A DNA stretch of 64,000 bases, taken from the NCBI GenBank assembly GCA_036013505.1, contig CP107851.1, positions 558,001-622,000 on the forward strand, written 5' to 3'. Numbering within the stretch: position 1 is the stretch's first letter; every line of letters begins with the position of its first letter. The notes beneath the pieces were generated by a model. The model was not told the DNA's origin, searched no databases, and saw nothing but the letters and a program-made list of their open reading frames with translations. This DNA is from Streptomyces sp. NBC_00510 (GTDB taxonomy: Bacteria > Actinomycetota > Actinomycetes > Streptomycetales > Streptomycetaceae). Of the stretch, positions 1 through 64,000 are shown one piece after another. A program made the translations under genes and the position numbers.

Positions 1-117
1 CCGGCTGTCGCCGACACGGTCGTACTCGGCGAGGGTACCTTCGAGGAGGACGACGTCGGGATCTGCTCGCGCTGGATCTTCAGCAAGCCCGGGCCCGGTC
101 GGCGAGCAGGCCGGTGA
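1..117 (+). CDS. 3' end of an unidentified gene, cut by the window edge
   Basis: A reading frame open from the first base ends with TGA at 115-117. It gives about 38 residues with non-random composition, including an acidic stretch (GEGTFEEDDVG) followed by ICSRWIF. The start lies outside the window. I do not recognise the family, and the length is too short to exclude chance. Confidence 0.3.
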   Translation, partial: PAVADTVVLGEGTFEEDDVGICSRWIFSKPGPGRRAGR

Positions 118-168
118 CGGCGGTGACGCAGGCGGGCGCGGTGCAGGGTCAAGGACGCTGATTGGTTG

Positions 169-441
169 TCACTCGTAGCCGAGATCTTCTTCGGAGTGCA
201 GGTGCCACCCGCCGTCCTGCTTGACCAGGACGAAGGCGGTGCGCTCAAAAACGTCGTGGTACCCGGAATACGGGTCGTGGCCATAGGAGAACCAGAGCGC
301 CTCGATCCGCGCCGTCTGCGGGGTCTCGCTGACGACGGTCACCTCTTCCAGTGTGGTCACGGCGCCGAATTCATCAGTTTTGTCGCGGTTGTGCGCTCTG
401 GCATACTCGGCGCAGAAGTCAGCAGGGCTCTGATAGAGCAT
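169..441 (-). CDS. Small SnoaL/NTF2-like hypothetical protein (90 aa)
   Basis: The 90-residue product opens with YQSPADFCAEYARAHNRDK and continues with alternating beta-strand-like segments ending in ERTAFVLVKQDGGWHLHSEE. This layout resembles the tail of SnoaL/DUF4440-type NTF2-fold proteins, where a final strand carries a GGWHL-like motif. The frame stays open further upstream, but I start at 441 because AAGGGG sits 6 bases before this ATG and the upstream residues are low-complexity Arg/Pro. NTF2-fold proteins can be enzymes or binding modules, and nothing here fixes a substrate. The upstream DNA holds an IS fragment, so the gene may be an isolated survivor. Confidence 0.55.
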   Translation of the reverse strand: MLYQSPADFCAEYARAHNRDKTDEFGAVTTLEEVTVVSETPQTARIEALWFSYGHDPYSGYHDVFERTAFVLVKQDGGWHLHSEEDLGYE

Positions 442-529
442 CTGAACCCCTTGGGTACAGGTTGCGGCCGGTTTGTATGAGCAGATTGTAATGGGAAAGG
501 CTCCACCTGGTTCTGACTCGGCTGCGGGT

Positions 530-915
530 GCCGAGGCATTTCGGCTGGTCGACGGCGGTGAACGGCTCCAGCCATGCCCGGGCCGCCCGCAGGGGCCCCG
601 AAGTGGCCCCAGTGCGGTCGATGGTGCACGGCCGGGCGGTAAGCGCCATGTGCTCCTTCGCGGGCGGGGCATCCCGCTCGCCGTGTCGCCGAGCGGCGGC
701 AATCGCAACGACTCCACGCAACTGGTACCGCTGCCGGGAAAGGTCCCGTCGGTGGCCGGCCTGGCCGGCGGGCTGCGCAAACGACGCGACACGCGTTGCG
801 TCGACTGCGGCTACGGCCACGACACATATCCGGTTCGGGAACGCGGCATCAGGCCGGTGATCGCACCTCGTGGTGTCCCACAGGGGTCCGGCCTTCCCGT
901 GCATCGCTGGATGCC
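530..915 (+). pseudogene. IS5-type transposase remnant
   Basis: Two forward frames together resemble the catalytic part of an IS5-family DDE transposase: SSHARAARRGPE in one frame, then GIPLAVSPSGGNRNDSTQL, GYGHDTY, RERGIRPVIAPRG and GSGLPVHRW in the other. The switch of frame near 590-600 indicates a frameshift. The N-terminus, the glutamate-containing C-terminus and recognisable terminal repeats are missing, so this is a dead fragment. Confidence 0.7.
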
Positions 916-924
916 GGGCCAGGC

Positions 925-1063
925 CGCATGGCCGAACCCCAGCGGCCCCGGCTCACGACTGTGGAAGTTCCGCACCGGTGACACGGTGACGTCGCCGGCG
1001 GTGGCCGCCAACGTGGTCTACGCCGGCAGCGAGGACGGATACCTGTACGCCGTGCGGACATGA
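925..1063 (+). pseudogene. Terminal PQQ-type beta-propeller repeat, fragment
   Basis: In the same open frame as the IS5 remnant, the last 40 residues read LWKFRTGDTVTSPAVAANVV then YAGSEDGYLYAVRT. This is a typical PQQ-binding-like beta-propeller (PQQ_2) repeat ending a protein. It is probably the 3' end of a propeller gene whose front was lost when the IS inserted; the two halves now form one chimeric frame (473-1063). Confidence 0.6.
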
Positions 1064-1629
1064 CAGCACACACCACCACAACCGCAGCGCCTTTCGCCAT
1101 GGCAGCGGAGCAACGATTCCGCCGTGCCGCACACAACGTGTTGGACGAGGTGCCGCACGGCATCAGGTGAAAAGACCGCCTGACCAGTCCAGGATTCCTG
1201 CCGGCTGTCTGGTGGGCGCGCATGAGGACTGCGCAGCGGAACACGCAGGAACATCCCGGCATCTCCTCTCCCGCAGGGCGGTCCCAGGCGGCCAGGCCGG
1301 GTGCGTGCGCCGCGTGCGCTGGCCGTACATGCCTGCCGGAGGTAGCCTTTTGAAAGGCGTACGGGACTGGCTGGGCTGGTAGGTCCTGTCGGGCCGCGGA
1401 AATTCATGCACTCCCGATGAGGAGCGGCTCGTTTTTCTGAAGCGGTCCCGGGGATTCGCGTCTGTCCACAATATACCCCTCGACAAAGGGGCAGTATTCC
1501 CGACTGCCTTGTGCGCGGCGGTCAACCGTCCAGAGGGCTACCCGGCATGTGCTCCGGTCAGGTGTCGGTCAGGCGTGTCGATCCCGGACTCACCGTGTTG
1601 AGACCTCGACGTTCGATCAGCGACGGGTT
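1064..1629. other. Gene-free stretch
   Basis: I see no convincing gene. A short hairpin (CCCCT at 1476-1480 paired with AGGGG at 1487-1491, loop CGACAA) lies 140 bases before the next gene. Its role is unknown. The promoter of the operon starting at 1630 should lie in the last part of this stretch. Confidence 0.5.
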
Positions 1630-3132
1630 ATGCACATGGGCTGGCTTACCTTCGGTTACTTCGTCTCGTACATTCCCTACGCCATGCTGGTGAAGGCCCT
1701 GGCCAGCGGCGTGACTCCGCTGTCGACTGAGCCGGTCAACGGTTTCGTGCTGCTGCCCGCAGCCGTCCTCGGACAGCTCGCGGCGATGACCGTCTTCTTC
1801 GGCCTCACTGGTCGGTGGCGGCATATGCGACGGAGCGGGATCGGCAACGCGCGGATCCCGGTACCGGGCCGGGAGACGCTGGCGGCCGGCTTCTTTACGT
1901 CGCTCATCATCGGCTCCACCACGATGAACTACACCTTTTCCGGTGTCTCGATCCTCTTCATGCTGTTGCTGATGCGGGGAGGAGTCCTGGTCCTCTCCCC
2001 ATTGGTCGACATGACCCGCAAGCGGCGGGTGACGACACCCTCCTGGGTAGCGCTGTGCCTCAGCCTGATAGCGGTTTCGGTGGCTCTCGGCGATGTGCAC
2101 AGCTACCTCCTCCCGCTTGCTGCCGCGCTGAGCGTCCTCATCTACCTCGTCGGCTACCTCGGCCGGTTCGAGATCATGATCCGGGTGGCCAAGAACGGGG
2201 TTGTCGCAACAGACCGCCGCTACTTCGCGGAGGAGCATGTCGCGGCACCCGTATGCCTGGCTCTGCTGCTGGGGGCAGGGGCGCTGGTGGGGCAACCGCA
2301 ACTGCGCGCGGGCTTCACCACATTCCTCGGCACCCCTGCCGCCTTGGCGGCAGCGGGGATAGGAGTGGCATATGAGGTGCTGTTCGTCTTCGCTACGCTG
2401 ATCTATCTCGACCGGCGGGAGTACACCTGGGGTGTGCCGGCATGGGCGTTCGCCAGCCTGATGTCCGGCCTGGTCGCCTCATTCTCGCTCGCGTGGGTGG
2501 CCGGACTCCAAGCTCCGGGGACCTCTCAGCTCATCGCGCTCGCGTTCGGTGTCGGCGCGGCGGGGGCCCTGTCCTATCCATCGGCCTTGGTCTGGTGGCG
2601 GACACGCTGCACCGGCGCGGCATACCGCGTGCTGTTCGTCTGCGGCGGGAACACCTCGCGTTCGCCCATGGCCGAGGTCATCGCGTGGGCCCAGGCCGCG
2701 GAGGCGGGAGTCCCACACCTCTTCCGGTTCTCCAGCGCGGGTGTCGCGACGACGCAGCCTGCGAGCCCGATGACTGAGGACGCCCGGTCCGCGCTCGCTG
2801 AACTCGGTCTGCAGCGGGTGCCGGGCCGGGGGAATCCGCGCCGCCACCGCTCACGCCCGGTCACCCCGGAAGTCTGCCGGGTCAGCTCCGTCATCTACTG
2901 CATGACCCGAGCCCACCGCGACAGGGTGATCGCCATGGCGCCCGAGGCCGAGGGCCGCGCCTTGTGTCTGGACCCGCTCCGTGACATCCCCAATCCGGAG
3001 GGGCAGCCGTTGGACGTGCACCGCAGGTGCGCCCGGCACATCCAGCGGTCCGTGCACGTGCGTCTTCGCGAGCTCCTCGGCGACCCGGGGGGCGCTGCGG
3101 CTCCGCTCTCGGACGAGGGTGATCACGGATGA
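1630..3132 (+). CDS. Polytopic membrane protein fused to a low-molecular-weight protein-tyrosine-phosphatase domain
   Basis: The product is about 500 aa. Residues 1-330 hold roughly nine or ten hydrophobic segments, resembling a small-molecule exporter of the EamA/DMT general type, but I cannot assign the family. From residue 333 a complete LMW-PTP-like domain follows. The P-loop is VLFVCGGNTSRSP with nucleophile Cys338 and Arg344 (C-X5-R), and the general-acid Asp448 sits in LDPLRDIP, at the usual spacing. Known LMW-PTPs dephosphorylate phosphotyrosine, and relatives reduce arsenate or act on small phosphates. Fusion to a transporter suggests that export and dephosphorylation of one compound are coupled (inference). 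It is the first gene of a six-gene operon and overlaps the next by 4 bases (ATGA). The start is uncertain: ATG 1636 is also possible, and no strong ribosome-binding site is seen. Confidence 0.8.
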   Translation: MHMGWLTFGYFVSYIPYAMLVKALASGVTPLSTEPVNGFVLLPAAVLGQLAAMTVFFGLTGRWRHMRRSGIGNARIPVPGRETLAAGFFTSLIIGSTTMNYTFSGVSILFMLLLMRGGVLVLSPLVDMTRKRRVTTPSWVALCLSLIAVSVALGDVHSYLLPLAAALSVLIYLVGYLGRFEIMIRVAKNGVVATDRRYFAEEHVAAPVCLALLLGAGALVGQPQLRAGFTTFLGTPAALAAAGIGVAYEVLFVFATLIYLDRREYTWGVPAWAFASLMSGLVASFSLAWVAGLQAPGTSQLIALAFGVGAAGALSYPSALVWWRTRCTGAAYRVLFVCGGNTSRSPMAEVIAWAQAAEAGVPHLFRFSSAGVATTQPASPMTEDARSALAELGLQRVPGRGNPRRHRSRPVTPEVCRVSSVIYCMTRAHRDRVIAMAPEAEGRALCLDPLRDIPNPEGQPLDVHRRCARHIQRSVHVRLRELLGDPGGAAAPLSDEGDHG

Positions 3133-3809
3133 CGCCCGGGCTCCGCGACGGTCTGTCCCTGATCACCTCCCGCCACTGCACGAGAGCCTTTCTGGATCGG
3201 GTGGTGCCATGGGAGGTCCTGGCGGAGGTACTCCTGGCCGCCGGCCACGCGCCCTCGAGCCGCAACACCCAGATGTGGCAGGTGACGGTGGTGACCGGCA
3301 GCGCCCTGGAGGCGCTGGTGGCTGCCCTGTGCGAGAGCTTCGACCGCGGTGATCCGCCCAGACCGGACTACGCCAACCGGCCGCCGTCGCTTGACGACGC
3401 CGTCGAGCGCCGCGCCGGGCACGCCGCGTCGGGAGTACTGCTCGCCAAGGGCCATGCCGCCCCGGACCACGCCGCCGCTCGGGCCCATCTCCGTGACAAC
3501 CTGCGCTTCTACGGGGCACCGACCGCCCTGGTCTGCCATCTGCCCGGGAACGCGGTGCCGGGCACCTTCCTGGAGATGGGCTTCTTCCTGCAGAACGTCA
3601 TGCTCGGACTGGTGGCGGGGGGCCTCAGCAGCTGCCCGCAGTTCAGTGTCGCCGGCTACGGGGATGTGCTGCGCCTAAAGCTGGGAATCGACACCGACCG
3701 GCTCGTCGTGTGCACTCTGGCAGTCGGGTACGCGGACGAGGCGGCCCCGGTCAATCGGTTCGTTCCGCGGCGGGCCGGTCTGGAGGAGTACGTCCAGTGG
3801 CGCGATTGA
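3129..3809 (+). CDS. Nitroreductase-family FMN oxidoreductase (226 aa)
   Basis: The N-terminus SRHCTRAFLDRVVPWEVLAE, then APSSRNTQMWQ, follows the FMN-binding pattern of the NfsB-type nitroreductase fold. A central helix and LEMGFFLQNVMLGLVAGGLS fit the dimer core, and GYADEAAPVNRFVPRR matches the conserved C-terminal end. Family members bind FMN at a dimer interface and reduce nitro, quinone or enone groups; in natural-product pathways they also oxidise azolines or reduce cyclic dienones. Start ATG 3129 overlaps the stop of the membrane-phosphatase gene (ATGA), which indicates translational coupling. Context points to a redox step in a shikimate-related small-molecule route, with the exact substrate unknown. 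Confidence 0.85.
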   Translation: MTPGLRDGLSLITSRHCTRAFLDRVVPWEVLAEVLLAAGHAPSSRNTQMWQVTVVTGSALEALVAALCESFDRGDPPRPDYANRPPSLDDAVERRAGHAASGVLLAKGHAAPDHAAARAHLRDNLRFYGAPTALVCHLPGNAVPGTFLEMGFFLQNVMLGLVAGGLSSCPQFSVAGYGDVLRLKLGIDTDRLVVCTLAVGYADEAAPVNRFVPRRAGLEEYVQWRD

Positions 3810-5407
3810 CGAGCCGATATGGTGCCGACGTCGGGCGTCGGGCCCGTCTGGTGGCGGTGATCGCCGAACCGGAAGACCTCACCGCGGCTCGCCTGCGTGC
3901 GCTCGCAGGAGTGGCCGACGTGCTGGAGGTCCGCGCCGACCTCATCGGCGATCCCGATCCGCACCGGCTGCGCCGGCATTTTCCCGGACCGCTGACCTAC
4001 AGTTTGCGCTCGCCGCGACACGGCGGCCGCTCCGCCGCCGGCCCGGTCGAGCGGCGCACCCGGCTGCTGCGCGCAGCGGACCACTACGACCTGGTCGATC
4101 TGGAGGCCATGGACGACGTGGCGCCGGAGTTGCTGGCGGACATCGCGGCCCAGCAGCGGCGTATCTCCTGGCACGCGCCCCCAAGCCCGGAGCAACGGTC
4201 CGACCCTGGCCTCCGGTCCGGTCTGCTCCATTCCTCGGCGGCACTGCTCGAGCGGTTCGCCGCGATGGCCGCCGTACCAGCGGCCCAGTACCTCCTCGTG
4301 CCGCAGTCGGGCACGCAGGGAGGATGGGCAGCGCCGCTGCTGCTCACCGGGCTCGGACGTACCGATGTGACGGCGTTCGCGTCCGGCCCGGCCGGCACCT
4401 GGACCCGGGTGCTGGCGCCGTGGCTGGGGGCACCCGTAGTCTTCGGCCGGGCTGGTATCGCCGGGGCGGACGGAATGCCCAGCGTGAGCCAACTCCTCAC
4501 CGACTACGGCCTGCCCGCGCTGCCCCCGCTCAGCGGCCTGTTCGGCATTGCCGGGCGTGCCCCCGGGCGGTCGTTGTCGCCCCGGCTGCACAACGCGGCG
4601 TTGCGGGAGTTGAGGCTGCCCGCGCTCTACCTGCCTTTCCAGGTGGATGTGTTCTCCCGATTCTTGCACCAGGCCATGGACTTCGGGGCGCTGGGCGGAC
4701 CGCCGCTGCGCGGGCTGACCGTGACCGCCCCCCACAAGGAAAGCGCGCTCGAAGCGGCCGACATCGCCGACCCGGAGGCACGGGGGTGCGGGGCGGCAAA
4801 CCTGCTGTGCCTCGACGCCGGGCGCTGGCGCGCGGCCACCACCGACACCTCCGCTGCCCTGCACACCCTCGCCCGGGCCGGAGTCGATCCGAGCGGCCGC
4901 AGGGCCGCCGTCATCGGTTGCGGCGGTGCCGGGCGGGCCGTCGCGTTGGCCCTGTGCCAGGCCGGAGCCCGGGTGACCCTGGTCAACCGAGGGGTTGCGC
5001 TAGGCCGGGCAGCCTCCTCGCGTCTCGGGCTTCCCTATGTGCCGCTGTCCCGGTTCTCCCCGGCGGGGTACACCGTGCTCGCTCATGCCACGCCCCTGGT
5101 GGAACGGGAGCCGTTCCCGGTCTCCACCGTCGACTGGGACGCGGCGGTGCTGGAGATGGCCTACCGCGATCCGCCGACCGCGCTCATGGGCGCCACCCGC
5201 GCCCGAGGACTGATCGGCATCGACGGCTGGGAGGTCCTGTTCATCGAAGTACAGGAGCAGTTCAAGCTGCTGACGGGCCATCCGCTGCCCGAGGCACTGC
5301 CTCTGCACACCGTGTGCTTCGGCCAAGCCGAGCCGCCCGATGCCCACGACCTCACCGAATCAGCGGGACTCGCCCCGACGCACCCTACGAGCAGGGAGGC
5401 ACCATGA
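3797..5407 (+). CDS. Fused type I 3-dehydroquinase-like / shikimate dehydrogenase-like protein (536 aa)
   Basis: Residues 15-240 align with type I dehydroquinate dehydratase: EVRAD at 45-49, VDLE at 100-103, ISWHAP with His126, TRV with Arg204. The Schiff-base lysine position, just before VPQS, is Gln164, and the conserved Gln of the lid (GQ) is Met227, so normal dehydratase chemistry is doubtful. Residues 245-520 are shikimate-dehydrogenase-like: GRSLSPRLHN, TAPHKE with catalytic Lys314, TTDTS with Asp350 in place of NTDG, and the NADP-binding GCGGAG at 374-379. This AroD-AroE order is known as a fusion in plants and some bacteria. I chose GTG 3797 because GGAGGAG lies 8 bases upstream; it overlaps the nitroreductase by 13 bases. 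The divergent sites suggest a secondary-metabolic paralogue, not the housekeeping shikimate enzyme. Confidence 0.85.
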   Translation: MARLTSRYGADVGRRARLVAVIAEPEDLTAARLRALAGVADVLEVRADLIGDPDPHRLRRHFPGPLTYSLRSPRHGGRSAAGPVERRTRLLRAADHYDLVDLEAMDDVAPELLADIAAQQRRISWHAPPSPEQRSDPGLRSGLLHSSAALLERFAAMAAVPAAQYLLVPQSGTQGGWAAPLLLTGLGRTDVTAFASGPAGTWTRVLAPWLGAPVVFGRAGIAGADGMPSVSQLLTDYGLPALPPLSGLFGIAGRAPGRSLSPRLHNAALRELRLPALYLPFQVDVFSRFLHQAMDFGALGGPPLRGLTVTAPHKESALEAADIADPEARGCGAANLLCLDAGRWRAATTDTSAALHTLARAGVDPSGRRAAVIGCGGAGRAVALALCQAGARVTLVNRGVALGRAASSRLGLPYVPLSRFSPAGYTVLAHATPLVEREPFPVSTVDWDAAVLEMAYRDPPTALMGATRARGLIGIDGWEVLFIEVQEQFKLLTGHPLPEALPLHTVCFGQAEPPDAHDLTESAGLAPTHPTSREAP

Positions 5408-5823
5408 CGACCCGATCCGCGTCCTCCGCCGGACCGGCCACACCGCGGCCGCCCGGCACGCCGGACGTCTCGACGCTGCTGGGCGACTGGGTCAACACCG
5501 ACCAGCGCAGTTTGAAGGGCGCCCGCCAGCTGAGCGTGACCTGGCACGAGGGGGGCATGTTCGTCAGGGCCTTCGGCACCGGTGGCCCGCAACCACGCGA
5601 CTGGGGTGAGGAGTCGGCGGTCCTGTACACCACGCCGGACACACCGTCGGTCGCCTCGTCGTTCTCGGCGGTCTACGACTTCGGCTCGCGGCGCACCGTT
5701 GTGGGCGCTTACCACAAGGCGGGCGTCCTGGTGACCACCACATGCACCGTCTTCAGCGATGCCAGCGGGGGTACCGATCACTGGGCCCGCTCGTTCTTCC
5801 ACAGGGCAGAGGCACGGCCATGA
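5404..5823 (+). CDS. Small lipocalin/avidin-like hypothetical protein A (139 aa)
   Basis: After a Pro/Ala-rich leader the protein reads STLLGDWVNTDQRSLKG and then alternates short beta strands to the end, with no signal peptide. The opening LxGxWVNxD and the strand-rich body suggest a small beta-barrel of lipocalin or avidin type. The next gene encodes a protein with the same opening (ATLAGSWVNCDTTAAGI) and similar length, so the two look like tandem duplicates. The gene starts inside the stop of the fused shikimate-type gene (ATGA) after GGGAGG. Roles could be substrate carriage or cyclase-like catalysis; the sequence does not decide. Confidence 0.7.
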   Translation: MTTRSASSAGPATPRPPGTPDVSTLLGDWVNTDQRSLKGARQLSVTWHEGGMFVRAFGTGGPQPRDWGEESAVLYTTPDTPSVASSFSAVYDFGSRRTVVGAYHKAGVLVTTTCTVFSDASGGTDHWARSFFHRAEARP

Positions 5824-6233
5824 CGGCACATGTGGTCGATCCGGCAACGCTGGCAGGCAGCTGGGTCAACTGCGACACCACCGCCGCCGGTATCCACGTG
5901 GTCGATGCCGCGGTCGACCACAGCGGGCTCACGCTGCGGATCACCGAGCGTGGCGGCCCGGAGCCCTCACAAGGCGCGCTCGCATCGACCACGACACCCG
6001 TCACCAGAGCCATCTTGCCCGCCGTCCCGCTGGCCGACGACATCGACGCCACCGAGGCCGTGGCCTTTCTCGCCGAAGGCCCGCTCGACTCCCGGCAGGT
6101 GGTCATCGTCGGCTACCTCAACCGCGGCCTGCTGACCATCGATGTCCATACCGTCCATCCCACCGGAACCCAGATACCCAACACGATGTACCGCGCCCAC
6201 TTCTTCCGCTTCGAAGAGGCCACCCCCATATGA
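5820..6233 (+). CDS. Small lipocalin/avidin-like hypothetical protein B (137 aa)
   Basis: A paralogue of the preceding gene, with the shared opening LAGSWVNCDTTAAGIHVVD and the same overall strand pattern. It ends with TMYRAHFFRFEEATPI, comparable to DHWARSFFHRAEARP in the first copy; the aromatic pair near the end is conserved. It starts by ATGA overlap at 5820 and itself overlaps the monooxygenase gene by ATGA. No export signal is present, so it should be cytosolic. Duplicate barrels next to redox enzymes may form a heterodimer (inference). I do not recognise a named family. Confidence 0.7.
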   Translation: MTAHVVDPATLAGSWVNCDTTAAGIHVVDAAVDHSGLTLRITERGGPEPSQGALASTTTPVTRAILPAVPLADDIDATEAVAFLAEGPLDSRQVVIVGYLNRGLLTIDVHTVHPTGTQIPNTMYRAHFFRFEEATPI

Positions 6234-7456
6234 CCGACGACCTGGGCCACGCCACCCGTCCGGCCCGCAAACTGGCGGTCGGCGACGACCAGGCAGTTCT
6301 CGGTGCCCTGGCGAAGCTCGCCGAAGACAGATTCGCCCCCCGTGCCGATGAGTACGACCGCACGACCGCCTTTCCCACCGAGGACTTCGACGATCTGTTC
6401 TCCGACGGTCTCCTGGGCGCCGCTGTGCCCCGGGGGTACGGCGGACTGGGCTACGGCCCCGCGCAACGCAATACCCTCCCCCTGTGGGAGATGACCACCA
6501 CGCTGGCCAAGGCCGATCTGTCGCTGGCCCGCTGCTGGGAAGGGCACGCCAACTCACTTGTCCTCATCGACGCCCTCGCCACCTCGGAGCAGAAGCGGCG
6601 CTGGTTCACCGGCGTGGTGGAACACGGGGAGAACTGGGCCGCCTGGAGCGGCGAACCCCAGACCCCCAAGCCGGGCGAGAGCGCTCGCTTCGGCACCACG
6701 CTGACCCCCGTCCAGGGCGGCTGGACCCTCCGCGGCAGCAAGGCGTTCGCCACCGGCGCCACCGGCGCACAGTGGGCGATCCTCCTCGTCGATCCGGCCG
6801 GCCCCGGCGGAGCACGCCAAACCTGGGAGGTCCACGGCAGGCTCCTGCTGCTCGCCTGCGACCTGTCGGACCCGACCGTGACCGTGGACACGTCGTGGTG
6901 GGATCCCGTCGGTATGCGCGCGACGGCCAGCCACGTGGTGCGCTTCCACGACACCTTCATACCGCGCGAGCATCTCATCGGCGGCCCCGGCGGCTACTTC
7001 GACGGGCAGTGGCAGACCGCCTTCGTCCCGCAGTACGCGGCCAGCTTCCTCGGCGGCGCCCTGGCCGCATACGAGTACGGGCTCGCGTATGTGAAACGGC
7101 AGGGCAAGAGCGGTGATCCCTATGTGCAGCAGCGGGTGGGCAGCATGGCGGTCAATGTCGAGACCGCCCACCTCTGGTTGCGCCAGGTCGCAGGTCTGTG
7201 GGACGAAGGCAACCTCGACGAGGCCCGGATCGCCGGCAGCAGGGCCTGGCATGTGATCGGGCATCTGGCGGAAGAAACGGTGCACCACGTCATCCGCGCG
7301 TGCGGCGCCCGCAGCCTGATCCGCCCAAGCCCGGTGGAGCGGATCCTGCGCGATCTGACCTTGTACAAGCTCCACGACAACGACGACCACGTGCTGGCCA
7401 CCATCGGCCGGGCCGTCCTCGGTGAGCCATACGACCCGTTCTTCCACAGACTCTGA
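6230..7456 (+). CDS. Acyl-CoA dehydrogenase-fold flavin monooxygenase (group D-like, 408 aa)
   Basis: The overall fold is acyl-CoA dehydrogenase-like: an N-terminal helical part with LAEDRFAPRADEYDR, then GLLGAAVPRGYGGLGYG, a middle beta domain (GWTLRGSKAFATGATGAQ) and a C-terminal helical bundle. The C-terminus carries RPSPVERILRDLTLYKLHDN. Its arginine/aspartate/histidine pattern is typical of DszC- and HpaB-related monooxygenases, and the catalytic glutamate loop of true acyl-CoA dehydrogenases is not apparent. Such enzymes use reduced flavin to hydroxylate aromatic rings, amines or sulfur. Start ATG 6230 overlaps the previous stop (ATGA). This is the last gene of the operon; a free-flavin reductase would be needed, and the nitroreductase in the operon is a possible partner (inference). 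Confidence 0.8.
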   Translation: MTDDLGHATRPARKLAVGDDQAVLGALAKLAEDRFAPRADEYDRTTAFPTEDFDDLFSDGLLGAAVPRGYGGLGYGPAQRNTLPLWEMTTTLAKADLSLARCWEGHANSLVLIDALATSEQKRRWFTGVVEHGENWAAWSGEPQTPKPGESARFGTTLTPVQGGWTLRGSKAFATGATGAQWAILLVDPAGPGGARQTWEVHGRLLLLACDLSDPTVTVDTSWWDPVGMRATASHVVRFHDTFIPREHLIGGPGGYFDGQWQTAFVPQYAASFLGGALAAYEYGLAYVKRQGKSGDPYVQQRVGSMAVNVETAHLWLRQVAGLWDEGNLDEARIAGSRAWHVIGHLAEETVHHVIRACGARSLIRPSPVERILRDLTLYKLHDNDDHVLATIGRAVLGEPYDPFFHRL

Positions 7457-7732
7457 CGTCCGCACCGGCCTCGGGTCACACCACCGCACGACGGCGGCCC
7501 ACCCGATCCACCTGGGTAGGCCGCCACTTCGTCGCGATCAGGGCCGGCCGTGACGGTGGCGGACTGAGTCAAAGGGTTCCCAGACAATCTGAGCGCTGTC
7601 CGCAGCATTGCGAACAGTGACGTGAGCGGTACAGCGCTGGGCGCGCCAGCGCATTGCCAGTCGACGGTGAGAAAGTCGGGGTTGATGCCCCACGCTGTTC
7701 AACTACAGGACACCGTCCTCACCATGCAGCCC

Positions 7733-7758
7733 CTCGTCGACCGCTGACGGCCGACGAG
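7733..7758. terminator. Possible hairpin terminator between convergent genes
   Basis: CTCGTCG at 7733-7739 pairs with CGACGAG at 7752-7758 around a 12-base loop, followed by GGGCTCTTT. It lies between the end of the six-gene operon and the convergent IclR gene. There is no long T-run, so it may act only as a weak or bidirectional terminator. The remainder of 7457-7797 shows no gene. Confidence 0.4.
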
Positions 7759-7797
7759 AGGGCTCTTTAGCGGACCGTCGACCGGCCCGAGACGTGT

Positions 7798-8553
7798 TCA
7801 CTCGCGCAACGCGCGGGAAACCTTTCGGGCCGCCACGCGGACGACGGGAGCGAGCGTCTGAGGGGATTGACTGCCTGCCCTGAAGGCGATCGAAATGGCT
7901 GCCACGACCGATCCGCCCGCACCGTGGATCGGCGCTCCGACGCAGTGGACGTCCGGCCCCACCATTCTGTCGCTGCTGGCGTACCCCTCCCTGCGGACTT
8001 CGGCCAGCAGGGAGCGGAGCCGGGCGGGAGAGGTGACCGTGTTGCTGGTGTAGCGACGCGGTGGGGTGCTCAGGTACTCCTCTCGAACGTCATCAGGCGC
8101 GTGGGCGAGCAGGACGAGTCCCGCTCCCGTGGCGAATGCGCCGAAGCGGCCTCCCACCCGGCTGTCGGCCTGAGGGGCGCCCGGCGCGCTCAGACGCTCC
8201 AGGAAGACGACGTCCAGGTGGTCTCGCACGGAGAGATGGATGTGCTGTTCCTTCGTCACGTCGTACAGGTCGTACAGGATCGGCAGGGCCGCGTCGCGCA
8301 GCGGGAATCCGCGAGGCGCGAGGGTGGCCACCTCCCACAGCCGCAGGCCCACCCGGTAGCGCCGGTCGGGTCCACGCTCCAGGGCTCCCCAGGCGACGAG
8401 TTCGGCAGCACGACGATGAACCGTCGGCAACGGCAGACCCGTTCGCCTGGACAGCTCGGTGAGGGTGAGTGCGGGGTTTTCGCGGGAGAAGGCCCCGAGC
8501 AACGCAAGGACCTTGTCTGTCACCGACATGCCGTGCTCATCGGACATGTCCAT
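7798..8553 (-). CDS. IclR-family transcriptional regulator (251 aa)
   Basis: Residues 9-70 form the winged helix: DKVLALLGAFSRENPALTLT then LSRRTGLPLPTVHRRAAELV. Residues 85-250 form the IclR effector domain, with GRFGAFATGAGLVLLAHAP, DRMVGPDVHCVGAPIHG and VAAISIAFRAG. IclR proteins bind small metabolites and act as repressors or activators of adjacent catabolic genes. GAAGGAAGGGG precedes two possible starts, ATG 8553 and ATG 8547; the second has the better spacing. It converges on the biosynthetic operon and lies downstream of a secreted hydrolase gene on the same strand. Its target is unknown. Confidence 0.9.
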   Translation of the reverse strand: MDMSDEHGMSVTDKVLALLGAFSRENPALTLTELSRRTGLPLPTVHRRAAELVAWGALERGPDRRYRVGLRLWEVATLAPRGFPLRDAALPILYDLYDVTKEQHIHLSVRDHLDVVFLERLSAPGAPQADSRVGGRFGAFATGAGLVLLAHAPDDVREEYLSTPPRRYTSNTVTSPARLRSLLAEVRREGYASSDRMVGPDVHCVGAPIHGAGGSVVAAISIAFRAGSQSPQTLAPVVRVAARKVSRALRE

Positions 8554-8688
8554 GCCCCTTCCTTCGTGTGCGGGACGGCCTCCGCGCCGTTTGCCGGGCG
8601 CCCGGCCACCGCCCCTCCCCGCACGACGGCCTGGGCCGTCGTGCGGGGCCCGTCGGGCCGCGGGCGATGCCCCGCGACCCGCTTGCTG

Positions 8689-9543
8689 TCAGTGGACCGA
8701 CTCAGCGGCCTTCTTGATCAGGTTGGCGACGGTGCCGGGGTTGGTGACCTGCGCGGCGTGCGGGGTGTCGGCCTCGACGGTGTGCGCGTGGGCGCGGTTG
8801 GCCATGAAGCGCTCGGTGGCGGGCGGGATCACGTGGTCGTCCTTGGAGACGAGGTACCAGGACTGGACGGTCTTCCAGGCGGGGTCGCCGGGGGAGGCTT
8901 CGCCGAGGGCCTCGGCGGCGATGGGGCTCTGGGTGGCGGCGAGTTCGGCGGCGGTCTTGCTGCTGACGCGGTTGCTGAAGAAGAGGTCGCGGTACTGGTC
9001 GGCCTTGGCGTAGAGGTCGACCCCGATGCTGTGGTCAGCCTTGGGGTAGCCGACAGGGAAGAGGGCGGTGGGGACCTGGGCGTTGGGGTCGTTGCTGATC
9101 TGGGAACCGGGGAACTTCGCGGTCAGGGTCTTGACGTCCTCGCCGTTGTCCGGCGCGAAGGCGGAGATGTAGACGAGCGCCTTGACGTTCTTGTTCCCGG
9201 TGGCGGCGTTGGTGATGACCATGCCGCCGTAGGACTGGCCGACCAGGACGACGGGGCCCTTGATGGTGTTGAGGTAGGAGGCCAGGTACGAGGAGTCGGC
9301 GGCCACGCCGTGCAGACCGGTGGGCGGCGCGACGACCGGGTAGCCGTCACGCCGCAGGCGGTTGATGACGCCCTCCCAGCTGGCGGCGTCGGACCAGGCG
9401 CCGTTGGCCAGGACGATGGTCGGCTTGGGACCGGCCGGGGTGTTGTGCGCGGGCGCGGCCGACGCGAACGCGGTCACGCCGCCGGCGAGGGCGACACCGG
9501 TCGCGCCGAGGACGGCTATGCGGAACGTACGACGGCGAAGCAT
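8689..9543 (-). CDS. Secreted alpha/beta hydrolase (284 aa)
   Basis: A signal peptide spans residues 1 to about 30: a basic start (LRRRTFR), a hydrophobic core, and a likely cleavage at SAAPAHN. The mature protein is a compact alpha/beta hydrolase of the salicylate-esterase/methylketone-hydrolase type. It begins TIVLANGAWSDAASWEGVI, has nucleophile Ser104 in VGQSYGGMV, and a terminal histidine in DTPHAAQV. These proteins hydrolyse small esters; the natural substrate is unclear. CAGGAG precedes ATG 9543. A second, cytosolic alpha/beta hydrolase gene follows upstream on the same strand, and about 200 bases separate them, so co-transcription is possible but not clear. Confidence 0.88.
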   Translation of the reverse strand: MLRRRTFRIAVLGATGVALAGGVTAFASAAPAHNTPAGPKPTIVLANGAWSDAASWEGVINRLRRDGYPVVAPPTGLHGVAADSSYLASYLNTIKGPVVLVGQSYGGMVITNAATGNKNVKALVYISAFAPDNGEDVKTLTAKFPGSQISNDPNAQVPTALFPVGYPKADHSIGVDLYAKADQYRDLFFSNRVSSKTAAELAATQSPIAAEALGEASPGDPAWKTVQSWYLVSKDDHVIPPATERFMANRAHAHTVEADTPHAAQVTNPGTVANLIKKAAESVH

Positions 9544-9740
9544 GGATTTCTCCTGATGTGATGGTGTTGCTGCGGCGGGCGCACAGGCCCGCGGGTGGGG
9601 CACGCGACGGTCGCGTCCCCGGGAGAGCCCCCGCGAGCGGCGGGGGGTGTCGCGCCGGACCGTCCGTGACGGACGGCGCATTCATGAGGTCAAAGGTCGG
9701 CAGATCAGGGCCGGCGGGGTCCCGCGGTCCGCATGTGCGG

Positions 9741-10562
9741 TCACACGTGGGCGGGGATGTGTTCCTCGGCCCAGTTCAGGGCGTAGTCCGCGACTTCCCG
9801 CCAGCCGTCCTGGCCGATGATGAAGTGCGAGCGCCCGGGGAACTCCTGGTACTCGGTGACGGCGGGCGACTTGCGGTACAGGCGCCAGTTGGCCTTGTTG
9901 ACCTTGGGCGGGACGATGTGGTCGGCCTCTCCCGCGATGAACAGCAGCGGGGCCCTGCGGCCGTTGCGGAAGTCGACCCGGGTGGCGGCCCGGGGGTTGA
10001 AGTTGGCGAACGCCCCCTGGAAGAGGACCCGGGCCGAGCCGGGGACGGCGTAGCGCTCGTAGTGGGCGTCGGACTGGCTCTCGTCGAGCGTGTTGGTGAT
10101 GGCGTAATGGAACTGCCGCGCCGTCAGGGAGACCGCCTTGTTCTTGTTGGCCGGGTTTCCCAGCACCGGCCACGCCGACTTGAGGGTCGACAGCGGCAGC
10201 GGAAGAACGCCCTTGACGGCTGCGGAGTCGATGGCGACCCCGGCACTGCCCAGGCCCCGATCGAGCAGGATCTGCACGATGGTGCCGCCGAACGAGTGGC
10301 CCATGAGGATGGGCGGATGAGGCAGGGCGCGGATGATCCGCTCGTAGTGGTCGACCACCTCACGCAAGCCGACCCCCGCGATGCCCGAGGGGTCGCGCCG
10401 CAACTCCTCCACCTCGCGGTCCAGACCCGGCCAGGCGGGAGCTATGACTGCGTACCCCCGCGCCTCGTAGTACTGCTTCCACCCCTCCCAGCTGCGCGGG
10501 TTCACCCACAGGCCGTGGATGAGCACGATCGTGCCTGCCTCATTGGCGTGGGGCTCACTCAT
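9741..10562 (-). CDS. Cytosolic alpha/beta hydrolase (273 aa)
   Basis: The protein has TIVLIHGLWVNPRSWEGW (oxyanion HG), nucleophile Ser90 in LMGHSFGGTIV, an acid residue in FIAGEADHIVPP, and histidine in PGRSHFIIGQ. It has no signal peptide. This pattern is common in small-ester hydrolases and haloperoxidase-like proteins. GGAGG is 7 bases before ATG 10562, which is why I do not use the longer open frame. The promoter carries a palindrome (AGAACGTTCT) shared with the promoter of the TetR gene at 15526, so I infer TetR control of this hydrolase. Confidence 0.88.
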   Translation of the reverse strand: MSEPHANEAGTIVLIHGLWVNPRSWEGWKQYYEARGYAVIAPAWPGLDREVEELRRDPSGIAGVGLREVVDHYERIIRALPHPPILMGHSFGGTIVQILLDRGLGSAGVAIDSAAVKGVLPLPLSTLKSAWPVLGNPANKNKAVSLTARQFHYAITNTLDESQSDAHYERYAVPGSARVLFQGAFANFNPRAATRVDFRNGRRAPLLFIAGEADHIVPPKVNKANWRLYRKSPAVTEYQEFPGRSHFIIGQDGWREVADYALNWAEEHIPAHV

Positions 10563-10579
10563 GCGGACCTCCGAAACGA

Positions 10580-10591
10580 ATAGAACGTTCT
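10580..10591 (-). promoter_or_regulatory. Putative TetR operator upstream of the hydrolase gene
   Basis: Read on the minus strand, GAACGTTCTAT ends 18 bases before the hydrolase start codon. The 10-bp palindrome AGAACGTTCT occupies 10582-10591. The same 11 bases occur upstream of the TetR gene at 15504-15514. Confidence 0.55.
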
Positions 10592-11182
10592 GTTCATTAA
10601 AGCTAATCCCGCCGATGCCCGCAGGCAAGCGGTGCCGCGAAAGGCACGGGGCGCACCGTCAGGACATGTCCAGCGCGTACGAGCACGCATCGGGCGCATG
10701 CCGAGCCGGCGTCGACCTGCATCGAGCACGAATCCGGACCGCGCCAAGCCGGCAGCGCGCGCCGGCCTCCCGCAGCGCCCCCAGACTGTCGCCGGAAGCC
10801 CCGGTCCCACATCCGTCGAACGCCTGCGGGAAAACCGGTCACCGAGCCGTGCCGGGCAGTCGTTTCGACAGCGCACCAGGTGTCCGGCCGGTCGCCGGGC
10901 GGCAGCGCGAGCGCCAGGGACCGCGCAAGGCCCGGATTCCTCAGGCGAAAGGTCCAGAAGTCGCGGCCCTGAGCCCGGGCGAGTGGATTCCGCCGCCGCT
11001 CGGCCCCGGACCAGCCATGAACCCCAGTCGTCGGCACTGTCAGATGACTTATGCGGGCCGGTCCCACCGGGACCGATACTGAGCAAGTGCCCGTGCGGTC
11101 ACGCGCCGGTGCCGGATCTGTCGTGGCCCATCGTTGGCCAGGACTACCGCCGCCTCACCGCTCCCACCATGCGCCGAGGAGC
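10592..11182. other. Intergenic region between divergent hydrolase and SDR genes
   Basis: About 590 bases without a convincing gene. The open frames seen are Arg/Pro/Ala-rich, lack family motifs, and overlap one another on both strands. The stretch should carry the promoters of the two divergent genes. Confidence 0.5.
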
Positions 11183-11185
11183 ATG

Positions 11186-12010
11186 ATGTCGAAGATCATC
11201 CTTGTCACCGGGGCGTCCAGCGGCCTCGGGGCAGCGACTGCCCAGGCCCTGGCCGGAGCCGGTCACATCGCCTACGCCGGAATGGGCGCTGCCTCAGGCC
11301 ATCCACCGATCGCCGCCAAACTGGACGGGGATGCAGGCCATCAGGGCGCTCGGCCGAGTCCGATCGCCCTCGACGTCGCCGATCAGCGCTCGGTCTGCGC
11401 CACGGTCACCGACATCACGGCGGAAGCCGGGCGGATCGACTGCGTGGTCCACACCATGGGGCCTGTGCCCCGGGGCCCCGTCGAGTCCTTCACTCCCTAC
11501 CAGTTGGCGCAGATCTACGACGCGAACGTGCTGTCCACCCAGCGGGTGAACCGTGCTGTGCTGCCGCAGATGCGCGAACGCCAGGACGGCCTGCTGGTCT
11601 GGGTGGTGTCCCGCGGCGACCCCGCGAACGAGGCCCCCTACCTCGCCCTGCACTCCGAAAGCGTCGCGGTGATCGATCATCTCGCGGCAAGCTACGCGAA
11701 AGAGCTGGCCGGCTTCGGGGTGGAGGTCACAGTCGTCGTGGCCGGGCTGACCGTGCCCGAAACCGGCCGGCGGCTGCGGCTGGTCCTTCCGGACGACCTC
11801 GGTACGGCGCAGGCGTACGAGGGCCGGTATCCCGGTCTGGTCGATCGAGTCGACGCGCACCTGGCCGATCAGGCCGCCACCGCGGCGCGTCTCGCCCGCA
11901 CGGCACAGGCCGTCGCAGCCGTGGTGGACAGCCCGAAGGGCGCTCGCCCGCCGCGGGTCACCGCCGGTGCGCCCGGTGACCGGCTGCCGGGTACCGGCGA
12001 CGTCGGTTAG
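11186..12010 (+). CDS. Short-chain dehydrogenase/reductase-like protein with a degenerate active site (274 aa)
   Basis: The Rossmann start IILVTGASSGLGAATAQAL shows the TGxxxGxG cofactor motif, and LDVADQRSV, DCVVHTMG and YDANVLSTQRVNRAVLP follow SDR order. At the catalytic position the sequence is PYLALHSESVAVIDHLA, where PY...YxxxK would be expected; the Tyr is replaced by His and the Lys by Val. The protein may therefore bind NAD(P) without normal dehydrogenase chemistry. GAGGAG lies 4 bases before ATG 11186; ATG 11183 is an alternative. It converges on the LAL regulator with about 60 bases between. Confidence 0.8.
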   Translation: MSKIILVTGASSGLGAATAQALAGAGHIAYAGMGAASGHPPIAAKLDGDAGHQGARPSPIALDVADQRSVCATVTDITAEAGRIDCVVHTMGPVPRGPVESFTPYQLAQIYDANVLSTQRVNRAVLPQMRERQDGLLVWVVSRGDPANEAPYLALHSESVAVIDHLAASYAKELAGFGVEVTVVVAGLTVPETGRRLRLVLPDDLGTAQAYEGRYPGLVDRVDAHLADQAATAARLARTAQAVAAVVDSPKGARPPRVTAGAPGDRLPGTGDVG

Positions 12011-12073
12011 GCAGATACGGAAGGGTGCGGTCAGGGCGTGGAAGCGGAAAGGTATCCGGCGTGGGCGCGGGTC

Positions 12074-14860
12074 TCACTCCTCCAAGGCACCGAGCGCGTC
12101 GCGGAGCGCTGCCCGGGAGGTGATGCCGAGCTTGGGAAAGATCTGGTAAAGGTGCGCTCCGACCGTCCGGTGCGAGAGATAGAGCCGTTCGGCGATCTGC
12201 TTGTTGCTCAGCCCCGATGCCGCCAGGTCCGCGATCTCCCGCTCCTGCGACGTGAGCACCTTCCCGCCCGCTTCGGTCCTCGGCGCAACCCATCCGGCGG
12301 CCCGCAGCTGCTTGGCCGCACGATCCATCCAGGGACCGGCGCGAAGCTCGGCGAAGGCGTCGTGGGCCAGCGTCAACTGCCCTCTGGCCTCCGCGTTCGC
12401 CCTGGCTCGTCGGAGCCGTTCGCCGTGGGCCAGCCGCACCCGGGCCAGATCGAATGGCCATTGCTCGACGTCCGGCAGGGCCAATGCCTCACCGAACAGA
12501 CGCACCGACTCCTCGTCGTCCGTGGCGCACAGAGCGGCCGAAGCGCCGGCCAGGAGCGCGAGCCGCGGGGAGAGCGCGGCGATGTCGTTGTCCCGGATGG
12601 CGCGCACATGAGCGGCCGCTTCCGCTGGGCGGTCGGTGCGGACCGCGGCTTCGACGAGATCCATCATCACCCAGAGGGCGTGCGGCACATGGGAGGCGAA
12701 GGTGCCCGCGGGGCTGATAGCCGTCGCGTGACGATAGGCGCCGGTGAAGTCGCCACGTCCGAGATCGGCCACGGTACGTATGTGCCGGGCGTAGTGCAGT
12801 GCCGTCCCGACGCCCCGCGGTGCGGCCCATTGGGAGATGCGACCCGTGAGGAGGACGACCGTCGCGTCCTCCCCGCGGGGCGCGGCGACGACAGCCCTGC
12901 AATACCAGAAGTACCAGGTGAAGAACCGGTATCCGGAGTCCTCGCAGAGCTGGGCTCCTTCCTCGGCCAGTTCGACGCACTCGTCCCACCTGCCGGTCAG
13001 GTAGTCGTCCAGGCACAGGTGCATCAAGGCGCCGAGATGCCGGCGCACCGGGCCGCCGTCCCGTCCCTGGCGGACGACCTTCCACGAGGGCTCACGGAGG
13101 TCGGACAACCGGTCGAGGTAGAGCGCCGCGGTGCCGACCCTGACGATGCGGCCGGGGTCGGTCTCTTCGGGAAGTCCGCCGAGGATGCCCTCCAGCTGGT
13201 CCAGCGCGGCCGCTCCCGAACGCGCCGGGTCGGAGAAGGTCTTGCCGGCCACGGACAGCAGTGCGGGCGGCTCCGGGCGCAACCGGGAGAGCGCGGTGTA
13301 GAAGGGGTCCCACAACTCCGCTCGGCCGCTGAAGAAACACAGGAGCAGCAGCAGGTGCACGGCGTCGACGACGGCGTTGTCCTCGGCGTCGTACTGGTGG
13401 GTGCCGGACTCGATGGCGCCCACCAGCAGGCGGTGAGCCGTGTCGATGTCCCCGTCACCGTTGATGACCAGATAGACGGCGGCAGCGGCGGAGCGAAGGG
13501 ACCCGGCCAGGTCCGGGTCGGCGCGTCGGGCGTCCTCGAGCAGCTCCGAGACGCCGCGCAGCTCCCCCGTCGCGTCGGCGCCGATGTAAGCGGCCTCGGC
13601 CAGGCGGCGCGCCCGGTCCGACCCGTGGGGACTCAAGTCGGCCGCCCGAATCAGCGCCGCAACCGCCCCCAGGGCGTCACCGCGCACCGTGATGCGGTGG
13701 GCGGCCCGCTCCAGCAGGGTGGCGACCTGCTCGTCCGGCTCGACGGACGCTTCTCCGAGATGCCAGGCCCGGCGCTCGGGCTGATGCGCCAGAGCCTGGG
13801 CCAGGGCCCGGTGCGCCGCACGGCGCTCGGCGCTGGAGCAGGCGTCGACGACGGCCGAGCGGATCAGGGGGTGCCGGAAGACGAGCCGCCGGGTGCCCTC
13901 ATCGACGGTGACCAGCTGGTCCTGCTCGGCCGGGGCGAGATCTTCGAGGTCGGCGTCGCAACCGTCCTGCCGCGCCGCCGCGTGCAGGACCCCGAGATCG
14001 CCGGTTCCGTCCATCGTGGCGAGCAGCAGCAGGCGGCGGGTGGCAGCCGGCAGGCCTGAGACACGGGAGAGGAACAGCGCTTGGAGCCGCTGGCTCAGCG
14101 GCAGGACCGCGGGAAGGTTCTCCAGCGCCATGCGCTGCTGCCCGCTCAGCACCGTGGGCAGTTCGAGCAGGGCCAGCGGGTTCCCTTCGGCCGCGGACAG
14201 CAGCCGACGCCGCACTCGTTCGGCAAGGTTCGGGAATCGCGCGTCGAGCAGCGCCCGGGACGACGTTTCGTCCAGCGGCGGCACCTCGTACTCGGGCAGT
14301 CCACCGCGGTTGAAGAAGGTCTCGCTTCCTTGGCGCACGGCGCCGAGGAAGCCGATCCGGCTGCCGCCGAGCCTGCGGGCGACGAAGCCGAACACGGCGG
14401 CGCTTGCGCGGTCCACCCACTGCAGGTCGTCGATGACGAGCAGCAGGGAGTCAGGTGCGGCCACCTGGCGAAGGAGCATGAGGGTCGCACTGGACACGAC
14501 GAGTCGGTTCGGCGACGCTCCGCTGCCGAGGCCCAGCGCGACACGCAGGGCCTCCTGATGGGTGCTGTCCAGATCGCCGAACGTCTCGGAGAGAGGGAAG
14601 AGGAGTTGGTTCAGGCTGGAGTAGCTCACGTCGGCTTCGAACTCGACGCCGGCCGCACGCAGGACCCGCGTCCCGGTCGCGGACGCCGCCTCCGCCACGG
14701 CGTTGAGCAGAACCGTCTTGCCCACCCCCGCCTGCCCCGACAGCAGGAGCGCCCCGCCACGGTCGGTGGCGCCAAGGAACGCGCGTATGCGATCCAGTTC
14801 CTTGGCACGCCCCACCGGAGCGCCAGCGGCTCCGTCATCAAAGGGGTCGCCGTAGCCCAC
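12074..14860 (-). CDS. LAL-type LuxR family regulator with N-terminal ATPase (928 aa)
   Basis: Residues 15-200 contain an AAA/STAND ATPase: Walker A GQAGVGKT at 42-49 and Walker B LLLVIDDLQWVD. A long helical, TPR-like middle follows. The last 65 residues form a LuxR helix-turn-helix: LTSQEREIADLAASGLSNKQ then IAERLYLSHRTVGAHLYQ. This is the standard layout of large ATP-binding LuxR regulators, which activate secondary-metabolic or catabolic genes. GTG 14860 is preceded by GGGAG at suitable spacing. It converges on the SDR-like gene; the target is not evident, although the hydrolases and the TetR gene are its nearest neighbours. Confidence 0.93.
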   Translation of the reverse strand: MGYGDPFDDGAAGAPVGRAKELDRIRAFLGATDRGGALLLSGQAGVGKTVLLNAVAEAASATGTRVLRAAGVEFEADVSYSSLNQLLFPLSETFGDLDSTHQEALRVALGLGSGASPNRLVVSSATLMLLRQVAAPDSLLLVIDDLQWVDRASAAVFGFVARRLGGSRIGFLGAVRQGSETFFNRGGLPEYEVPPLDETSSRALLDARFPNLAERVRRRLLSAAEGNPLALLELPTVLSGQQRMALENLPAVLPLSQRLQALFLSRVSGLPAATRRLLLLATMDGTGDLGVLHAAARQDGCDADLEDLAPAEQDQLVTVDEGTRRLVFRHPLIRSAVVDACSSAERRAAHRALAQALAHQPERRAWHLGEASVEPDEQVATLLERAAHRITVRGDALGAVAALIRAADLSPHGSDRARRLAEAAYIGADATGELRGVSELLEDARRADPDLAGSLRSAAAAVYLVINGDGDIDTAHRLLVGAIESGTHQYDAEDNAVVDAVHLLLLLCFFSGRAELWDPFYTALSRLRPEPPALLSVAGKTFSDPARSGAAALDQLEGILGGLPEETDPGRIVRVGTAALYLDRLSDLREPSWKVVRQGRDGGPVRRHLGALMHLCLDDYLTGRWDECVELAEEGAQLCEDSGYRFFTWYFWYCRAVVAAPRGEDATVVLLTGRISQWAAPRGVGTALHYARHIRTVADLGRGDFTGAYRHATAISPAGTFASHVPHALWVMMDLVEAAVRTDRPAEAAAHVRAIRDNDIAALSPRLALLAGASAALCATDDEESVRLFGEALALPDVEQWPFDLARVRLAHGERLRRARANAEARGQLTLAHDAFAELRAGPWMDRAAKQLRAAGWVAPRTEAGGKVLTSQEREIADLAASGLSNKQIAERLYLSHRTVGAHLYQIFPKLGITSRAALRDALGALEE

Positions 14861-15502
14861 CCGTCCACACTCCCGTCAGCCGTCCACGTCCGCCCGGGTT
14901 CCACTCGGGCGGATATTCCTTGAATTCATTGGCAAGGGGAGGTTCATGTTAGCCCGCGAACTCCCGGAATCACCTCACCGAGCCGTATTTCCACTGAGTC
15001 CGTCGGCAGTCCGGAAAACTCGGGAGGAGATTCTTTCACTGAGTGAAAGTCGTATCCCGGTGAGTGCCTGCGGGCGGTAGTGTGCCTTCCGGACACGGGC
15101 TCCTTCGACGGAACCCCCCTCGCCGCATGGGTCCCGGCCCAGGTGGGCGGCCGTCAGGTGCCCATCCAGCGGCGACCATGCGAGAAATAACGGAACGCGC
15201 ACGACGCGGGGAGCAGGAAAGGCGCCCCTCGACCCGTTGATTTCGCGTACTCATTCCGGCAGTCAACGGCCATTCGCCCCCACGGCCATTTCCCGCCCTC
15301 CTGTCGGGGAATAGTCGGCACCGTCGGCCCATGGCACAGGCCTCGCTTCCTTTTGCACACCGGTCCGCTCCACCTGCACCGTCCCGACGGGAACATCGAC
15401 GGCGCCCAGCGAGCATGCGAGCGGCCCTTCGGCGGCCCCGTCGCGGTTGTCCCAGTGGCGCTGCGACCTGGGCGCCCGCCCGCGCTTCCCAAGATTATGG
15501 AA
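14861..15502. other. Intergenic region between divergent LAL and TetR genes
   Basis: About 640 bases with no supported gene. The open frames here lack recognisable motifs. The region should contain the LAL promoter on one side and the TetR promoter on the other. Confidence 0.5.
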
Positions 15503-15519
15503 GGAACGTTCTATATAAT
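15503..15519 (+). promoter_or_regulatory. TetR gene promoter with overlapping operator
   Basis: GGAACGTTCTAT (15503-15514) runs straight into a perfect -10 element TATAAT (15514-15519). The start codon ATG 15526 lies only 6 bases after the -10, so the transcript is probably leaderless. No good -35 is visible. An operator touching the -10 fits autorepression. Confidence 0.6.
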
Positions 15520-15525
15520 GTCTCC

Positions 15526-16116
15526 ATGACCGAGACGAAGAGCGGGCCTGCCACGACCAGCCGCAGGTCGGCGGCACGGGAGCGGCTGCTGACCACGGCG
15601 AGCAGGCTCTTCTACACCGAGGGGATTCGCGCTGTCGGCGTCGACCGGGTGATGGCGGAGGCCGACGTCGCACGCGGCACCTTCTACCGGCACTTCGAGG
15701 GCAAGGACGACCTGGTGCGCTGCTACCTGGACGCCACCGATCACGACATCCGGGCCCGGGTGGCCGTGGCGGCCGAGAAGACGGGGGGAGGTGCGGCGTT
15801 GCTCGATGTCGTCGCGCACAGCATCGGCGAGGAGATCTGCGGTCCCGGGTTTCGCGGCTGCCCCTTCATCAACGCGGCCGCGGAGTACCCGGATCGGGAG
15901 TGCCCGATCCACCAAGCCGTGCTGAGGCACCGCGAGTGGTTCCGCCAGGTACTGGAGGACGCCCTCACGACCATGGGCGTCACGGACCCCCGGCAGTCCG
16001 CCGACCTGGTGGTCGCCCTACGTGACGGAGCGATGGTCGCGGGCTACCTCGGCGACTCCCGGTCCGCGGCGCGCACCCTGGTCCAGGGTGTCGACCTGGT
16101 CGTCGCGTCGGGCTGA
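15526..16116 (+). CDS. TetR/AcrR-family transcriptional repressor (196 aa)
   Basis: Residues 14-60 form the DNA-binding domain: RERLLTTASRLFYTEGIRAV then ADVARGTFYRHFEGKDDL. The ligand domain contains GFRGCPFINAAAEYPDRECP, a conserved feature of one TetR subfamily in Streptomyces. The start follows the promoter so closely that no ribosome-binding site fits, which supports leaderless translation. The motif GAACGTTCTAT in its own promoter recurs before the hydrolase gene at 10562, so a small regulon with that hydrolase is likely (inference). Confidence 0.92.
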   Translation: MTETKSGPATTSRRSAARERLLTTASRLFYTEGIRAVGVDRVMAEADVARGTFYRHFEGKDDLVRCYLDATDHDIRARVAVAAEKTGGGAALLDVVAHSIGEEICGPGFRGCPFINAAAEYPDRECPIHQAVLRHREWFRQVLEDALTTMGVTDPRQSADLVVALRDGAMVAGYLGDSRSAARTLVQGVDLVVASG

Positions 16117-16264
16117 CGGAAGGGCGGGCCGGTGTCAGGACGCTGTCGTCGGCGACGCCACCTCACACGCCAAGAGGCCCATGAGCTGACCGCCGCCGAC
16201 CCCGGGGAACACCACGTTGCCGACGACAGTGAACCGCCCAAGCAGACACGAAGGCAGGCCGCTC

Positions 16265-16500
16265 TCAGTTGAGCCGTCGGTCGACGATGTGGTGCCGGCC
16301 GGTCGACCCTGACGATGCAGGGATGGACGAGAAACCGGCGGAGGAGGCCTCGGAGCGGAATCTGCCGGGGTGCGACCAACTGACCAGTACTCGGGCGGCC
16401 GCGATCGGTCGGACTCCGAGCAGAGCGAAGATCTCCGGAGCCAACTGGCGGACGAGACGCTTCCGGGGTGCGTGGCCATGTTCAGCTCGCGGTCTGTGCG
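16265..16500 (-). pseudogene. IS110-type transposase remnant
   Basis: On the minus strand a frame reads VRQLAPEIFALLGVRPIAAA, then GRFRSEASSAGFSSIPASSG and TGRHHIVDRRLN. This resembles the helix-hairpin-helix and C-terminal motif of IS110-family transposases (LPGVG, RLRSEAAFA, PASSG, RLNRGGDRxxN) in degraded form. The N-terminal DEDD domain is absent. Flanking bases 16117-16264 and 16500-16670 show no gene. Confidence 0.55.
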
Positions 16501-16670
16501 GCCGGCAGCAGTCCGGCCTGCTCCGGCGGCCACCGGGGTCCTGGCCCCACCCGGCAGCCGCTGCCGGCGACTTCGAGTTTGCCCGTCGGCAACGCCTCTG
16601 CGACCCGGACGTCACGTCGAAGACATGTCGTGAACCACGAACCTCTTCGCCCGCAGATTGCTTGAGCGAT

Positions 16671-16686
16671 AAGGTCATACGTATGC
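16671..16686 (+). promoter_or_regulatory. GntR operator site 1 (covers the regulator's own start codon)
   Basis: AAGGTCATACGTATGC contains the perfect palindrome CATACGTATG at 16676-16685. The ATG within it (16683-16685) is the likely start codon of the GntR gene, so repressor binding would block transcription start or translation directly. Three further close copies mark the other promoters of the cluster. Confidence 0.75.
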
Positions 16687-17465
16687 CATCCGAGTCGCAG
16701 CCCTCGAACCGTCTGTTCCCGCCGCGCCTGCCCGCCAGCCGCCTGGGTGTTGCAGTCGTTGCCGAGCTCGTCGACCTCATCGTGACGGGCCAGTTGAAGG
16801 AAGGCGCGTTGCTGCCTCCGGAGGGCCCGCTGAGCGAACACTTCGGCGTGAGTCGCACGGTGCTGCGTGAATCGGTGAAGCGGCTCGAGGAGAAGGGCCT
16901 GGTGATCGTTTCCCAGGGCCGCGGCACCCAGGTGCGGGCGCCGGGCTACTGGAACATGCTCGATCCGGTGGTGCTGTCCGCGTTGATCGACAACGATGCG
17001 ACGCTCGGTGTCCTCGACGAGCTGACGATCGTACGGGCGAGCCTCGAGTCGGCGATGGCGGGAGCCGTTGCCGCCACCCGCAGCGCGGATGGGTTGAGGC
17101 GGCTGGAGAACGCGTTGACCACGATGCGTGAGAGCGAGTCCGAGACGGACTCCTTCCGGCAGGCGGACGTGGTGTTCCACTACGCGCTCATGGAGATCTC
17201 CGGCAACCGGCTGGCGGAGAACATCGCCAAGCATCTGTACAAGCGCGCCACCGAGTCCAGCCGCTACCAGGGCATCGACCCCCCTGACGCGGTCACACTG
17301 ACCCTCAAGGAACACGCGGCGATCGTCGATGCCATCTCACGGAAGGACGTCGACGCGGCCCAGAAGGCGATGCACGATCACATCCACACCTCGTGGGAGC
17401 GTCGTCGGCTGCCCGACCACGCGCCACGGGCGCGCGGCCGGGCGCTCGATCAGGAGAGCGAGTAG
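16683..17465 (+). CDS. GntR-family (FadR/FCD subclass) repressor of the sugar cluster (260 aa)
   Basis: Residues 18-85 are a GntR winged helix: GQLKEGALLPPEGPLSEHFG, then VSRTVLRESVKRLEEKGLV. Residues 105-235 are an FCD effector domain; VVFHYALMEISGN, the EH of LKEHAAIVDAI and the His pair of AMHDHIH supply the metal-binding pattern known in this subclass. FCD regulators usually respond to sugar acids or other carboxylates. ATG 16683 lies inside operator site 1 and has no ribosome-binding site, consistent with a leaderless message. Its 3' end overlaps the convergent lactonase gene by 16 bases. Four operator copies define a regulon from here to 29636. Confidence 0.9.
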   Translation: MPSESQPSNRLFPPRLPASRLGVAVVAELVDLIVTGQLKEGALLPPEGPLSEHFGVSRTVLRESVKRLEEKGLVIVSQGRGTQVRAPGYWNMLDPVVLSALIDNDATLGVLDELTIVRASLESAMAGAVAATRSADGLRRLENALTTMRESESETDSFRQADVVFHYALMEISGNRLAENIAKHLYKRATESSRYQGIDPPDAVTLTLKEHAAIVDAISRKDVDAAQKAMHDHIHTSWERRRLPDHAPRARGRALDQESE

Positions 17466-18286
17466 ACGTCGGCAGCGTTGCCGCCGAACACACGTCCGCG
17501 TTCCGCGGCGGAAAGCCCCTCGAGCAGGGCTTCCACAGCTGACTTCCAGGGCGCCGCTCCCCCGCCGAGCTCCGCCAACGGCCAGTCGGAGCCATAGAGC
17601 AGACGCTCAGGACCGAAGGATCCCAGGGCGATCGTCACCGGGGCGGCGAGATCGGCTGCCCGCCACGATCCGGGGGCGAGGCCCGACGCGAGTCCCGAGA
17701 CCTTCGCGACGACGTTCGGTTGCCGCGCGAGATCCCGCAGCCGCGACGCCCACGTGCTCCTGTCCTGCCCGGGCACGGGCGGACCGCCGAGGTGATCGAG
17801 CACGAAGCGGAGTCCGCCGTGGCGCGCGGCCAAGCGGGTCGCCTGAGGAAGCTGCCACTCACGCACGACGAGGTCGAAGCAGAGGTCCTCACGCTCGAGT
17901 ACGGCGAGGCCCGCGCTGATCTCCTCGCGCATCATCCACTCCGGGTCCGGGTCGATGTGGGCCAGATGCCGCACCCCGACGACGGGGACAGCGGCGTCCT
18001 TGCGGATCCGGTCGAGCTGAGGTCCGACCTCCGCCGTGAGGTCGACCCACGCGACGAGGCCGGCGATGGCGGGAGAGTCCAGCTTGGCGAGCCGGATGCT
18101 CTCCTCGAGGCTGTTGCTCGACTGCACGACCACGGCACCGTCGAGTCCGGTCGAGGCCAGCATCCCACTCAGATCGCAGGCGCCGAAGTCGCGGGCGATC
18201 GGCGCCATGGTCTCCACGTCGATCCATTCCTGCGGGTCCACGGCCCGGTCCCACAGGTGCACATGGGCGTCGATGCCGGCGTTCAT
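17450..18286 (-). CDS. Amidohydrolase-family sugar lactonase (278 aa)
   Basis: The protein opens IDAHVHLWDRAVDPQEWID (HxH metal motif) and contains VGVRHLAHIDPDPEWM, RFVLDHLGGPP, VAKVSGL and LYGSDWPLA. This is the amidohydrolase-2 pattern of L-fucono/L-rhamnono-1,5-lactonases and 2-pyrone-4,6-dicarboxylate lactonases. In this operon, opening a 6-deoxyaldono-lactone to the free acid is the likely role. ATG 18286 overlaps the stop of the mutarotase gene (ATGA). It is the last gene of the importer operon and converges on the GntR gene. Confidence 0.88.
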   Translation of the reverse strand: MNAGIDAHVHLWDRAVDPQEWIDVETMAPIARDFGACDLSGMLASTGLDGAVVVQSSNSLEESIRLAKLDSPAIAGLVAWVDLTAEVGPQLDRIRKDAAVPVVGVRHLAHIDPDPEWMMREEISAGLAVLEREDLCFDLVVREWQLPQATRLAARHGGLRFVLDHLGGPPVPGQDRSTWASRLRDLARQPNVVAKVSGLASGLAPGSWRAADLAAPVTIALGSFGPERLLYGSDWPLAELGGGAAPWKSAVEALLEGLSAAERGRVFGGNAADVYSLS

Positions 18287-18621
18287 GCGAGGTGCCACAC
18301 TTCCTCGACAGGCTGCCACAGCGCCCCGGGATCACGCTCCTCGGCGATCCTCACCTGGCACGGGTCGGTGTGCGTCCACCATTCCTGCGAAACCGGGTCG
18401 TCGGCGATCCGTCGCATGTCCGCCTCGTGGTCCTCGCCGACGTACTCGTAGTAGGCGAAGAGGATGTCGCCGAAGATGAAGATGCTGTAGTTGCGTACGT
18501 TGCATTCGGTGAGCTTTCGCTCGACGCCCGGCCACACGGCACGGTGCAGCGTCAGGTACTCCTCGCGCTTGTCGGGCCGCACACCCACGACGAAGGCCCT
18601 GCGCTCGGGTCGACGGGTCAT
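18283..18621 (-). CDS. L-rhamnose mutarotase-family protein (112 aa)
   Basis: The sequence KREEYLTLHRAVWPGVERKL, then NVRNYSIFIFGDILFAYYEY and WWTHTDPCQ, follows the RhaM/DUF718 family, which interconverts alpha and beta anomers of L-rhamnose and related 6-deoxysugars. Length is normal for the family. It overlaps both neighbours by 4 bases, so it is translationally coupled to the dehydratase and lactonase. A mutarotase beside a lactonase fits supply of the right anomer to a sugar dehydrogenase. Confidence 0.9.
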   Translation of the reverse strand: MTRRPERRAFVVGVRPDKREEYLTLHRAVWPGVERKLTECNVRNYSIFIFGDILFAYYEYVGEDHEADMRRIADDPVSQEWWTHTDPCQVRIAEERDPGALWQPVEEVWHLA

Positions 18622-19799
18622 CGGGTTCGGCCTCCGCGGTGCGTCGGGTCGTCGATCACGTCGGGTTCGGCCACCAGCCGCAGGGCGGCGCGTTCGGGCC
18701 TGATGTGCGGGCCGGTCGCCGCGGGCCGGGGCGGAGCGGCGTCGGCCGGTGACATCCGGGACTCGTCGACGACGATCCCGATGCCCGGGCGATCGCCCAG
18801 GACGATGCCTCCGTCGTCGAACTGCTGGTCGACATCGAGACCGACGGGGAAGTGAAGGTCCTGGACTTCGAAGGTCAGCAGGTTCGGTACGGCGGCGGCG
18901 GCGTGCGCCACCGGGTTCGCGTTGTACGCGACGGGACTCACCGGCAGGTCGTGGGCGAGCGCGAGCGTTGCGACGCGGAGGAAATGGGTGATCCCCCACA
19001 CGTTGCCGACCTGCACGATGTCCACCGCGTTGGCGTCGAGCAGAGGGCGGTACTGCTCCAGCCCGGTCAGGTTCTCGCCGCTGGCGATCGCCGCGCGTAC
19101 CTTCCCGCGCAGCGAGGCCATGCCGGCCGCATCCCATCGGCGCAGCGGTTCCTCCACCCAAGTGAGGTCCATGCGCTCTTCGATGGCCGCGACATACCGG
19201 GCCGCCTGGGCGTGGTTCCACGACTCGTTGGCGTCGAACATGAGCGCCGGCCGACGGGAGTTGCGGCTGAGGACGTCGCGCATGATCTCCAGCCGGGGCA
19301 GGTCGCGGTCGAGGTCGCGGCCGCCCTTGAGCTTGCCGGCCTTGAACCCGCGGTCCGCGAACCGGCCGTAGAGGTCGACGAGTTCGTCCTCGGTCAGGCC
19401 GTACTCGAGACCGGACGCATAGCCGGGGACGAAGCGCTCGCGGGCCCCGAGGGTCCGCCAGAGCGGCTCGTCGGCGGCCTTGGCCTTGATGTCCCAGAGG
19501 GCCATGTCGACCGCCCCGATGGTGCCGAAGGTGGATCCTGAGTGACCGGCCTTGAACACCCAGTCGAGCATGCGGTCGTAGAGCGCCATGACCGAGCGCG
19601 GGTCGTCGCCCTCGATCGCGGGGAAGACACGGGCGATGTCGGCGTGGGCCCCGAGGCCCACTCCCTCGATTCCGCTGTCGGTCTCGATGATGAGGACGGG
19701 GACCGGCGTGGCGTGGCCGGGCTGGACACCGTTGACGTCCCCGGTGATTCTGCCCCAGTCGTGAACGGTGCTCAGACTGCGGTACCCGGTGATCTTCAT
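18618..19799 (-). CDS. Enolase-superfamily sugar-acid dehydratase (393 aa)
   Basis: The N-terminal capping domain is followed by a barrel with a KxK base motif (GFKAGKLKGG) and three metal ligands: the Asp of LMFDANESW, the Glu of WVEEPL and the Glu of ASGENLTG. These are the hallmarks of the mandelate racemase/muconate lactonizing group, which includes fuconate, rhamnonate and galactarate dehydratases. The Asp of the usual Asp-His dyad is present (VDIVQVGNV), but the segment where the His is expected reads PVSPVAYN. The predicted reaction is loss of water from an aldonate to give a 2-keto-3-deoxy acid. AAGGAGA precedes ATG 19799. The C-terminus carries about 50 extra, Pro/Arg-rich residues. 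Confidence 0.85.
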   Translation of the reverse strand: MKITGYRSLSTVHDWGRITGDVNGVQPGHATPVPVLIIETDSGIEGVGLGAHADIARVFPAIEGDDPRSVMALYDRMLDWVFKAGHSGSTFGTIGAVDMALWDIKAKAADEPLWRTLGARERFVPGYASGLEYGLTEDELVDLYGRFADRGFKAGKLKGGRDLDRDLPRLEIMRDVLSRNSRRPALMFDANESWNHAQAARYVAAIEERMDLTWVEEPLRRWDAAGMASLRGKVRAAIASGENLTGLEQYRPLLDANAVDIVQVGNVWGITHFLRVATLALAHDLPVSPVAYNANPVAHAAAAVPNLLTFEVQDLHFPVGLDVDQQFDDGGIVLGDRPGIGIVVDESRMSPADAAPPRPAATGPHIRPERAALRLVAEPDVIDDPTHRGGRTR

Positions 19800-19830
19800 C
19801 GGCGGTGGTTCTCCTTGCAAGTGCGAGTGG

Positions 19831-20739
19831 TCATTCCTTGGTTCCTCCAGCTGTCATGCCTGCGACCAGGAATCGCTGGGAAAACAGGAAGACGACCAGG
19901 ACGGGCAGGATCGACACGATCGTCCCCAGCGCCAAGGTGGGCAGCTGGACGGAGTCGGATCCCGCGGAGCTGGGATTGAAAGCCGGGGTCGACGCCAGGA
20001 GCGAGGTGAGCCCGACCTGGATCGGATAGCCGTCGCTCGAGGGCAGCATCACGAACGGGAGGAAGAAGTTGTTCCAGTTCTGTACGAAGCTGAAGAACGC
20101 CACCAGGGCGACGATCGGGGCGGCCAGCGGAAGGGCGACCCGGGTGAAGACCTGGAAGCCGTTGCAGCCGTCGATGCGCGCGGCCGCGAGGATGTCCCGA
20201 GGGATGCTGGTCGAGAAGTAGATGTAGGTGAGATAGACGCCGAACGGGAAGAACGACATGGGCAGGATCACCGACAGCGGGCTCCCGATCAGCCCGACGC
20301 CGTTCAGCTCGAGGAAGATGGGCAGCACCAGTGCGGTGTTGGGGATCAGCATGACGACGAGCGTCAGCACGAGCAGCGCCTGCCGAAGCCTGAACTCCGT
20401 GAGCGCGAGCGCGTAGCCGGCGGGGATGCTCACGAGGAGCGTGATCACCAGAGCGCCGATCGCGTACAGCGCGGAGTTCCCGATCCAGGTCGTCACCGCA
20501 CCGTCCTGGAAGTCGAACAGCTGGTGCCAGTTGGCGACGAAGTCCGACCACGACCCGAGCGAGAACGGGTCGGCGACGACGAGCGTCTTCGAGGACTTCG
20601 TGACCGCGAGGAGCAGCCAGACGATCGGGACGGCGAAGAACAGGACGAAGACGACGAGCAGGACGCCGATGATGGACCGCCCGCTCCACCCGCTGAGGCT
20701 CGGCCGACGGCGTTCGGCAGAGAGTGCTGCCATGGTCAT
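19831..20739 (-). CDS. Carbohydrate ABC importer permease, MalG type (302 aa)
   Basis: Six transmembrane segments are visible, with the cytoplasmic EAA-like loop DILAAARIDGCNGFQVFTRV that contacts the ATPase. Proteins of this type pair with a MalF-like permease and a sugar-binding lipoprotein. ATG 20739 overlaps the stop of the MalF-type gene (ATGA). No ATPase gene lies in the cluster; in Streptomyces a shared MsiK-type ATPase often energises such importers (established for several systems, inferred here). Confidence 0.93.
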   Translation of the reverse strand: MTMAALSAERRRPSLSGWSGRSIIGVLLVVFVLFFAVPIVWLLLAVTKSSKTLVVADPFSLGSWSDFVANWHQLFDFQDGAVTTWIGNSALYAIGALVITLLVSIPAGYALALTEFRLRQALLVLTLVVMLIPNTALVLPIFLELNGVGLIGSPLSVILPMSFFPFGVYLTYIYFSTSIPRDILAAARIDGCNGFQVFTRVALPLAAPIVALVAFFSFVQNWNNFFLPFVMLPSSDGYPIQVGLTSLLASTPAFNPSSAGSDSVQLPTLALGTIVSILPVLVVFLFSQRFLVAGMTAGGTKE

Positions 20740-21689
20740 TCCTTCTCGAAGAGGCCGCCGCGGGTCACGAACACCCAGGACAGCAGGAGCGCGACGACCA
20801 GCAGGATCAGCGAGATCGCGGCCGCGCCGTTGAAGTCGTTCTGCTGGAAGGCGTACTGGTAGGCCAGCTGGTTGAGCGAGTAGTCGTTGGGCACCACCGC
20901 GTTGCTGGCCTGGCTGAGCAACTGCGGTTCGACGAACAGCTGGGTGCCGGCCGCGAGCGACATGACGCCCATGTACGCGACCCACTTGCGCAGCATCGGC
21001 AGCTGGATCCGAAGCGCGATCTGGACGGCGTTCGCACCGTCGATGCGGGCGGCCTCGATCACTTCGGTGCTGATGTTGTTGAGGGCGCCGTACATGATGA
21101 GGATCCAGCCGCCGGCTCCGGTCCAGAACGCGATGATCGCGAAGATCGCCGGAAGGTGGCCGGGTTGGATCACCTGCACGAAGCTCTCGAACCCCATCGC
21201 CGTGAGCAGACCGCTGACCGGGCTCGCGGTCGGATCGAGGACGAAGAGCCACAACAGGACGCTGGACGCGCCCGCCAGCGCGCCGGGCAGGTAGTAGACG
21301 AAGCGCAGGGTCGTGCTGACCCACCGCACACCGACGGCGTGGACCACCAGCGCCAGGCCGACGACGAAGAGGACCAGCCCGAGGAGCCAGATGAGGAGAT
21401 AGGTGGTCACGTGGAACACGGCCGGCCAGAACCGGAAGTCGCCGACGACCTTGGTGAAGTTGTCGAAGCCTGCGAATCCACCGTCGGCGTTCGTGAAGGC
21501 CAGGACTACTGCGTAGAGCGAGGGGACGATCCCGAACACGACGGCGAGCAACGCGTAGGGCGAGACGAAGAGATAGCCGATCGGACTACGAGCGAAGGCG
21601 CGGCCGGCCGGCCGGCCGCTGCCCCGGCCCGACCGCCGACGCCCCGAGGCGTCAACGGCCGGCCGGCCACTCGGAGGAGCCAGGGTCAT
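20736..21689 (-). CDS. Carbohydrate ABC importer permease, MalF type (317 aa)
   Basis: A basic, Gly/Arg-rich cytoplasmic leader of about 35 residues precedes six membrane segments. The EAA loop reads EVIEAARIDGANAVQIALRI. It begins one base after the stop of the binding-protein gene and overlaps the MalG-type gene, so the three transporter genes form one translational unit. The family imports oligo- or monosaccharides. Confidence 0.93.
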   Translation of the reverse strand: MTLAPPSGRPAVDASGRRRSGRGSGRPAGRAFARSPIGYLFVSPYALLAVVFGIVPSLYAVVLAFTNADGGFAGFDNFTKVVGDFRFWPAVFHVTTYLLIWLLGLVLFVVGLALVVHAVGVRWVSTTLRFVYYLPGALAGASSVLLWLFVLDPTASPVSGLLTAMGFESFVQVIQPGHLPAIFAIIAFWTGAGGWILIMYGALNNISTEVIEAARIDGANAVQIALRIQLPMLRKWVAYMGVMSLAAGTQLFVEPQLLSQASNAVVPNDYSLNQLAYQYAFQQNDFNGAAAISLILLVVALLLSWVFVTRGGLFEKE

Positions 21690-21690
21690 T

Positions 21691-23061
21691 TCAGTTCACC
21701 TTGTATCCGTTGACCTCGGCCTGGTTCTCGATGGCCGTCTGCCAGGTCGGCAGCAGGTCCACGATCGACTTGCCGCCCGTGATCCCCGGGGTCATCGTCT
21801 TCGCCCATATCGCCTCCTGGCTGAACATGGGGTAACCCCAGCCGTCCCAGACCTGCGACGCCGCGGTCACCACCGGCTGCAGCGGGGTGGCGTAGTACTT
21901 GCTCGCCTCCTGCTTGGCGATCCACTTCTGTGCGGCGGGCGCGTACGCCGGGTAACCCGGTGCGACATTCACCTGGTACTCGTCGGCCGTGGTGACGAAC
22001 CGGACGAACTTCTCGGCGGCCTTCAGGTTCTTCGAATGGCTGGAGACGAACCAGGTTCCGCCACCAACGTTGCCCGTCACGGCCGCGCTCTCGCCCTTCC
22101 ACGGCAACGGCGCGGCGACACCGAGCTGCCCGGCCGGCACCTTGAGCGACTGGGGGTTGTTGAAGATCGCGCCGGCGTACCAGGCCGGACCCGGCATCAT
22201 CAGCACCTTGCCCGAGTACTTCTTCAGGAACTCGGGCGTGAACACGCTGACCACCGGCACGGTCCCGTTGTCGCGGAGGACGTCGAGCATCGAGGCCGCC
22301 CGCTTGCACTCGGTCGAGTCGGTCTTCACGGTGAGGGACTTGGGGCCGGGCACGTCATTGGCCTGGCACTTGCTCCCCCACATGAACACCTCGGGCGTCC
22401 AGGCGTCCCCGGCCGTCCCGACGATGTAGCCGGGGTGCTCCTTGGCGACCTTCTCCCCGAGCGCCTGGTACTCCTCCCACGTGGTCGGGAGGGCGTAGCC
22501 GAACTGATCCAGCAGGGACTTGTTGTACCAGAGCACCGCCTGGGCGAGGTCGTTGCGCAGGCAGTACACGCGGCCGTCCACCGTGCAGGGGTTGAGCGAG
22601 CCCTCGGTGAAGTTGCTGAGCGTGTCCTTCGGGACGAGGCCCTTGTCCAGCACGGCCGCGAACGCCTGCTTGCCGGCGCTCTTCTGGCTGGCCCATGCCG
22701 CGTCGTTGTTCTGGCTGGAGAAGACGACATCGGGCCAGCCACTGCCGGCGCGGTCGAAGAGCTGCATCTTCGTCCGGAAGGAGTTGGACCCGTTGGCCGA
22801 CCCGTCATAGGTGACGACCTTGATCTTGGTGTCCGGGTTCGCCGTCTGGAACGCCTTCGCGGCAGCCTGCCGGTCCGCGTCCACCCAGACGGTGATCGTC
22901 GAGGAGGCCTCCTGCTTGGCTTCGGGAAAGCCGTACGACCCGTTCGCCGAGCTGCCTTGGCCGCCGCAACCAGCGAGGGTCAGGAGTGCCGTTGCGGCGC
23001 ACATTACGGCGACGGTCGACGCCTTGCGGCGCGAACGCACCAAAGTGTGGATTCCGGCCAT
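21691..23061 (-). CDS. Sugar-binding lipoprotein of the ABC importer (456 aa)
   Basis: The signal sequence ends in a lipobox, LLTLAGCGG, so the protein should be lipid-anchored outside the membrane. The mature part follows the extracellular solute-binding family 1 fold: ITVWVDADRQAAAKAFQTAN near the start, VVFSSQNNDAAW, LWYNKSLLDQFGYALPTTW, and GNVGGGTWFVSSHSKNLKAA. AAGGA lies 7 bases before ATG 23061. It is the first gene of a six-gene unit (importer, dehydratase, mutarotase, lactonase), and its promoter contains operator site 2 inside the -35/-10 spacer. Confidence 0.93.
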   Translation of the reverse strand: MAGIHTLVRSRRKASTVAVMCAATALLTLAGCGGQGSSANGSYGFPEAKQEASSTITVWVDADRQAAAKAFQTANPDTKIKVVTYDGSANGSNSFRTKMQLFDRAGSGWPDVVFSSQNNDAAWASQKSAGKQAFAAVLDKGLVPKDTLSNFTEGSLNPCTVDGRVYCLRNDLAQAVLWYNKSLLDQFGYALPTTWEEYQALGEKVAKEHPGYIVGTAGDAWTPEVFMWGSKCQANDVPGPKSLTVKTDSTECKRAASMLDVLRDNGTVPVVSVFTPEFLKKYSGKVLMMPGPAWYAGAIFNNPQSLKVPAGQLGVAAPLPWKGESAAVTGNVGGGTWFVSSHSKNLKAAEKFVRFVTTADEYQVNVAPGYPAYAPAAQKWIAKQEASKYYATPLQPVVTAASQVWDGWGYPMFSQEAIWAKTMTPGITGGKSIVDLLPTWQTAIENQAEVNGYKVN

Positions 23062-23106
23062 GGGATGTCCTTGTCTTGTCGACTTCGTTGACGACTCCGC
23101 GCCTGG

Positions 23107-23136
23107 ACTGTAGGGCATACGTATGATGTTTGTCAT
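23107..23136 (-). promoter_or_regulatory. Importer-operon promoter with GntR operator site 2
   Basis: On the minus strand a -35 element ATGACA (23136-23131) and a -10 element TACAGT (23112-23107) flank an 18-base spacer that holds AACATCATACGTATGC (23130-23115). Binding there would exclude RNA polymerase. This is the clearest promoter-operator arrangement in the cluster. Confidence 0.75.
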
Positions 23137-23379
23137 TACTTTGGGTGGCTGTTGTCGTTCCGATCTTGAGGGTGCGCATCGAACGGTGGCCGGGTTGGGG
23201 TGGTTGCCGTCGGCTGCGGGCATGAGAGCCTGGCTTCTTGGCAGTTCGGGGTCGCGAAGCCAACCGACATCCAAGGGACCCTGGCAGCGCCGGCCAGGCC
23301 AGCCCCTCAACGCCACACCGGCACCTGCGCCTTTTGGCTTCGCCGAAACCCAGGGCACCGACGGCCCGCCCGCAGCCGG
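23137..23379. other. Gene-free stretch downstream of a kinase remnant
   Basis: No supported gene. It separates the importer promoter from the 3' end of the decayed kinase. Open frames here show no family motif. Confidence 0.4.
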
Positions 23380-23890
23380 CACGTCCGGGACGTCCGCCGG
23401 TAGAGGCAGGCCGCCATGTCGGCCGCCTCGGTGTAGCCGGCAAGGAAGTCGGCGGCGAAGCCGCGCCCGCGCCCACCGAGTCCACGACCGGGACCGCGAG
23501 GGCGGCACGCTCGAGTACAGCTCCGCCGTGGAAGCCGCTGCTGCCGGCGGCACCCCGCTTGACCAGCGCCGTCGACGGACCGGGATGCTCAAGCGCGGGG
23601 ACGAGTTCCGCAGGGTCCGCTCTCGCGTGCCGAGTCGGAGATCGATACGGTGATCCCGGTGACGTGATCCACCAGTGGGAGTCGAAGTCGTCCACGGCCG
23701 GACAGCGGCCGGGGCTTCCGAACTCGCCCTGCCCGGACCGCCTCATTGCCGAGGGGGCCGCGGACCAGGGCAACGTTGCTGTCCGCGCACGCCGGTCGCG
23801 GTGCGGTCATCGACCACCTCGAGGAGGTCGCCGGCGTCGGCGGCGCGGAACAGCCCCATCGTTGAGGCGGAGGTCAGCACGTGATCGCCC
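23380..23890 (-). pseudogene. PfkB-family 2-keto-3-deoxy-sugar-acid kinase remnant
   Basis: Minus-strand pieces in different frames match a PfkB kinase in order. The N-terminal strand is VLTSASTMGLFRAADAGDLL; ADSNVALVRGPLGNEAVRAG is the sugar-binding (ESNVA) region; STALVKRGAAG and VVDSVGAG form the C-terminal anion-hole motif; and FLAGYTEAADMAACLYRR follows after a frameshift that destroys the catalytic GAGDAF. Between the N- and C-terminal parts well over a hundred residues are missing. It lies directly downstream of the SDR gene in the same orientation, so it was probably the last gene of that unit. Confidence 0.7.
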
Positions 23891-23953
23891 GTCAGGCTGC
23901 CCGCGCCGTTTCCCGCCGGAGCGTCGTCACCACCGACGGGCGTTCGCAGAGCC

Positions 23954-24715
23954 TCATCGGCCCAGCCAGCCACCGTCGACCGGCAGGACCGTCCCGGAGA
24001 CGTAGCGCGCGGCGTCCGACGCCAAGAACACGGCAGCGCCTGCGATGTCCTCCGCCGTTCCCCACCGCCCCGCCGGTATCCGCTCGAGGATCGCGCGAGA
24101 CCGGTCAGGATCGTCCTGAAGCGCTTGGGTGTTGTCGGTCGCGATGTAGCCCGGGGCGATGCCGTTGACGGTCACACCGTGTCCGGCCCACTCGTTCGAG
24201 AGCGCCCGGATCAGTCCCGCCACGCCGGACTTGGCCGCCGCATAGCCCGGCACGTTGATCCCGCCCTGGAACGAGAGCAGGGAGGCGGTGAAGACGATGC
24301 GCCCGTGCCGCGCCTCCAGCATCCTCCGCCCGAGAACCTGGCTGAGCACGAACGTGCTGGTGAGATCGACTTCGAGCACCTCGTCGAACCATTCCAGGGG
24401 GTGCTCGGCGGCGGGAGCACGGCGGATGGTCCCGGCGTTGTTGACCAGGATGTCCACCGGGCGCTCGCCTGCAGCGAGTTCTTCCGCGAACCGGGTCACC
24501 TGCTGCCGGTCCGCGAAGTCGACGCGGTGTCCCGAGAACTCACGGCCGAGCCGGCGCACGCGGTCGCCGATCGCCGATGACTCGGGATCGAGGGTGGCGG
24601 AGACTCCGACGATGTCGGCACCGGCAGCAGCCAGGGCCTCGGCAACGGCGAACCCTATTCCACGCTTGGCCCCCGTCACGACAGCGAGGCGCCCGGTCAG
24701 GTCGAACAGGTTCAT
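23954..24715 (-). CDS. SDR oxidoreductase, KduD-like (253 aa)
   Basis: A classical SDR with TGAKRGIGFAVAEALA (cofactor), LVNNAGTIRR, FTASLLSFQG (Ser), and PGYAAAKSGV (YxxxK), ending in GTVLPVDGGW. The closest named relatives by pattern are 2-keto-3-deoxygluconate 5-dehydrogenase and 2-keto-3-deoxy-L-fuconate 4-dehydrogenase. In this cluster, oxidation of the keto-deoxy acid produced by the dehydratase is the most economical role (inference). ATG 24715 overlaps the stop of the zinc dehydrogenase gene (ATGA). Confidence 0.9.
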   Translation of the reverse strand: MNLFDLTGRLAVVTGAKRGIGFAVAEALAAAGADIVGVSATLDPESSAIGDRVRRLGREFSGHRVDFADRQQVTRFAEELAAGERPVDILVNNAGTIRRAPAAEHPLEWFDEVLEVDLTSTFVLSQVLGRRMLEARHGRIVFTASLLSFQGGINVPGYAAAKSGVAGLIRALSNEWAGHGVTVNGIAPGYIATDNTQALQDDPDRSRAILERIPAGRWGTAEDIAGAAVFLASDAARYVSGTVLPVDGGWLGR

Positions 24716-25731
24716 GACGCGCTCACCTCGACGAGCAGCTTCATCGCCTGCCCGGCCTCGAGGACACCGAACGCCGATTCCACGTCGCTCAGGGGCACGA
24801 TGCCCGTGATGAGCTTCTCGGCCGGTATCGCGCCCTCGGCCAAGAGCTCGATGGCACGCTCGAAGTCGTGGCGCCGGTAGACCCGTGCACCGAGCAACCT
24901 CAGCTCCCGCCAGAACACGCGGTGCAGGTCGATCGGCCGCGGTTGCGAGTGGATGGCCACCACCACGAGCGTGCCGCGGACCTTCGCCAGGCTGGTGGCG
25001 GCGAGCACGGCGGCGGCCGAGCCGGAGACTTCGAACACGACGTCCGCTCCGGCGCCGTCCGTCCACTCCTCCACCCAGGCGACCTGATCGACCGACGAGG
25101 GGTCCAGCGTCGTCAGCCCCATCTCCTCGGCAGCGGCCCGCCGGGTCGGGTCGATCTCGGCGATCGCGACTTCGGCACCGAACGCGGCAGCGACGGTCGC
25201 GATCAGAACGCCGATCGGGCCCGCACCGATGACGACCGCCTTGTCGCCTGCGGCAAGTTCGGAACGGCGTACGTCGTGAACCGCCACCGCGACCGGCTCC
25301 ACCAGCGCGGCGTCCCGCAGCGAGATCTGCGAAGGCAGCCGCACGAGTGTCGACGCCGGTACGTTCCAGTACTCCTGAAGGGCTCCGGGGCTGTCTATGC
25401 CGATGAAGTCCAGGTTCTGGCAGATGTGCTGGTTCCCCGCACGGCAGGCCGGACAAGTGCCGTCCCAGGCCAGCGGCATGACGGTCACCGCATCGCCCAC
25501 CGACCAGCCCTCCACGCCGGCGCCGAGGGCGACGATCGTGCCCGACATCTCGTGTCCGATCGTCGCCGGCTTGCTGACCCGGCCGTCCATGTCCCCGTGG
25601 AACACGTGGAGGTCCGTGCCGCAGATTCCGACGTACGCCACGGCGACACGGACCTCCCCCGCACGCGGCTCAGCCGGTTCCCGCTCCTCGACCGTCATCG
25701 TGCGCGCGCCTACGTAACTTGCCGCCAACAT
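24712..25731 (-). CDS. Zinc-dependent medium-chain alcohol dehydrogenase (339 aa)
   Basis: The protein shows GICGTDLHVFHG and ATIGHEMSG (catalytic zinc ligands), a shortened structural-zinc loop with three visible cysteines (GTCPACRAGNQHIC), and the Rossmann motif VIGAGPIGVLIAT. This is the threonine dehydrogenase/polyol dehydrogenase branch of MDR enzymes. GGAGGAG precedes ATG 25731. Its substrate may be a sugar, sugar alcohol or lactaldehyde arising in the same pathway. The promoter region is shared with the divergent aldo/keto reductase and contains operator site 3. Confidence 0.9.
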   Translation of the reverse strand: MLAASYVGARTMTVEEREPAEPRAGEVRVAVAYVGICGTDLHVFHGDMDGRVSKPATIGHEMSGTIVALGAGVEGWSVGDAVTVMPLAWDGTCPACRAGNQHICQNLDFIGIDSPGALQEYWNVPASTLVRLPSQISLRDAALVEPVAVAVHDVRRSELAAGDKAVVIGAGPIGVLIATVAAAFGAEVAIAEIDPTRRAAAEEMGLTTLDPSSVDQVAWVEEWTDGAGADVVFEVSGSAAAVLAATSLAKVRGTLVVVAIHSQPRPIDLHRVFWRELRLLGARVYRRHDFERAIELLAEGAIPAEKLITGIVPLSDVESAFGVLEAGQAMKLLVEVSAS

Positions 25732-25798
25732 ACCGATCGGCTCCTCCTCGCTATGTCGCGGGCCGCAGCGGCCCACAGCCCTGCGCAGCCTAACAGGA

Positions 25799-25814
25799 AA
25801 CATCATACGTATGC
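25799..25814. promoter_or_regulatory. GntR operator site 3, between divergent genes
   Basis: AACATCATACGTATGC, with the palindrome CATACGTATG at 25804-25813, lies between the alcohol dehydrogenase gene (minus strand) and the aldo/keto reductase gene (plus strand). On the plus strand a -10-like TACATT (25824-25829) sits 8 bases before GTG 25837, so the site falls over the expected -35 region. It is the same 16-mer as sites 2 and 4. Confidence 0.75.
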
Positions 25815-25836
25815 TGTCGCTGCTACATTCAGCCTC

Positions 25837-26868
25837 GTGACCAGCAATCCGCCGCAGCGCGACCACACATCCCTGGAGCAGACCCTCCCGACCCGAGGAC
25901 TGCGCACCGGGCATCAGCTCACGGAATTGGGCCTGGGTGCAGCCCAGTTCGGCAACCTGTTCACCGAGACGACCGACGACGAGTCGCATCGCGCCGTCGC
26001 AGCCGCGGCCGAGGAAGGGATCCGCTACTTCGACACCGCGCCGCACTACGGCCTCGGGCTGTCCGAACGCCGCTTGGGAGACGCCCTCCATGCGGCCACT
26101 CGGCGAGGTGTGGTCATCTCTTCGAAGGTCGGGCGCCTGCTCGTGGACAGCCCGGACACGAGTCACCTGCTCGACGACGACGGGTTCGTCGTGCCGGCCA
26201 CGAAGAGGCGGGTCTGGGACTTCAGCCGCGACGGGATCCTGCGTTCCGTGGAGGAGTCACTGACGCGGCTCGGGACGGACCGGCTCGACATCGCCTATCT
26301 GCACGATCCGGACGACCACTGGGGGCCGGCGTCGTCGAGCGGGATCGCCGCCCTGGCCGAGCTTCGGGACCAGGGTGTCGTCGGTGCCATCGGCGCCGGC
26401 ATGAACCAGGCGGCGATGCTCGCCGAGTTCGTGAGGCGGACCGACGTCGATGTGGTGATGGTCGCGGGGCGGTTCACCCTTCTCGATCAATCGGCGCTGG
26501 ACGACCTGCTGCCCGTCGCCGCCGCCCGCGGTGTCGGCGTCGTCGCCGCGGCGGTCTACAACTCCGGACTGCTCAGCACCAAGTTCGTGGACGACTCGGC
26601 GACCTACGACTACGGGGCGCCGCCGCGGGCCGTCGTCGAACGTGCCGTCCGCATCGCCGCCGTCTGCGAGCGGCACGGCGTGGAGCTTCCCGCGGCCGCC
26701 ATCCGATACCCGTTGCGCCATCCCGCGGTCGCCTCGGTGGTGACGGGGATGCGCACCGAGGAGCACGTGCGAAGCAATGTCGCGCGATACCGGGCGGAGA
26801 TCCCGGAGGCGCTGTGGGAGGAACTGCACGTCACAGGGCTCGTCCCGGACCCGGTCCGGACAAGCTAG
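25837..26868 (+). CDS. Aldo/keto reductase, D-threo-aldose (L-fucose) 1-dehydrogenase-like (343 aa)
   Basis: The barrel shows LGLGAAQFGNLF, the catalytic Asp and Tyr of RYFDTAPHYGLGLSERRLG, the catalytic Lys of VVISSKVGRLL, and LDIAYLHDPDDHW. This matches the AKR branch that oxidises L-fucose and related aldoses to lactones using NAD(P). The predicted start is GTG 25837. It has no ribosome-binding site but sits 8 bases after a -10-like TACATT, so it may be leaderless. It is divergent from the alcohol dehydrogenase and under the shared GntR operator. It would generate the lactone substrate of the lactonase at 17450-18286. Confidence 0.88.
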   Translation: MTSNPPQRDHTSLEQTLPTRGLRTGHQLTELGLGAAQFGNLFTETTDDESHRAVAAAAEEGIRYFDTAPHYGLGLSERRLGDALHAATRRGVVISSKVGRLLVDSPDTSHLLDDDGFVVPATKRRVWDFSRDGILRSVEESLTRLGTDRLDIAYLHDPDDHWGPASSSGIAALAELRDQGVVGAIGAGMNQAAMLAEFVRRTDVDVVMVAGRFTLLDQSALDDLLPVAAARGVGVVAAAVYNSGLLSTKFVDDSATYDYGAPPRAVVERAVRIAAVCERHGVELPAAAIRYPLRHPAVASVVTGMRTEEHVRSNVARYRAEIPEALWEELHVTGLVPDPVRTS

Positions 26869-26903
26869 TCCTCCGGGATTCCAGATCATACGTCACATGA
26901 ATC

Positions 26904-26932
26904 TTGTCGCAAACATCATACGTATGCTAACT
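26904..26932 (+). promoter_or_regulatory. Promoter with GntR operator site 4 before the secreted enzyme
   Basis: TTGTCG (26904-26909) and CTAACT (26927-26932) are separated by 17 bases that contain AACATCATACGTATGC (26912-26927, palindrome 26917-26926). A half-site CATACGT occurs at 26887-26893. The layout repeats that of operator site 2. Confidence 0.7.
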
Positions 26933-26975
26933 CTGTGTCGGGCATCAACGCCCCTATCACAGGAAGCGATCGAAC

Positions 26976-29636
26976 ATGACATCGACGTCAGACTCGACGC
27001 GCTCGGTGAGCAGACGATGGAGGCGCAGGGCCGGCGCCCTTGCGGCGCTCGGCGCCTGCGCCGTCATCGCATCAGCGCTCATTCCCCTCCAGGCGCAAGC
27101 CGCGCCCCGGGCGGAGTACTTCGCAGCCCCGGACGGCAAGGACTCAGGACACTGCAGCCAGGCGCAGCCATGCTCGCTCGAGCGGGCTCAGCACGTTGTC
27201 GGTCCCGCCACCAAGCACGGTGACGTGACCGTTCAGCTCGCCGACGGCACCTACCGCCTCTCCGAGCCCCTCCGGTTCGGACCCGGGGAGGACGGCGGCG
27301 ACCACACGGTCCAGTGGACCGCCGCCCCGGGCGCCCACCCCGTCATCACAGGCGCCTCGAAGGTCACCGGCTGGTCCAAGTCCGAGGCGGGGGCGGGCAT
27401 CTGGGAGGCGGACACCCCCAGCGGCCTCGACACCCGCCAGCTCTACGTGAACGGCGTGATCGCCCCTCGCGCCGCCATCCGTCTGGCCAACGCGGACGTC
27501 ACTCCCACCGCGACCGGTCTCACCATCAAGAACCCGGCCCTGAGCTACCTCGCCACGCTCCCCGACCAGGGGCGCATCGAGTTCGAGTCCCTCGGCGACT
27601 TCACGAACCGCTACTCGCCGGTCAAGAGCATCAGTGCCACCGAGATCACGATGGCCCAGCCGGCGTGGGACAACAACACGTGGGGCTGGGACACCGTCCA
27701 GAACTCGTTCCTGGCCGGTCCGAGCTGGTACCTCGACAACTCGCTGAGCTTCCTGACCCAGGTCGGCCAGTGGTACATAGATCCGAGTGCCGGGAAGCTC
27801 TACTACAAGCCGGCGGACGGGGTCGACCCCAACCGGCTCGACGTCGAGTTGCCCCGCATGGAGTCGCTGATCAGCATCGGTGGGACGTACGACAAGCCGG
27901 TGACCGGACTTGCCTTCAAGGGCATCCAGTTCTCCGGAACCTCCTGGCTCGGCCCGTCGACCGACGGGTACGCGGACCAGCAGAACGGCCTCTTCATCAA
28001 GGGCGCCTACGACTACCGCCCCGCCGACGCCTTCACCAGCTGCTCGCGCGGCTGTGAGATGTTCGAACGGGCGCGCACCAGCTGGTACCAGGAGCCCGCC
28101 GCCGTGCAGGTCTCCGCCGCCAGCCGCATCTCGTTCACCGGCAACACGTTCACCAACCTCGGCCAGTCGGCGCTGGGCATCGGGAACGACGCCAACGCCA
28201 CGGTGACCGGTGTCGGGCTGGGCGCCGGCGACATCGAGGTGGTCGGCAACCGGTTCACGGAGAACAGCGGCCACGGCGTCGCGGTCGGTGGCGTACTGCC
28301 CGACGCGCACCACCCGAGCGACCCGCGGATGACCAACCACGACATCCTGGTCTCCGACAACACGATCAATCGCGTGGCGGTCGACTACAAGGACAACAGC
28401 GGCATCCTCAGCACCTACGTCACAGGTGCCCGCATCCTGCACAACGAGGTCTCCAACGTCCCCTACGACGGCATCGACACCGGCTACGGCTGGGGCATCA
28501 ACGACGCCGGGGGCTCGAACGACTACGTCGACCGCGGCTACTACAAGTGGAACACGCAATACACGACGCCGACGACGCTGAAGGACAACCGCGTCGAGGG
28601 CAACCTCGTGCACAACACGAAGGCGCGCTTCGCCGACGGCGGATCGGTCTACAACCTCTCCGCGAGCCCGGGAAGCGTCGTCGCCAAGAACTACCTGTTC
28701 AACATCTCGGGAGTCGGCCTATACCTCGACGAGGGCTCGCGCTCGATGACCTACGAGAACAACGTGGTCCAGGGCGGTTCCTTCCTCTTCACCAACGCGT
28801 ACAGCCTCCGCAACAACACCAGTGACAACGTCATCCAGAACAACTGGTACAACTCGGGCGGCGCCTCGACGCCGAACGCCGCGGCACACAACAACCAGCT
28901 GATCAACAACGTGAAGGTCACCGGCGCCAACTGGCCCGCGGCCGCGCGGGACGTGATCTGCCAGGCGGGTGTCGCACCGCAGTACCGGACGTCGCTCAAC
29001 GCGAACCAGTTCGGCTTCACCGGGTGCCCGTCCGGTGGACCGGTCGCACCCGGCCTCCGCACTGCCGGAGCTTCGGCCGTCAGCTCGTACTTCGGCCAGA
29101 GCCTCGGCGGCTTCGGGATCGCGGCGGCGGGCGCCGACGTGTGGGGCGCCGGCGGTCAGCACGACGACCAGTTCGGCTCGATCTACCGGGACGACTCGTT
29201 CGCGGCCGACTCGAGCGTGTCCACCCGGGTCGTGTCGGTCAACGACGCCAACGCCTGGGCCAAGTCCGGGGTGATGGTCCGCAACGACATGACCAAGGCG
29301 GGAAGTTCGGCCGGGTACGCCGTCGTCGCGGTCACCGCCCGCAACGGCGTCGTGTTCGAGTGGGACGCCAACGGCGACGGGTACCTGGACACCGACGCCC
29401 GCGCCGGCGTCGACATCTATCGCCCCATCTGGGTGAAGCTCACCCGATCGGGCACCTCGTTCAGCGCCTCGTACTCCTACGACGGCGCCAACTACGTACC
29501 GATCGGTCAGCCCGTGACGTTGGCCTCGGCGGCAGCGAAGCAGGACGCGGGCATCTTCTCCACGTCCCACGACGTCACGCAGTCAGCGATCAACCAGTTC
29601 GACTCCGGCTCCTTCACGACCGCGATGATGCCGTAG
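26976..29636 (+). CDS. Secreted right-handed beta-helix carbohydrate-active protein (886 aa)
   Basis: A signal peptide covers residues 1-43: Arg-rich start (RRWRRRAG), hydrophobic core, cleavage near QAQAAPRAEYF. The mature start AEYFAAPDGKDSGHCSQAQP with LERAQHVV is the typical entry of DUF1565/GH141-like beta-helices. Many NxxxN turn repeats follow (for example ITFTGNTFTN-like and YENNVVQGG) to about residue 670. Residues 700-880 form a DUF1349-like beta-sandwich (SGVMVRNDM, VFEWDANGDGYLD, IWVKLTRSG). GH141 includes a known alpha-L-fucosidase, so release of a 6-deoxysugar from polysaccharide would suit the cluster; lyase activity is an alternative. AGGAAG precedes ATG 26976, and operator site 4 is in its promoter. 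Confidence 0.85.
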   Translation: MTSTSDSTRSVSRRWRRRAGALAALGACAVIASALIPLQAQAAPRAEYFAAPDGKDSGHCSQAQPCSLERAQHVVGPATKHGDVTVQLADGTYRLSEPLRFGPGEDGGDHTVQWTAAPGAHPVITGASKVTGWSKSEAGAGIWEADTPSGLDTRQLYVNGVIAPRAAIRLANADVTPTATGLTIKNPALSYLATLPDQGRIEFESLGDFTNRYSPVKSISATEITMAQPAWDNNTWGWDTVQNSFLAGPSWYLDNSLSFLTQVGQWYIDPSAGKLYYKPADGVDPNRLDVELPRMESLISIGGTYDKPVTGLAFKGIQFSGTSWLGPSTDGYADQQNGLFIKGAYDYRPADAFTSCSRGCEMFERARTSWYQEPAAVQVSAASRISFTGNTFTNLGQSALGIGNDANATVTGVGLGAGDIEVVGNRFTENSGHGVAVGGVLPDAHHPSDPRMTNHDILVSDNTINRVAVDYKDNSGILSTYVTGARILHNEVSNVPYDGIDTGYGWGINDAGGSNDYVDRGYYKWNTQYTTPTTLKDNRVEGNLVHNTKARFADGGSVYNLSASPGSVVAKNYLFNISGVGLYLDEGSRSMTYENNVVQGGSFLFTNAYSLRNNTSDNVIQNNWYNSGGASTPNAAAHNNQLINNVKVTGANWPAAARDVICQAGVAPQYRTSLNANQFGFTGCPSGGPVAPGLRTAGASAVSSYFGQSLGGFGIAAAGADVWGAGGQHDDQFGSIYRDDSFAADSSVSTRVVSVNDANAWAKSGVMVRNDMTKAGSSAGYAVVAVTARNGVVFEWDANGDGYLDTDARAGVDIYRPIWVKLTRSGTSFSASYSYDGANYVPIGQPVTLASAAAKQDAGIFSTSHDVTQSAINQFDSGSFTTAMMP

Positions 29637-29880
29637 GTGCCGCTCGCGGTGGGTCGACGACAGGCCCGGTGAGGTGTTCCGGAGCGCGCCGGCAGGACGG
29701 CGGTTCGCGGACTCCGACGGCGGGCGCACGAGAGGACCAGAACACCCAACGTGACCTGTCGTCGGCCATCCGGCCGTGCGGGGCGTGCATACGCTCGCCC
29801 CGCACGGCCTTCCGGCACGGTGCGGTGGGCCGCATTCCATCCGGCCGGTGGGCCCTCACGGGATACAGCGCACCGGCCGC

Positions 29881-30124
29881 TCACGTGGGCTGCTTCAGGC
29901 CGAAGGCCCGGGTGACGGTCTGGGTGATGCCGCCGCCGTTGTGCTGTTCGGCGGTGACACGGATGGACACGTAACCCGCCCAGGCAGGGGCGTGGAGGTG
30001 CGCTTGCCATGTACCGTCGGCCGCTTTCAGGTCCTGCGGCTGCCAGGACGCCCCGTCGTCATGGGACACCTCGAGCTTGACCGAGGAGACCGCGTCCTTG
30101 GTGGTGTCACTGCCGAGGACGACG
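29881..30124 (-). pseudogene. C-terminal fragment of a secreted protease
   Basis: A minus-strand frame without its own plausible start reads VVLGSDTTKDAVSSVKLEV, SHDDGASWQ, TWQAHLHAPAWAGYVSIRV and QTVTRAFGLK. This resembles the final beta-rich domain of Streptomyces subtilisin-like proteases. The catalytic part is absent: upstream DNA changes to unrelated sequence near 30124. The stretch 29637-29880 shows no gene. Confidence 0.5.
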
Positions 30125-30158
30125 GGAGTACGAGCTCATCCAGGACTCGCTCACGCCG

Positions 30159-30407
30159 TCAGATCCCAACCCAGGTGCGTGGCTCCCCGAGAGGGTTGCG
30201 CTCGTCTGGACCGAGGAACTGCTCGGTCTCTGCTCCGCGACGCAACGCCGCAACGGCGAACGCTGCAACCAAGTAGCCCGTGCGGCCACGGTAAGGCGGG
30301 AGATCTGGCGGCAGGGAAAGCTGCAGCGCCGACGCCACCAAGTCGGCGCCCACCAGCACGACTACCGCCATCGGGCGCACTCGTCGCACAACCAACCGAC
30401 AGATCAT
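30159..30407 (-). CDS. Small hypothetical protein (82 aa)
   Basis: The frame encodes a hydrophobic N-terminal segment (RPMAVVVLVGADLVASALQL), a Pro-rich turn, then YLVAAFAVAALRRGAETEQF and a polar tail. It may be a small membrane-associated protein. No clear ribosome-binding site precedes ATG 30407. It lies just downstream of the ABC gene cluster on the same strand. I do not recognise it. Confidence 0.35.
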   Translation of the reverse strand: MICRLVVRRVRPMAVVVLVGADLVASALQLSLPPDLPPYRGRTGYLVAAFAVAALRRGAETEQFLGPDERNPLGEPRTWVGI

Positions 30408-30424
30408 GACGTCCAGCCGAAGTG

Positions 30425-31411
30425 CTAGGACTGTCCCCCCGCAGGATGGTCGGGGCGGACGGCAATGTGGTCGGGTTCGAGTTCGAGCATGACGCGGTTG
30501 CGGATGTCGAGGGCGTGGGTGTAGTCGCGGGGGAGCTGGAGGCGGCCGGAGCGGTCGACGGTGGCGTATTCGCTGGCGTGGACGGTGGTGCGGCCTTCGT
30601 CGTCGACGCTGGTGCGGCGCAGGACTTCGGAGGCGGTGCGGCCGTCGCGGATGGCGACGGTGCGGTCGACCGCGGTGGCCACCGCCTGGTCGTGGGTGAC
30701 GACGACGATGGTCGTGCCGAGCTCCTTGTTGGCGGTGCGGAAGGCGCCGAAGACCTGCTCGCCGGTGGCGGAGTCCAGCTGGCCGGTGGGTTCGTCGGCC
30801 AGCACCAGGGAGGGGTGGTTGGCCAGGGCGACGGCGATGGCGGTGCGCTGCTGTTCGCCGCCGGACATCTGCTGGGGTCGGCGGTCGGCGGCGTAGCCGA
30901 CGCCCATCAGGTCCAGCAGTTCGGCGGCGCGCTTGGCGCGTTCGGTGCGGCTCTTGACGCGGCCGGAAAGGCGCATGGGCAGCACGACGTTCTGCAGGGC
31001 GGTCAGGTAGGGCAGAAGGTTGCGTGAGGTCTGCTGCCACACGAAGCCGACGACCTCGCGTTGGTAGCGCAGGCGGGCGCCTGCGTCGAGCGCGAGCAGG
31101 TCGAAGCCGGCGACCGAGGCAGCGCCCGCGGTGGGGGTGTCCAGCCCGGCCAGGATGTTCAGCAGGGTGGACTTGCCGCTGCCGGACGCGCCGACCAGCG
31201 CCATCAGTTCGCCTTGCTGCACCAGCAGGTCCAGTCCCTGCAGCGCCTGGACCTCCACGCCCTGGGCGGTGAAGATCCGCACCAGCCGGTCGCAGACGAT
31301 CAACGCGTCATGCCCGTAGGCGGGCTGCTCCCGGCTCTCGGTGACGCGCCGTTCCAGGTCCGCCAGCGTGACGTTGCCGCGCTCGGCGGTGCCGGACGTG
31401 TTCTGAGTCAT
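30425..31411 (-). CDS. MacB/LolD-type ABC ATPase with an AbrB-like tail (328 aa)
   Basis: The ATPase core has Walker A GASGSGKST, the Q-loop, the signature MSGGEQQR, Walker B LVLADEPTGQLD and switch His (VVVTHDQA). After residue 270 an extension reads YATVDRSGRLQLPRDYTHAL and RNRVMLELEPDHIAV, closely resembling a SpoVT-AbrB swapped-hairpin domain. The first 40 residues are also extra. It partners with FtsX-type permeases, and the stop-start overlap (ATGA) with the permease at 31408 supports this. Such complexes export lipids or peptides, or act as signal-coupled mechanotransmitters. What the AbrB-like tail does is unknown. Confidence 0.9.
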   Translation of the reverse strand: MTQNTSGTAERGNVTLADLERRVTESREQPAYGHDALIVCDRLVRIFTAQGVEVQALQGLDLLVQQGELMALVGASGSGKSTLLNILAGLDTPTAGAASVAGFDLLALDAGARLRYQREVVGFVWQQTSRNLLPYLTALQNVVLPMRLSGRVKSRTERAKRAAELLDLMGVGYAADRRPQQMSGGEQQRTAIAVALANHPSLVLADEPTGQLDSATGEQVFGAFRTANKELGTTIVVVTHDQAVATAVDRTVAIRDGRTASEVLRRTSVDDEGRTTVHASEYATVDRSGRLQLPRDYTHALDIRNRVMLELEPDHIAVRPDHPAGGQS

Positions 31412-34182
31412 GATCGTTCACCCATCCGGAGTTCGGTTCCTTCTCCCCGTCGCCCTGTCAGCCAGGCCTGTACGGCCAGCACCACACACGCCAGCAGCAC
31501 CAGCGCGGCCGCAGGCACCAGCAGCGACGCCACGTCGGTGCGCAACACCGCCCCCGACAGATCCGTGGCGGGCGTGCGGACCGTGAAGGCGAGCGCCACC
31601 AGGTCCACGCCCGGACGTACCAGCGGCACGGTGGCCACGCTCACCACAACACCGCCCAGGGCGCCCAGCAGGACCTGCGGCAGCATCTCCAGCACCGCCA
31701 GCCACTGCCGCTGACCGCCCGCCATCCCCATGGTCCGCAACCGCGCCAGGAGCGCCTTGCGTTGCGGCGCGTTGTGGAGCAACGACAGCAGCAGGGCCAG
31801 CACGCTGTAGCCGGCGCCCGCCGCCACCGCCGCCAGGTACACGTGCCGTGCACCCGACTGCAACGCCGACGTCGTCCCGTAGGACGCGCGTTGCTCGGTT
31901 CGCAGCGTGACCTGCGCCTTGGGCGCGGCCTTGGTGACGAGGGCGCGCAGCGCCTTCGCGTCGATGCCGGTGCCCGTCGCATAGAGCGTGGAGGGACCGT
32001 GCGCCGGTTCCTTCGTCCCGGGCGCGACCTTCGCCAGGGCGGCCCGCGACACGATCAGGAACTCGTGGTTGGGGGCCGCCGGTGTGGCGTCCTGCGTGCC
32101 CACGACGCGCACCATGACCCGCCCAACGGACGACCTGACGCTCTCGGGGTCGCCGACGCCATTCCCGAACTTTCGCGCGATCGCCGGGGAGGCGATGGCG
32201 GGAATGGGCTCCTTCGCGCCCGAGTCGAGCTTGCCGGCGGGGAAGTCGGCGCCCAGGCCGGTGGCCGCCACGAGCCGGGCATACGGCTTCGGATCGACGA
32301 CCAGCAGGTCGAACCGGTCCCTGTCGTTGATCAGTTTCTGCCCGGATTCGATCCGGACGCCGGTGACCTCCCGCACCCCCGTGACCTTGCGGATCTGTGC
32401 GGTCAGGCCCTGCGGCAGGGCGCCGTAGCTCTGCACGCGGGCGTCCGCGCCGACCGCGGTCACCGCGGCGTGGTCGCGTCCCGACTCGACGCCGGCGAGT
32501 ACGGATCCGCCGAAGGAGGTGACCGTGAGGGCAACGAGCACGGCCAGCAGTGGCAGCGCCGTGGTGGAGGGGGCGCGTCCGGCGCGGGCCAGGCCCAGGT
32601 GCAGCACCGCTCCGTTGAGCCGTGCGAAGGGCCGTGCCAGCAGCCGCACCGGCCAGGGGTACAGCCGCAGCAGCACCAGCGCGGCGACCACCGCCAGCAG
32701 CACCGGGGCCGCGGCGGTCAGTACGTCCGCGCCGCCGTCCGCCGTGCCGCGCTGCCGCAGTGCCACCACGGCGCCGGCGACGACGACCACGACGGCGAGT
32801 TCGGCGACCGTACGGCGTCGGGAGGGACGCCTGGCGACGATGTCCTCACGCTGCTCGGGGCGCGGCCGGCGTGCCGTCGCAGCCGCCCGCAGCGGCAGGC
32901 TCACCACGGCCAGCACGGCCACCGCAGCGGCCGACCACACGGCGAGCGAGGCGCGTTCGGCCGGCAGCAGGAACAGCGCCACGGCCAGCCCCGCCGCAGC
33001 TGACGGCACCGCCACCACGGCGCTCTCCGCCAGCAGCCGGCCGGTCAGCGCGGCCAGGCTGATCCCGCGGGCCCGCAGCAAGGTGAACTCGGCCCTGCGC
33101 CGGGCCGCCGACAGGCCCGCCGCCATCAGCAGCACGACGGCGCCGACGGTACCCACGCCGACGGCGGCGACCAGGACCAGCGGCTGCGCGGCGGTGCGCT
33201 CGGCGACGAAGGGCCCGAGGAGTTCGCCCAGTCCCTGCTCCTCGACGTGGAGACCACGCTGCTTGGCCTGGAGATGTGCCCCGTCGGGTCCCGAGGTCAG
33301 CGCGGCAAGCCGGTCACGCAGGGCCGGGACGTCGTGCGCGGTGAGCGCGTCGACGTCGGCAGGGTGGTGCCAGTAGGCCAGCGCGCCGTCCTGCAGGCCG
33401 AGCAGGACGTTCGTGGCGCTGTCGTCGATCAGTGCGGTGAAGTGCCAGTAGCTGACGGGGTCGCCACCCGGGATGGGCAGCGAGCGCAGGCTGGGCCTGC
33501 GCAGGTCGGACTCCGCGTTCCACCAGGCGGCGCCGGGTGAGCGGGGCGTGACGATCCCGGTGACCCGCACGGTCATGACGGATCCGACCGCGTCCTCAAG
33601 GTGGAAGGCCGAACCGGTGTGCAATTGCATGGCCTTGGCGGTGCGGTCGGTGATCACCGCCTCGACGCGCCGGTCGTCGGTGCCCGGGTGCGGCAGACGT
33701 CCCTCGAGGAGCCGGGTGCTCGCCGCGAGGTCCGGCTGTGCCACCAGGGCGCTCTCCGGATCGAGGCCCGAAGGCCGGGGCAGTCCGGGGTCGGTGACGC
33801 CCGTGTCGGCAGAGCGCACCCCGTACACAATCTGGTCACGTTCGAGCGTCAGCGGGGGCTTCACGAGGCGCTGGAACCGGGTCTCGGTCTCCGTCAGCGA
33901 CGGGGGCGTGAGCAACCCCTCGGCGTTGAGGGGGGCGGACAGCCGTGACACCTGGAGCGACATGGTGACGCTGCGGCCCGGCAACGACGCTTGTGACACG
34001 GTGTCACGCAGCGCGGTGTTCTCGTAGCCCTCGACGGCCCGCGGCAGTGCGGCCGCCAGGAACGCCGTGACGAACACCAGCGCGGCCAGGGCCAGCGTCC
34101 CGCCGGGGGCGGCGCGCAACCGGGCGCGGATCCAGGAGACGTCACCGCTCCGCTGGGTACGGGGCTCGGCCACGTCATTCAC
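31408..34182 (-). CDS. FtsX-like ABC permease (924 aa)
   Basis: An N-terminal membrane segment (LALAALVFVTAFLAAALP) is followed by a large extracellular region. Two groups of membrane helices follow around residues 330-560 and 790-910, with VGVGTVGAVVLLMAAGLSAA marking the first FtsX domain and YLAAVAAGAGYSVLALLLSL the second. This two-FtsX-domain layout is typical of actinobacterial MacB-like exporters. Its start overlaps the end of the larger permease gene by 8 bases, and its end overlaps the ATPase gene by 4. Confidence 0.9.
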   Translation of the reverse strand: MNDVAEPRTQRSGDVSWIRARLRAAPGGTLALAALVFVTAFLAAALPRAVEGYENTALRDTVSQASLPGRSVTMSLQVSRLSAPLNAEGLLTPPSLTETETRFQRLVKPPLTLERDQIVYGVRSADTGVTDPGLPRPSGLDPESALVAQPDLAASTRLLEGRLPHPGTDDRRVEAVITDRTAKAMQLHTGSAFHLEDAVGSVMTVRVTGIVTPRSPGAAWWNAESDLRRPSLRSLPIPGGDPVSYWHFTALIDDSATNVLLGLQDGALAYWHHPADVDALTAHDVPALRDRLAALTSGPDGAHLQAKQRGLHVEEQGLGELLGPFVAERTAAQPLVLVAAVGVGTVGAVVLLMAAGLSAARRRAEFTLLRARGISLAALTGRLLAESAVVAVPSAAAGLAVALFLLPAERASLAVWSAAAVAVLAVVSLPLRAAATARRPRPEQREDIVARRPSRRRTVAELAVVVVVAGAVVALRQRGTADGGADVLTAAAPVLLAVVAALVLLRLYPWPVRLLARPFARLNGAVLHLGLARAGRAPSTTALPLLAVLVALTVTSFGGSVLAGVESGRDHAAVTAVGADARVQSYGALPQGLTAQIRKVTGVREVTGVRIESGQKLINDRDRFDLLVVDPKPYARLVAATGLGADFPAGKLDSGAKEPIPAIASPAIARKFGNGVGDPESVRSSVGRVMVRVVGTQDATPAAPNHEFLIVSRAALAKVAPGTKEPAHGPSTLYATGTGIDAKALRALVTKAAPKAQVTLRTEQRASYGTTSALQSGARHVYLAAVAAGAGYSVLALLLSLLHNAPQRKALLARLRTMGMAGGQRQWLAVLEMLPQVLLGALGGVVVSVATVPLVRPGVDLVALAFTVRTPATDLSGAVLRTDVASLLVPAAALVLLACVVLAVQAWLTGRRGEGTELRMGERS

Positions 34183-37100
34183 CTCCTTGGCGCCGCAGCG
34201 CCTGGGCCGGGTCGGCGGACCGCCACGCGGTGAGCATGACGCCGAGCAGGGGCAGCACGGTGACGGCGATCAGCAGCACGGCCAGCGGGCCGGACGGCAG
34301 TTCCACCCGGACCTCGGGGACCGGGCTCTGCGCGCGGGCCGTCAGGACGATCAAGGGGACGACCAGGCGGGTCAGCAGTCCGCCGAGTACGGCGCCCACA
34401 CCCACCGCGACCAGGACCAGCAGGCCCTGTTCGGCGGCGATCACCCGGGCGAGCCAGCGGCGCGGGGTGCCCAGCGCCCGCAACATCGCGAACTCCTGGG
34501 AGCGTTCGCGCAGCGCTCCGGCCGCCGCCACGCTGTAGCCGACCGCGGCCAGCACCACGGCGGTCACCACGGCGGCGGGCAGCGCGGACACCGGCCCGGC
34601 GCCGAGCGGATCACGTTGCAGCTCGGCCCGCTGCTCGTCGCGCACCAGGAGCGAGGTGATGTCGCCGCGGGCCCGCAAGGCGGCGGCGACGCGGCCGGTC
34701 GCGCCCGGCTCGGCCGCCAGCCACCACTCGCCGGGGACCAGGGAGCCCTGGTCGGTGCCATGCAGCAACGTGTTGACCGAGTGCAGGTCGATCAGCAACG
34801 CCCCGCCGTCGGTTCCGTCGGTCTTGGGCGTGACGGTGGGCAGGGCGCCTACGGCCGCGGAGACGCGGACCGGCACCGTGATGCCGGCCACGGGGATCCG
34901 CACCGAGTCCCCGACCTTCGCGCCGACCGCCCGCAGGAAGGTGTCCGTGGCGACCGCCGACAGCGCGGCCGGAGCCCTGGGCTCGGAGGTGAGGGTTACG
35001 GAGGCCGTGTCATAGCCGCTCTGCCAGGCCGCCCCGAGGGGCATCTCCCCTGTGTCGAACTCGACGGCGAGCGGCGTACGCCCGCTGGAGTCTGGGGCGT
35101 CCGTCCAGGCGGCGACGTAGCCGTCGTAGTTCATGTAGTCGGGGTTGCCCATGGTGGCGCTCGCCTTCCACGACGAGCCCTCCGGTACCGGGACGGTCCG
35201 CGTGGTGCCGTCGCCGGACTCCGCCCGCAGAGCGGTGACGGAGAGCCGGTGGTGCTCGGTCCGCTGCGGCAGCGTGTACTCGGCCTTGATCCTGGTCAGG
35301 CGCAGCGGCCCGGCCGGGCCGGCCCCGGGGGCCCGGCCAGCCTCGGCGGCGAAGTCCGCCACCACGACGTGCCGTCCGCCGTCGGCGGGGACCTCGCCCA
35401 GGGCGATGGCATAGGGGACGCCGAAGCGGTCCGTGAACGTCGCCGACAGGCGGGCCGTGACGTTGCTCCCGCTCGGTCGGCCGCCGGAGTCCGAGGCTTG
35501 CGTGCGAACGCTCAGCAGAAGGCGCGCGGTGTCGCGCGGCAGGGTGAACCCGCTGTCCCGAGGGGCGGTGTCCTGAGGTCGCAGGGAGCGCAGCAGGTCC
35601 GGGAACGGCCGGTCAGTGAGGTCGTCGCGCAGACCGGTCACGCGGGAGGCGGTGGTGGTGTCCAGCGTCAGCACCGTCGCCTCGCGGCCCTGGGGCAGCG
35701 GCACGGTGCTGCGGCTCGCCGGGGCCGCCGCGGCGACGCCGGGTATGTGGTCGTAGACCCCGCCCTGTCCGAACGGCGGTGTCGAAGTGCCGGTCACGCG
35801 AACGTCGGCTCCCACCGAGAAGTCCGCCTGGTCGCTCTGGGACCGCTCCCACGTGGCGTTCTCGCCGATCGCGAACATGCTGATCGACACCGCGAAGACC
35901 AGGAGCAGGGCGGGGCCCGCGCCGCGCCCGGTCCGCCGCGCCAGCTGCCACCCGGCCAGCGCCGTGGGCAGACCGGCCGACCGGGCGGCGCGCCGCTCCC
36001 CGAGCCGGGCCACCAGCGGCAGCAGACGCAGCGCCAGCACGGCGCCCGCCAGCAGGCACAACGCGGGCGCCACCACCAGCACCGGGTCCACCCCCAGAGC
36101 CCCGGTGGTGTCCGTCGTCAGCGCGCCGGACCCGCCGTCGCGCCGGGACAGCTGCCAGTAGCCCAGGCCTGCCACGAGAAGCAACGCCAGGTCGGTGCCC
36201 GCCTGCACGGCACCCGGCAGCGCGCCCTTGCGGGTCCGTGCCTGCCGCTCGATGGAGTAGGTGCCGGTGCGGCGCAGCGCCGGTGAGGCCACCGCCACGG
36301 CGCAGGCGAGCGCGGCCAGCACGCCCGCCCACCAGGCCGTGGCGGTCGGTACCTCCAGCCGGACGTCCGCCCGCGCCAGGGCCCCGTGCCCGGCGAGCAG
36401 CCGTACCAGCGGCCCAGTCAGGAGCGGTGCGAGCAGTGCCGCGGGCAGCGCCAGCAGCAGTGCCTCGGTGGCCGCCAGCCCGGCGACGCGGGAGCGGGAA
36501 CCGCCGCGGGCCCGCAGCTGGGCGGTCTCCTCGGAGCGTTCGCTGGCGAGCAGGCCGGCGACGAGCATCAGCGCCAGACCCGCGAGGACGATCAGCTGCA
36601 ACGCGCTGATGAGCAGCGTCGAACGGCTCACCAGCAGATTGCGGTTCAGGTCGGCCGCCAGCGCGGGCAGCTCGCTGCTCGCCGTCGTCTCCCCCTTCAA
36701 CACCGTGTCGTCCAGCTGCCCCACCGTCCGGTGGACGTCCTGGCCGACGCGGTCGAGGCGGGCGGTGGTCACGGCCGAGAAGTCTGCCCCCGCCGTCCAC
36801 TGGACCTCGGCGGCCGGGACCGCGCCCGAAGCAAAAGCCCGGGGATCGGTGAGCATCGGGCCGTAGGTGGTGAACGACAGCGTCCGCACGCCGCGCCCGG
36901 CAAGCGGGTCGAGCCGCCAGTACAGCGCGGACGGGTCCACGGGCTGGTACAGGCCGGTCAGCCGGACGCGCAGCGGCGGCCCGCCGCGGCGGTCGGCGAG
37001 CGTGATCACGTCTCCCGGCGTCACGCCGAGGGCCTTCGCGGCCGTATCGGGCAGCGCGACGGGCACCGGGCCTTCGGCCTCCGGGGCGTCCGGGAAGGTG

Positions 37101-37510
37101 CCCTCGACCATGGTCACCCGGGAGCGGTCGAACGTGGCGAGCAGCGTGAGGTCCGGGTTGTCCGACCGTGGCGCACCGGCGGGGCGCAGCTGCGTCGGCA
37201 GTCCGTACGCACCGGAGCGGGTGCTGGACGAGACCCGCGCCGGCAGCCCGTCGTAGGCCCCCGCGAGGGTCTTGCGCACGCGGGAGTCCAGCCGCCCGGC
37301 GTCCTGATCCGTCACCTCGGACGTCACGTCCAGCCGAGTCCTGGCGGCCGACGGCCCCTGAAGCGCGCGCCGGAGCCCGGCGTCCCCGACCGCGTCGCTG
37401 AACGCGGCCAACGCCGCCACGGCGCACGTGGTCAGGACGACAGACAGCAGTGCGGCGGCAAGCAGCAACCGGTGCGCGCGCAGGCGCAGCAAGACGAAGC
37501 CCGGCACCAT
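34175..37510 (-). CDS. Large FtsX-like ABC permease (1111 aa)
   Basis: The protein begins VPGFVLLRLRAHRLLLAAAL, then a membrane segment, a large exoplasmic domain, a first helix bundle with LLISALQLIVLAGLALMLVA, further extracellular parts, and a C-terminal FtsX domain with VVTAVVLAAVGYSVAAAGAL. It is probably one half of a hetero-permease with the 924-residue protein, served by the ATPase at 30425. I use ATG 37510, preceded by a G-run, because the upstream open frame has no membrane-protein character. It diverges from a second ABC ATPase gene at 37738. Confidence 0.9.
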   Translation of the reverse strand: MVPGFVLLRLRAHRLLLAAALLSVVLTTCAVAALAAFSDAVGDAGLRRALQGPSAARTRLDVTSEVTDQDAGRLDSRVRKTLAGAYDGLPARVSSSTRSGAYGLPTQLRPAGAPRSDNPDLTLLATFDRSRVTMVEGTFPDAPEAEGPVPVALPDTAAKALGVTPGDVITLADRRGGPPLRVRLTGLYQPVDPSALYWRLDPLAGRGVRTLSFTTYGPMLTDPRAFASGAVPAAEVQWTAGADFSAVTTARLDRVGQDVHRTVGQLDDTVLKGETTASSELPALAADLNRNLLVSRSTLLISALQLIVLAGLALMLVAGLLASERSEETAQLRARGGSRSRVAGLAATEALLLALPAALLAPLLTGPLVRLLAGHGALARADVRLEVPTATAWWAGVLAALACAVAVASPALRRTGTYSIERQARTRKGALPGAVQAGTDLALLLVAGLGYWQLSRRDGGSGALTTDTTGALGVDPVLVVAPALCLLAGAVLALRLLPLVARLGERRAARSAGLPTALAGWQLARRTGRGAGPALLLVFAVSISMFAIGENATWERSQSDQADFSVGADVRVTGTSTPPFGQGGVYDHIPGVAAAAPASRSTVPLPQGREATVLTLDTTTASRVTGLRDDLTDRPFPDLLRSLRPQDTAPRDSGFTLPRDTARLLLSVRTQASDSGGRPSGSNVTARLSATFTDRFGVPYAIALGEVPADGGRHVVVADFAAEAGRAPGAGPAGPLRLTRIKAEYTLPQRTEHHRLSVTALRAESGDGTTRTVPVPEGSSWKASATMGNPDYMNYDGYVAAWTDAPDSSGRTPLAVEFDTGEMPLGAAWQSGYDTASVTLTSEPRAPAALSAVATDTFLRAVGAKVGDSVRIPVAGITVPVRVSAAVGALPTVTPKTDGTDGGALLIDLHSVNTLLHGTDQGSLVPGEWWLAAEPGATGRVAAALRARGDITSLLVRDEQRAELQRDPLGAGPVSALPAAVVTAVVLAAVGYSVAAAGALRERSQEFAMLRALGTPRRWLARVIAAEQGLLVLVAVGVGAVLGGLLTRLVVPLIVLTARAQSPVPEVRVELPSGPLAVLLIAVTVLPLLGVMLTAWRSADPAQALRRQGGE

Positions 37511-37737
37511 GCCCCCCGTTCTCAAAGCCTGCAACAGTGTGTTGCGAGTGGTCGACCAGATCACCGCCGGGCTGGGGCAGCGACACACATTGCGCCCACG
37601 CCACGACGTGGCCCAGCTGCCCCATGACCACTCGGAAGTGGGTGGCAGCCGATCGGATGTTCATCGCAATCTTAAGCTTGCGTTTGTTTCCACCGTGTGA
37701 ACAGAGGCACCGCTTGGTGGCCCTTATGCTGGCGGGC

Positions 37738-38472
37738 ATGAGCGAGGGACTGCTGGAACGGCGTGAGGGCCCGGCGGGCGACGGGGCGGCCTCCGAGGCG
37801 ATGGTCGTGGTCGAGGACCTGGTGCGCACCTTCGGCACCGGGGACACCGCGGTGCACGCCCTGGGCGGGGTGTCCTTCTCCGTGGCCCGGGGTGAACTGG
37901 TCGCGCTCAAGGGCCGCTCGGGCTCGGGCAAGACGACCCTGCTGAACATCATCGGCGGCCTGGACCGCGCCGACGCCGGCCGCGTCACCGTCGACGGCAC
38001 CGTCCTGAACGGCCTGGGCGAACGCGAGCTGCTCGCCCTGCGCCGCGACCGCATGGGCTTCGTCTTCCAGTCCTTCGGCCTGCTGCCCATCCTCACCGCC
38101 GCCGAGAACGTCGGCGTCCCCCTGCGGCTGCGCAACACCCCCCGCCGCGAACGCGAGGACCGCGTCGCCCTCCTGCTCTCCCTGGTCGGCCTCCAAGGCC
38201 ACGCCGGCCAGCGCCCCGGCGAGATGTCCGGCGGCCAGCAGCAACGCGTCGCCATCGCCCGCGCCCTGGCCAACCGCCCCGCCCTGATCATCGCCGACGA
38301 ACCCACCGGCCAGCTCGACGCCGACACCGGCCGCGCCGTCATGGAACTCCTGCGCGCCGTCGTCCACAGCGAAGGCGTCACCGCCCTCGTCGCCACCCAC
38401 GACCCCCAACTCCTCGCCCTCGCCGACCGCGTCCTGGAACTCCGCGACGGCCACATCACCCCCACCGACTGA
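37738..38472 (+). CDS. MacB/LolD-type ABC ATPase (244 aa)
   Basis: The core shows Walker A GRSGSGKTT, Q-loop MGFVFQSFGLLP, signature MSGGQQQR, Walker B LIIADEPTGQLD and switch His (LVATHDPQ). Length is normal. ATG 37726, four codons upstream, is an alternative start and neither has a strong ribosome-binding site. It is divergent from the permease operon, with about 230 bases between. Either it serves the same permeases or another pair; the presence of two ATPases for two permeases suggests one ATPase per permease half. Confidence 0.9.
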   Translation: MSEGLLERREGPAGDGAASEAMVVVEDLVRTFGTGDTAVHALGGVSFSVARGELVALKGRSGSGKTTLLNIIGGLDRADAGRVTVDGTVLNGLGERELLALRRDRMGFVFQSFGLLPILTAAENVGVPLRLRNTPRREREDRVALLLSLVGLQGHAGQRPGEMSGGQQQRVAIARALANRPALIIADEPTGQLDADTGRAVMELLRAVVHSEGVTALVATHDPQLLALADRVLELRDGHITPTD

Positions 38473-38649
38473 CCCACCTCCCGGGAAGGCGGCGCGACCC
38501 GACGAGTTGGCCGCCTGGTACTGCGGCGCCGCCAGCCGTGGCGAACTGGCCTGCTACATCGTCACGTTCAGGCACGGGATCACCGTGATGGCAACCGCCG
38601 CCGACCGTGACCCACATGGCCTGGTGGGCCATGGTCCCGGCCTCGACGC

Positions 38650-38905
38650 GTGGTTCACCGCGATACGTCCGTCGACGCGGCGCCGTCGTACGACTCGGGT
38701 TCACGGATGGTCAGCCGCGGATACTCCCTCAACGAACCGGGCCATCATGTCGGTGCGTTCTTCGAAGGGCGGTCCGTGCACGGCGGCCTCTTTCACTGCC
38801 CGGCTGCAGTCGATGCACTGCTCGAGCGTCCCGGCCTCGGCGACACGCTCCGGGTCCTCACTCCGTACACGTGGCAGATCACGCTAGATGATCTGGTCCA
38901 AGGGG
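38650..38905 (+). pseudogene. Truncated unidentified gene abutting an IS fragment
   Basis: A frame beginning VHRDTSVDAAPSYDSGSRMV continues through HHVGAFFEGRSVHGGLFHCP and LRVLTPYTWQITLDDLV, which has gene-like composition, and then runs into the transposase end at 38906. It appears to have lost its 3' end to the insertion. I do not recognise the family. The preceding 38473-38649 shows only short scraps. Confidence 0.4.
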
Positions 38906-39415
38906 TCAGTGATCGTAGGCGATCAGTGATCGTAGGACGGTTTGTCCGGTGGCGTCGTTGTGCCAGATCGCGGCGGTCAGCGCGAGGATGCGTTGCATGA
39001 CGCGGGCTATAACACCTCCGGGTGTGCGCCCTCGGTGCCGTTCGAGGTCAAGCTGTCCCTTGAAGGTCTCGTTGATCGATTCGATGACCTGTCGCAGCGG
39101 CTTGAACAGGGCTGCGCCAGGCCGTTCCCGTTCATTTACGGGCAGGCCGCAGCAACTGGACTCCATGCTCGACCAGTTCGCGTTCGAAACCACGGCCGAA
39201 GTAGTTCTTGTCGCCGATGAGAGTCTGTCGGGGGCGCTCTCGCAGAAGCTCGCATTCGGCTGCCAGGAGGTCAAGGAGGGTCTCGCATTCGTCGGCCTTG
39301 GCCCCGGTCAGGGCGAAGGCGATGGGCAGGCCCTGAAGGGTGCGGACCAGGTGCAGGCGCAGGCCCCAGAAGAAGCGGCTGTGGCTGGCGCAGTAGCCGT
39401 ATTCGGCTCAACCTG
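38906..39415 (-). pseudogene. IS982/IS4-like transposase remnant with a frameshift
   Basis: One minus-strand frame gives YGYCASHSRFFWGLRLHLVR, ECETLLDLLAAECELLRERP and QTLIGDKNYFGRGFERELV. Near 39140 the frame shifts and continues as FKPLRQVIESINETFKGQLD, ending AAIWHN and SLIAYDH with a stop at 38906. The pattern matches transposases commonly labelled IS982 family. The N-terminal third is absent; upstream DNA turns into a G+C-rich tandem repeat. Confidence 0.7.
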
Positions 39416-39427
39416 CCAGGTCGGATG

Positions 39428-39469
39428 CAGGCGGCGCGGGGCAGGCGGCGCGGGGCAGGCGGCGCGGGG
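39428..39469. repeat. Three perfect copies of a 14-bp tandem repeat
   Basis: The unit CAGGCGGCGCGGGG is repeated three times without mismatch at the broken end of the transposase remnant. It probably arose by slippage in G+C-rich DNA. Confidence 0.85.
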
Positions 39470-39553
39470 CGCTGCGCATACGGCGCACGCACCCCTGCGG
39501 GGCGTCAAGCAGTTCAGGACACTGGGGTGGCGTACACGTCAGCCGGTTGCCGG

Positions 39554-40111
39554 CTAACCACTGTCGGCAGCCCTCGCCACCGCTGCATGTGCCGCCTGCA
39601 GGATCTGCTCCGACAAAGGCGTGCCTGCGGTGGCACGGGCAAGAAGTATGCCGCCGACAAGCGTGGCATAGGCGGCCAGGCCGGCGTCGCCAGGCGCGAT
39701 CCACTCCGCGAGTTCCTGGACGCCCCTGGCGTACGTCTCCCTGTGCTCGGGCTCACGCGCAATGTCGCCCGCGAAACCGGCTGCGGGACAACCAGTGCCA
39801 GGGTTGTCGCGATGCTCGACGGAGAAGTAGGACTCAAGCAGCGACTGCCACGCCGCCTGGTGCCCCCCAGCCTCGTGGTCGAGAGTCACAAGGTCTTGCA
39901 AATTGTCGGCGAACGCCTTGGCGGCCGCCTCGTCGACGAGCGCGGCTTTGGAGGCGAATTGCTTGTAGAAGCCGCCTTGAGTGAGTCCGATCGTCTTCAT
40001 CACATCCGCGATGCCGACCTTGGCGACACCGTCCTCACGGAACAGCCGAGAGGCCGCGGCCACCGTTCGCTCCCGGTTGACCTTCGCTTCCGCTTGCGAG
40101 ACGCGACTCAT
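39554..40111 (-). CDS. TetR-family transcriptional regulator (185 aa)
   Basis: The N-terminal domain reads RERTVAAASRLFREDGVAKV, then ADVMKTIGLTQGGFYKQFAS, the TetR helix-turn-helix with the GGFY recognition helix. The C-terminal part contains GCPAAGFAGDIAREPEHRET, seen in a TetR subgroup that often controls oxidoreductase or efflux genes. GGAGGG precedes ATG 40111 at good spacing. No obvious target lies next to it: the upstream 500 bases are gene-poor and the downstream side is IS debris. Confidence 0.9.
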   Translation of the reverse strand: MSRVSQAEAKVNRERTVAAASRLFREDGVAKVGIADVMKTIGLTQGGFYKQFASKAALVDEAAAKAFADNLQDLVTLDHEAGGHQAAWQSLLESYFSVEHRDNPGTGCPAAGFAGDIAREPEHRETYARGVQELAEWIAPGDAGLAAYATLVGGILLARATAGTPLSEQILQAAHAAVARAADSG

Positions 40112-40629
40112 TTGTCACCCTCCGTAATGCCGACTGGCCATCTGCCCCGTAGCGGGCTGTTACGACGACCAGCGGGCTGGCACCCCGACTCTAAGATTAT
40201 GCCTGCTGTCTATCGCCTGCCACAGCCGCCCGCCGGCCGCAATCCCGGCCGGCACGCCCTACCGGGTCCCGCGGGCGGCAGCCGATCGGCCGACACCCAC
40301 CGCTCGCCGCACCGGCGAGTCAGCAAAGCGTCCACGCTCCAGAGAGCACGGACGTCGGCCTGCATGTAAGATGGTCATCACAATCTAACATTCGCGTTGC
40401 CGCCCTGGGTGACCGAAGTGGTCACCCACCCGCTCAAGCACCCTTGCGTCACGGCAACCGAAGAGCGAGGAAGAACCGAAGCCCGTTCCCGTGTGAGCCG
40501 CACTGTCCGTCAGGGCGGTCCCCTCAGCAGGAACCCAAATCGAGTCACCCTCCGACGGGGAGTGATCCAAGCCGCCGGGCCGGTCAGGCGAGACCCGCGA
40601 GATGCCCTGAGAGGGACGCACAGGAGGCA
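40112..40629. other. Gene-poor stretch upstream of the TetR gene
   Basis: No supported gene. It holds the TetR promoter and less G+C-rich patches near 40370-40400. The open frames present lack motifs. Confidence 0.4.
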
Positions 40630-40973
40630 ACTACGACGACATTCGGAACGCCGTCCGCAAACGCTGCCGGGCAGGTGCTCCAGGAATCATCACGCGTACT
40701 CGACTGCTTCTCGGTAGAAACGCCATACCTGCACGTATCGGACATCGCCTTCACATCGGACGGCATCGGACATGAAACCCTGGAAGGCCGTCTGGAGCAG
40801 GCCCGCCGACGCGGCTGGACTCTCAGCGACGAAGTGCGGCCCCCGGCATGAGCACCCTGGCCGCCCCCGTATTCGACGCGGACGGCACCGTCACAGCCGC
40901 CGTCACACTCGCAGGCCGGACACAGAACCTGACCACCCATCGGGTCGAAAGACGAAGGGCGGCTGAACTGTGA
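40630..40973 (+). pseudogene. Internally deleted IclR-family regulator
   Basis: The first part reads VLDCFSVETPYLHVSDIAFT, the start of an IclR helix-turn-helix. It then jumps directly to GRLEQARRRGWTLSDEVRPP, which belongs late in the effector domain. A second frame (ATG 40848, overlapping the first stop at 40851) gives STLAAPVFDADGTVTAAVTL, the last strand pair of IclR proteins. Most of the DNA-binding and effector domains are missing. GGAGG at the 5' end survives, but the start codon position now reads ACG. Confidence 0.55.
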
Positions 40974-41383
40974 TCCAAACAGACCGCACAAATACCGAAG
41001 ACGTCACAGCACCGGCGTGGACCCTCACACCGTCTGCCTGCCTGTCTGGGACACACACCAGCCCGACCTCTTGCGCGCTGCGAGTCGTAGTGAGCGGCCG
41101 ACGCACCGGGGAGCCGCTGCCCGGGCTGTCCTGCCGGCCGGACTATCACCGGTTTAACCGCCGCCCCGCCAAAACGGGACCGTTCGCCGGGGGCGCACCG
41201 CCGGCGAACTCACTGGGCCTCAACTCACCCCTCCACGCCGCGATGGCACGAAAGCCGCGCCATGTTGATACGACGCAGCCCTTCCAGGAAAATCAGGTCA
41301 CTCCCCCGACTCGTGATGCACCTCTTCCCGCGCATTCCCGTCACCAAGCGCGCGGCCGTTGACGGGCCCTGCATGACCGCGAC
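40974..41383. other. Gene-free stretch before the SpoIIE-type gene
   Basis: No recognisable gene. Several overlapping open frames exist, without motifs. It may include the ruined N-terminal part of the phosphatase gene that follows, since that gene is closed by a TGA at 41360. Confidence 0.35.
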
Positions 41384-42178
41384 TTGCGGGAACTGGCCCA
41401 GGTACGGGCTGTCTCCGAAGCAGCCCAACGAGTGCTGCTACGGCCGATCCCCCCGGAACTGGGCCCTTTCCACGTCGCCTCGATGTACCGCGCAGCGGCG
41501 GCACACGCGCCGGTGGGCGGTGATCTGTACGCAGCCGCCCGCACCGGCCACACCACACGCGTCCTCATCGGAGACGTCCGCGGAAAAGGCCTCCCGGCCA
41601 TCGACGACGCCTCCGCCGTCCTGGGTGCTTTCCGTGAGGCGGCCCAGCAGCACCGCACACTCCCAGAACTTGCGGCCTCCCTGGAACGCAGCGTCCGCAG
41701 GCACCTGGGCGAGCTCACCCGTATCGCCCCCGACAGCAACGAGCGATTCATCACCGCCCTGCTGATCGAACTCCCCGACGATGAAGACATCGCCAGAGTG
41801 GTCAGCTGCGGGCACCCGGCACCTCTGCTGCGCCAGGGCAACCAGGTCACCCTGTCGCCCGTCACCCGGCCCGCCCCGCCGCTCGGGCTGGCAGCAGACA
41901 CGCCCAACGCCTTCTGCCTCGACACTGTTGCCTTCGGCCCCGGAGACACCCTGCTTCTCTACACCGACGGCCCGGCCGAGGCCCGCGATTCCGCCGGCGA
42001 GTTCTTCCCCGTCCTCGACCGTGCCGGTACATGGACCTGGGACTGCCCCAGCCGCCTCGTACAGCATGTCAGCGTCGATGTGGACCGACACGCAGGCAAG
42101 AACCTCCAGGACGACCTGGCCCTTGTCGCTGTCCATCATCCAACGCACCCCGTCCATGCCGGACAAGCGCCACCGTGA
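41384..42178 (+). CDS. SpoIIE/RsbU-type PP2C serine phosphatase (264 aa), possibly N-terminally truncated
   Basis: PP2C motifs appear in order: PVGGDLYAA, LIGDVRGKGLPA, VSCGHPAPLL, LLLYTDGPAEARD and DDLALVAV, supplying the metal-binding aspartates. Such phosphatases reactivate anti-anti-sigma factors in Streptomyces stress and development pathways. The protein opens RELAQVRAVSEAAQRVLLRP, the helix that usually follows a membrane region, but the frame is closed by TGA at 41360. The start is thus TTG 41384, or the gene has lost its membrane part. No sensor or antagonist gene is adjacent. Confidence 0.8.
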   Translation: MRELAQVRAVSEAAQRVLLRPIPPELGPFHVASMYRAAAAHAPVGGDLYAAARTGHTTRVLIGDVRGKGLPAIDDASAVLGAFREAAQQHRTLPELAASLERSVRRHLGELTRIAPDSNERFITALLIELPDDEDIARVVSCGHPAPLLRQGNQVTLSPVTRPAPPLGLAADTPNAFCLDTVAFGPGDTLLLYTDGPAEARDSAGEFFPVLDRAGTWTWDCPSRLVQHVSVDVDRHAGKNLQDDLALVAVHHPTHPVHAGQAPP

Positions 42179-42406
42179 ACATCCACAGTCCGAAAACCCG
42201 CACGCCGCGCAAAGACCACGACCCTTGCGCCACAACCATGCGCACCGTCTCGTAGGCACTGCACACCACATCAGAAGGGACGGTGACGAGGATGGCCACA
42301 CCCAGGCTCCTCCTGTTCCGGCACCCGAGCGCACTGCTCGCCGTCTATCTCGCTGCGACCTGTGCACTGCAACTGGATGCCTCTGCAGTCGGCTTGGTCC
42401 GCTGGT

Positions 42407-42826
42407 CGCGAGGTAGGCGATCCGCACGTGTACCACGAACGCCCCCCGGAGGGGCTCCGGCAACTCGGGCAGCGGAGGGAGCCGTTGCACGGCCACCGAG
42501 GAGGACATCTCCTCCGGCATGTCCGACTGCCAGGTGCGCCAGGTGTGCAGGACATCGGCGAGTCGTTCGCCGGGGAAGTAGATGCCGCCGCCGTAGAAAT
42601 GGGTCAACGGGAACAGGCCGAACTCCAGCGCGGTGACGACGCCGAAATTGCCCTTTCCTCCGAGCAGAGACCAGAAGAATTCGGTATCGCTGTCCGCCGT
42701 GACATGCTGCAACTCGCCGTCAGCGGTCACCACTTCCAGCGAGCGAACATGGTCCGCCGCGTATCCCCGGCTCCGGCCGAAGACCGGACTGAGTCCACCC
42801 CCGAGGGTGTCGTGGGATCCCTCGTG
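42407..42826 (-). pseudogene. FAD-linked oxidase (berberine-bridge type) fragment
   Basis: A minus-strand frame reads TLGGGLSPVFGRSRGYAADH, VRSLEVVTADGELQHVTADS, FFWSLLGGKGNFGVVTALEF and SDMPEEMSSSVAVQRLPPLP. This is the middle of a FAD_binding_4 oxidoreductase of the BBE type, including the GxxGxxxG-like turn and the GGKGNFGVV strand. The FAD-attachment N-terminus and the substrate-domain C-terminus are missing, and flanking sequence is unrelated. Confidence 0.7.
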
Positions 42827-42829
42827 AAA

Positions 42830-43287
42830 TCGTGCCGCAAGATGAGCGGGCAGCCGTGCGTTGGGCCGTCCCGCGTGTGCGAACCGGAGCTGCACGGATG
42901 CAAGGGAGGGGCCATATTTCTGGCGGCAGACACCAGGCCCTTACATTACACCCACTATCTAACTTTCTCGGTGGGAGAATCCCAGCACCACGTCGTTGCT
43001 GCACAACTGCCCGTGCCCGGATGCCGTCGTCATGGTGGACGCCGAGCACCGCATCGTCGTAGCCAGGCATCAGCCCGACACCCGCGGGTTGCTTCGGTGG
43101 ATCGTGCCCCGGCGTTCCTGGTACTCCCCCTCGGCACCCGGACGGCAGAGCGCGACCGGGCACCGGCCATCCGCACTTGGCTCGACCGTCCTGTCGGCCG
43201 AGACCCCGTCTCGCCGGGTATGCGCGCAACGCCCGTCCGACTTCAGCAGGGCGGCCCAGGGAGACGGGGCACTCGGACACCGATTGA
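42830..43287. other. Gene-free stretch
   Basis: No supported gene is seen on either strand. The stretch separates the oxidase fragment from the FMN reductase gene and contains no terminator-like hairpin that I can identify. Confidence 0.4.
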
Positions 43288-43851
43288 TCAGGCGCCGGCG
43301 CGCAGCGGCTGCAGGGCCTTCGACCAGCTGACGACCTGGTCGAGCATGGCATTCACGGTGGGCTGGTGGTGCGGGCCCGGCATGAAGACACTGTAGTTCT
43401 CGAAGTCGGCCAGGAGGGACAGCGCGACCTGGGCACGGACCGTGGCGATCTGCAGCTCACTCGCGATGAGGCGGAGGTGCTCCACGGCGCGGGTGCCACC
43501 GCCGGAGCCGTAGCCCACAAATCCCGCGGCCTTGTTGTTCCACTCCGCGTACAGGTAGTCGAGCGCGTTCTTCAGGGCGCCCGTGGTGGAGTGGTTGTAC
43601 TCAGGGGTGACGAAGACGAAGCCGTCGAACTCGGCGATCCTCGACGCCCACGCCTTGGTGTGATCGTTCTGGTACTGCCCGAACGACGGGGGAAGCACCT
43701 CGTCGAGAAGCGGCAACGGATAGTCCGCCAGGTCCACGAGCTCGAACTCCGCATCGGAACGTTGCTTGGCGATACCGAGAACCCAGTCCGCCACGGCGGC
43801 GCCGTTGCGCCCCGGACGAGTGCTACCGAGGATGATCGCGATCTTGGTCAT
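43288..43851 (-). CDS. NADPH-dependent FMN reductase family protein (187 aa)
   Basis: The flavodoxin-like fold begins TKIAIILGSTRPGRNGAAVA (phosphate-binding loop) and contains FVFVTPEYNHSTTGALKNAL, the FMN-binding motif of the SsuE/ChrR/azoreductase group. Family members reduce flavin, quinones or chromate with NAD(P)H. AAAGG precedes ATG 43851. Length is normal. The gene stands alone; it could supply reduced flavin to monooxygenases elsewhere, but proximity does not support a specific partner. Confidence 0.9.
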   Translation of the reverse strand: MTKIAIILGSTRPGRNGAAVADWVLGIAKQRSDAEFELVDLADYPLPLLDEVLPPSFGQYQNDHTKAWASRIAEFDGFVFVTPEYNHSTTGALKNALDYLYAEWNNKAAGFVGYGSGGGTRAVEHLRLIASELQIATVRAQVALSLLADFENYSVFMPGPHHQPTVNAMLDQVVSWSKALQPLRAGA

Positions 43852-44546
43852 GTCGTGCCTTTCGTCGGTACGGCGCACGTCGGACACCGGAGTGGTGCCG
43901 GGCGCCGGGATATGACGCGCGTCGCAAGCCCCGCCGCGGTTCCGGAATGGAGTCCGCCGAGAGGGTGACCGGGAGCTGGGTGAACCCGCCCCCCAAGGAG
44001 AGCGCACGCGAGGTGACCCTCCTGAGGCCTCCCCCTCCTCGAGTAGCGCGCGGGCTCGGCGCCAACGACGTCGTCGGCCGGGACAGTAGGACGAGGTAAC
44101 CGAGAAGGGCAACCAGGATGAAATGCCCGATCTATCCAGCGATGGGCGCGAGTTGCGGGCTGGCGCTACCGCCGGAGTCAGCCGCTCGCGAGCCGCCCGT
44201 CGGTCGCCTTCATCCGCCGTATCAGCCCTCCGACGGGGGTGCGTGGGGTCACCAGCACGTCACGCTGCTCAAGGGCTTGGCACTCAGGCAGCCGACCCCT
44301 CAGGGCCAGGCCTCGGACCCGAATCCTTGCACGGCAAGGCAAGCCGGCAGGTGGATCCGTGCACGCAAAGGCAATACGACGACCAGTGTGCCGCTTACCT
44401 TGGAAACATCGGAGAAGTTGCGCTCCGGTCACCCGTTGACAAAGGAGTCGAACGTTGAAGCGTTCAGTCACGACCGCTCCTTCTCCATGCACTGACAACG
44501 ACCAGGGATTCGGGCGGGGCCGCGCCGTTGCCGATGAGGAGTCCGT
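43852..44546. other. Gene-free stretch
   Basis: About 700 bases without a supported gene between two minus-strand genes. The promoter of the FMN reductase gene should lie at the low end. Short frames on both strands show no motif. Confidence 0.45.
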
Positions 44547-45506
44547 TCAGTCCGCCGCTTGTTCCGACCGCCACTCGCGGGGGCTCATGCCGTACGCCGC
44601 TTTGAATACGCGACTGAAATGGGGTGCGCTGGCGAACCCCCACCGGTGAGCAATCGCCTCGATCGTCATGAATCGATGCACAGGCGATGCCAGTTCTCTC
44701 CTGCACTCTTCGAGGCGCTGATTCCTTATCCAGTCGCCGAGTGTGATTCCCGCTCGGGACAGAGTCAGGTAGAGCTGGCGTACCGAAACATGATGCTCGG
44801 CGGCGATACGTGCGGCAGTCAGGTCGGAGTCTGCCAGATGGAAACGGACGTATTCCTTGACACGCTGAAGAAGTGTGTTGTGCAGAGGCCCTCTGGCCAG
44901 GTCGTCGCGGTCGAGGCTCGTAGTGGCCACCGCCCTGATCAGGTCGACGCAGGGCTGCGCGAACAAGGAGGCCTCGGCCTCACCGACAGCGGCCCGGTTA
45001 CGGCCCAACCGGGCGAAGAACGCTGCTGCGGCGCCCACGAGCGGGCGCTCCGAACCGATTCGTGCGGCTGTGACCTGACCGAGCAGGGACGGGCGCAGCC
45101 CCAAGACGTGCGTGGGAACGCGAACGACGACCGCACGCACGGTGCCGTCAAAAAATATCTCATAGGGCTTCGCATTCTCGATCACCGTGAGATCTCCCGC
45201 CCGGATCACTCCCTGTTTGCCTCCCTGGCCGAACCGGGTGACCCCAGTTTCCTGCAGAACGAGGAACACGTGCGGCACCACGTCCTCTTCCACGGAGGCG
45301 GTTCCACGCCGGAGGCCCGACACATTCCAGTCGATTCCCGAGACTTCCACTGCACCCATCGTGTTGATGTCCGCAACTGCCCTCAGGTGAGCCGGATCCA
45401 CATGAAGGTCCACCTCGATCCGGCCGTTCACTGACCGCGAGAGTTCACGAATGGCTTCAGCACGGTCACCGGGCGCCAGTGACTTCACGTCGAACCGAAT
45501 TGCCAT
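44547..45506 (-). CDS. AraC-family transcriptional regulator (319 aa)
   Basis: The N-terminal half is a ligand-binding domain of the AraC-binding-like type (LTVIENAKPYEIFFDGTVRA). The C-terminal 100 residues carry both helix-turn-helix units: LTAARIAAEHHVSVRQLYLT and TIEAIAHRWGFASAPHFSRV, followed by FKAAYGMSPREWR. ATG 45506 is preceded by GGAAGAG. Regulators of this architecture often control oxygenase or catabolic genes, but no such operon adjoins it, so its target is unknown. Confidence 0.92.
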   Translation of the reverse strand: MAIRFDVKSLAPGDRAEAIRELSRSVNGRIEVDLHVDPAHLRAVADINTMGAVEVSGIDWNVSGLRRGTASVEEDVVPHVFLVLQETGVTRFGQGGKQGVIRAGDLTVIENAKPYEIFFDGTVRAVVVRVPTHVLGLRPSLLGQVTAARIGSERPLVGAAAAFFARLGRNRAAVGEAEASLFAQPCVDLIRAVATTSLDRDDLARGPLHNTLLQRVKEYVRFHLADSDLTAARIAAEHHVSVRQLYLTLSRAGITLGDWIRNQRLEECRRELASPVHRFMTIEAIAHRWGFASAPHFSRVFKAAYGMSPREWRSEQAAD

Positions 45507-46232
45507 GTGAGCTCTCTTCCAAACCGACCGTGGGCGGGCGTTGCCAGGTAGGTGTCCCACGGTACAGCCACCAGTGCCCTATATTGCGACTTGCGCTATA
45601 TTGTGCACGACTAAATTCGCGTGGCCTTGCACTATGCCGTCGGATCCAGGGAGTACCGGGTGGACCCCAGCCGATGACTGCCGCCTCGTGCTCGAGCGCT
45701 GCCGCTGGGACCCCGACCTCGACCCGTCCTGGAGCGGGTCTGCTACCCCCCGGCTGGCCATCATCGACGCCGGCACCCAACTCGTGGTGGCAGCGGCCCG
45801 TCCCCGGCACCGTTGCGGGCGCGAGGCATGGCGGGACTCCGGTCTTCTGCGTGTTCGCAGGCGCACTGCCTGGTCTCGGCGGGCCGGCGGCCCCGTGGTG
45901 ACAGCACTCCAGCTCGCTCTACGGCCCAGAGCGCCGTTGAGAAGTGCTCCGCATGCGCGGGTGGCTGTTACTTCACCGTCGCCGATGGCCTGCCGCTTTG
46001 GCGGTGGAAGGCTGGTTGCATGCCGTTGCAGCCTTTCGCGCCCGACTGGGATCGCGTGTCCGTACAGCAGGCCGAGCAGTGGAACCGGCTCGCCGTGGCG
46101 ACTACCGCTTGCACGGCAACCTCATCGACAACCACCGACTCCCGGCCGGCACCCCGGGCCAGGCCGCCCCTGCGCAGGCAGAGCCAGGGCAGGACTCAAT
46201 CGGTGACACCCACGCCGGACCTCACACGGGTG
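45507..46232. other. Gene-poor stretch
   Basis: About 725 bases. Patches such as an A+T-richer TATATTG segment near 45597-45603 could be promoter DNA. Open frames have Arg/Ala/Pro-rich composition and no recognised motif. Confidence 0.4.
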
Positions 46233-46430
46233 TCACCGGTCGTACTGGTCGGTGTACTGCGGCCCGTCCGCCTCGGCCTTGCACCCCTCGCCGCCCGCGG
46301 GCATGCCGTGGGAGAGCACGAGGGCGTAGGACTGCGGGACGAAGTCGCAGCCCTTGCCGGACCACTGGGACGCCAGGAACGTCCAGCCGACGGCAGCGGC
46401 GGCGAGCGTGTACTTGGTCTTGGCGTTCAT
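46233..46430 (-). CDS. Small secreted or membrane-anchored hypothetical protein (65 aa)
   Basis: The protein starts NAKTKYTLAAAAVGWTFLAS, a short signal-like or anchor segment, then has GKGCDFVPQSYALVLSHGM and GGEGCKAEADGPQY. Two cysteines could form a disulfide outside the cell. GAGG lies about 10 bases before ATG 46430. Composition is unlike the random frames around it. Family unknown. Confidence 0.5.
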   Translation of the reverse strand: MNAKTKYTLAAAAVGWTFLASQWSGKGCDFVPQSYALVLSHGMPAGGEGCKAEADGPQYTDQYDR

Positions 46431-47283
46431 ACGAGATCGCGCCTCGGTTACGTAGGGTAATCGTGACCCGACTAGGGGTTTATGTGCAAGTATGACCGGA
46501 TTGGGATCATGTGCGCGACTCGGCCTTGAGGGCAGCGCACCCGAGGGCAGTCACGGTGCGGGGCTTGGAAAGTCATCCCTACAGGTCAACCCACATGGCG
46601 CTACCCAGTGAGGACGCCACCGGGGAGACGTGCGCGCAGGACTCCGCGGCCTTCAAGCTCGTGAACGATGAAGGGCCCCAGGCCGGGCCGGTGGGAGCGA
46701 TGCTCCCTGGTCGCAAGGCCTGGTACGGCCGATCCGCCAGCTCGTTGAGACGCCGTGGCGCGCGGTCCACGCGTCACGGCGTCACGGCGTCACGGCGTCA
46801 CGGCGTCACGGCACCAGGCAACCAGGCCGAACCCGCGGCAGCGGACAACGTCAAACGCACACCAACACAAACAGGACCAGTGCCACACTCACCCAGCGGA
46901 CCACCGCACAAACAGGCTGTAGACCGTGAGGCGGCTGCCGGGGGGCGCTGTTCGCCGTGTCCGGCGGACACCAGTCGGACCGGTTGCCAGGCACGGACGC
47001 CGAACTGGTAGCCGGCTGGCTCGTTCAGAGATCGCGGCGGCCGTGGAGGTGTCCTGGATCGGACGGGACAGCAGAACAACCAAGCCCGGACTACAAGGAC
47101 CAGCCTGAAAGTGAAAGACAGGCCGGGCATCAATGCAACCAGCAAGTGAGCGACAGAACCAGTATCAAAGCGTTCCGTTTCGCGTGACGAACCAGCCTCT
47201 GGCATGATCTGACCCCACGTCGGCTCAGGGCGTAGCGCTAGCCGGGCCGCGCACGCCCCGTTGACGTCACCACGGAGGAACGC
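46431..47283. other. Gene-poor stretch upstream of the conflict-type gene pair
   Basis: About 850 bases with no supported gene. It contains the octamer array at 46773-46812 and, at its end, the ribosome-binding site GGAGG before 47284. Confidence 0.4.
46773..46812. repeat. Five perfect copies of an 8-bp tandem repeat
   Basis: The octamer GTCACGGC is repeated five times without mismatch. It lies in a gene-free stretch, so it is a candidate variable-number repeat. Confidence 0.9.
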
Positions 47284-47676
47284 ATGGACTTAACACTTGC
47301 CCAAACGGTGGCGGCCAAAGTCGCCGAGGGCGCCCTCGGAGCTGCGAGTTCCCGCGCCCTGGAGGCCCTGCTCGACATGATCCGGCAAAGGTTCCGCCGC
47401 GACGGCGAAGCACTGTCCGCGCTCGACACGGCTACAACGGACCCAGAACCCCTGATCGCGGCGCTGTCGCTGCACATCGAGCGTGACCCGGACTTCGCCG
47501 AGGATCTGCGCGACTGGCTCAGGGACGCCGAAGCAGATCAGGGTGCTGTGCCCGCTGCCACGCTGCGGCACAGCACGCAGAACACGATTTCCGGCACCGT
47601 CCATGGCCACGTCATCCAGGGCCGGGACATCAAAGGCCGCTTCAGTTTTCGTGGCCTCCATGGCCGGGGGGAGTAG
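47284..47676 (+). CDS. Small conflict-system-type protein with a Gly-rich ISG..G..VIQG tail (130 aa)
   Basis: Residues 1-90 are helical (AQTVAAKVAEGALGAASSRA, then LSLHIERDPDFAEDLRDWL). The tail reads NTISGTVHGHVIQGRDIKG. Small helical proteins ending in a Gly-rich ISGxVxGxVxQ segment are frequent in actinobacterial gene sets with STAND ATPases and effector domains. The strands predicted there may form a docking beta unit (inference). GGAGG precedes ATG 47284. The next gene begins 7 bases after its stop and also carries a related segment, so the two probably act together. No enzymatic motif is present. Confidence 0.6.
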   Translation: MDLTLAQTVAAKVAEGALGAASSRALEALLDMIRQRFRRDGEALSALDTATTDPEPLIAALSLHIERDPDFAEDLRDWLRDAEADQGAVPAATLRHSTQNTISGTVHGHVIQGRDIKGRFSFRGLHGRGE

Positions 47677-47683
47677 CAGGTAA

Positions 47684-48466
47684 GTGAGCATTGATTCCTC
47701 CTCCTCGCCCGACCGCACCAGCAACGCCATCAGCGATGGTTCACAGGTCAGCGGCAACGCCTACCAGGCCAAGAACATGCACTTCGGTGCACGTTCGACG
47801 GGGATTACCCTCATCGCTTTCGCCGGCGTTGTCGGACTGACCTTCCTTGGCTTCACCATCGCCGGTTCGGGACCGGCAGGTGGTTCCGCACCGACTGCGG
47901 CAGACGCGTCAAAGTCCCCGACCGCCTCCACCAGTGCCTCACCCCCGCCGAGCTCGCTGCCCCCCTCCCCCAGCACCCCGGCAGCGTCCCTCGCTGCACC
48001 CGCGGCACAACAATCCTCGGAGCCGGCTCAGGCCCGTCCCTCCGTTAGCGCAGCCGGCGCTGCTCCCACTGCGGACCGCTCCATCACGCAATGCCGAAGC
48101 CACACTCCGACGAACATCGGAGACATCGCCACCGCGAACCCCTGCATCAGAATCGAGAGCAACAACACGATCTACATCTACGACAACTTCACCGCCCAGA
48201 AGACAGGTCCGGTCACCCTCTTCATCTGGCTCATCGACGGTACCGGCGCGCCCATCCGCAAACAGATGCGAGCCTGCCCGATCAATTTCAAAAGTGTCGG
48301 CGAAACGAAAGCATGCTCCCTCCGAGGCATCACCCCTCCAGGGCCCGGCCAATGGGCAGCTGCCGTGACTGCCGAGGACGGCACTCACACACAACCTGCC
48401 GTCTGGAGCACCTCGTACAAGGGCACTCAAAGCGGAGCCGTGGTCTGGGATCCCGCTGGCAGCTGA
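47684..48466 (+). CDS. Membrane-anchored partner with extracellular Ig-like domain (260 aa)
   Basis: Residues 15-35 read SNAISDGSQVSGNAYQAKNM, echoing the Gly-rich tail of the preceding protein. One membrane segment follows (TLIAFAGVVGLTFLGFTIAG), then a long Ser/Pro/Ala linker, and a C-terminal beta-sandwich-like domain from about residue 150 with NTIYIYDNFTAQKTGPVTLF. The N-terminus should be cytosolic and the sandwich external. GTG 47684 follows CAGG and the gap is only 7 bases, so the pair is co-translated. It could relay a surface signal to the cytosolic partner (inference). Confidence 0.6.
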   Translation: MSIDSSSSPDRTSNAISDGSQVSGNAYQAKNMHFGARSTGITLIAFAGVVGLTFLGFTIAGSGPAGGSAPTAADASKSPTASTSASPPPSSLPPSPSTPAASLAAPAAQQSSEPAQARPSVSAAGAAPTADRSITQCRSHTPTNIGDIATANPCIRIESNNTIYIYDNFTAQKTGPVTLFIWLIDGTGAPIRKQMRACPINFKSVGETKACSLRGITPPGPGQWAAAVTAEDGTHTQPAVWSTSYKGTQSGAVVWDPAGS

Positions 48467-48891
48467 CGTGAAGCACACCCCGCGACCCCGCCGCCGGGGA
48501 CGTTGCGCTGCGGGCGCAGCGGCGGTGACAGCGGCTCGTGCGAGCCGCCGCAAGCGCCGGCGCCAGGCGTCCGCCACGCCGCTGCGACAGGGCGAACGCC
48601 CCACGCATCAGCCCGGGGATCCGTGGCCGTGTCTTCGGCATGGCGGGATACCTGATGCCCTTCGCCCAGGCCAACAGCTACGTCCGGAGTTTCGGCTTCT
48701 GGGGCGCCCTGCGGGATATGAGCAAGGACGCGATCGATCCCTTCGGATTCGATAAACTGGTGGAGCCCCCCAAGGACGCCGGCGGCATCCGCGACCGAAT
48801 GCGGGGAACTGCGCCTGAGACATCCGAGCTCCACAGCGGGCCACCGCCGGACGAATCCGGCGGTGGCCCACCGCCTGTGCACGAGGTGTCC
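48467..48891. other. Stretch of uncertain coding content
   Basis: A plus-strand frame from ATG 48640 gives AGYLMPFAQANSYVRSFGFW and GALRDMSKDAIDPFGFDKLV before losing gene-like character. It might be a short gene remnant, but I have no family match. Otherwise nothing is seen. Confidence 0.25.
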
Positions 48892-49090
48892 TCAGTAGGG
48901 CGTCATCACCAGATCACCGATCACCTGCAGCCCGACCTGCGCCGCGAGCCACGGCGCGCGCTCGGCCTCGATCTGCTTGACGTGGACGAAAACCGTGTGA
49001 TCCGTCGCGGGCTCCTCCAGTTCGAGGTCACGCGCATTGACACACAGCGTCACGAACGCACCCCTGGTGCCACCGTACCCAGGCCGATCT
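48892..49090 (-). pseudogene. C-terminal fragment of an unidentified protein
   Basis: A minus-strand frame reads GAFVTLCVNARDLELEEPAT, DHTVFVHVKQIEAERAPWLA and VGLQVIGDLVMTPY, with gene-like composition up to its stop at 48892. Upstream of 49090 the sequence loses this character. Probably the tail of a gene broken by IS activity. The family is not recognised. Confidence 0.35.
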
Positions 49091-49289
49091 CCGGGGCCTC
49101 GGGCCAACCGGACCCCGGACTTACGGAACGCATCGACGGCGAGGTTCGAGCATCTCGGCCTGGAGTCCGGGGACAGATCCGTGAAACGGGATTCCGCAGG
49201 CCGGCCCACCGGCATCCAGGGGCTGGTGAAAGTCCAACACCATCGCCATCCTCTCGGTAGTACTGCCGCCATTGGTCGGCGGCGGACCG

Positions 49290-49606
49290 AGGAAGCGAGA
49301 CACGAACCCGAACACGGCCGTCACTTCAAGCCCCAGCGTCTGCACGCCGACAAGGCCTACGACATTCCCCACCTGTGGAAATGGTTACGCGGACAACGGA
49401 TCGGCGTGCGTATCGCCCGCAAGGGAATCGACTCCAGCCAGCGACTCGGCCGCCGAAGGCGGGTCATCGAACGCACCTTGTCCTGGCTGACCGGCTACCG
49501 CCGGCTCAACCACCGATACGAACGCGACCCCCGCAACTACCTGGCCTTCCTCGGCCTCGCCGCGGCCCTCTGCTGCTACAAACGACTCGTCCGCCTCACC
49601 ACATAG
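49290..49606 (+). pseudogene. IS5-family (IS427-like) transposase, C-terminal part
   Basis: A clean frame reads LHADKAYDIPHLWKWLRGQR, IGVRIARKGIDSSQRLGRRR, VIERTLSWLTGYRRLNHRYE and RDPRNYLAFLGLAAALCCYK. This is the C-terminal half of an IS5-group transposase including the YREK-like R/E motif. The N-terminal half is missing and no start fits, so it is a fragment. Confidence 0.8.
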
Positions 49607-49918
49607 GACACAGTCTTAGGCGGAAGGCGGTGGACATGGCGAAGTACGGGAGTCGCAACAGCACGGTCGACCATCCTCGCAGCTGGCCCGCTCCAAGGGC
49701 TCCCAGCCCGGGCAATAGGTTGACACGTCAGCGACACTCGACTGACTCTGGCTCAGGGCCGTGACCAGATGCAATATCAGGCGCGTACAAGGTCGGGTCT
49801 GCCTCGACTACGCCGCAACTCACGGGCACACCTCGATGGGCCGTGCACTGTACATCCCCCGCTGCTGGACCGTGAGTCCCGACTGCTGCCGACGACCGGG
49901 CTGGATGGGACGCTGAAT
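49607..49918. other. Gene-free stretch
   Basis: No supported gene between the IS5-type fragment and the inverted repeat. Open frames are short and without motifs. Confidence 0.4.
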
Positions 49919-49993
49919 GTGAACCGTTCCGGGTTCGATAAGGAATCGATCACTTGAGGGGATCGATTCCTTATCGAACCCGGAACGGTTCAC
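49919..49993. repeat. Perfect 33-bp inverted repeat with a 9-base loop
   Basis: The arm at 49919-49951 (starting GTGAACCGTTCCGGG) is exactly complementary to 49961-49993 (ending CCCGGAACGGTTCAC). The loop is ACTTGAGGG. Such a hairpin is far stronger than an ordinary terminator here and lacks a T-run. Directly after it, a plus-strand frame reads CFKRRLADVVYHTL, similar to the end of IS110-type transposases, so the structure may derive from joined element ends. Confidence 0.9.
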
Positions 49994-50115
49994 GCTGCTT
50001 CAAGCGCCGCCTGGCCGATGTCGTCTACCACACGCTGTTCAGCCACCGGGATATTTCTCCGATCACCACCTGCTTGACACAAAGAGGTGCCGTTCATTTG
50101 GGGAGGCGAAGAGCG

Positions 50116-51006
50116 TCAGATCTCGAGGTAGGGGGCGATGGTGGCCGCCGATGTGGCGGACTCCAGGTAATTCGTGGCGTGGTGGAAGCGGTAGTGCGCG
50201 CTGATGACACTGGTATGGTCCAGCGCGATCCCCGCAAAGTGTTTGCTCAGTTGAGGTGGGACAGCGACGGGATCGCCGGGGTCGGCGATGTTGACCCACC
50301 GCGTCTGGCCCGGCAGCCGTATCCCCTGAAGTACAGCACCTGATGCTCGGGGCGCGGGGATTAGCCGGTCGTAGACCACCCGCGGGAGTGCCAGCGGCGA
50401 ACCCAGAGTCAACAGCAATTCCGGTTGCAGCTCGGGGTGAGCTTGCAGAGCTTCGTAGGCGACCACCGAACCCAACGAGTGGGCGATGACGATCCGCGGT
50501 TGATGCCGGGCAATCCGCGTTGCCACCTCCTCACGTGCCGCCACCCGCTCCGTTGCGTCCTCGGCTCGCATATAGGCAGCGACCTCGGGAAACAACATTC
50601 GCAGAAATACGCGCAAGGGCCCCTCAGCAAGATCGAACTTCCGCGCAACCCAGGCTGACAACGCACGTAGTGGCACGGTGGCGTGACCCTGCGACACCTC
50701 CTCGGGAACGCCCAGCTGGCGCGCCCACGCTGCCAGGATCTCCTGCGCGAGTGGGTCGTGCAGGGCGTCACCGTCGGCCGCACCCTGGGCGACGGGGCCC
50801 GTTTGGAGCTTGTCCGCGTAGTATGCGAAGTCAAGATCAATCCGCTTCGTCGGGACGCCGAGGCCGGTGCACAGCTGTCGTGCCCAAGCTGCAGCTTTCA
50901 GCACACGGAGCTCTTCGACACGAGCAGCGGAAATATCTGTGCCGAAACCATTTCCGACGCCGTGCACCGCAACGATCCGTAACGGTTCGATGGTGAGGCC
51001 TATCAA
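50116..51006 (-). CDS. Alpha/beta hydrolase partner of the caspase-STAND protein (296 aa)
   Basis: The sequence LRIVAVHGVGNGFGTD gives the oxyanion motif, IVIAHSLGSVVAYEAL the nucleophile serine, and ISAHYRFHHATNYLES the terminal histidine. This pattern is of the lipase/PGAP1-like class. The start is TTG 51006, 13 bases after the stop of the 1459-residue gene, so the two form an operon. In the predicted conflict system it could be an effector acting on lipid or ester bonds, or an ester-signal hydrolase (inference). It has no signal peptide. Confidence 0.8.
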   Translation of the reverse strand: MIGLTIEPLRIVAVHGVGNGFGTDISAARVEELRVLKAAAWARQLCTGLGVPTKRIDLDFAYYADKLQTGPVAQGAADGDALHDPLAQEILAAWARQLGVPEEVSQGHATVPLRALSAWVARKFDLAEGPLRVFLRMLFPEVAAYMRAEDATERVAAREEVATRIARHQPRIVIAHSLGSVVAYEALQAHPELQPELLLTLGSPLALPRVVYDRLIPAPRASGAVLQGIRLPGQTRWVNIADPGDPVAVPPQLSKHFAGIALDHTSVISAHYRFHHATNYLESATSAATIAPYLEI

Positions 51007-51019
51007 GGGGACCCGCCTT

Positions 51020-54000
51020 TCAATCGCGCCGATAGTTGAGCACGACCACTTCTCGACTGAAGGCCACGATTACGGTGGCGTCAGATGTGACGGACACGGC
51101 CGATACCATGGCAGGTAGCCGATATTTTGCCAGGTGGGTGTGGGCCGTCAGATCCCAGACCCGTATTGACCCGTCTGCGCTGCCCGTAACGACGTGCACG
51201 TGGCCGTCTACCCGGGCAGTGGCTACAGCTGTCACCCTGTCTGTGTGGCCAGTGAGCGAGTAGAAGTATGCCCCGGTCGTCAGGCCCCACACGCGTACCG
51301 TCTTGTCAACGCTGGCGATGACGGCGTGAGGTTCACCCCCTACCTCGGCGACTGCTACCGCATGTATCCAGTTCACTCGGCCAGCCAGCTCGTAGGCCTG
51401 AGTTCCGGTGGCCAGGTCCCATACCCGTATGGATTCGTCGCGGCTGGTCGAGACGACGTGAGGTCGCTCACTGAGTTCGATCACCGCCAGGGAATGAATC
51501 ATCCCGGTGTGGCCGGTCAGCTGGAAGGATTCGGTGCCGGTAACCATATTCCACACCCGCACCGAGCCGTCGGCGCTGCCGGTGATGGCATGCGGTCGGC
51601 CATCCAACTCGGTCACCGCCACCGCACGCACCTCGTCGCTGTGGCCGGTCAGCTGGAAGGATTCGGTGCCGGTAACCATATTCCACACCCGCACCGAGCC
51701 GTCGGCGCTGCCGGTGATGGCATGCGGTCGGCCATCCAACTCGGTCACCGCCACCGCACGCACCTCGTCGCTGTGGCCGGTCAGCTGGAAGGATTCGGTG
51801 CCGGTAACCATATTCCACACCCGCACCGAGCCGCTTCTTCCAGCGGTGACAACGTGGGGCTTCCCTTCGAGTTCGGCAACCGACAGCAGCCCCATCGAAA
51901 GAATCCGTCCATAGCTCGTTTGCTTCTCGGAACCAGGGGCCAGGTCCCAAACCCGAACGGACCCGTCGTAGCTTGCAGTCACGGCGTGAGGCCGGCCGTC
52001 CAGGTCGGTTACCGCCGCCGCACCTACTACGTGGGTATGACCGGTCAGCGTGTGGGTCAGGGTGCCGGTCGTCAGGTCCCAGATCCGCGCCGCGTTGTCG
52101 TCACCTGTAGTGATAACAAGGGGTCGGGCGTCTATCTCGGCCACTGCCACCACGCTCTCACCAGTGCGACCCTCACTGGCCAGCGTACGGAAATGAGCGC
52201 CTGTATTCAGGTCCCACACTTGTACCGGCTCGCCGTGGCTTGCAGTGACAGCGTAGGGTCGACCGTTCAGCTCGGCCACCTCCAGCGAATGCACTCCACA
52301 AGTTTGGTCGAACAGTGTGCTGGTCTCGGTGCCAGCCGTCAGGTCCCAAAGCCGCACTGGCCCGTTGAGGCTGGTTGTAATGGCGTAGGGTCGGCCGTCC
52401 AGCTCGACCACCGCCAACACGAGAGCCTCCTGGGTCGCGCCGACCAGCGTGCGGATGTGTGTACCGGCGGTCAAGTCCCACACGCGAATCGAGTCATCAT
52501 GGCTCGAAGTGACTGCGTGGGGTCGGCCGTTCAGCTCGGCCACTTTCATCGATCGGATTCCATCCGTGTGGCCAGTCAGCGTGGCAGCCTGGTTGCCAGT
52601 CGCCAGGTCCCACACCCGTACCGACTCGTCGTAGCTTGCGGTAACAGCGTGTGGTCGACCTTTCAACTCGACCACCGCTACGCCGATCACCACATCGGTA
52701 TGGCCTGTAAGGGTATGTGTCTGCGCGCCAGTGGCCAGGTCCCATACCCCCACGGAGTGGTTGTTACTAGGGGCCACCGCATGCGGTCGGCCGTGCACCT
52801 TGGCCATCACCACACTGGAGGCGTCCGTCATGATAGTGCGGATCAGTGCCGTAGACACTTGGTTGCCGGTTGCCCATAGCACCCGCCAGCCAGAGCCGCT
52901 GAGTAGCTTCCTCCGCAGCGGTTCCTCGCCGAACCTCGCCGCATCCAGGGCCAGAATCTGGCCTCGCTCCGTGGGCGACAGCCTGTGGTGGACACCCGAG
53001 GACACGCGGTAGATCGCGGCGTTAAGACGGGCTTGGTCAGATCGAACGTGCGTGAGGACGTTGGCCAAGGAGTGGGGGTCGCAGTATTGGAGACAGCTGG
53101 CGTCCTCAAGGAGCGCGTCTACACAGCCAGCGTCGAGGGCGTGCTGGGCCATGTGGCGCAGCAGGTAGGGAGCTACCAGATGCCATTGTGTACGGCCGGC
53201 AACGTCCCGGGGCACGCAACTCATGAGGCGCTGGTACAGACGCTCGGCAGAATCCGGCGATTGCGCCACTGTCGTATGAGAGTCTTGATGCTGTGGCTGA
53301 ATTCTTGAGGTACGCAGCCATGACGCGAGCTCTTCATGAAAGAGCCTGTATAGCGTGGTGCCATCTTCGTCGATGTCGCGATGCAGATAAAAACGTGCTT
53401 CGCCGCCTAGCAACGCATAGAGATCCAGCAGAGGGAGGGGGCTATCGTCAGCGGTGGTGAACGCGCTGGCTGCGTGCGCCAGGACGCCCTCAGGCATGCC
53501 CCGCCCTTGGGCAAAAGCTAGTGCAGTAAGTACCGGACGAAGCAGCAGCTGGCCGGCATTACGTTCAAGGTCGAGTTCAAGTAGCGCCGGCAGACTCCGA
53601 GGCACGGCTCGGCCCAGCCGGGCAGCCTTCTCGGGGGAGGTGGGAGGCTGTGACAGATTGAGGAGGTAGTGGACGTAGAGCCCAGCGGTCAAAAACTCAC
53701 CCCACTCCAAAGCAACAGCGTCGCCGGTCGCGCCGCGTTGGGTGAGCGTTTCGGCAATCGCTACGGCTAGGGCTTTCCGGACCGTCCGGAGAGTCCCGGC
53801 TGCGTAGGAGTTACTGGCCTCGAGTAGCCGTTCCACATACGCCACCAGATCCTCGCAGACCTGATCTGGTGGGATCGCGCTCAGGTCAGTATGACCATTG
53901 GCACCCTGGGCCAGGGCCAGCAAGTTGTGAACCCGCTCGTCGTCACGCGTGCCGACCAGCAACCGCAACCGGCTTCCTGGCGAGAGCGCGTAGCGGGCGA

Positions 54001-55399
54001 GGGGTTCCAGCAGCGCCGCGCTGATGTCCCCGGGCCGTTGTGCTTCGTCCAGGGCATCGAGCACCACCGTGACGTGTCCTCGGTCCCCGGGTAGACGGGC
54101 CATCAGATAGTCCGCCGGATTTTCGGTTATGTCCCTGATCTCGGTTCCGATGCCGCTGTCGACGTCTGGGGCGCTCATGTCCCTCAGTTGACGGGCAAGG
54201 GAAGCGACAATGTCGTCTAGGGTAAGCCGACGAGCGTGGATCACGGCGATCCGCTCGTTCTCCCCTGGTGCGGCGCTACCCAAGCCAGACCAAAGCGGCC
54301 TCGTGTGACGGCGCAGTGCCGGATGCGCTGCGCATACCAGGATGCCCAATACCGCCGACTTCCCCACGCCGGGCTTGCCCGTGATTACCCGCACTCCGGG
54401 GCCGGTCGTAGTGTCATCGAGCCAACAGGAGAAGGTGCGGAGCTGCGGGGCACGGCCGCTGAAGTAGCCGTCGGTCCAGTCACGGTGGACCGCCTCTGCC
54501 GCGCCAGCACGTCGCATGAAATGCATGGGGTCCACGGCCCAGTCAGCCAAGCGAGCCACTTCTGGCGGCAGGCTCCTGGTAGCAGCGGGATGGCCGCGTC
54601 CAGGCCGATAGGACGGATTGGGGAAGAACGGCAAGTGTGCCAGGTCCGTGTGGCCGGGTACCAGGCTCGTGAGTATCTTTTGTGGCAGACCGTGAGCTTG
54701 GACCGACAGTTCTTCGACTCTGCGTTCGACATCTCGCCAGACGGTTCGCGAAGGGATGTATTGAAGAGAGGGGTCGAACCGGACGTCCAGGGCGCGATAT
54801 GTGTTCAAAACCTGCACCAATGCTCGGCTCAGCCGATAACCGAATGCCTTTTGGCCTGGGCCTGTCGCCGCTAGGACCCAGGCCCTTCGTTGGCCTACGT
54901 CCATCCGCGCATGCCAGGATTCCACGGCCGCATGCCCGGCGTAGCAGACATCGAGGACGAAGAGCGTCACCGGTCTGTGCTTCCTCGGGTAATCCTCGAT
55001 CAGATCAATCCAGCCGCCTACGGCTGGCGTCAGCCGTTCTCCATCATGATCAAGGATGTATAGCTTCTCACTGCTCCCTTCGGCCAACTCTCCGTGCCCT
55101 ACGATATGGACAATCAGCACATCGATATGCTCAGCCTCAATCGCGGACGCGACCAGTGCCGCGTGCCCCGTAGCCTCGTCCGGCCCCGGCCGCTGATATG
55201 GAACATAGCGAAAGTCTGCCTCAAGGACTTGCGCAAGCTCTCGGGCGTGGTCAGGTGCATGCTCCAGGACATCCAAGCCTGCCCTGGGAGAGTCGCCGTC
55301 TTGCGTTCGAGTTAGGGAAATCCCCACGGACAGCACCGCGTGCCGTAGGGCAATGAGACCTGCTTCGCTATCCGGCAGCCTTGTGCCCGCATCGCGCAT
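51020..55399 (-). CDS. Caspase-like protease - STAND ATPase - WD40 protein (1459 aa)
   Basis: Residues 20-200 form a caspase-like domain with catalytic His102 (VHIVGHGE) and Cys152 (LDVCYAG). Residues 325-560 contain a STAND/NACHT-type ATPase: Walker A GKPGVGKS at 341-348 and Walker B TVVLDALDEAQ. A helical middle follows. From about residue 880 to the end there are about 14 WD40 repeats, enough for two seven-bladed propellers, most with the pattern GRPHAVTxSxDxSVRVWDL. Proteins of this layout act as sensor-switch-effector machines in bacterial conflict and regulated cell death. Two repeats are identical at DNA level. It is followed by the alpha/beta hydrolase gene in the same operon. Base composition looks less G+C-rich than in neighbours. 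Confidence 0.88.
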   Translation of the reverse strand: MRDAGTRLPDSEAGLIALRHAVLSVGISLTRTQDGDSPRAGLDVLEHAPDHARELAQVLEADFRYVPYQRPGPDEATGHAALVASAIEAEHIDVLIVHIVGHGELAEGSSEKLYILDHDGERLTPAVGGWIDLIEDYPRKHRPVTLFVLDVCYAGHAAVESWHARMDVGQRRAWVLAATGPGQKAFGYRLSRALVQVLNTYRALDVRFDPSLQYIPSRTVWRDVERRVEELSVQAHGLPQKILTSLVPGHTDLAHLPFFPNPSYRPGRGHPAATRSLPPEVARLADWAVDPMHFMRRAGAAEAVHRDWTDGYFSGRAPQLRTFSCWLDDTTTGPGVRVITGKPGVGKSAVLGILVCAAHPALRRHTRPLWSGLGSAAPGENERIAVIHARRLTLDDIVASLARQLRDMSAPDVDSGIGTEIRDITENPADYLMARLPGDRGHVTVVLDALDEAQRPGDISAALLEPLARYALSPGSRLRLLVGTRDDERVHNLLALAQGANGHTDLSAIPPDQVCEDLVAYVERLLEASNSYAAGTLRTVRKALAVAIAETLTQRGATGDAVALEWGEFLTAGLYVHYLLNLSQPPTSPEKAARLGRAVPRSLPALLELDLERNAGQLLLRPVLTALAFAQGRGMPEGVLAHAASAFTTADDSPLPLLDLYALLGGEARFYLHRDIDEDGTTLYRLFHEELASWLRTSRIQPQHQDSHTTVAQSPDSAERLYQRLMSCVPRDVAGRTQWHLVAPYLLRHMAQHALDAGCVDALLEDASCLQYCDPHSLANVLTHVRSDQARLNAAIYRVSSGVHHRLSPTERGQILALDAARFGEEPLRRKLLSGSGWRVLWATGNQVSTALIRTIMTDASSVVMAKVHGRPHAVAPSNNHSVGVWDLATGAQTHTLTGHTDVVIGVAVVELKGRPHAVTASYDESVRVWDLATGNQAATLTGHTDGIRSMKVAELNGRPHAVTSSHDDSIRVWDLTAGTHIRTLVGATQEALVLAVVELDGRPYAITTSLNGPVRLWDLTAGTETSTLFDQTCGVHSLEVAELNGRPYAVTASHGEPVQVWDLNTGAHFRTLASEGRTGESVVAVAEIDARPLVITTGDDNAARIWDLTTGTLTHTLTGHTHVVGAAAVTDLDGRPHAVTASYDGSVRVWDLAPGSEKQTSYGRILSMGLLSVAELEGKPHVVTAGRSGSVRVWNMVTGTESFQLTGHSDEVRAVAVTELDGRPHAITGSADGSVRVWNMVTGTESFQLTGHSDEVRAVAVTELDGRPHAITGSADGSVRVWNMVTGTESFQLTGHTGMIHSLAVIELSERPHVVSTSRDESIRVWDLATGTQAYELAGRVNWIHAVAVAEVGGEPHAVIASVDKTVRVWGLTTGAYFYSLTGHTDRVTAVATARVDGHVHVVTGSADGSIRVWDLTAHTHLAKYRLPAMVSAVSVTSDATVIVAFSREVVVLNYRRD
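51509..51833. repeat. 132-bp tandem DNA repeat inside the WD40 region
   Basis: Bases 51509-51640 and 51641-51772 are identical over all 132 positions, and 51773-51833 repeats the first 61. Each unit encodes one 44-residue WD40 blade. Third-position identity shows very recent duplication or gene conversion. Confidence 0.9.
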
Positions 55400-55576
55400 C
55401 GGCAGTCCCCCGTCCCCTCACACCCGTCAGCGACCCAAGACTGACGATAGACAGGTTTGACTCCCCATGGGACGGTTACGACGTATAGCTGTCTGGGGGC
55501 TCATAGCCACTCGCCGTCCGCGCGGGAAGCCTTCGGCGCGGGAATCGTCCAGAGCTGGAACGAGGAGGTCATCGCC
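55400..55576. other. Short intergenic region upstream of the caspase-STAND operon
   Basis: About 180 bases that should contain the minus-strand promoter of the 1459-residue gene. No hairpin or clear promoter hexamers were identified. Confidence 0.3.
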
Positions 55577-55765
55577 GTGCCCGACGTCAAAATCAACCTC
55601 TTCGAAGAGCCCGCCCGCGGACGCAAAAACACCACCGGCCAGAACCGCGACCGCCGCGCCCTGGACATCTACCCCACCCGGGTGCGGTTCATGGAGGCCA
55701 GCGCTGGCTGGAAATTCGTCCTCGAACTCCACCAGGAACACATCGACCAGACACCCACCATCTGA
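55577..55765 (+). CDS. Small hypothetical protein (62 aa)
   Basis: GTG 55577 follows GAGGAGG at ideal spacing. The product reads PDVKINLFEEPARGRKNTTG, then ALDIYPTRVRFMEASAGWKF and VLELHQEHID, alternating charged and hydrophobic residues. It is divergent from the caspase-STAND gene and convergent with the orthocaspase operon. I do not recognise it; it may be an accessory or antagonist of one of the flanking protease systems, but only position suggests this. Confidence 0.45.
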   Translation: MPDVKINLFEEPARGRKNTTGQNRDRRALDIYPTRVRFMEASAGWKFVLELHQEHIDQTPTI

Positions 55766-55957
55766 GCCGGCGACAACCCACTCGGCACGCCCCCACCACA
55801 CCAAGCACCGCACCCAACCCGGCTCCGGACCGAACCGGGGCGCCCCGGTCCCGGCGGCGCCGCGGCCGTCCTGGCCGCCGTATGCGGTGAGGCGCCCGGC
55901 GTGCCCGTGATCCGTAGAGTGCTGTCTTCCGCGAGCGATGCGAGACTCATGGCCGAC

Positions 55958-57352
55958 TCAGATCGCGAACGGGCGTTCGTAGGCGATCGCAGAACCGCCG
56001 GCACCGTACGTCATCAGGGTGGGGACCGCACCGTTCTGGCTGCCGAGCTGCTTGAGCCGGGCGATGAGCTGTTCGCCGTCGCCCGCGTAGTTGCCGTCAC
56101 CCCACACCGTGACCAGGTGCGATGTGAATTCGCTGAGAACGCTGCCGGCGAGGGTCGTCTGCGCGTCGAGGCAGGCCGCGAAGCTGACTACCTTCGCCTC
56201 GACGACCGTCATCTCCTTCGGGCCGACGAGGTTGCGCACGCTGTCGTACACGGCACGGTTGGCTCCCTTGTACGGCCCCTCCCAGGGCTGCAGCAGCTTG
56301 CCCGGCGCTTGCGCGGCGTCCGCCTCGAGGTCGGCGAACAGCTGGATGATGTCCTTCGACTGGATGCTCGGCTCCGCCGGCTCGGCCAGCCGCAACTCGT
56401 CCGGGTCGAGCTCGTCGGCGAACACCCTGCTCAGCTGCTCGTCGGTCAGGGGCTCGGCACTGCGGGCCGCGGGCACTTCGTCGCTGTCGAGCTCTTGTCG
56501 GGTGACCGGCACCGTGGCGAGTGCGACTTCCAGTTGCTTGAAAGAACTGCCGAGATCTTTGATCCGGACATCCTTGATCGCCTTGCGGCCGATGGTGATC
56601 TGATCCTTCGCTTTGGCTGCTGTGGCGCTGTGGCAGCTGTCGAAGACCAAGAACACCCGCACTCCGGCGCGGAATTCGCCCAGCAGCTGGTGCAGTTCGT
56701 CGTCGACGAGCATCCGGTCGTACAGGCAGAGGGTCTCGTCCATGCCGTCGGGTTCGTCGTCTGCGCCGCTGTTCGGGATCTGGCTGCCGTGGCCGGAGAA
56801 CGACAGCAGGAACGCGTCACCGGTGAACAGCGTCTCGGTGGCCGCGCGGATCGCCGCTGCAACGTTGACCACCGTCGCGTCCTCGTCGGCGAGCACGGAC
56901 GCGCTGTAGCCGAGGTTCTCTGCCATCCGCTGCATAGCCTTGGCGTCGTTTACGCAGGACGCCAGCACGGCGACCGCGTCGCCGTAGTGGGCCGGGTCCA
57001 GTTTGTTCACACCGACATGCAGGCTCATCCCGGACGGTGTCCGCAGGACGTCACCGGAGAAGATCGTGTCGATCTGGGTCATCGTCTGCTTGCCGACGAA
57101 ACCGTCGGCGTACAGGCCGTAGTCGCGCTGGAACGTCTCGACGGCGGTCGTAGTCCGGGCGCCGAACATGCCGTCCACTTGGGCCTGCAACAGGTATGCG
57201 TCACTGAGGTCGGCCAGCGCGCTCTGGATCGTGCGGACAGCGCCGCGGTGCGTCTCGCGCAGACCGATGGGCCGGACGTTCGACATCGCCGCCTCAAGGC
57301 GCTCACGGGTGCTTGCGGTCGTACGGCTTGTGAATCGCCTCGCAGTCAACAT
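55958..57352 (-). CDS. Orthocaspase (C14) with N-terminal peptidoglycan-binding-like domain (464 aa)
   Basis: Residues 35-98 match a PG_binding_1 three-helix domain (VRTIQSALADLSDAYLLQAQ, VETFQRDYGLYADGFVGKQT). Residues 108-290 form a metacaspase/orthocaspase p20-like core with catalytic His188 (LSFSGHGSQIP) and Cys240 (FLVFDSCHS). Residues 330-460 complete the p10-like part. No signal peptide is present, so the peptidoglycan-binding-like domain may serve protein recognition or act after lysis. GGAGG precedes ATG 57352, 13 bases after the stop of the upstream gene. It is the last gene of a three-gene operon with two large proteins of unknown function. Confidence 0.85.
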   Translation of the reverse strand: MLTARRFTSRTTASTRERLEAAMSNVRPIGLRETHRGAVRTIQSALADLSDAYLLQAQVDGMFGARTTTAVETFQRDYGLYADGFVGKQTMTQIDTIFSGDVLRTPSGMSLHVGVNKLDPAHYGDAVAVLASCVNDAKAMQRMAENLGYSASVLADEDATVVNVAAAIRAATETLFTGDAFLLSFSGHGSQIPNSGADDEPDGMDETLCLYDRMLVDDELHQLLGEFRAGVRVFLVFDSCHSATAAKAKDQITIGRKAIKDVRIKDLGSSFKQLEVALATVPVTRQELDSDEVPAARSAEPLTDEQLSRVFADELDPDELRLAEPAEPSIQSKDIIQLFADLEADAAQAPGKLLQPWEGPYKGANRAVYDSVRNLVGPKEMTVVEAKVVSFAACLDAQTTLAGSVLSEFTSHLVTVWGDGNYAGDGEQLIARLKQLGSQNGAVPTLMTYGAGGSAIAYERPFAI

Positions 57353-57365
57353 GGTCCTCCACCTC

Positions 57366-58727
57366 TCATTGCCATTGATACTGCTCGTTGGGCCGGGGCG
57401 AGACCGGCACGGTGACGCAGCCGAAACCGACCACGCTCGCCCCCGCGGCGAGATCCGTCACTGCGGGTTCGGCAGGTGTCGGTACGGGAGTGGGTGCGCC
57501 CGCGGTGACCGTCTGGGCGATGTCGAGCCGGGCCAGCCATTCCGAGCGGTCCAGGGGTATCTGGAAGCGCTGGATCAGGGCCGGGTCCCGGTGCCGCATG
57601 GTGATCCCGCCGAAGGCCGCGGTCCCGGCGGGCACGAGCTGGGCGGTCCGCCCGGCGACCACCCCGACGGCGTTGCCCGCACCGAGCACGGCGTTTCGGG
57701 CCGGCGGGACGAGGCGGGACGGGCTGCTGCGGAACGGCGGCTTGACGGGCGGGAACGGCCCCAGCTGCCGGCGGGGTCGCGGTGGCGGTGCGGCCGTCAG
57801 ACCGATGACGGTCGCGGCATAGACCGTCTGGACGTACGCCGGGATCGAGCCGTTGATCCCGTCGCCGCCGGAGACGAGCTCGCCGCCGGGCAGTCGCCAG
57901 TCGTCGCGCTTGAGCAACTGGGCGAATGGCCATGGTCGCAGGGTCTCGATCATCGCGTAGGCGAAGCGGCACTTGGCGGCGCTGGCCGAGGCGACCGTGA
58001 CCGGCGCCCCGGGGAAGGCCTTCGCCGAGCAATCAGCGAGTTCGGCGAAGGTGGCCTCGGCGATGGTCCAGGTGGCGCAGTTCGCCGCGGACAACGGATA
58101 GAAGGAAGTGGGCGCGTAGCTGATGTCCCCAGCGCTGAGCAGCGCGGTCTCGTCGAGCTGCGCCCGGCACGACATCGCCTCGACGACCGAGGACCGCGAG
58201 GCCAGCCGGGCCAGATCGGCGAGCGCCTGCTCCACCTCGTTCTTGAAGCCGAGCACCAGCCAGTCGCCGAGCGCGGCCTGTTGCACCTCCACAGCAGCCC
58301 CGGCGTCTTGCAACGACTGGACCACCGAACTCATCTCCAGGTACGCGTTGTACTGCGCGGAAGTGTGCAGCCCGTCCTTGTCGGTCACGTACAGAACCCG
58401 GCGGGCGGCGTCGAGTTCGGCGGCTTCCGCGTCGGTCAGCGCCCGGCGGGCGAAGTCCATCCGATCGAGCACCGCCGACATCTGCTCCCATAGCGGGGCA
58501 CCCGGCCCGAACGGCTCGGCCACCGTCCCTTTGCGGGGGACCAGGTTCGCCATCCGCACGAGTTCCGCCTCAGGGCTCGCCTCGAGGGTGGCGAAGAGCG
58601 GCAGGATCGCGGTCGGCGTGAACTGTACCGGTGCGGCCGGGACCACGGCGAAGCCGTCGTACGACCGCCGCTGGTCTATCCACGCCGCGAGGGCCACGTG
58701 CACACCGAGCGGTTCCACGTCACTCAC
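57366..58727 (-). CDS. Large protein of unknown function, orthocaspase operon, B (453 aa)
   Basis: No named family is recognised. The protein has a helical N-terminal half with QQAALGDWLVLGFKNEVEQA. A segment around residues 260-310 reads ETLRPWPFAQLLKRDDWRLP and then GSIPAYVQTVYAATVIGL. A Pro-rich insert follows, and the ending is VVGFGCVTVPVSPRPN. Both the GFKN segment and the RPxxxxxxLxxxxW..G.I..Y region recur, in the same order, in the upstream 525-residue protein, so the two are paralogues. GTG 58727 overlaps the upstream stop by 8 bases. Role unknown; coupling to an orthocaspase suggests it is a protease substrate, sensor or effector (inference). Confidence 0.7.
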   Translation of the reverse strand: MSDVEPLGVHVALAAWIDQRRSYDGFAVVPAAPVQFTPTAILPLFATLEASPEAELVRMANLVPRKGTVAEPFGPGAPLWEQMSAVLDRMDFARRALTDAEAAELDAARRVLYVTDKDGLHTSAQYNAYLEMSSVVQSLQDAGAAVEVQQAALGDWLVLGFKNEVEQALADLARLASRSSVVEAMSCRAQLDETALLSAGDISYAPTSFYPLSAANCATWTIAEATFAELADCSAKAFPGAPVTVASASAAKCRFAYAMIETLRPWPFAQLLKRDDWRLPGGELVSGGDGINGSIPAYVQTVYAATVIGLTAAPPPRPRRQLGPFPPVKPPFRSSPSRLVPPARNAVLGAGNAVGVVAGRTAQLVPAGTAAFGGITMRHRDPALIQRFQIPLDRSEWLARLDIAQTVTAGAPTPVPTPAEPAVTDLAAGASVVGFGCVTVPVSPRPNEQYQWQ

Positions 58728-60297
58728 CGACCCACTTCTTGATGTCGGGCGACGGGTCGGCGGCCTTCGGGATCTTGGTGCTGATGAATGCCATCAGCTG
58801 GATGCCGTTCATCGTCACCGAGGAGCCGTCGAACGTGAACGACTGCTCGCTCGCGTTGTTCGTCTGCCCGTACTTGCCGCCGACGCAGAACGGCCCGATG
58901 CCGACGAACCCGCCGCCTTCGATGTGGTCGGCGTGCTGCTTGACATGCGCGGCGACCTCGCGGCTGTAGACGGTCACGTTCCGGGTGAACAGCGCCGCGG
59001 TCGGGTAGGCGATCATCGCGCCTTCCGGATGCTCCGCGCCGTTGGAGTGCAACGGCGGGTAGCCGAGCAGCTCGAAGCCTGACTTGGGCCTCCAACCACG
59101 CGCCCAGAACCAGTTCGCGTTGAAGGCCGGCCGTACGATCTGCACTTGGGTGTAGTCGAACTTGATCCCGAATGACTTACCGGTCATGTCGACCTCGAAG
59201 TCTTCGCGGCCGCCGCCGCCGGCCGCGCCAACGTTGAAGAGGCCGAGAGAGAAACCGACCGTGGCGCTGCCCTGCCGGGTGGAACTGGTCGACGTGGTGC
59301 GCGACTCGACGTGCTGCTCCTCGTAGACCGCCCAGTTCGGGTTGCGGGCGAAGCTGCCGGGCACGACCGTCGCGGGGAAGAACGGATAGCCGAACGAGCC
59401 GCTGACATTGTTGTCGATCTCAACGACGTCGCTCTTCAGCCGGTTCCACCAAAGCAGCATCGAAGTACCGAGAATATGGTCAATGGTCGCGTGCGCCGTC
59501 TCGATGTCGTTCTTGAATCCCCGGCCCACCCATTCCTGCAGGGCCTGCTTCGCCCGTGCCCGGTAGACGCCTGCGCTGCGGTTCCACTCGATCCGGTCGG
59601 CGGCGCTGCCGGTCTGCGAACGTGCCAGCCGGGCGGCGTAGTCGATGACGGCGTTCTCGTACTTCGTCCGGTACTCCTCGTACGCAAGGGTCGCCTTGGA
59701 CGGGCGGATCTCCTTGGTCTTCTCGCCTGTGAGGAAGTTCTCGACCTCGACCTCCTCCTGCAGAAGCGCGCGCATCCGCTCGATGATCTTAAGTTCGTTC
59801 TCGGTGAGCTGGTCGTCGGCGACCTCGCAGTTGTTCAGCGTGTCCGCGTAGGTCTGCGACAGCGTCCGTCCCGCCTGTGCGTAGACGACCTGGGTGTGCT
59901 TGTGCTTCGAACTGGGATCGCGCTTGCGCTCCCACCGGGACCCGCTGCCCGGACTGTCCAGCGGGATGAAGTCGACCATGCGCGACCAGTTCTCCCACGT
60001 GCCGAGAAGGTGGCCCTGGTACATGGCCTTGGCCTCCGCGACCGCCTGCGCCTGGTCCATCCCCGGCATGTCTCCCTTGATCGTGTCGACAAGTGTCTTG
60101 AAGAAGGGGAGGGTCAGCGGCGACGGACCGGCGAACGGGCCCGCAACGGCGAAGTCGAATTCGGACTCGTGCAGGACCATCGCCGGCATCAACCAGTTGA
60201 TGATCGTGTTCTGCGGGATCGGCAGTTCGACGTCACCGCCGGTCAGTCCAGCGTAGAGATCGTCGATGACGATGCCCATCAACTCGTCCAGCCTCAT
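58720..60297 (-). CDS. Large protein of unknown function, orthocaspase operon, A (525 aa)
   Basis: A helical N-terminal half (ERMRALLQEEVEVENFLTGE) includes ALQEWVGRGFKNDIETAHAT. A Ser/Thr- and Gly-rich strand region from about residue 345 reads SRTTSTSSTRQGSATVGFSL then GLFNVGAAGGGG. It continues with FDYTQVQIVRPAFNANWFWA, then IAYPTAALFTRNVTVYS, and ends with QLMAFISTKIPKAADPSP. The Thr/Ser strand followed by an alternating small-hydrophobic strand is reminiscent of membrane-inserting hairpins in pore-forming toxins; this is speculative. GAAGGG precedes ATG 60297. It is the first gene of the operon and overlaps its paralogue by 8 bases. Confidence 0.7.
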   Translation of the reverse strand: MRLDELMGIVIDDLYAGLTGGDVELPIPQNTIINWLMPAMVLHESEFDFAVAGPFAGPSPLTLPFFKTLVDTIKGDMPGMDQAQAVAEAKAMYQGHLLGTWENWSRMVDFIPLDSPGSGSRWERKRDPSSKHKHTQVVYAQAGRTLSQTYADTLNNCEVADDQLTENELKIIERMRALLQEEVEVENFLTGEKTKEIRPSKATLAYEEYRTKYENAVIDYAARLARSQTGSAADRIEWNRSAGVYRARAKQALQEWVGRGFKNDIETAHATIDHILGTSMLLWWNRLKSDVVEIDNNVSGSFGYPFFPATVVPGSFARNPNWAVYEEQHVESRTTSTSSTRQGSATVGFSLGLFNVGAAGGGGREDFEVDMTGKSFGIKFDYTQVQIVRPAFNANWFWARGWRPKSGFELLGYPPLHSNGAEHPEGAMIAYPTAALFTRNVTVYSREVAAHVKQHADHIEGGGFVGIGPFCVGGKYGQTNNASEQSFTFDGSSVTMNGIQLMAFISTKIPKAADPSPDIKKWVGE

Positions 60298-60399
60298 GCC
60301 CGTACACCCTTCTCGAGCCGACTCTCCCGTGCGCCAATTCGCCCAGTCTGTGCACGAACGTGAGGTGCACGCTTCCGGGAACTCCCTATCAAATCCGAA

Positions 60400-61250
60400 A
60401 TCCTTGCAACCGCCGGAGATCAGCACCCGGGTCAAGCCTGGTCGGACACCGAGCTTGCGGTACACCCGGGGCCAGTGCGCCTCGACGGTCTTGCGTGACA
60501 CGAGCAGCGATCTGGCGGCCTCTTTGTTGCTCATCTCGCGGCCGACCGCCCGAGCCACCCGCAGTTCCTGCGGTGACGGCCGGTCGACCACCTGATTCGT
60601 GCCGAGAAGCACTTGGCGCCGGGTGGCGGCCAGCTCGGTGGCCGCCTGCCGGGCCCACGAGACGGCGCCCAGCGACTCGAACGCCCCGTACGCAGCCGGC
60701 AGCGGCTCGCTGGCCATCGCCGGACACGGGAACCGGCGCAACGATTCGCCCCGGCTGAGCCAGGTGCGAGGCCTGCTCGAATGGCATCGCCAACCGCCGA
60801 TGCTCTTCGTCGGCCCAGCCGAACCAGGACATCGCCATATCCACGGTCTCGGCAGCATCCCCGTGCACCGGGCCGAAGCGGCCGCCGGCCAGGCCAGACC
60901 AGTGTGCCGGGGCAGCGGTCTGTAACCAGGCGACCACCTCCCAGCCTGCCGCGGGTTGCCTCCCCGCAGATGCGCCTCGGCCAGATCCGTGGCGACCGGC
61001 ACCACACCGGGATTGCCCACACCGTGCTGGATGGCGTCGCCGAACGCCTACTCAAGATGCGTGGCGGCGTTGTCGTAGTCACGTTCGTCCAGTACCGCCA
61101 GGCCCAACGCCCCCGGCAGGTAGACCTTGAGCCCGCCCACCCCGTACGGGCCGACCTCCCGCCGGGCGCGCAACACTGGCTCGTCACAGCCAACCTGATC
61201 GCCGCGCAACGCCGCCATCCGGCCAGATACGCCAAGCTGATGCCCAGCAC
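60400..61250 (-). pseudogene. Decayed LAL/LuxR regulator, C-terminal third
   Basis: Several minus-strand frames carry pieces of an LAL regulator. The end is clearest: SPQELRVARAVGREMSNKEA, ARSLLVSRKTVEAHWPRVYR and KLGVRPGLTRVL form a LuxR helix-turn-helix. Upstream pieces such as VVPVATDLAEAHLRGGN resemble the helical repeat region in other frames. Multiple frameshifts and the missing ATPase domain show a dead gene. Bases 60298-60399 lie between it and the operon. Confidence 0.7.
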
Positions 61251-61540
61251 GCTGACCTGACCGGATTCCTCGGCCGCTCCAGAAGGTGGGGGGACGGACG
61301 GACCCCGACCCGTCCTCTAAGCGAATCTAGCCTCCATCAGACCCGAAGCGGTTCAGGGCCGTCTTTCTACACTCCCCTTCCCGGCCCCGCCGCCTGTGCC
61401 GTGACGGCGCCCCTCGACAGCGCCTGATCGAGGCGGTGCGGGCCGGTGACGACGGGCGTACGCTGACCCCCGCCATGCGGGCGTTGGACCGGCGGGAACA
61501 GGTCCCTGGTCCACGCCTCACCTCGGGGTAGGGGGTCCAG
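61251..61540. other. Gene-free stretch before the HEAT-repeat gene
   Basis: No supported gene. It ends in GGGGTAGGGGG, a likely ribosome-binding site for GTG 61541. Confidence 0.4.
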
Positions 61541-62524
61541 GTGACACTAACCGAACTGTTCCGGTACGCCGACGGCACGCTGGATGGTGATCCGTGGCCG
61601 CTCGTGCGGGAGTTGGCCGTAAGCGGTGATCGCTCGGCGGCAGCGTCCGTGCAGGCCGCGCTGGAAAGCTACGCGCGCGAGCGCAACTGGTACGGCCGGG
61701 ACCTGATGGCACATGTCTTGGCCGGACTCTCCGGGGCCGAAGCGTTCCCGCTGCTCCTGCGGGTCTACGCCGGCGCGCTGCGCAGCGAGGACGACGATGA
61801 CGGGGAACAACTGGGCATGGCGTTGAGCGCTGTCATGCGAGCCGATCGGGCCGAGTGCCGGGCCGTCATCCTCCCGGCGCTCGCCGGTGACGATCCCGAT
61901 TTGCGCAGAGCCGCGCTGTGGGCGCTCCGCGACGTGTTCGAGACGCCCGACATGGGGTTGCTGCGCGAGGCGCTGGCCGACCCCGATCCGACGATCCGAC
62001 GGACCGCCCTCAACTCACTGCCGAGCGTGAAAAACAACGCACAGACATATGAGCTTGTGGTCACGGCCTTGCAGGATCCGGACCCCTGGGTCCGGCACGA
62101 TGCCGTGCTTCTGCTGGCCTGGTCCGCCCCTTCGGCGGCCGTCGATCACCTGGTTCCACTTACCTCCGATCCCGCCTGGTACGTCCGTTCGGTGCTGGGC
62201 GAGGCGGTCGGCCGCAGGGCCGCGAATTCCGATCGCGCCCCGGCCGCGGCTGCCGCCCTGCGTGAACTGCTCGCCGACTCCGAACCGTCCGTGCGGGCCG
62301 GGGCCGCCCGCGGCCTTGGCAGCCTGGGTGTGTCGCTCGATGCCCTGCGGTCCAGGACGGACGACCCGGACTGGTGGGTACGCGCCGCAGTCGCGGATGT
62401 CCTCGCCGCCAGTCTGCCGCACTGGCCGCCCGCACGTCCGCTGCTAGCCCAACTAACCAACGACACAAATCCGACCGTGCGCGAAACAGCAGCAAAGGCA
62501 CTCCGCGCCCAACTCGAGTTCTGA
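61541..62524 (+). CDS. HEAT-repeat protein (327 aa)
   Basis: Helical repeats of about 31 residues fill the protein: PALAGDDPDLRRAALWALRD, EALADPDPTIRRTALNSLPS, TALQDPDPWVRHDAVLLLAW and LLADSEPSVRAGAARGLGSL. The DPDPxVRxxAxxAL pattern is the bacterial HEAT_2 type, a protein-binding solenoid without catalysis. The start is GTG 61541 after a G-rich ribosome-binding site. It converges on a DUF4259-like gene. The role is unknown, although such solenoids are common in lyase-like phycobilin proteins and as scaffolds. Confidence 0.85.
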   Translation: MTLTELFRYADGTLDGDPWPLVRELAVSGDRSAAASVQAALESYARERNWYGRDLMAHVLAGLSGAEAFPLLLRVYAGALRSEDDDDGEQLGMALSAVMRADRAECRAVILPALAGDDPDLRRAALWALRDVFETPDMGLLREALADPDPTIRRTALNSLPSVKNNAQTYELVVTALQDPDPWVRHDAVLLLAWSAPSAAVDHLVPLTSDPAWYVRSVLGEAVGRRAANSDRAPAAAAALRELLADSEPSVRAGAARGLGSLGVSLDALRSRTDDPDWWVRAAVADVLAASLPHWPPARPLLAQLTNDTNPTVRETAAKALRAQLEF

Positions 62525-62559
62525 CTCAACTTCTGCCGTCCGTGACTGTGGGTGACCGG

Positions 62560-62997
62560 TTAGACCTCGAAGAGGACCTCCGCTTGCGGCGCGATCGGAG
62601 GGTCAAGGACGTCGCGAAGACGGGTGACGTCCTGGCGCCACTTCGAGCCGTTCACAGCTTCGGCCCACAGCTCGGCGAGTTCGGACAGCTCGGAGAGCAC
62701 GTGGTCCAGAGCGTCGACGGCGAGCGTTCGTAGGTCCGCGGGCAACTCCGGTAGCGGCTCTGATGGTCCGTAGTTCGAACACGCCGGCTCGCCGTCAGGG
62801 TGCTGTGCGACGACCAAGGCGGCAGCGGCCACCGCTCGCTCGCCGTCGGAGGTATCCAGGTAGTCCGCAGGATCGGCTGCGCGTTTGAGTGCGCCGCGGA
62901 TCACGGATACGCGTTCTTCCCATGCTGCCTCGTCAAGGTCACCCCCGAAGTCGGCGGCGGTGTCGTTGTCGAAGGGGCCGATGTCCCAGGTGCCCAT
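62560..62997 (-). CDS. DUF4259-like protein (145 aa)
   Basis: The start GTWDIGPFDNDTAADFGGDL, followed by GERAVAAAALVVAQ and DLRTLAVDALDHVLSELSEL, matches the DUF4259 family, a small all-helical family of unknown function widespread in actinobacteria and often near immunity-type or stand-alone genes. AGGAG precedes ATG 62997. It converges on the HEAT-repeat gene with 35 bases between stops. Confidence 0.8.
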   Translation of the reverse strand: MGTWDIGPFDNDTAADFGGDLDEAAWEERVSVIRGALKRAADPADYLDTSDGERAVAAAALVVAQHPDGEPACSNYGPSEPLPELPADLRTLAVDALDHVLSELSELAELWAEAVNGSKWRQDVTRLRDVLDPPIAPQAEVLFEV

Positions 62998-63227
62998 ATC
63001 TCTCCTCGCGTGGCCGTCTGGAGATCGTCGCACTGGCCACCGACAGCGAGGCCGGGAGACAACCTGTACCCGCTTGCGGCGCAGGAGCACCGTTGCGTGC
63101 TGGCGCGCTCCGTGCCCGTCGCCGTCGCTGCTGCTGTCGCCGGGTGCTGGGCGCTGGGACTGTGCAGCAGAAGCTGACCGTTCAGCGTCGTTGGGTGGCG
63201 GGCGGCTCAACGGTCACGACGGGACTG
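62998..63227. other. Short gene-free stretch
   Basis: It should hold the promoter of the DUF4259-like gene. Nothing else is recognised. Confidence 0.3.
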
Positions 63228-63470
63228 TCAGGCGAGGGCGCCGGCTGTTCGATTGCCGAGAAACCCGATCTGCCGCGAGTCGGTGACGTCGGTCCAGTTG
63301 CGCAGCGAGGCGGTGCGCGCACCATGCGCTGCTTCGCGGTCGTAGAAGAGGGTGGATCTGTAGACCTTGCCGTCGTCGGAGATGACCTCGCCGTCCTCGT
63401 GATCGGGCCCTTGCTGCAAGAGGTCGACGACAACCGTCCGACCCGGATCGTGGGCGCACTTGCCCGCAGC
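63228..63470 (-). CDS. Possible hypothetical gene fragment
   Basis: A minus-strand frame reads DPGRTVVDLLQQGPDHEDGE, VISDDGKVYRSTLFYDREAA and HGARTASLRNWTDVTDSRQI, which has natural composition unlike the frames around it. It has no clear start (TTG 63419 is one option) and may be the end of a larger lost gene. Family not recognised. Confidence 0.35.
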   Translation of the reverse strand, partial: AAGKCAHDPGRTVVVDLLQQGPDHEDGEVISDDGKVYRSTLFYDREAAHGARTASLRNWTDVTDSRQIGFLGNRTAGALA

Positions 63471-63648
63471 AGATCGGTGGACTGAACGACGATGCTTGAC
63501 ACCACGGAGTCATGATCGGTCCTCAGGCAGCTTGGGGAAGCTGCGGCACCGTCACCTCGGTACTGCCTTCGAGCGGGGATGGTGACCCGCCAACCCGCGT
63601 ACCTTCCCGGTCAGAGCACTGCCCGGTCCCGTCGGTTCGCCAGGGAGA

Positions 63649-63873
63649 TCAGGCCGTCCCGGCATACCACTCCCCCGCATACGCCCGCAGCGCCAGCACT
63701 ACCGCCTCCGCGCCCCCCGGCAGCCGGTCGATCCGGTCGATCCGGTCGATCCGGTCGATCCGGTCCAGAACGTAGTCCCGGTGACCGTCGATCAAGTGCC
63801 TGGGATGAGCGGAGGCATGCGCGCCCGGCACCCGCACGCGCACCGACATCGCCGCCGGCCTGAACCCCCGCAA
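63649..63873 (-). CDS. Possible small hypothetical protein with DRI repeats (74 aa)
   Basis: A minus-strand frame contains HLIDGHRDYVLDRIDRIDRI then DRLPGGAEAVVLALRAYAGE. The repeated DRI triplet is encoded by a 9-bp tandem repeat. The start is uncertain (TTG 63873) and the gene could continue toward the window end. The last 120 bases show no supported gene. Confidence 0.35.
   Translation of the reverse strand: MRGFRPAAMSVRVRVPGAHASAHPRHLIDGHRDYVLDRIDRIDRIDRIDRLPGGAEAVVLALRAYAGEWYAGTA
63724..63768. repeat. 9-bp tandem repeat, four perfect copies plus one variant
   Basis: CCGGTCGAT is repeated four times from 63724 to 63759, followed by CCGGTCCAG. On the minus strand it encodes Asp-Arg-Ile triplets in frame, so copy-number changes would not break the reading frame. 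Confidence 0.85.
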
Positions 63874-64000
63874 TCCGCACCGGAACTCGCCGGTCCGCGA
63901 TCCGGCGCCAGCAGCTCAGTCAGGGCCCGCCGCACCCAGACGACAATGCGGATCCACTGTCACCTGCAACCACGAGATCATCCCGGTGCTGGCCGGAGGT

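What the first reader, a model, noticed from the sequence alone, without database searches (positions are those of the whole stretch)
1630..7456. Six-gene translationally coupled operon: candidate undescribed shikimate-related biosynthetic pathway
Seen: all six genes overlap by 4 to 13 bases. They encode a membrane protein-phosphatase fusion, a nitroreductase, an AroD-AroE-like fusion, two small beta-rich paralogues and a group D-like flavin monooxygenase. Known: the enzyme families occur in natural-product pathways. Inference: a cyclohexene or aromatic precursor is tailored by reduction and hydroxylation, perhaps carried as a phosphorylated form and dephosphorylated at export. I know of no described cluster with this set.
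Basis: partly seen in the sequence, partly recalled or inferred. Interest (0 to 1): 0.8.

Follow-up and report, generated by a model that had tools for sequence, protein, structure and literature searches.

The report
Cross-phylum operon with repurposed shikimate enzyme
These six overlapping genes are the Streptomyces-family form of a gene set that recurs in Acidobacteriota and other phyla around a shikimate-pathway enzyme whose first half has lost its catalytic lysine; the set likely makes and exports a small ring-shaped molecule that may handle copper or iron, and its product is unknown.

Summary
In detail: six same-strand genes (1630-7456) overlap by 4, 13, 4, 4 and 4 bases. The AroD-AroE-like protein (g3) belongs to one clade (31 tree rows, SH-aLRT 99) spanning Actinomycetota, Acidobacteriota, SAR324, Myxococcota and Rhodothermota; 26 of those 31 loci also hold g6. 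Relatives outside the clade keep the DHQ-dehydratase Lys, His and Gln (18 of 18); inside it the Schiff-base lysine is gone in 27 of 31 and an SDH substrate-orienting threonine in 31 of 31. So g3 looks like a neofunctionalised AroDE. g6 resembles group D (DszC-type) flavin monooxygenases, g2 NfnB-type nitroreductases, g4/g5 avidin-like barrels; g1 is a DMT-fold transporter fused to a YwlE-like phosphatase. In several other lineages the core sits beside copper or iron genes: MnxG-like oxidases, SCO1, CopC-CopD, PepSY_TM, ferric-siderophore-type ABC transporters. Best reading: a small shikimate-derived, exported metabolite, perhaps a metal ligand or redox mediator. The product is unknown, and the window's own operon has none of these metal-gene families next to it. 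The phospho-carrier idea is not supported. Interest is moderate to high as an abundant orphan pathway.

The parts
1630..3132 (+). g1: ten-helix DMT-type transporter (aa 1-327) fused to a low-molecular-weight (YwlE-like) phosphatase; the start may be 1636
2629..3054 (+). g1 phosphatase domain (aa 334-475): P-loop C338-GGNTS-R344; N455 where YwlE has Asp118
   Evidence: meaning of PX5 Thr and of the Asp from PMC8001253 (passages)
3129..3809 (+). g2: NfnB-type FMN nitroreductase family protein (flavin reductase or substrate reductase, inferred)
   Evidence: 8.1e-20; 7dp1 9.5e-38; NfnB protein 2wzv 7.4e-32
3797..5407 (+). g3: AroD-AroE-like fusion (GTG start). AroD half has Leu166 for the Schiff-base Lys and no Gln in the lid; SDH half keeps K314 and D350, has L336 (Thr407 of Arabidopsis) and E484 (Gln578)
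5404..5823 (+). g4: avidin-like beta-barrel protein (predicted), paralogue of g5
5820..6233 (+). g5: second member of the same family
   Evidence: one-ORF g4-g5 tandems in L020, L053 and L064
6230..7456 (+). g6: acyl-CoA-dehydrogenase-fold, DszC/SfnB-type flavin monooxygenase (by sequence); the ACAD motif IYEGT is replaced by LHDND
   Evidence: HD in 26 of 26 rows; 1711 relatives at E <= 1e-60 among 7992 scored candidates

Best explanation
Six overlapping genes form an operon that likely makes and exports a small shikimate-derived ring metabolite: a repurposed AroD-AroE-like protein (g3) is predicted to bind a 3-dehydroshikimate-like acid and oxidise or aromatise it with NADP(H), a group D-type flavoprotein (g6) is predicted to hydroxylate it, and a DMT-fold transporter fused to a phosphatase-like domain (g1) would carry it out. 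g2 would supply reduced flavin or reduce an intermediate. The barrels g4 and g5 would hold the reactive intermediate or product. The exported compound is, by inference from gene neighbours in other lineages, a copper- or iron-binding phenol or enol, or a redox mediator for secreted copper oxidases. Shown: gene overlaps, cross-phylum recurrence, the single g3 clade, loss of the AroD lysine and of the SDH orienting threonine, loss of the ACAD catalytic-Glu motif in g6, and linkage to metal genes in several lineages. Inferred: that the six genes are one transcript, substrate, product, direction of transport, and metal role.
For: Recurrence: all six genes matched around g3 in 6 named Streptomycetaceae loci (L013, L015-L018, L020), and g1, g3, g4-type barrels and g6 in Acidobacteriota L023, L028 and L043 and Solirubrobacterales L064. 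Clade of 31 rows, SH-aLRT 99. Active site: DQD Lys lost in 27 of 31 clade rows and kept in 18 of 18 outside; Thr407 lost in 31 of 31, against Thr in 17 and Ser in 1 of 18 outside; S336, K385, Q582 and the NADP-type NR pair kept in all rows compared. Outside the clade, L030 lies among his and trp genes and L031 beside an anthranilate synthase gene. Other copies for primary metabolism exist: two further Shikimate_dh_N genes and one type II DHQase. Plant DQD/SDHs that make gallate from 3-DHS carry substitutions at the equivalents of N406, T407 and T422 (PMC7752791); 407 is changed in every clade row here. g6: SfnB and DszC models at 94 and 71 bits, ACAD motif replaced. Exporter logic: in the 13 Pseudonocardiaceae genomes whose g6 is at least 83% identical to that of L056 no g1 was found, but an MFS gene lies beside g6 in 12. 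Metal linkage: MnxG-like oxidases in L022, L025, L039, L047; SCO1 in L021, L022, L028, L047; a CopD gene within about 1 kb of g6 in 3 of the other 6 Pseudonocardiaceae genomes, which have 2-7 CopD genes each; PepSY_TM within about 3.3 kb of g6 in 8 of the 13 genomes, which have 1-3 matches each; FecCD in 5 of the 13 loci.
Against: None of my 20 neighbour representatives lies in the first 20 kb of the window or in L012, L013, L014, L016 or L017, nor in the 18 kb upstream of the window, so the metal role of this copy is extrapolated. The linked oxidases differ between lineages (MCO, DyP, P450, luciferase-like, PhyH) and could be tailoring enzymes. The SDH catalytic Asp423 is Asn in 7 of 31 clade rows and Glu, Gly or a gap in 4 more, so simple SDH-like redox may not be common to the whole clade. 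I found no homologue with a known product. The FecB-like protein scores under its curated cut-off (242.8 against 320), and the MnxG-like proteins score far under theirs. The nitroreductase is not found or gives only a partial match in some Streptomyces (L012, L014, L016, L069, L070) and was not found in the Acidobacteriota loci, so it is not essential to the core.
Confidence: 0.4

Rival explanations
1. It is a catabolic or detoxification operon: it takes up and oxidises an aromatic, nitro or sulfur compound, as DszC, SfnB, SsuD and NfnB relatives do.
For: g6 scores best with SfnB, then a desulfinase and DszC; the luciferase-like neighbour tested (L025) scores best with alkanesulfonate monooxygenase and SfnG; g2 matches NfnB; the oligopeptide-type ABC genes near L036 could be importers; an IclR gene lies next to the window operon, with a relative in L053.
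Against: An AroDE-like protein and a barrel pair have no known place in such pathways (recalled, not searched); barrels and the phosphatase-fused DMT protein co-travel with g3 and g6 across phyla; MFS genes, P450s and LuxR-type regulators are frequent neighbours.
Confidence: 0.2
2. It makes a C7 cyclitol, aminoshikimate-like or enone antibiotic; the metal genes are incidental and the phosphatase domain acts in self-protection.
For: An AroE-like protein with a flavin monooxygenase and exporter, patchy distribution (7 of 394 Streptomycetaceae genomes), variable P450 and methyltransferase neighbours.
Against: No aminotransferase, kinase or DHQ-synthase-like gene is among the six; the phosphatase P-loop is of pArg type and the window copy lacks the catalytic Asp; metal genes recur in several lineages.
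Confidence: 0.2
3. It makes a redox cofactor or prosthetic group for the linked copper oxidases rather than a released metabolite.
For: MnxG-like oxidases, MCO, SCO1, DyP and GlxA-like genes in different loci; strong sequence conservation of g6 across phyla.
Against: Streptomyces and Actinacidiphila loci without any of these oxidases nearby; a transporter gene at many loci; rarity within families.
Confidence: 0.1

Closest known systems
Bifunctional DHQ dehydratase-shikimate dehydrogenase (plant DQD/SDH, bacterial AroDE; 2gpt)
   Same: Same two-domain order and fold family; several shikimate-binding residues and the NADP-type motif kept.
   Different: Schiff-base Lys and lid Gln lost; Thr407 and Gln578 replaced in the window; the host has separate AroE-like and type II DHQase genes.
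Gallate-forming plant DQD/SDH (EcDQD/SDH2 and 3, VvSDH3 and 4)
   Same: SDH orienting network altered at position 407, NADP-type motif kept.
   Different: The Eucalyptus enzymes keep DQD activity, here the DQD lysine is lost; no activity has been measured for g3.
Group D flavin monooxygenases (DszC, SfnB-like, XiaF, KijD3)
   Same: ACAD-type sequence without the ACAD Glu motif; DszC also has LHD there.
   Different: Far below the NCBIfam cut-offs (94 against 431 bits for SfnB, 71 against 850 for DszC); its own large, conserved family.
Drug/metabolite transporters (triose-phosphate translocator, LicB, SLC35B1)
   Different: Fused at the C terminus to an LMW phosphatase-like domain.
YwlE/PtpB protein-arginine phosphatases
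   Same: P-loop with Thr at PX5 in 14 of 16 g1 proteins that keep the domain.
   Different: Window copy has Asn for the general-acid Asp and Ser for the second P-loop Cys; tethered to a transporter.
Siderophore and chalkophore operons
   Same: In Pseudonocardia L038 and L059: g3, g6, MFS, ferric-type binding protein, two FecCD-cluster permeases and an ABC ATPase in a row on one strand.
   Different: I saw no NRPS, NIS synthetase or RiPP gene among the neighbours scanned; metal binding untested; the window copy lacks uptake genes of these families.

Membership tests
Type I 3-dehydroquinate dehydratase (AroD) | Schiff-base lysine | tested here: not met
   Leu166 in the window; lost in 27 of 31 clade rows, kept in 18 of 18 outside
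Type I 3-dehydroquinate dehydratase (AroD) | Substrate-binding Glu, Arg and Arg plus catalytic His | tested here: met
   E44, R46, R71, R204 and H126 present in the window protein; the His varies in some clade rows; the Glu86 position is Asp here and in most outside rows
Shikimate dehydrogenase | Lys-Asp catalytic dyad | tested here: met
   K314 and D350 in the window; Lys in 31 of 31 clade rows, Asp in only 20 of 31
Shikimate dehydrogenase | Substrate-orienting Thr407 and Gln578 | tested here: not met
   Leu336 and Glu484 in the window
Shikimate dehydrogenase | Activity on shikimate or 3-DHS | not testable with these tools
   Needs an enzyme assay
Gallate-forming DQD/SDH | Oxidation of 3-DHS to gallate | not testable with these tools
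   Only a parallel at position 407
Acyl-CoA dehydrogenase | Catalytic Glu (xYEGT motif; role recalled) | tested here: not met
   LHDND aligned to IYEGT of 1ukw; HD at that place in 26 of 26 g6 rows
Group D flavin monooxygenase | ACAD fold with reduced flavin supplied by a separate reductase | tested here: inconclusive
   Family and motif by sequence; the reductase partner is a guess (g2), and g2 was not found at many loci
LMW phosphatase / YwlE-type arginine phosphatase | CX5R P-loop with Thr at PX5 | tested here: met
   C338-GGNTS-R344
LMW phosphatase / YwlE-type arginine phosphatase | General-acid Asp | tested here: not met
   Asn455 in the window; Asp in 7 of 16 g1 proteins with the domain
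DMT transporter superfamily | Ten-helix DMT fold | tested here: met
Avidin family | Avidin-type barrel fold | tested here: inconclusive
Avidin family | Biotin-binding residues | not tested
   Not examined
Metallophore biosynthesis and uptake operon | Biosynthetic genes beside cognate metal uptake genes | tested here: inconclusive
   Seen in part of Pseudonocardiaceae (FecCD 5 of 13 loci, PepSY_TM 8 of 13 genomes); not seen at the window
Metallophore biosynthesis and uptake operon | Product binds metal; expression metal-regulated | not testable with these tools
   Needs culture work

The most novel reading that the evidence does not exclude
A pathway unlike the known NRPS, NIS and RiPP metallophore routes turns a shikimate-pathway intermediate into a small copper or iron ligand with one Schiff-base-dead AroDE and one group D flavoprotein as its core; barrel proteins shield it, a phosphatase-tethered DMT pump releases it, and the pathway has spread from Acidobacteriota and SAR324 to Streptomyces.
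Probability: 0.27. Interest if true: 0.85.

Novelty: new variant of a known kind. Interest (0 to 1): 0.6.

Why it matters
g6 alone has 1711 relatives at E <= 1e-60 among the 7992 candidates scored, yet no product for the set turned up in the papers searched. If the reading is right, a widespread gene set makes an unknown shikimate-derived metabolite, the AroDE scaffold has gained a new role in bacteria as it has in plants, and two genes (g3, g6) give a precise probe for finding such clusters. If metal binding is confirmed, it would be a metallophore class that miners for NRPS, NIS or RiPP genes would miss.

Tried and rejected
Housekeeping shikimate enzyme: rejected, since the genome has two other AroE-like genes and a type II DHQase and the AroD site is broken. 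Phosphorylated carrier released at export: no kinase among the six genes, P-loop of pArg type and Asn for the catalytic Asp. Chance neighbourhood: rejected by recurrence. Plasmid-borne cassette: no plasmid record covers at least 80% of g3 at one place. Tropone route by a TdaE-like enzyme: considered after reading passages of PMC8283759, which say that residues conserved in TdaE are lacking in classical ACADs and group D enzymes; g6 was not compared with TdaE, so this stays open.

Led nowhere: paper searches returned no paper; 49, 57 and 78 one paper each, judged off topic from title and abstract start; one listed 15 of 340 papers, none of which held the term 'shikimate dehydrogenase-like'. Searches gave the five papers opened. 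What I saw of papers: PMC7752791, passages and one section; PMC4892741, PMC8001253, PMC8283759 and PMC5481743, passages; all others, listings only. An Acidobacteriota-wide distribution could not be measured.

Limits: gene maps come from my own codon-score caller. Five of the 53 loci (L057, L058, L060, L061, L062) were not in the alignment and tree because their g3 stretch was short or not called. g3 genes were first grouped by me as 30 'linked' and 19 'other'; L037, listed there as 'other', falls in the linked clade in the tree, and I count by the tree. Families not listed in the fold tables are not excluded. The neighbour table uses 20 representatives chosen after seeing the loci and only tblastn, so it is descriptive, and related loci are not independent. 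L024 showed a partial PepSY_TM match by tblastn that the Pfam search did not confirm; I count 8, not 9.
Full report
What is there. The window is bases 558001-622000 of a single-contig 10.15-Mb genome. One of the 34 other genomes searched as its genus is the Actinacidiphila oryziradicis genome that also gave L017, judged by matching contig positions. Six same-strand genes run from 1630 to 7456 with overlaps of 4, 13, 4, 4 and 4 bases. Upstream lie genes read by eye as a sugar-type ABC operon; downstream on the other strand are an IclR regulator and two alpha/beta hydrolases. Of these neighbours only an IclR relative was seen at another clade locus (L053, about 8 kb from g3), besides members of a broad short-chain dehydrogenase-type cluster, so the operon appears to stand alone.

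g3 is a repurposed AroDE. The scan gave 53 loci; 48 of them plus the window and an Arabidopsis DQD/SDH stretch were aligned and put in a 50-row tree. There, 31 rows including the window form one group with SH-aLRT 99 (quick search, no bootstrap; Arabidopsis and L047 are long branches). Outside it, 18 of 18 bacterial rows keep the Schiff-base Lys, the His, the lid Gln and Gln578; Thr407 is Thr in 17 and Ser in 1. Of these, L030 lies among his and trp genes and L031 beside an anthranilate synthase gene. Inside the group the Lys is lost in 27 of 31, the lid Gln in 31, Thr407 in 31 and Gln578 in 23, while S336, K385, Q582 and the NADP-type NR pair stay in 31. Asp423 is Asp in 20, Asn in 7, Glu in 2, Gly in 1 and a gap in 1. 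So a shikimate-like acid can probably still bind, but DHQ dehydration by Schiff base is excluded for most members, and the hydride geometry is probably changed. [quoted passage not shown] This is an analogy, not a test.

Spread. Of the 31 clade loci 26 contain g6 within the fetched stretch (in L053 it lies about 9 kb from g3 on the other strand). Of the five without it, L037 and L039 end within about 100 bases of g3, L047 and L048 are short, and L032 has 10 kb of flank and no g6. None of 19 loci outside the clade (L058 included) showed any of the five partner genes or of 20 neighbour representatives at the thresholds used. The set is patchy: g3 in 7 of 394 Streptomycetaceae genomes and 2 of 35 of the genus, g6 in 3 of 394 of the class, the window's own genome counted in each; and g6 in 19 of 390 Pseudonocardiaceae. 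The g6 family is nonetheless large: 1711 proteins at E <= 1e-60 among 7992 scored candidates.

Neighbours. In SAR324 L022, Amycolatopsis anabasis L025, deltaproteobacterial L039 and Rhodothermaceae L047 an MnxG-like multicopper oxidase lies in the locus (795, 130, 1064 and 144 bits against a 3100-bit cut-off, so relatives and not MnxG itself). SCO1 proteins occur in L021, L022, L028 and L047. Of the 19 Pseudonocardiaceae genomes, six have a g6 62-67% identical to that of L056; in three of these six a CopD gene lies within about 1 kb of g6, the six having 2 to 7 CopD genes each. In the other 13 (g6 at least 83% identical) a PepSY_TM gene lies within about 3.3 kb of g6 in 8, FecCD in 5 loci, a ChrB-like regulator in 10 and the MFS gene in 12. 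In Streptomyces L015, L018 and L019 a P450, a DyP peroxidase and a GlxA-like protein follow (the GlxA-like protein scores 155 against a cut-off of 800). Luciferase-like genes occur in L021, L022, L023 and L028, PhyH genes in L021 and L022, glycosyltransferase genes in L021 and L028. The window has none of the 20 representatives in its first 20 kb or in the 18 kb upstream.

Mechanism. I commit to a small exported shikimate-derived ring compound, with g3 as the entry enzyme, g6 as hydroxylase, g2 as accessory reductase, g4/g5 as carriers, and g1 as exporter whose phosphatase-like domain is regulatory or vestigial. The presence of an MFS gene where g1 is missing in Pseudonocardiaceae supports the exporter role. 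Metal binding or redox mediation is the least certain step. Rivals are a catabolic operon, a cyclitol-type antibiotic and a cofactor pathway.

Novelty. Nothing in the listings of the cluster-oriented paper searches looked like a description of this set, in a library that lacks most subscription journals; MIBiG could not be queried. I rate it a new variant of a known kind: a metabolite operon built from known enzyme families, one of which has lost its defining catalytic residue.

Noticed in passing
window 51020-55276 (-): 1418-aa protein with many WD40 repeats next to a 296-aa gene at 50116-51006; function not pursued.
   Followed up: partly
window 12074-14860 (-): 928-aa LuxR-family regulator with an AAA_16 domain, near the operon but on the other strand.
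   Followed up: no
window 18283-23061 (-): Enolase-family (mandelate racemase/muconate lactonizing) gene at 18618-19799 next to genes that read by eye like a sugar ABC transporter; possible sugar-acid catabolic cluster.
   Followed up: no
L012, L071, L014, L016, L069, L070: In several Streptomyces the nitroreductase gene was not found or gives only a partial, about 50% match, and L012/L071 (one genome) also show no g4 or g5: the operon appears to be losing these parts.
   Followed up: partly
L053:12350-18822: Five consecutive genes of the P450 cluster downstream of g3 in a Streptosporangiales MAG.
   Followed up: no
L021:15330-16964: Apparent fusion of a family 2 glycosyltransferase with a phytanoyl-CoA dioxygenase domain next to an Acidobacteriota version of the operon.
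   Followed up: no
L043:13534-14565: g1 homologue without the phosphatase domain close to a contig end; a separate transporter or an assembly artefact.
   Followed up: no
L111 (G1005:C17): g6 found as two overlapping pieces in different frames, either a frameshift or a draft-assembly error.
   Followed up: no
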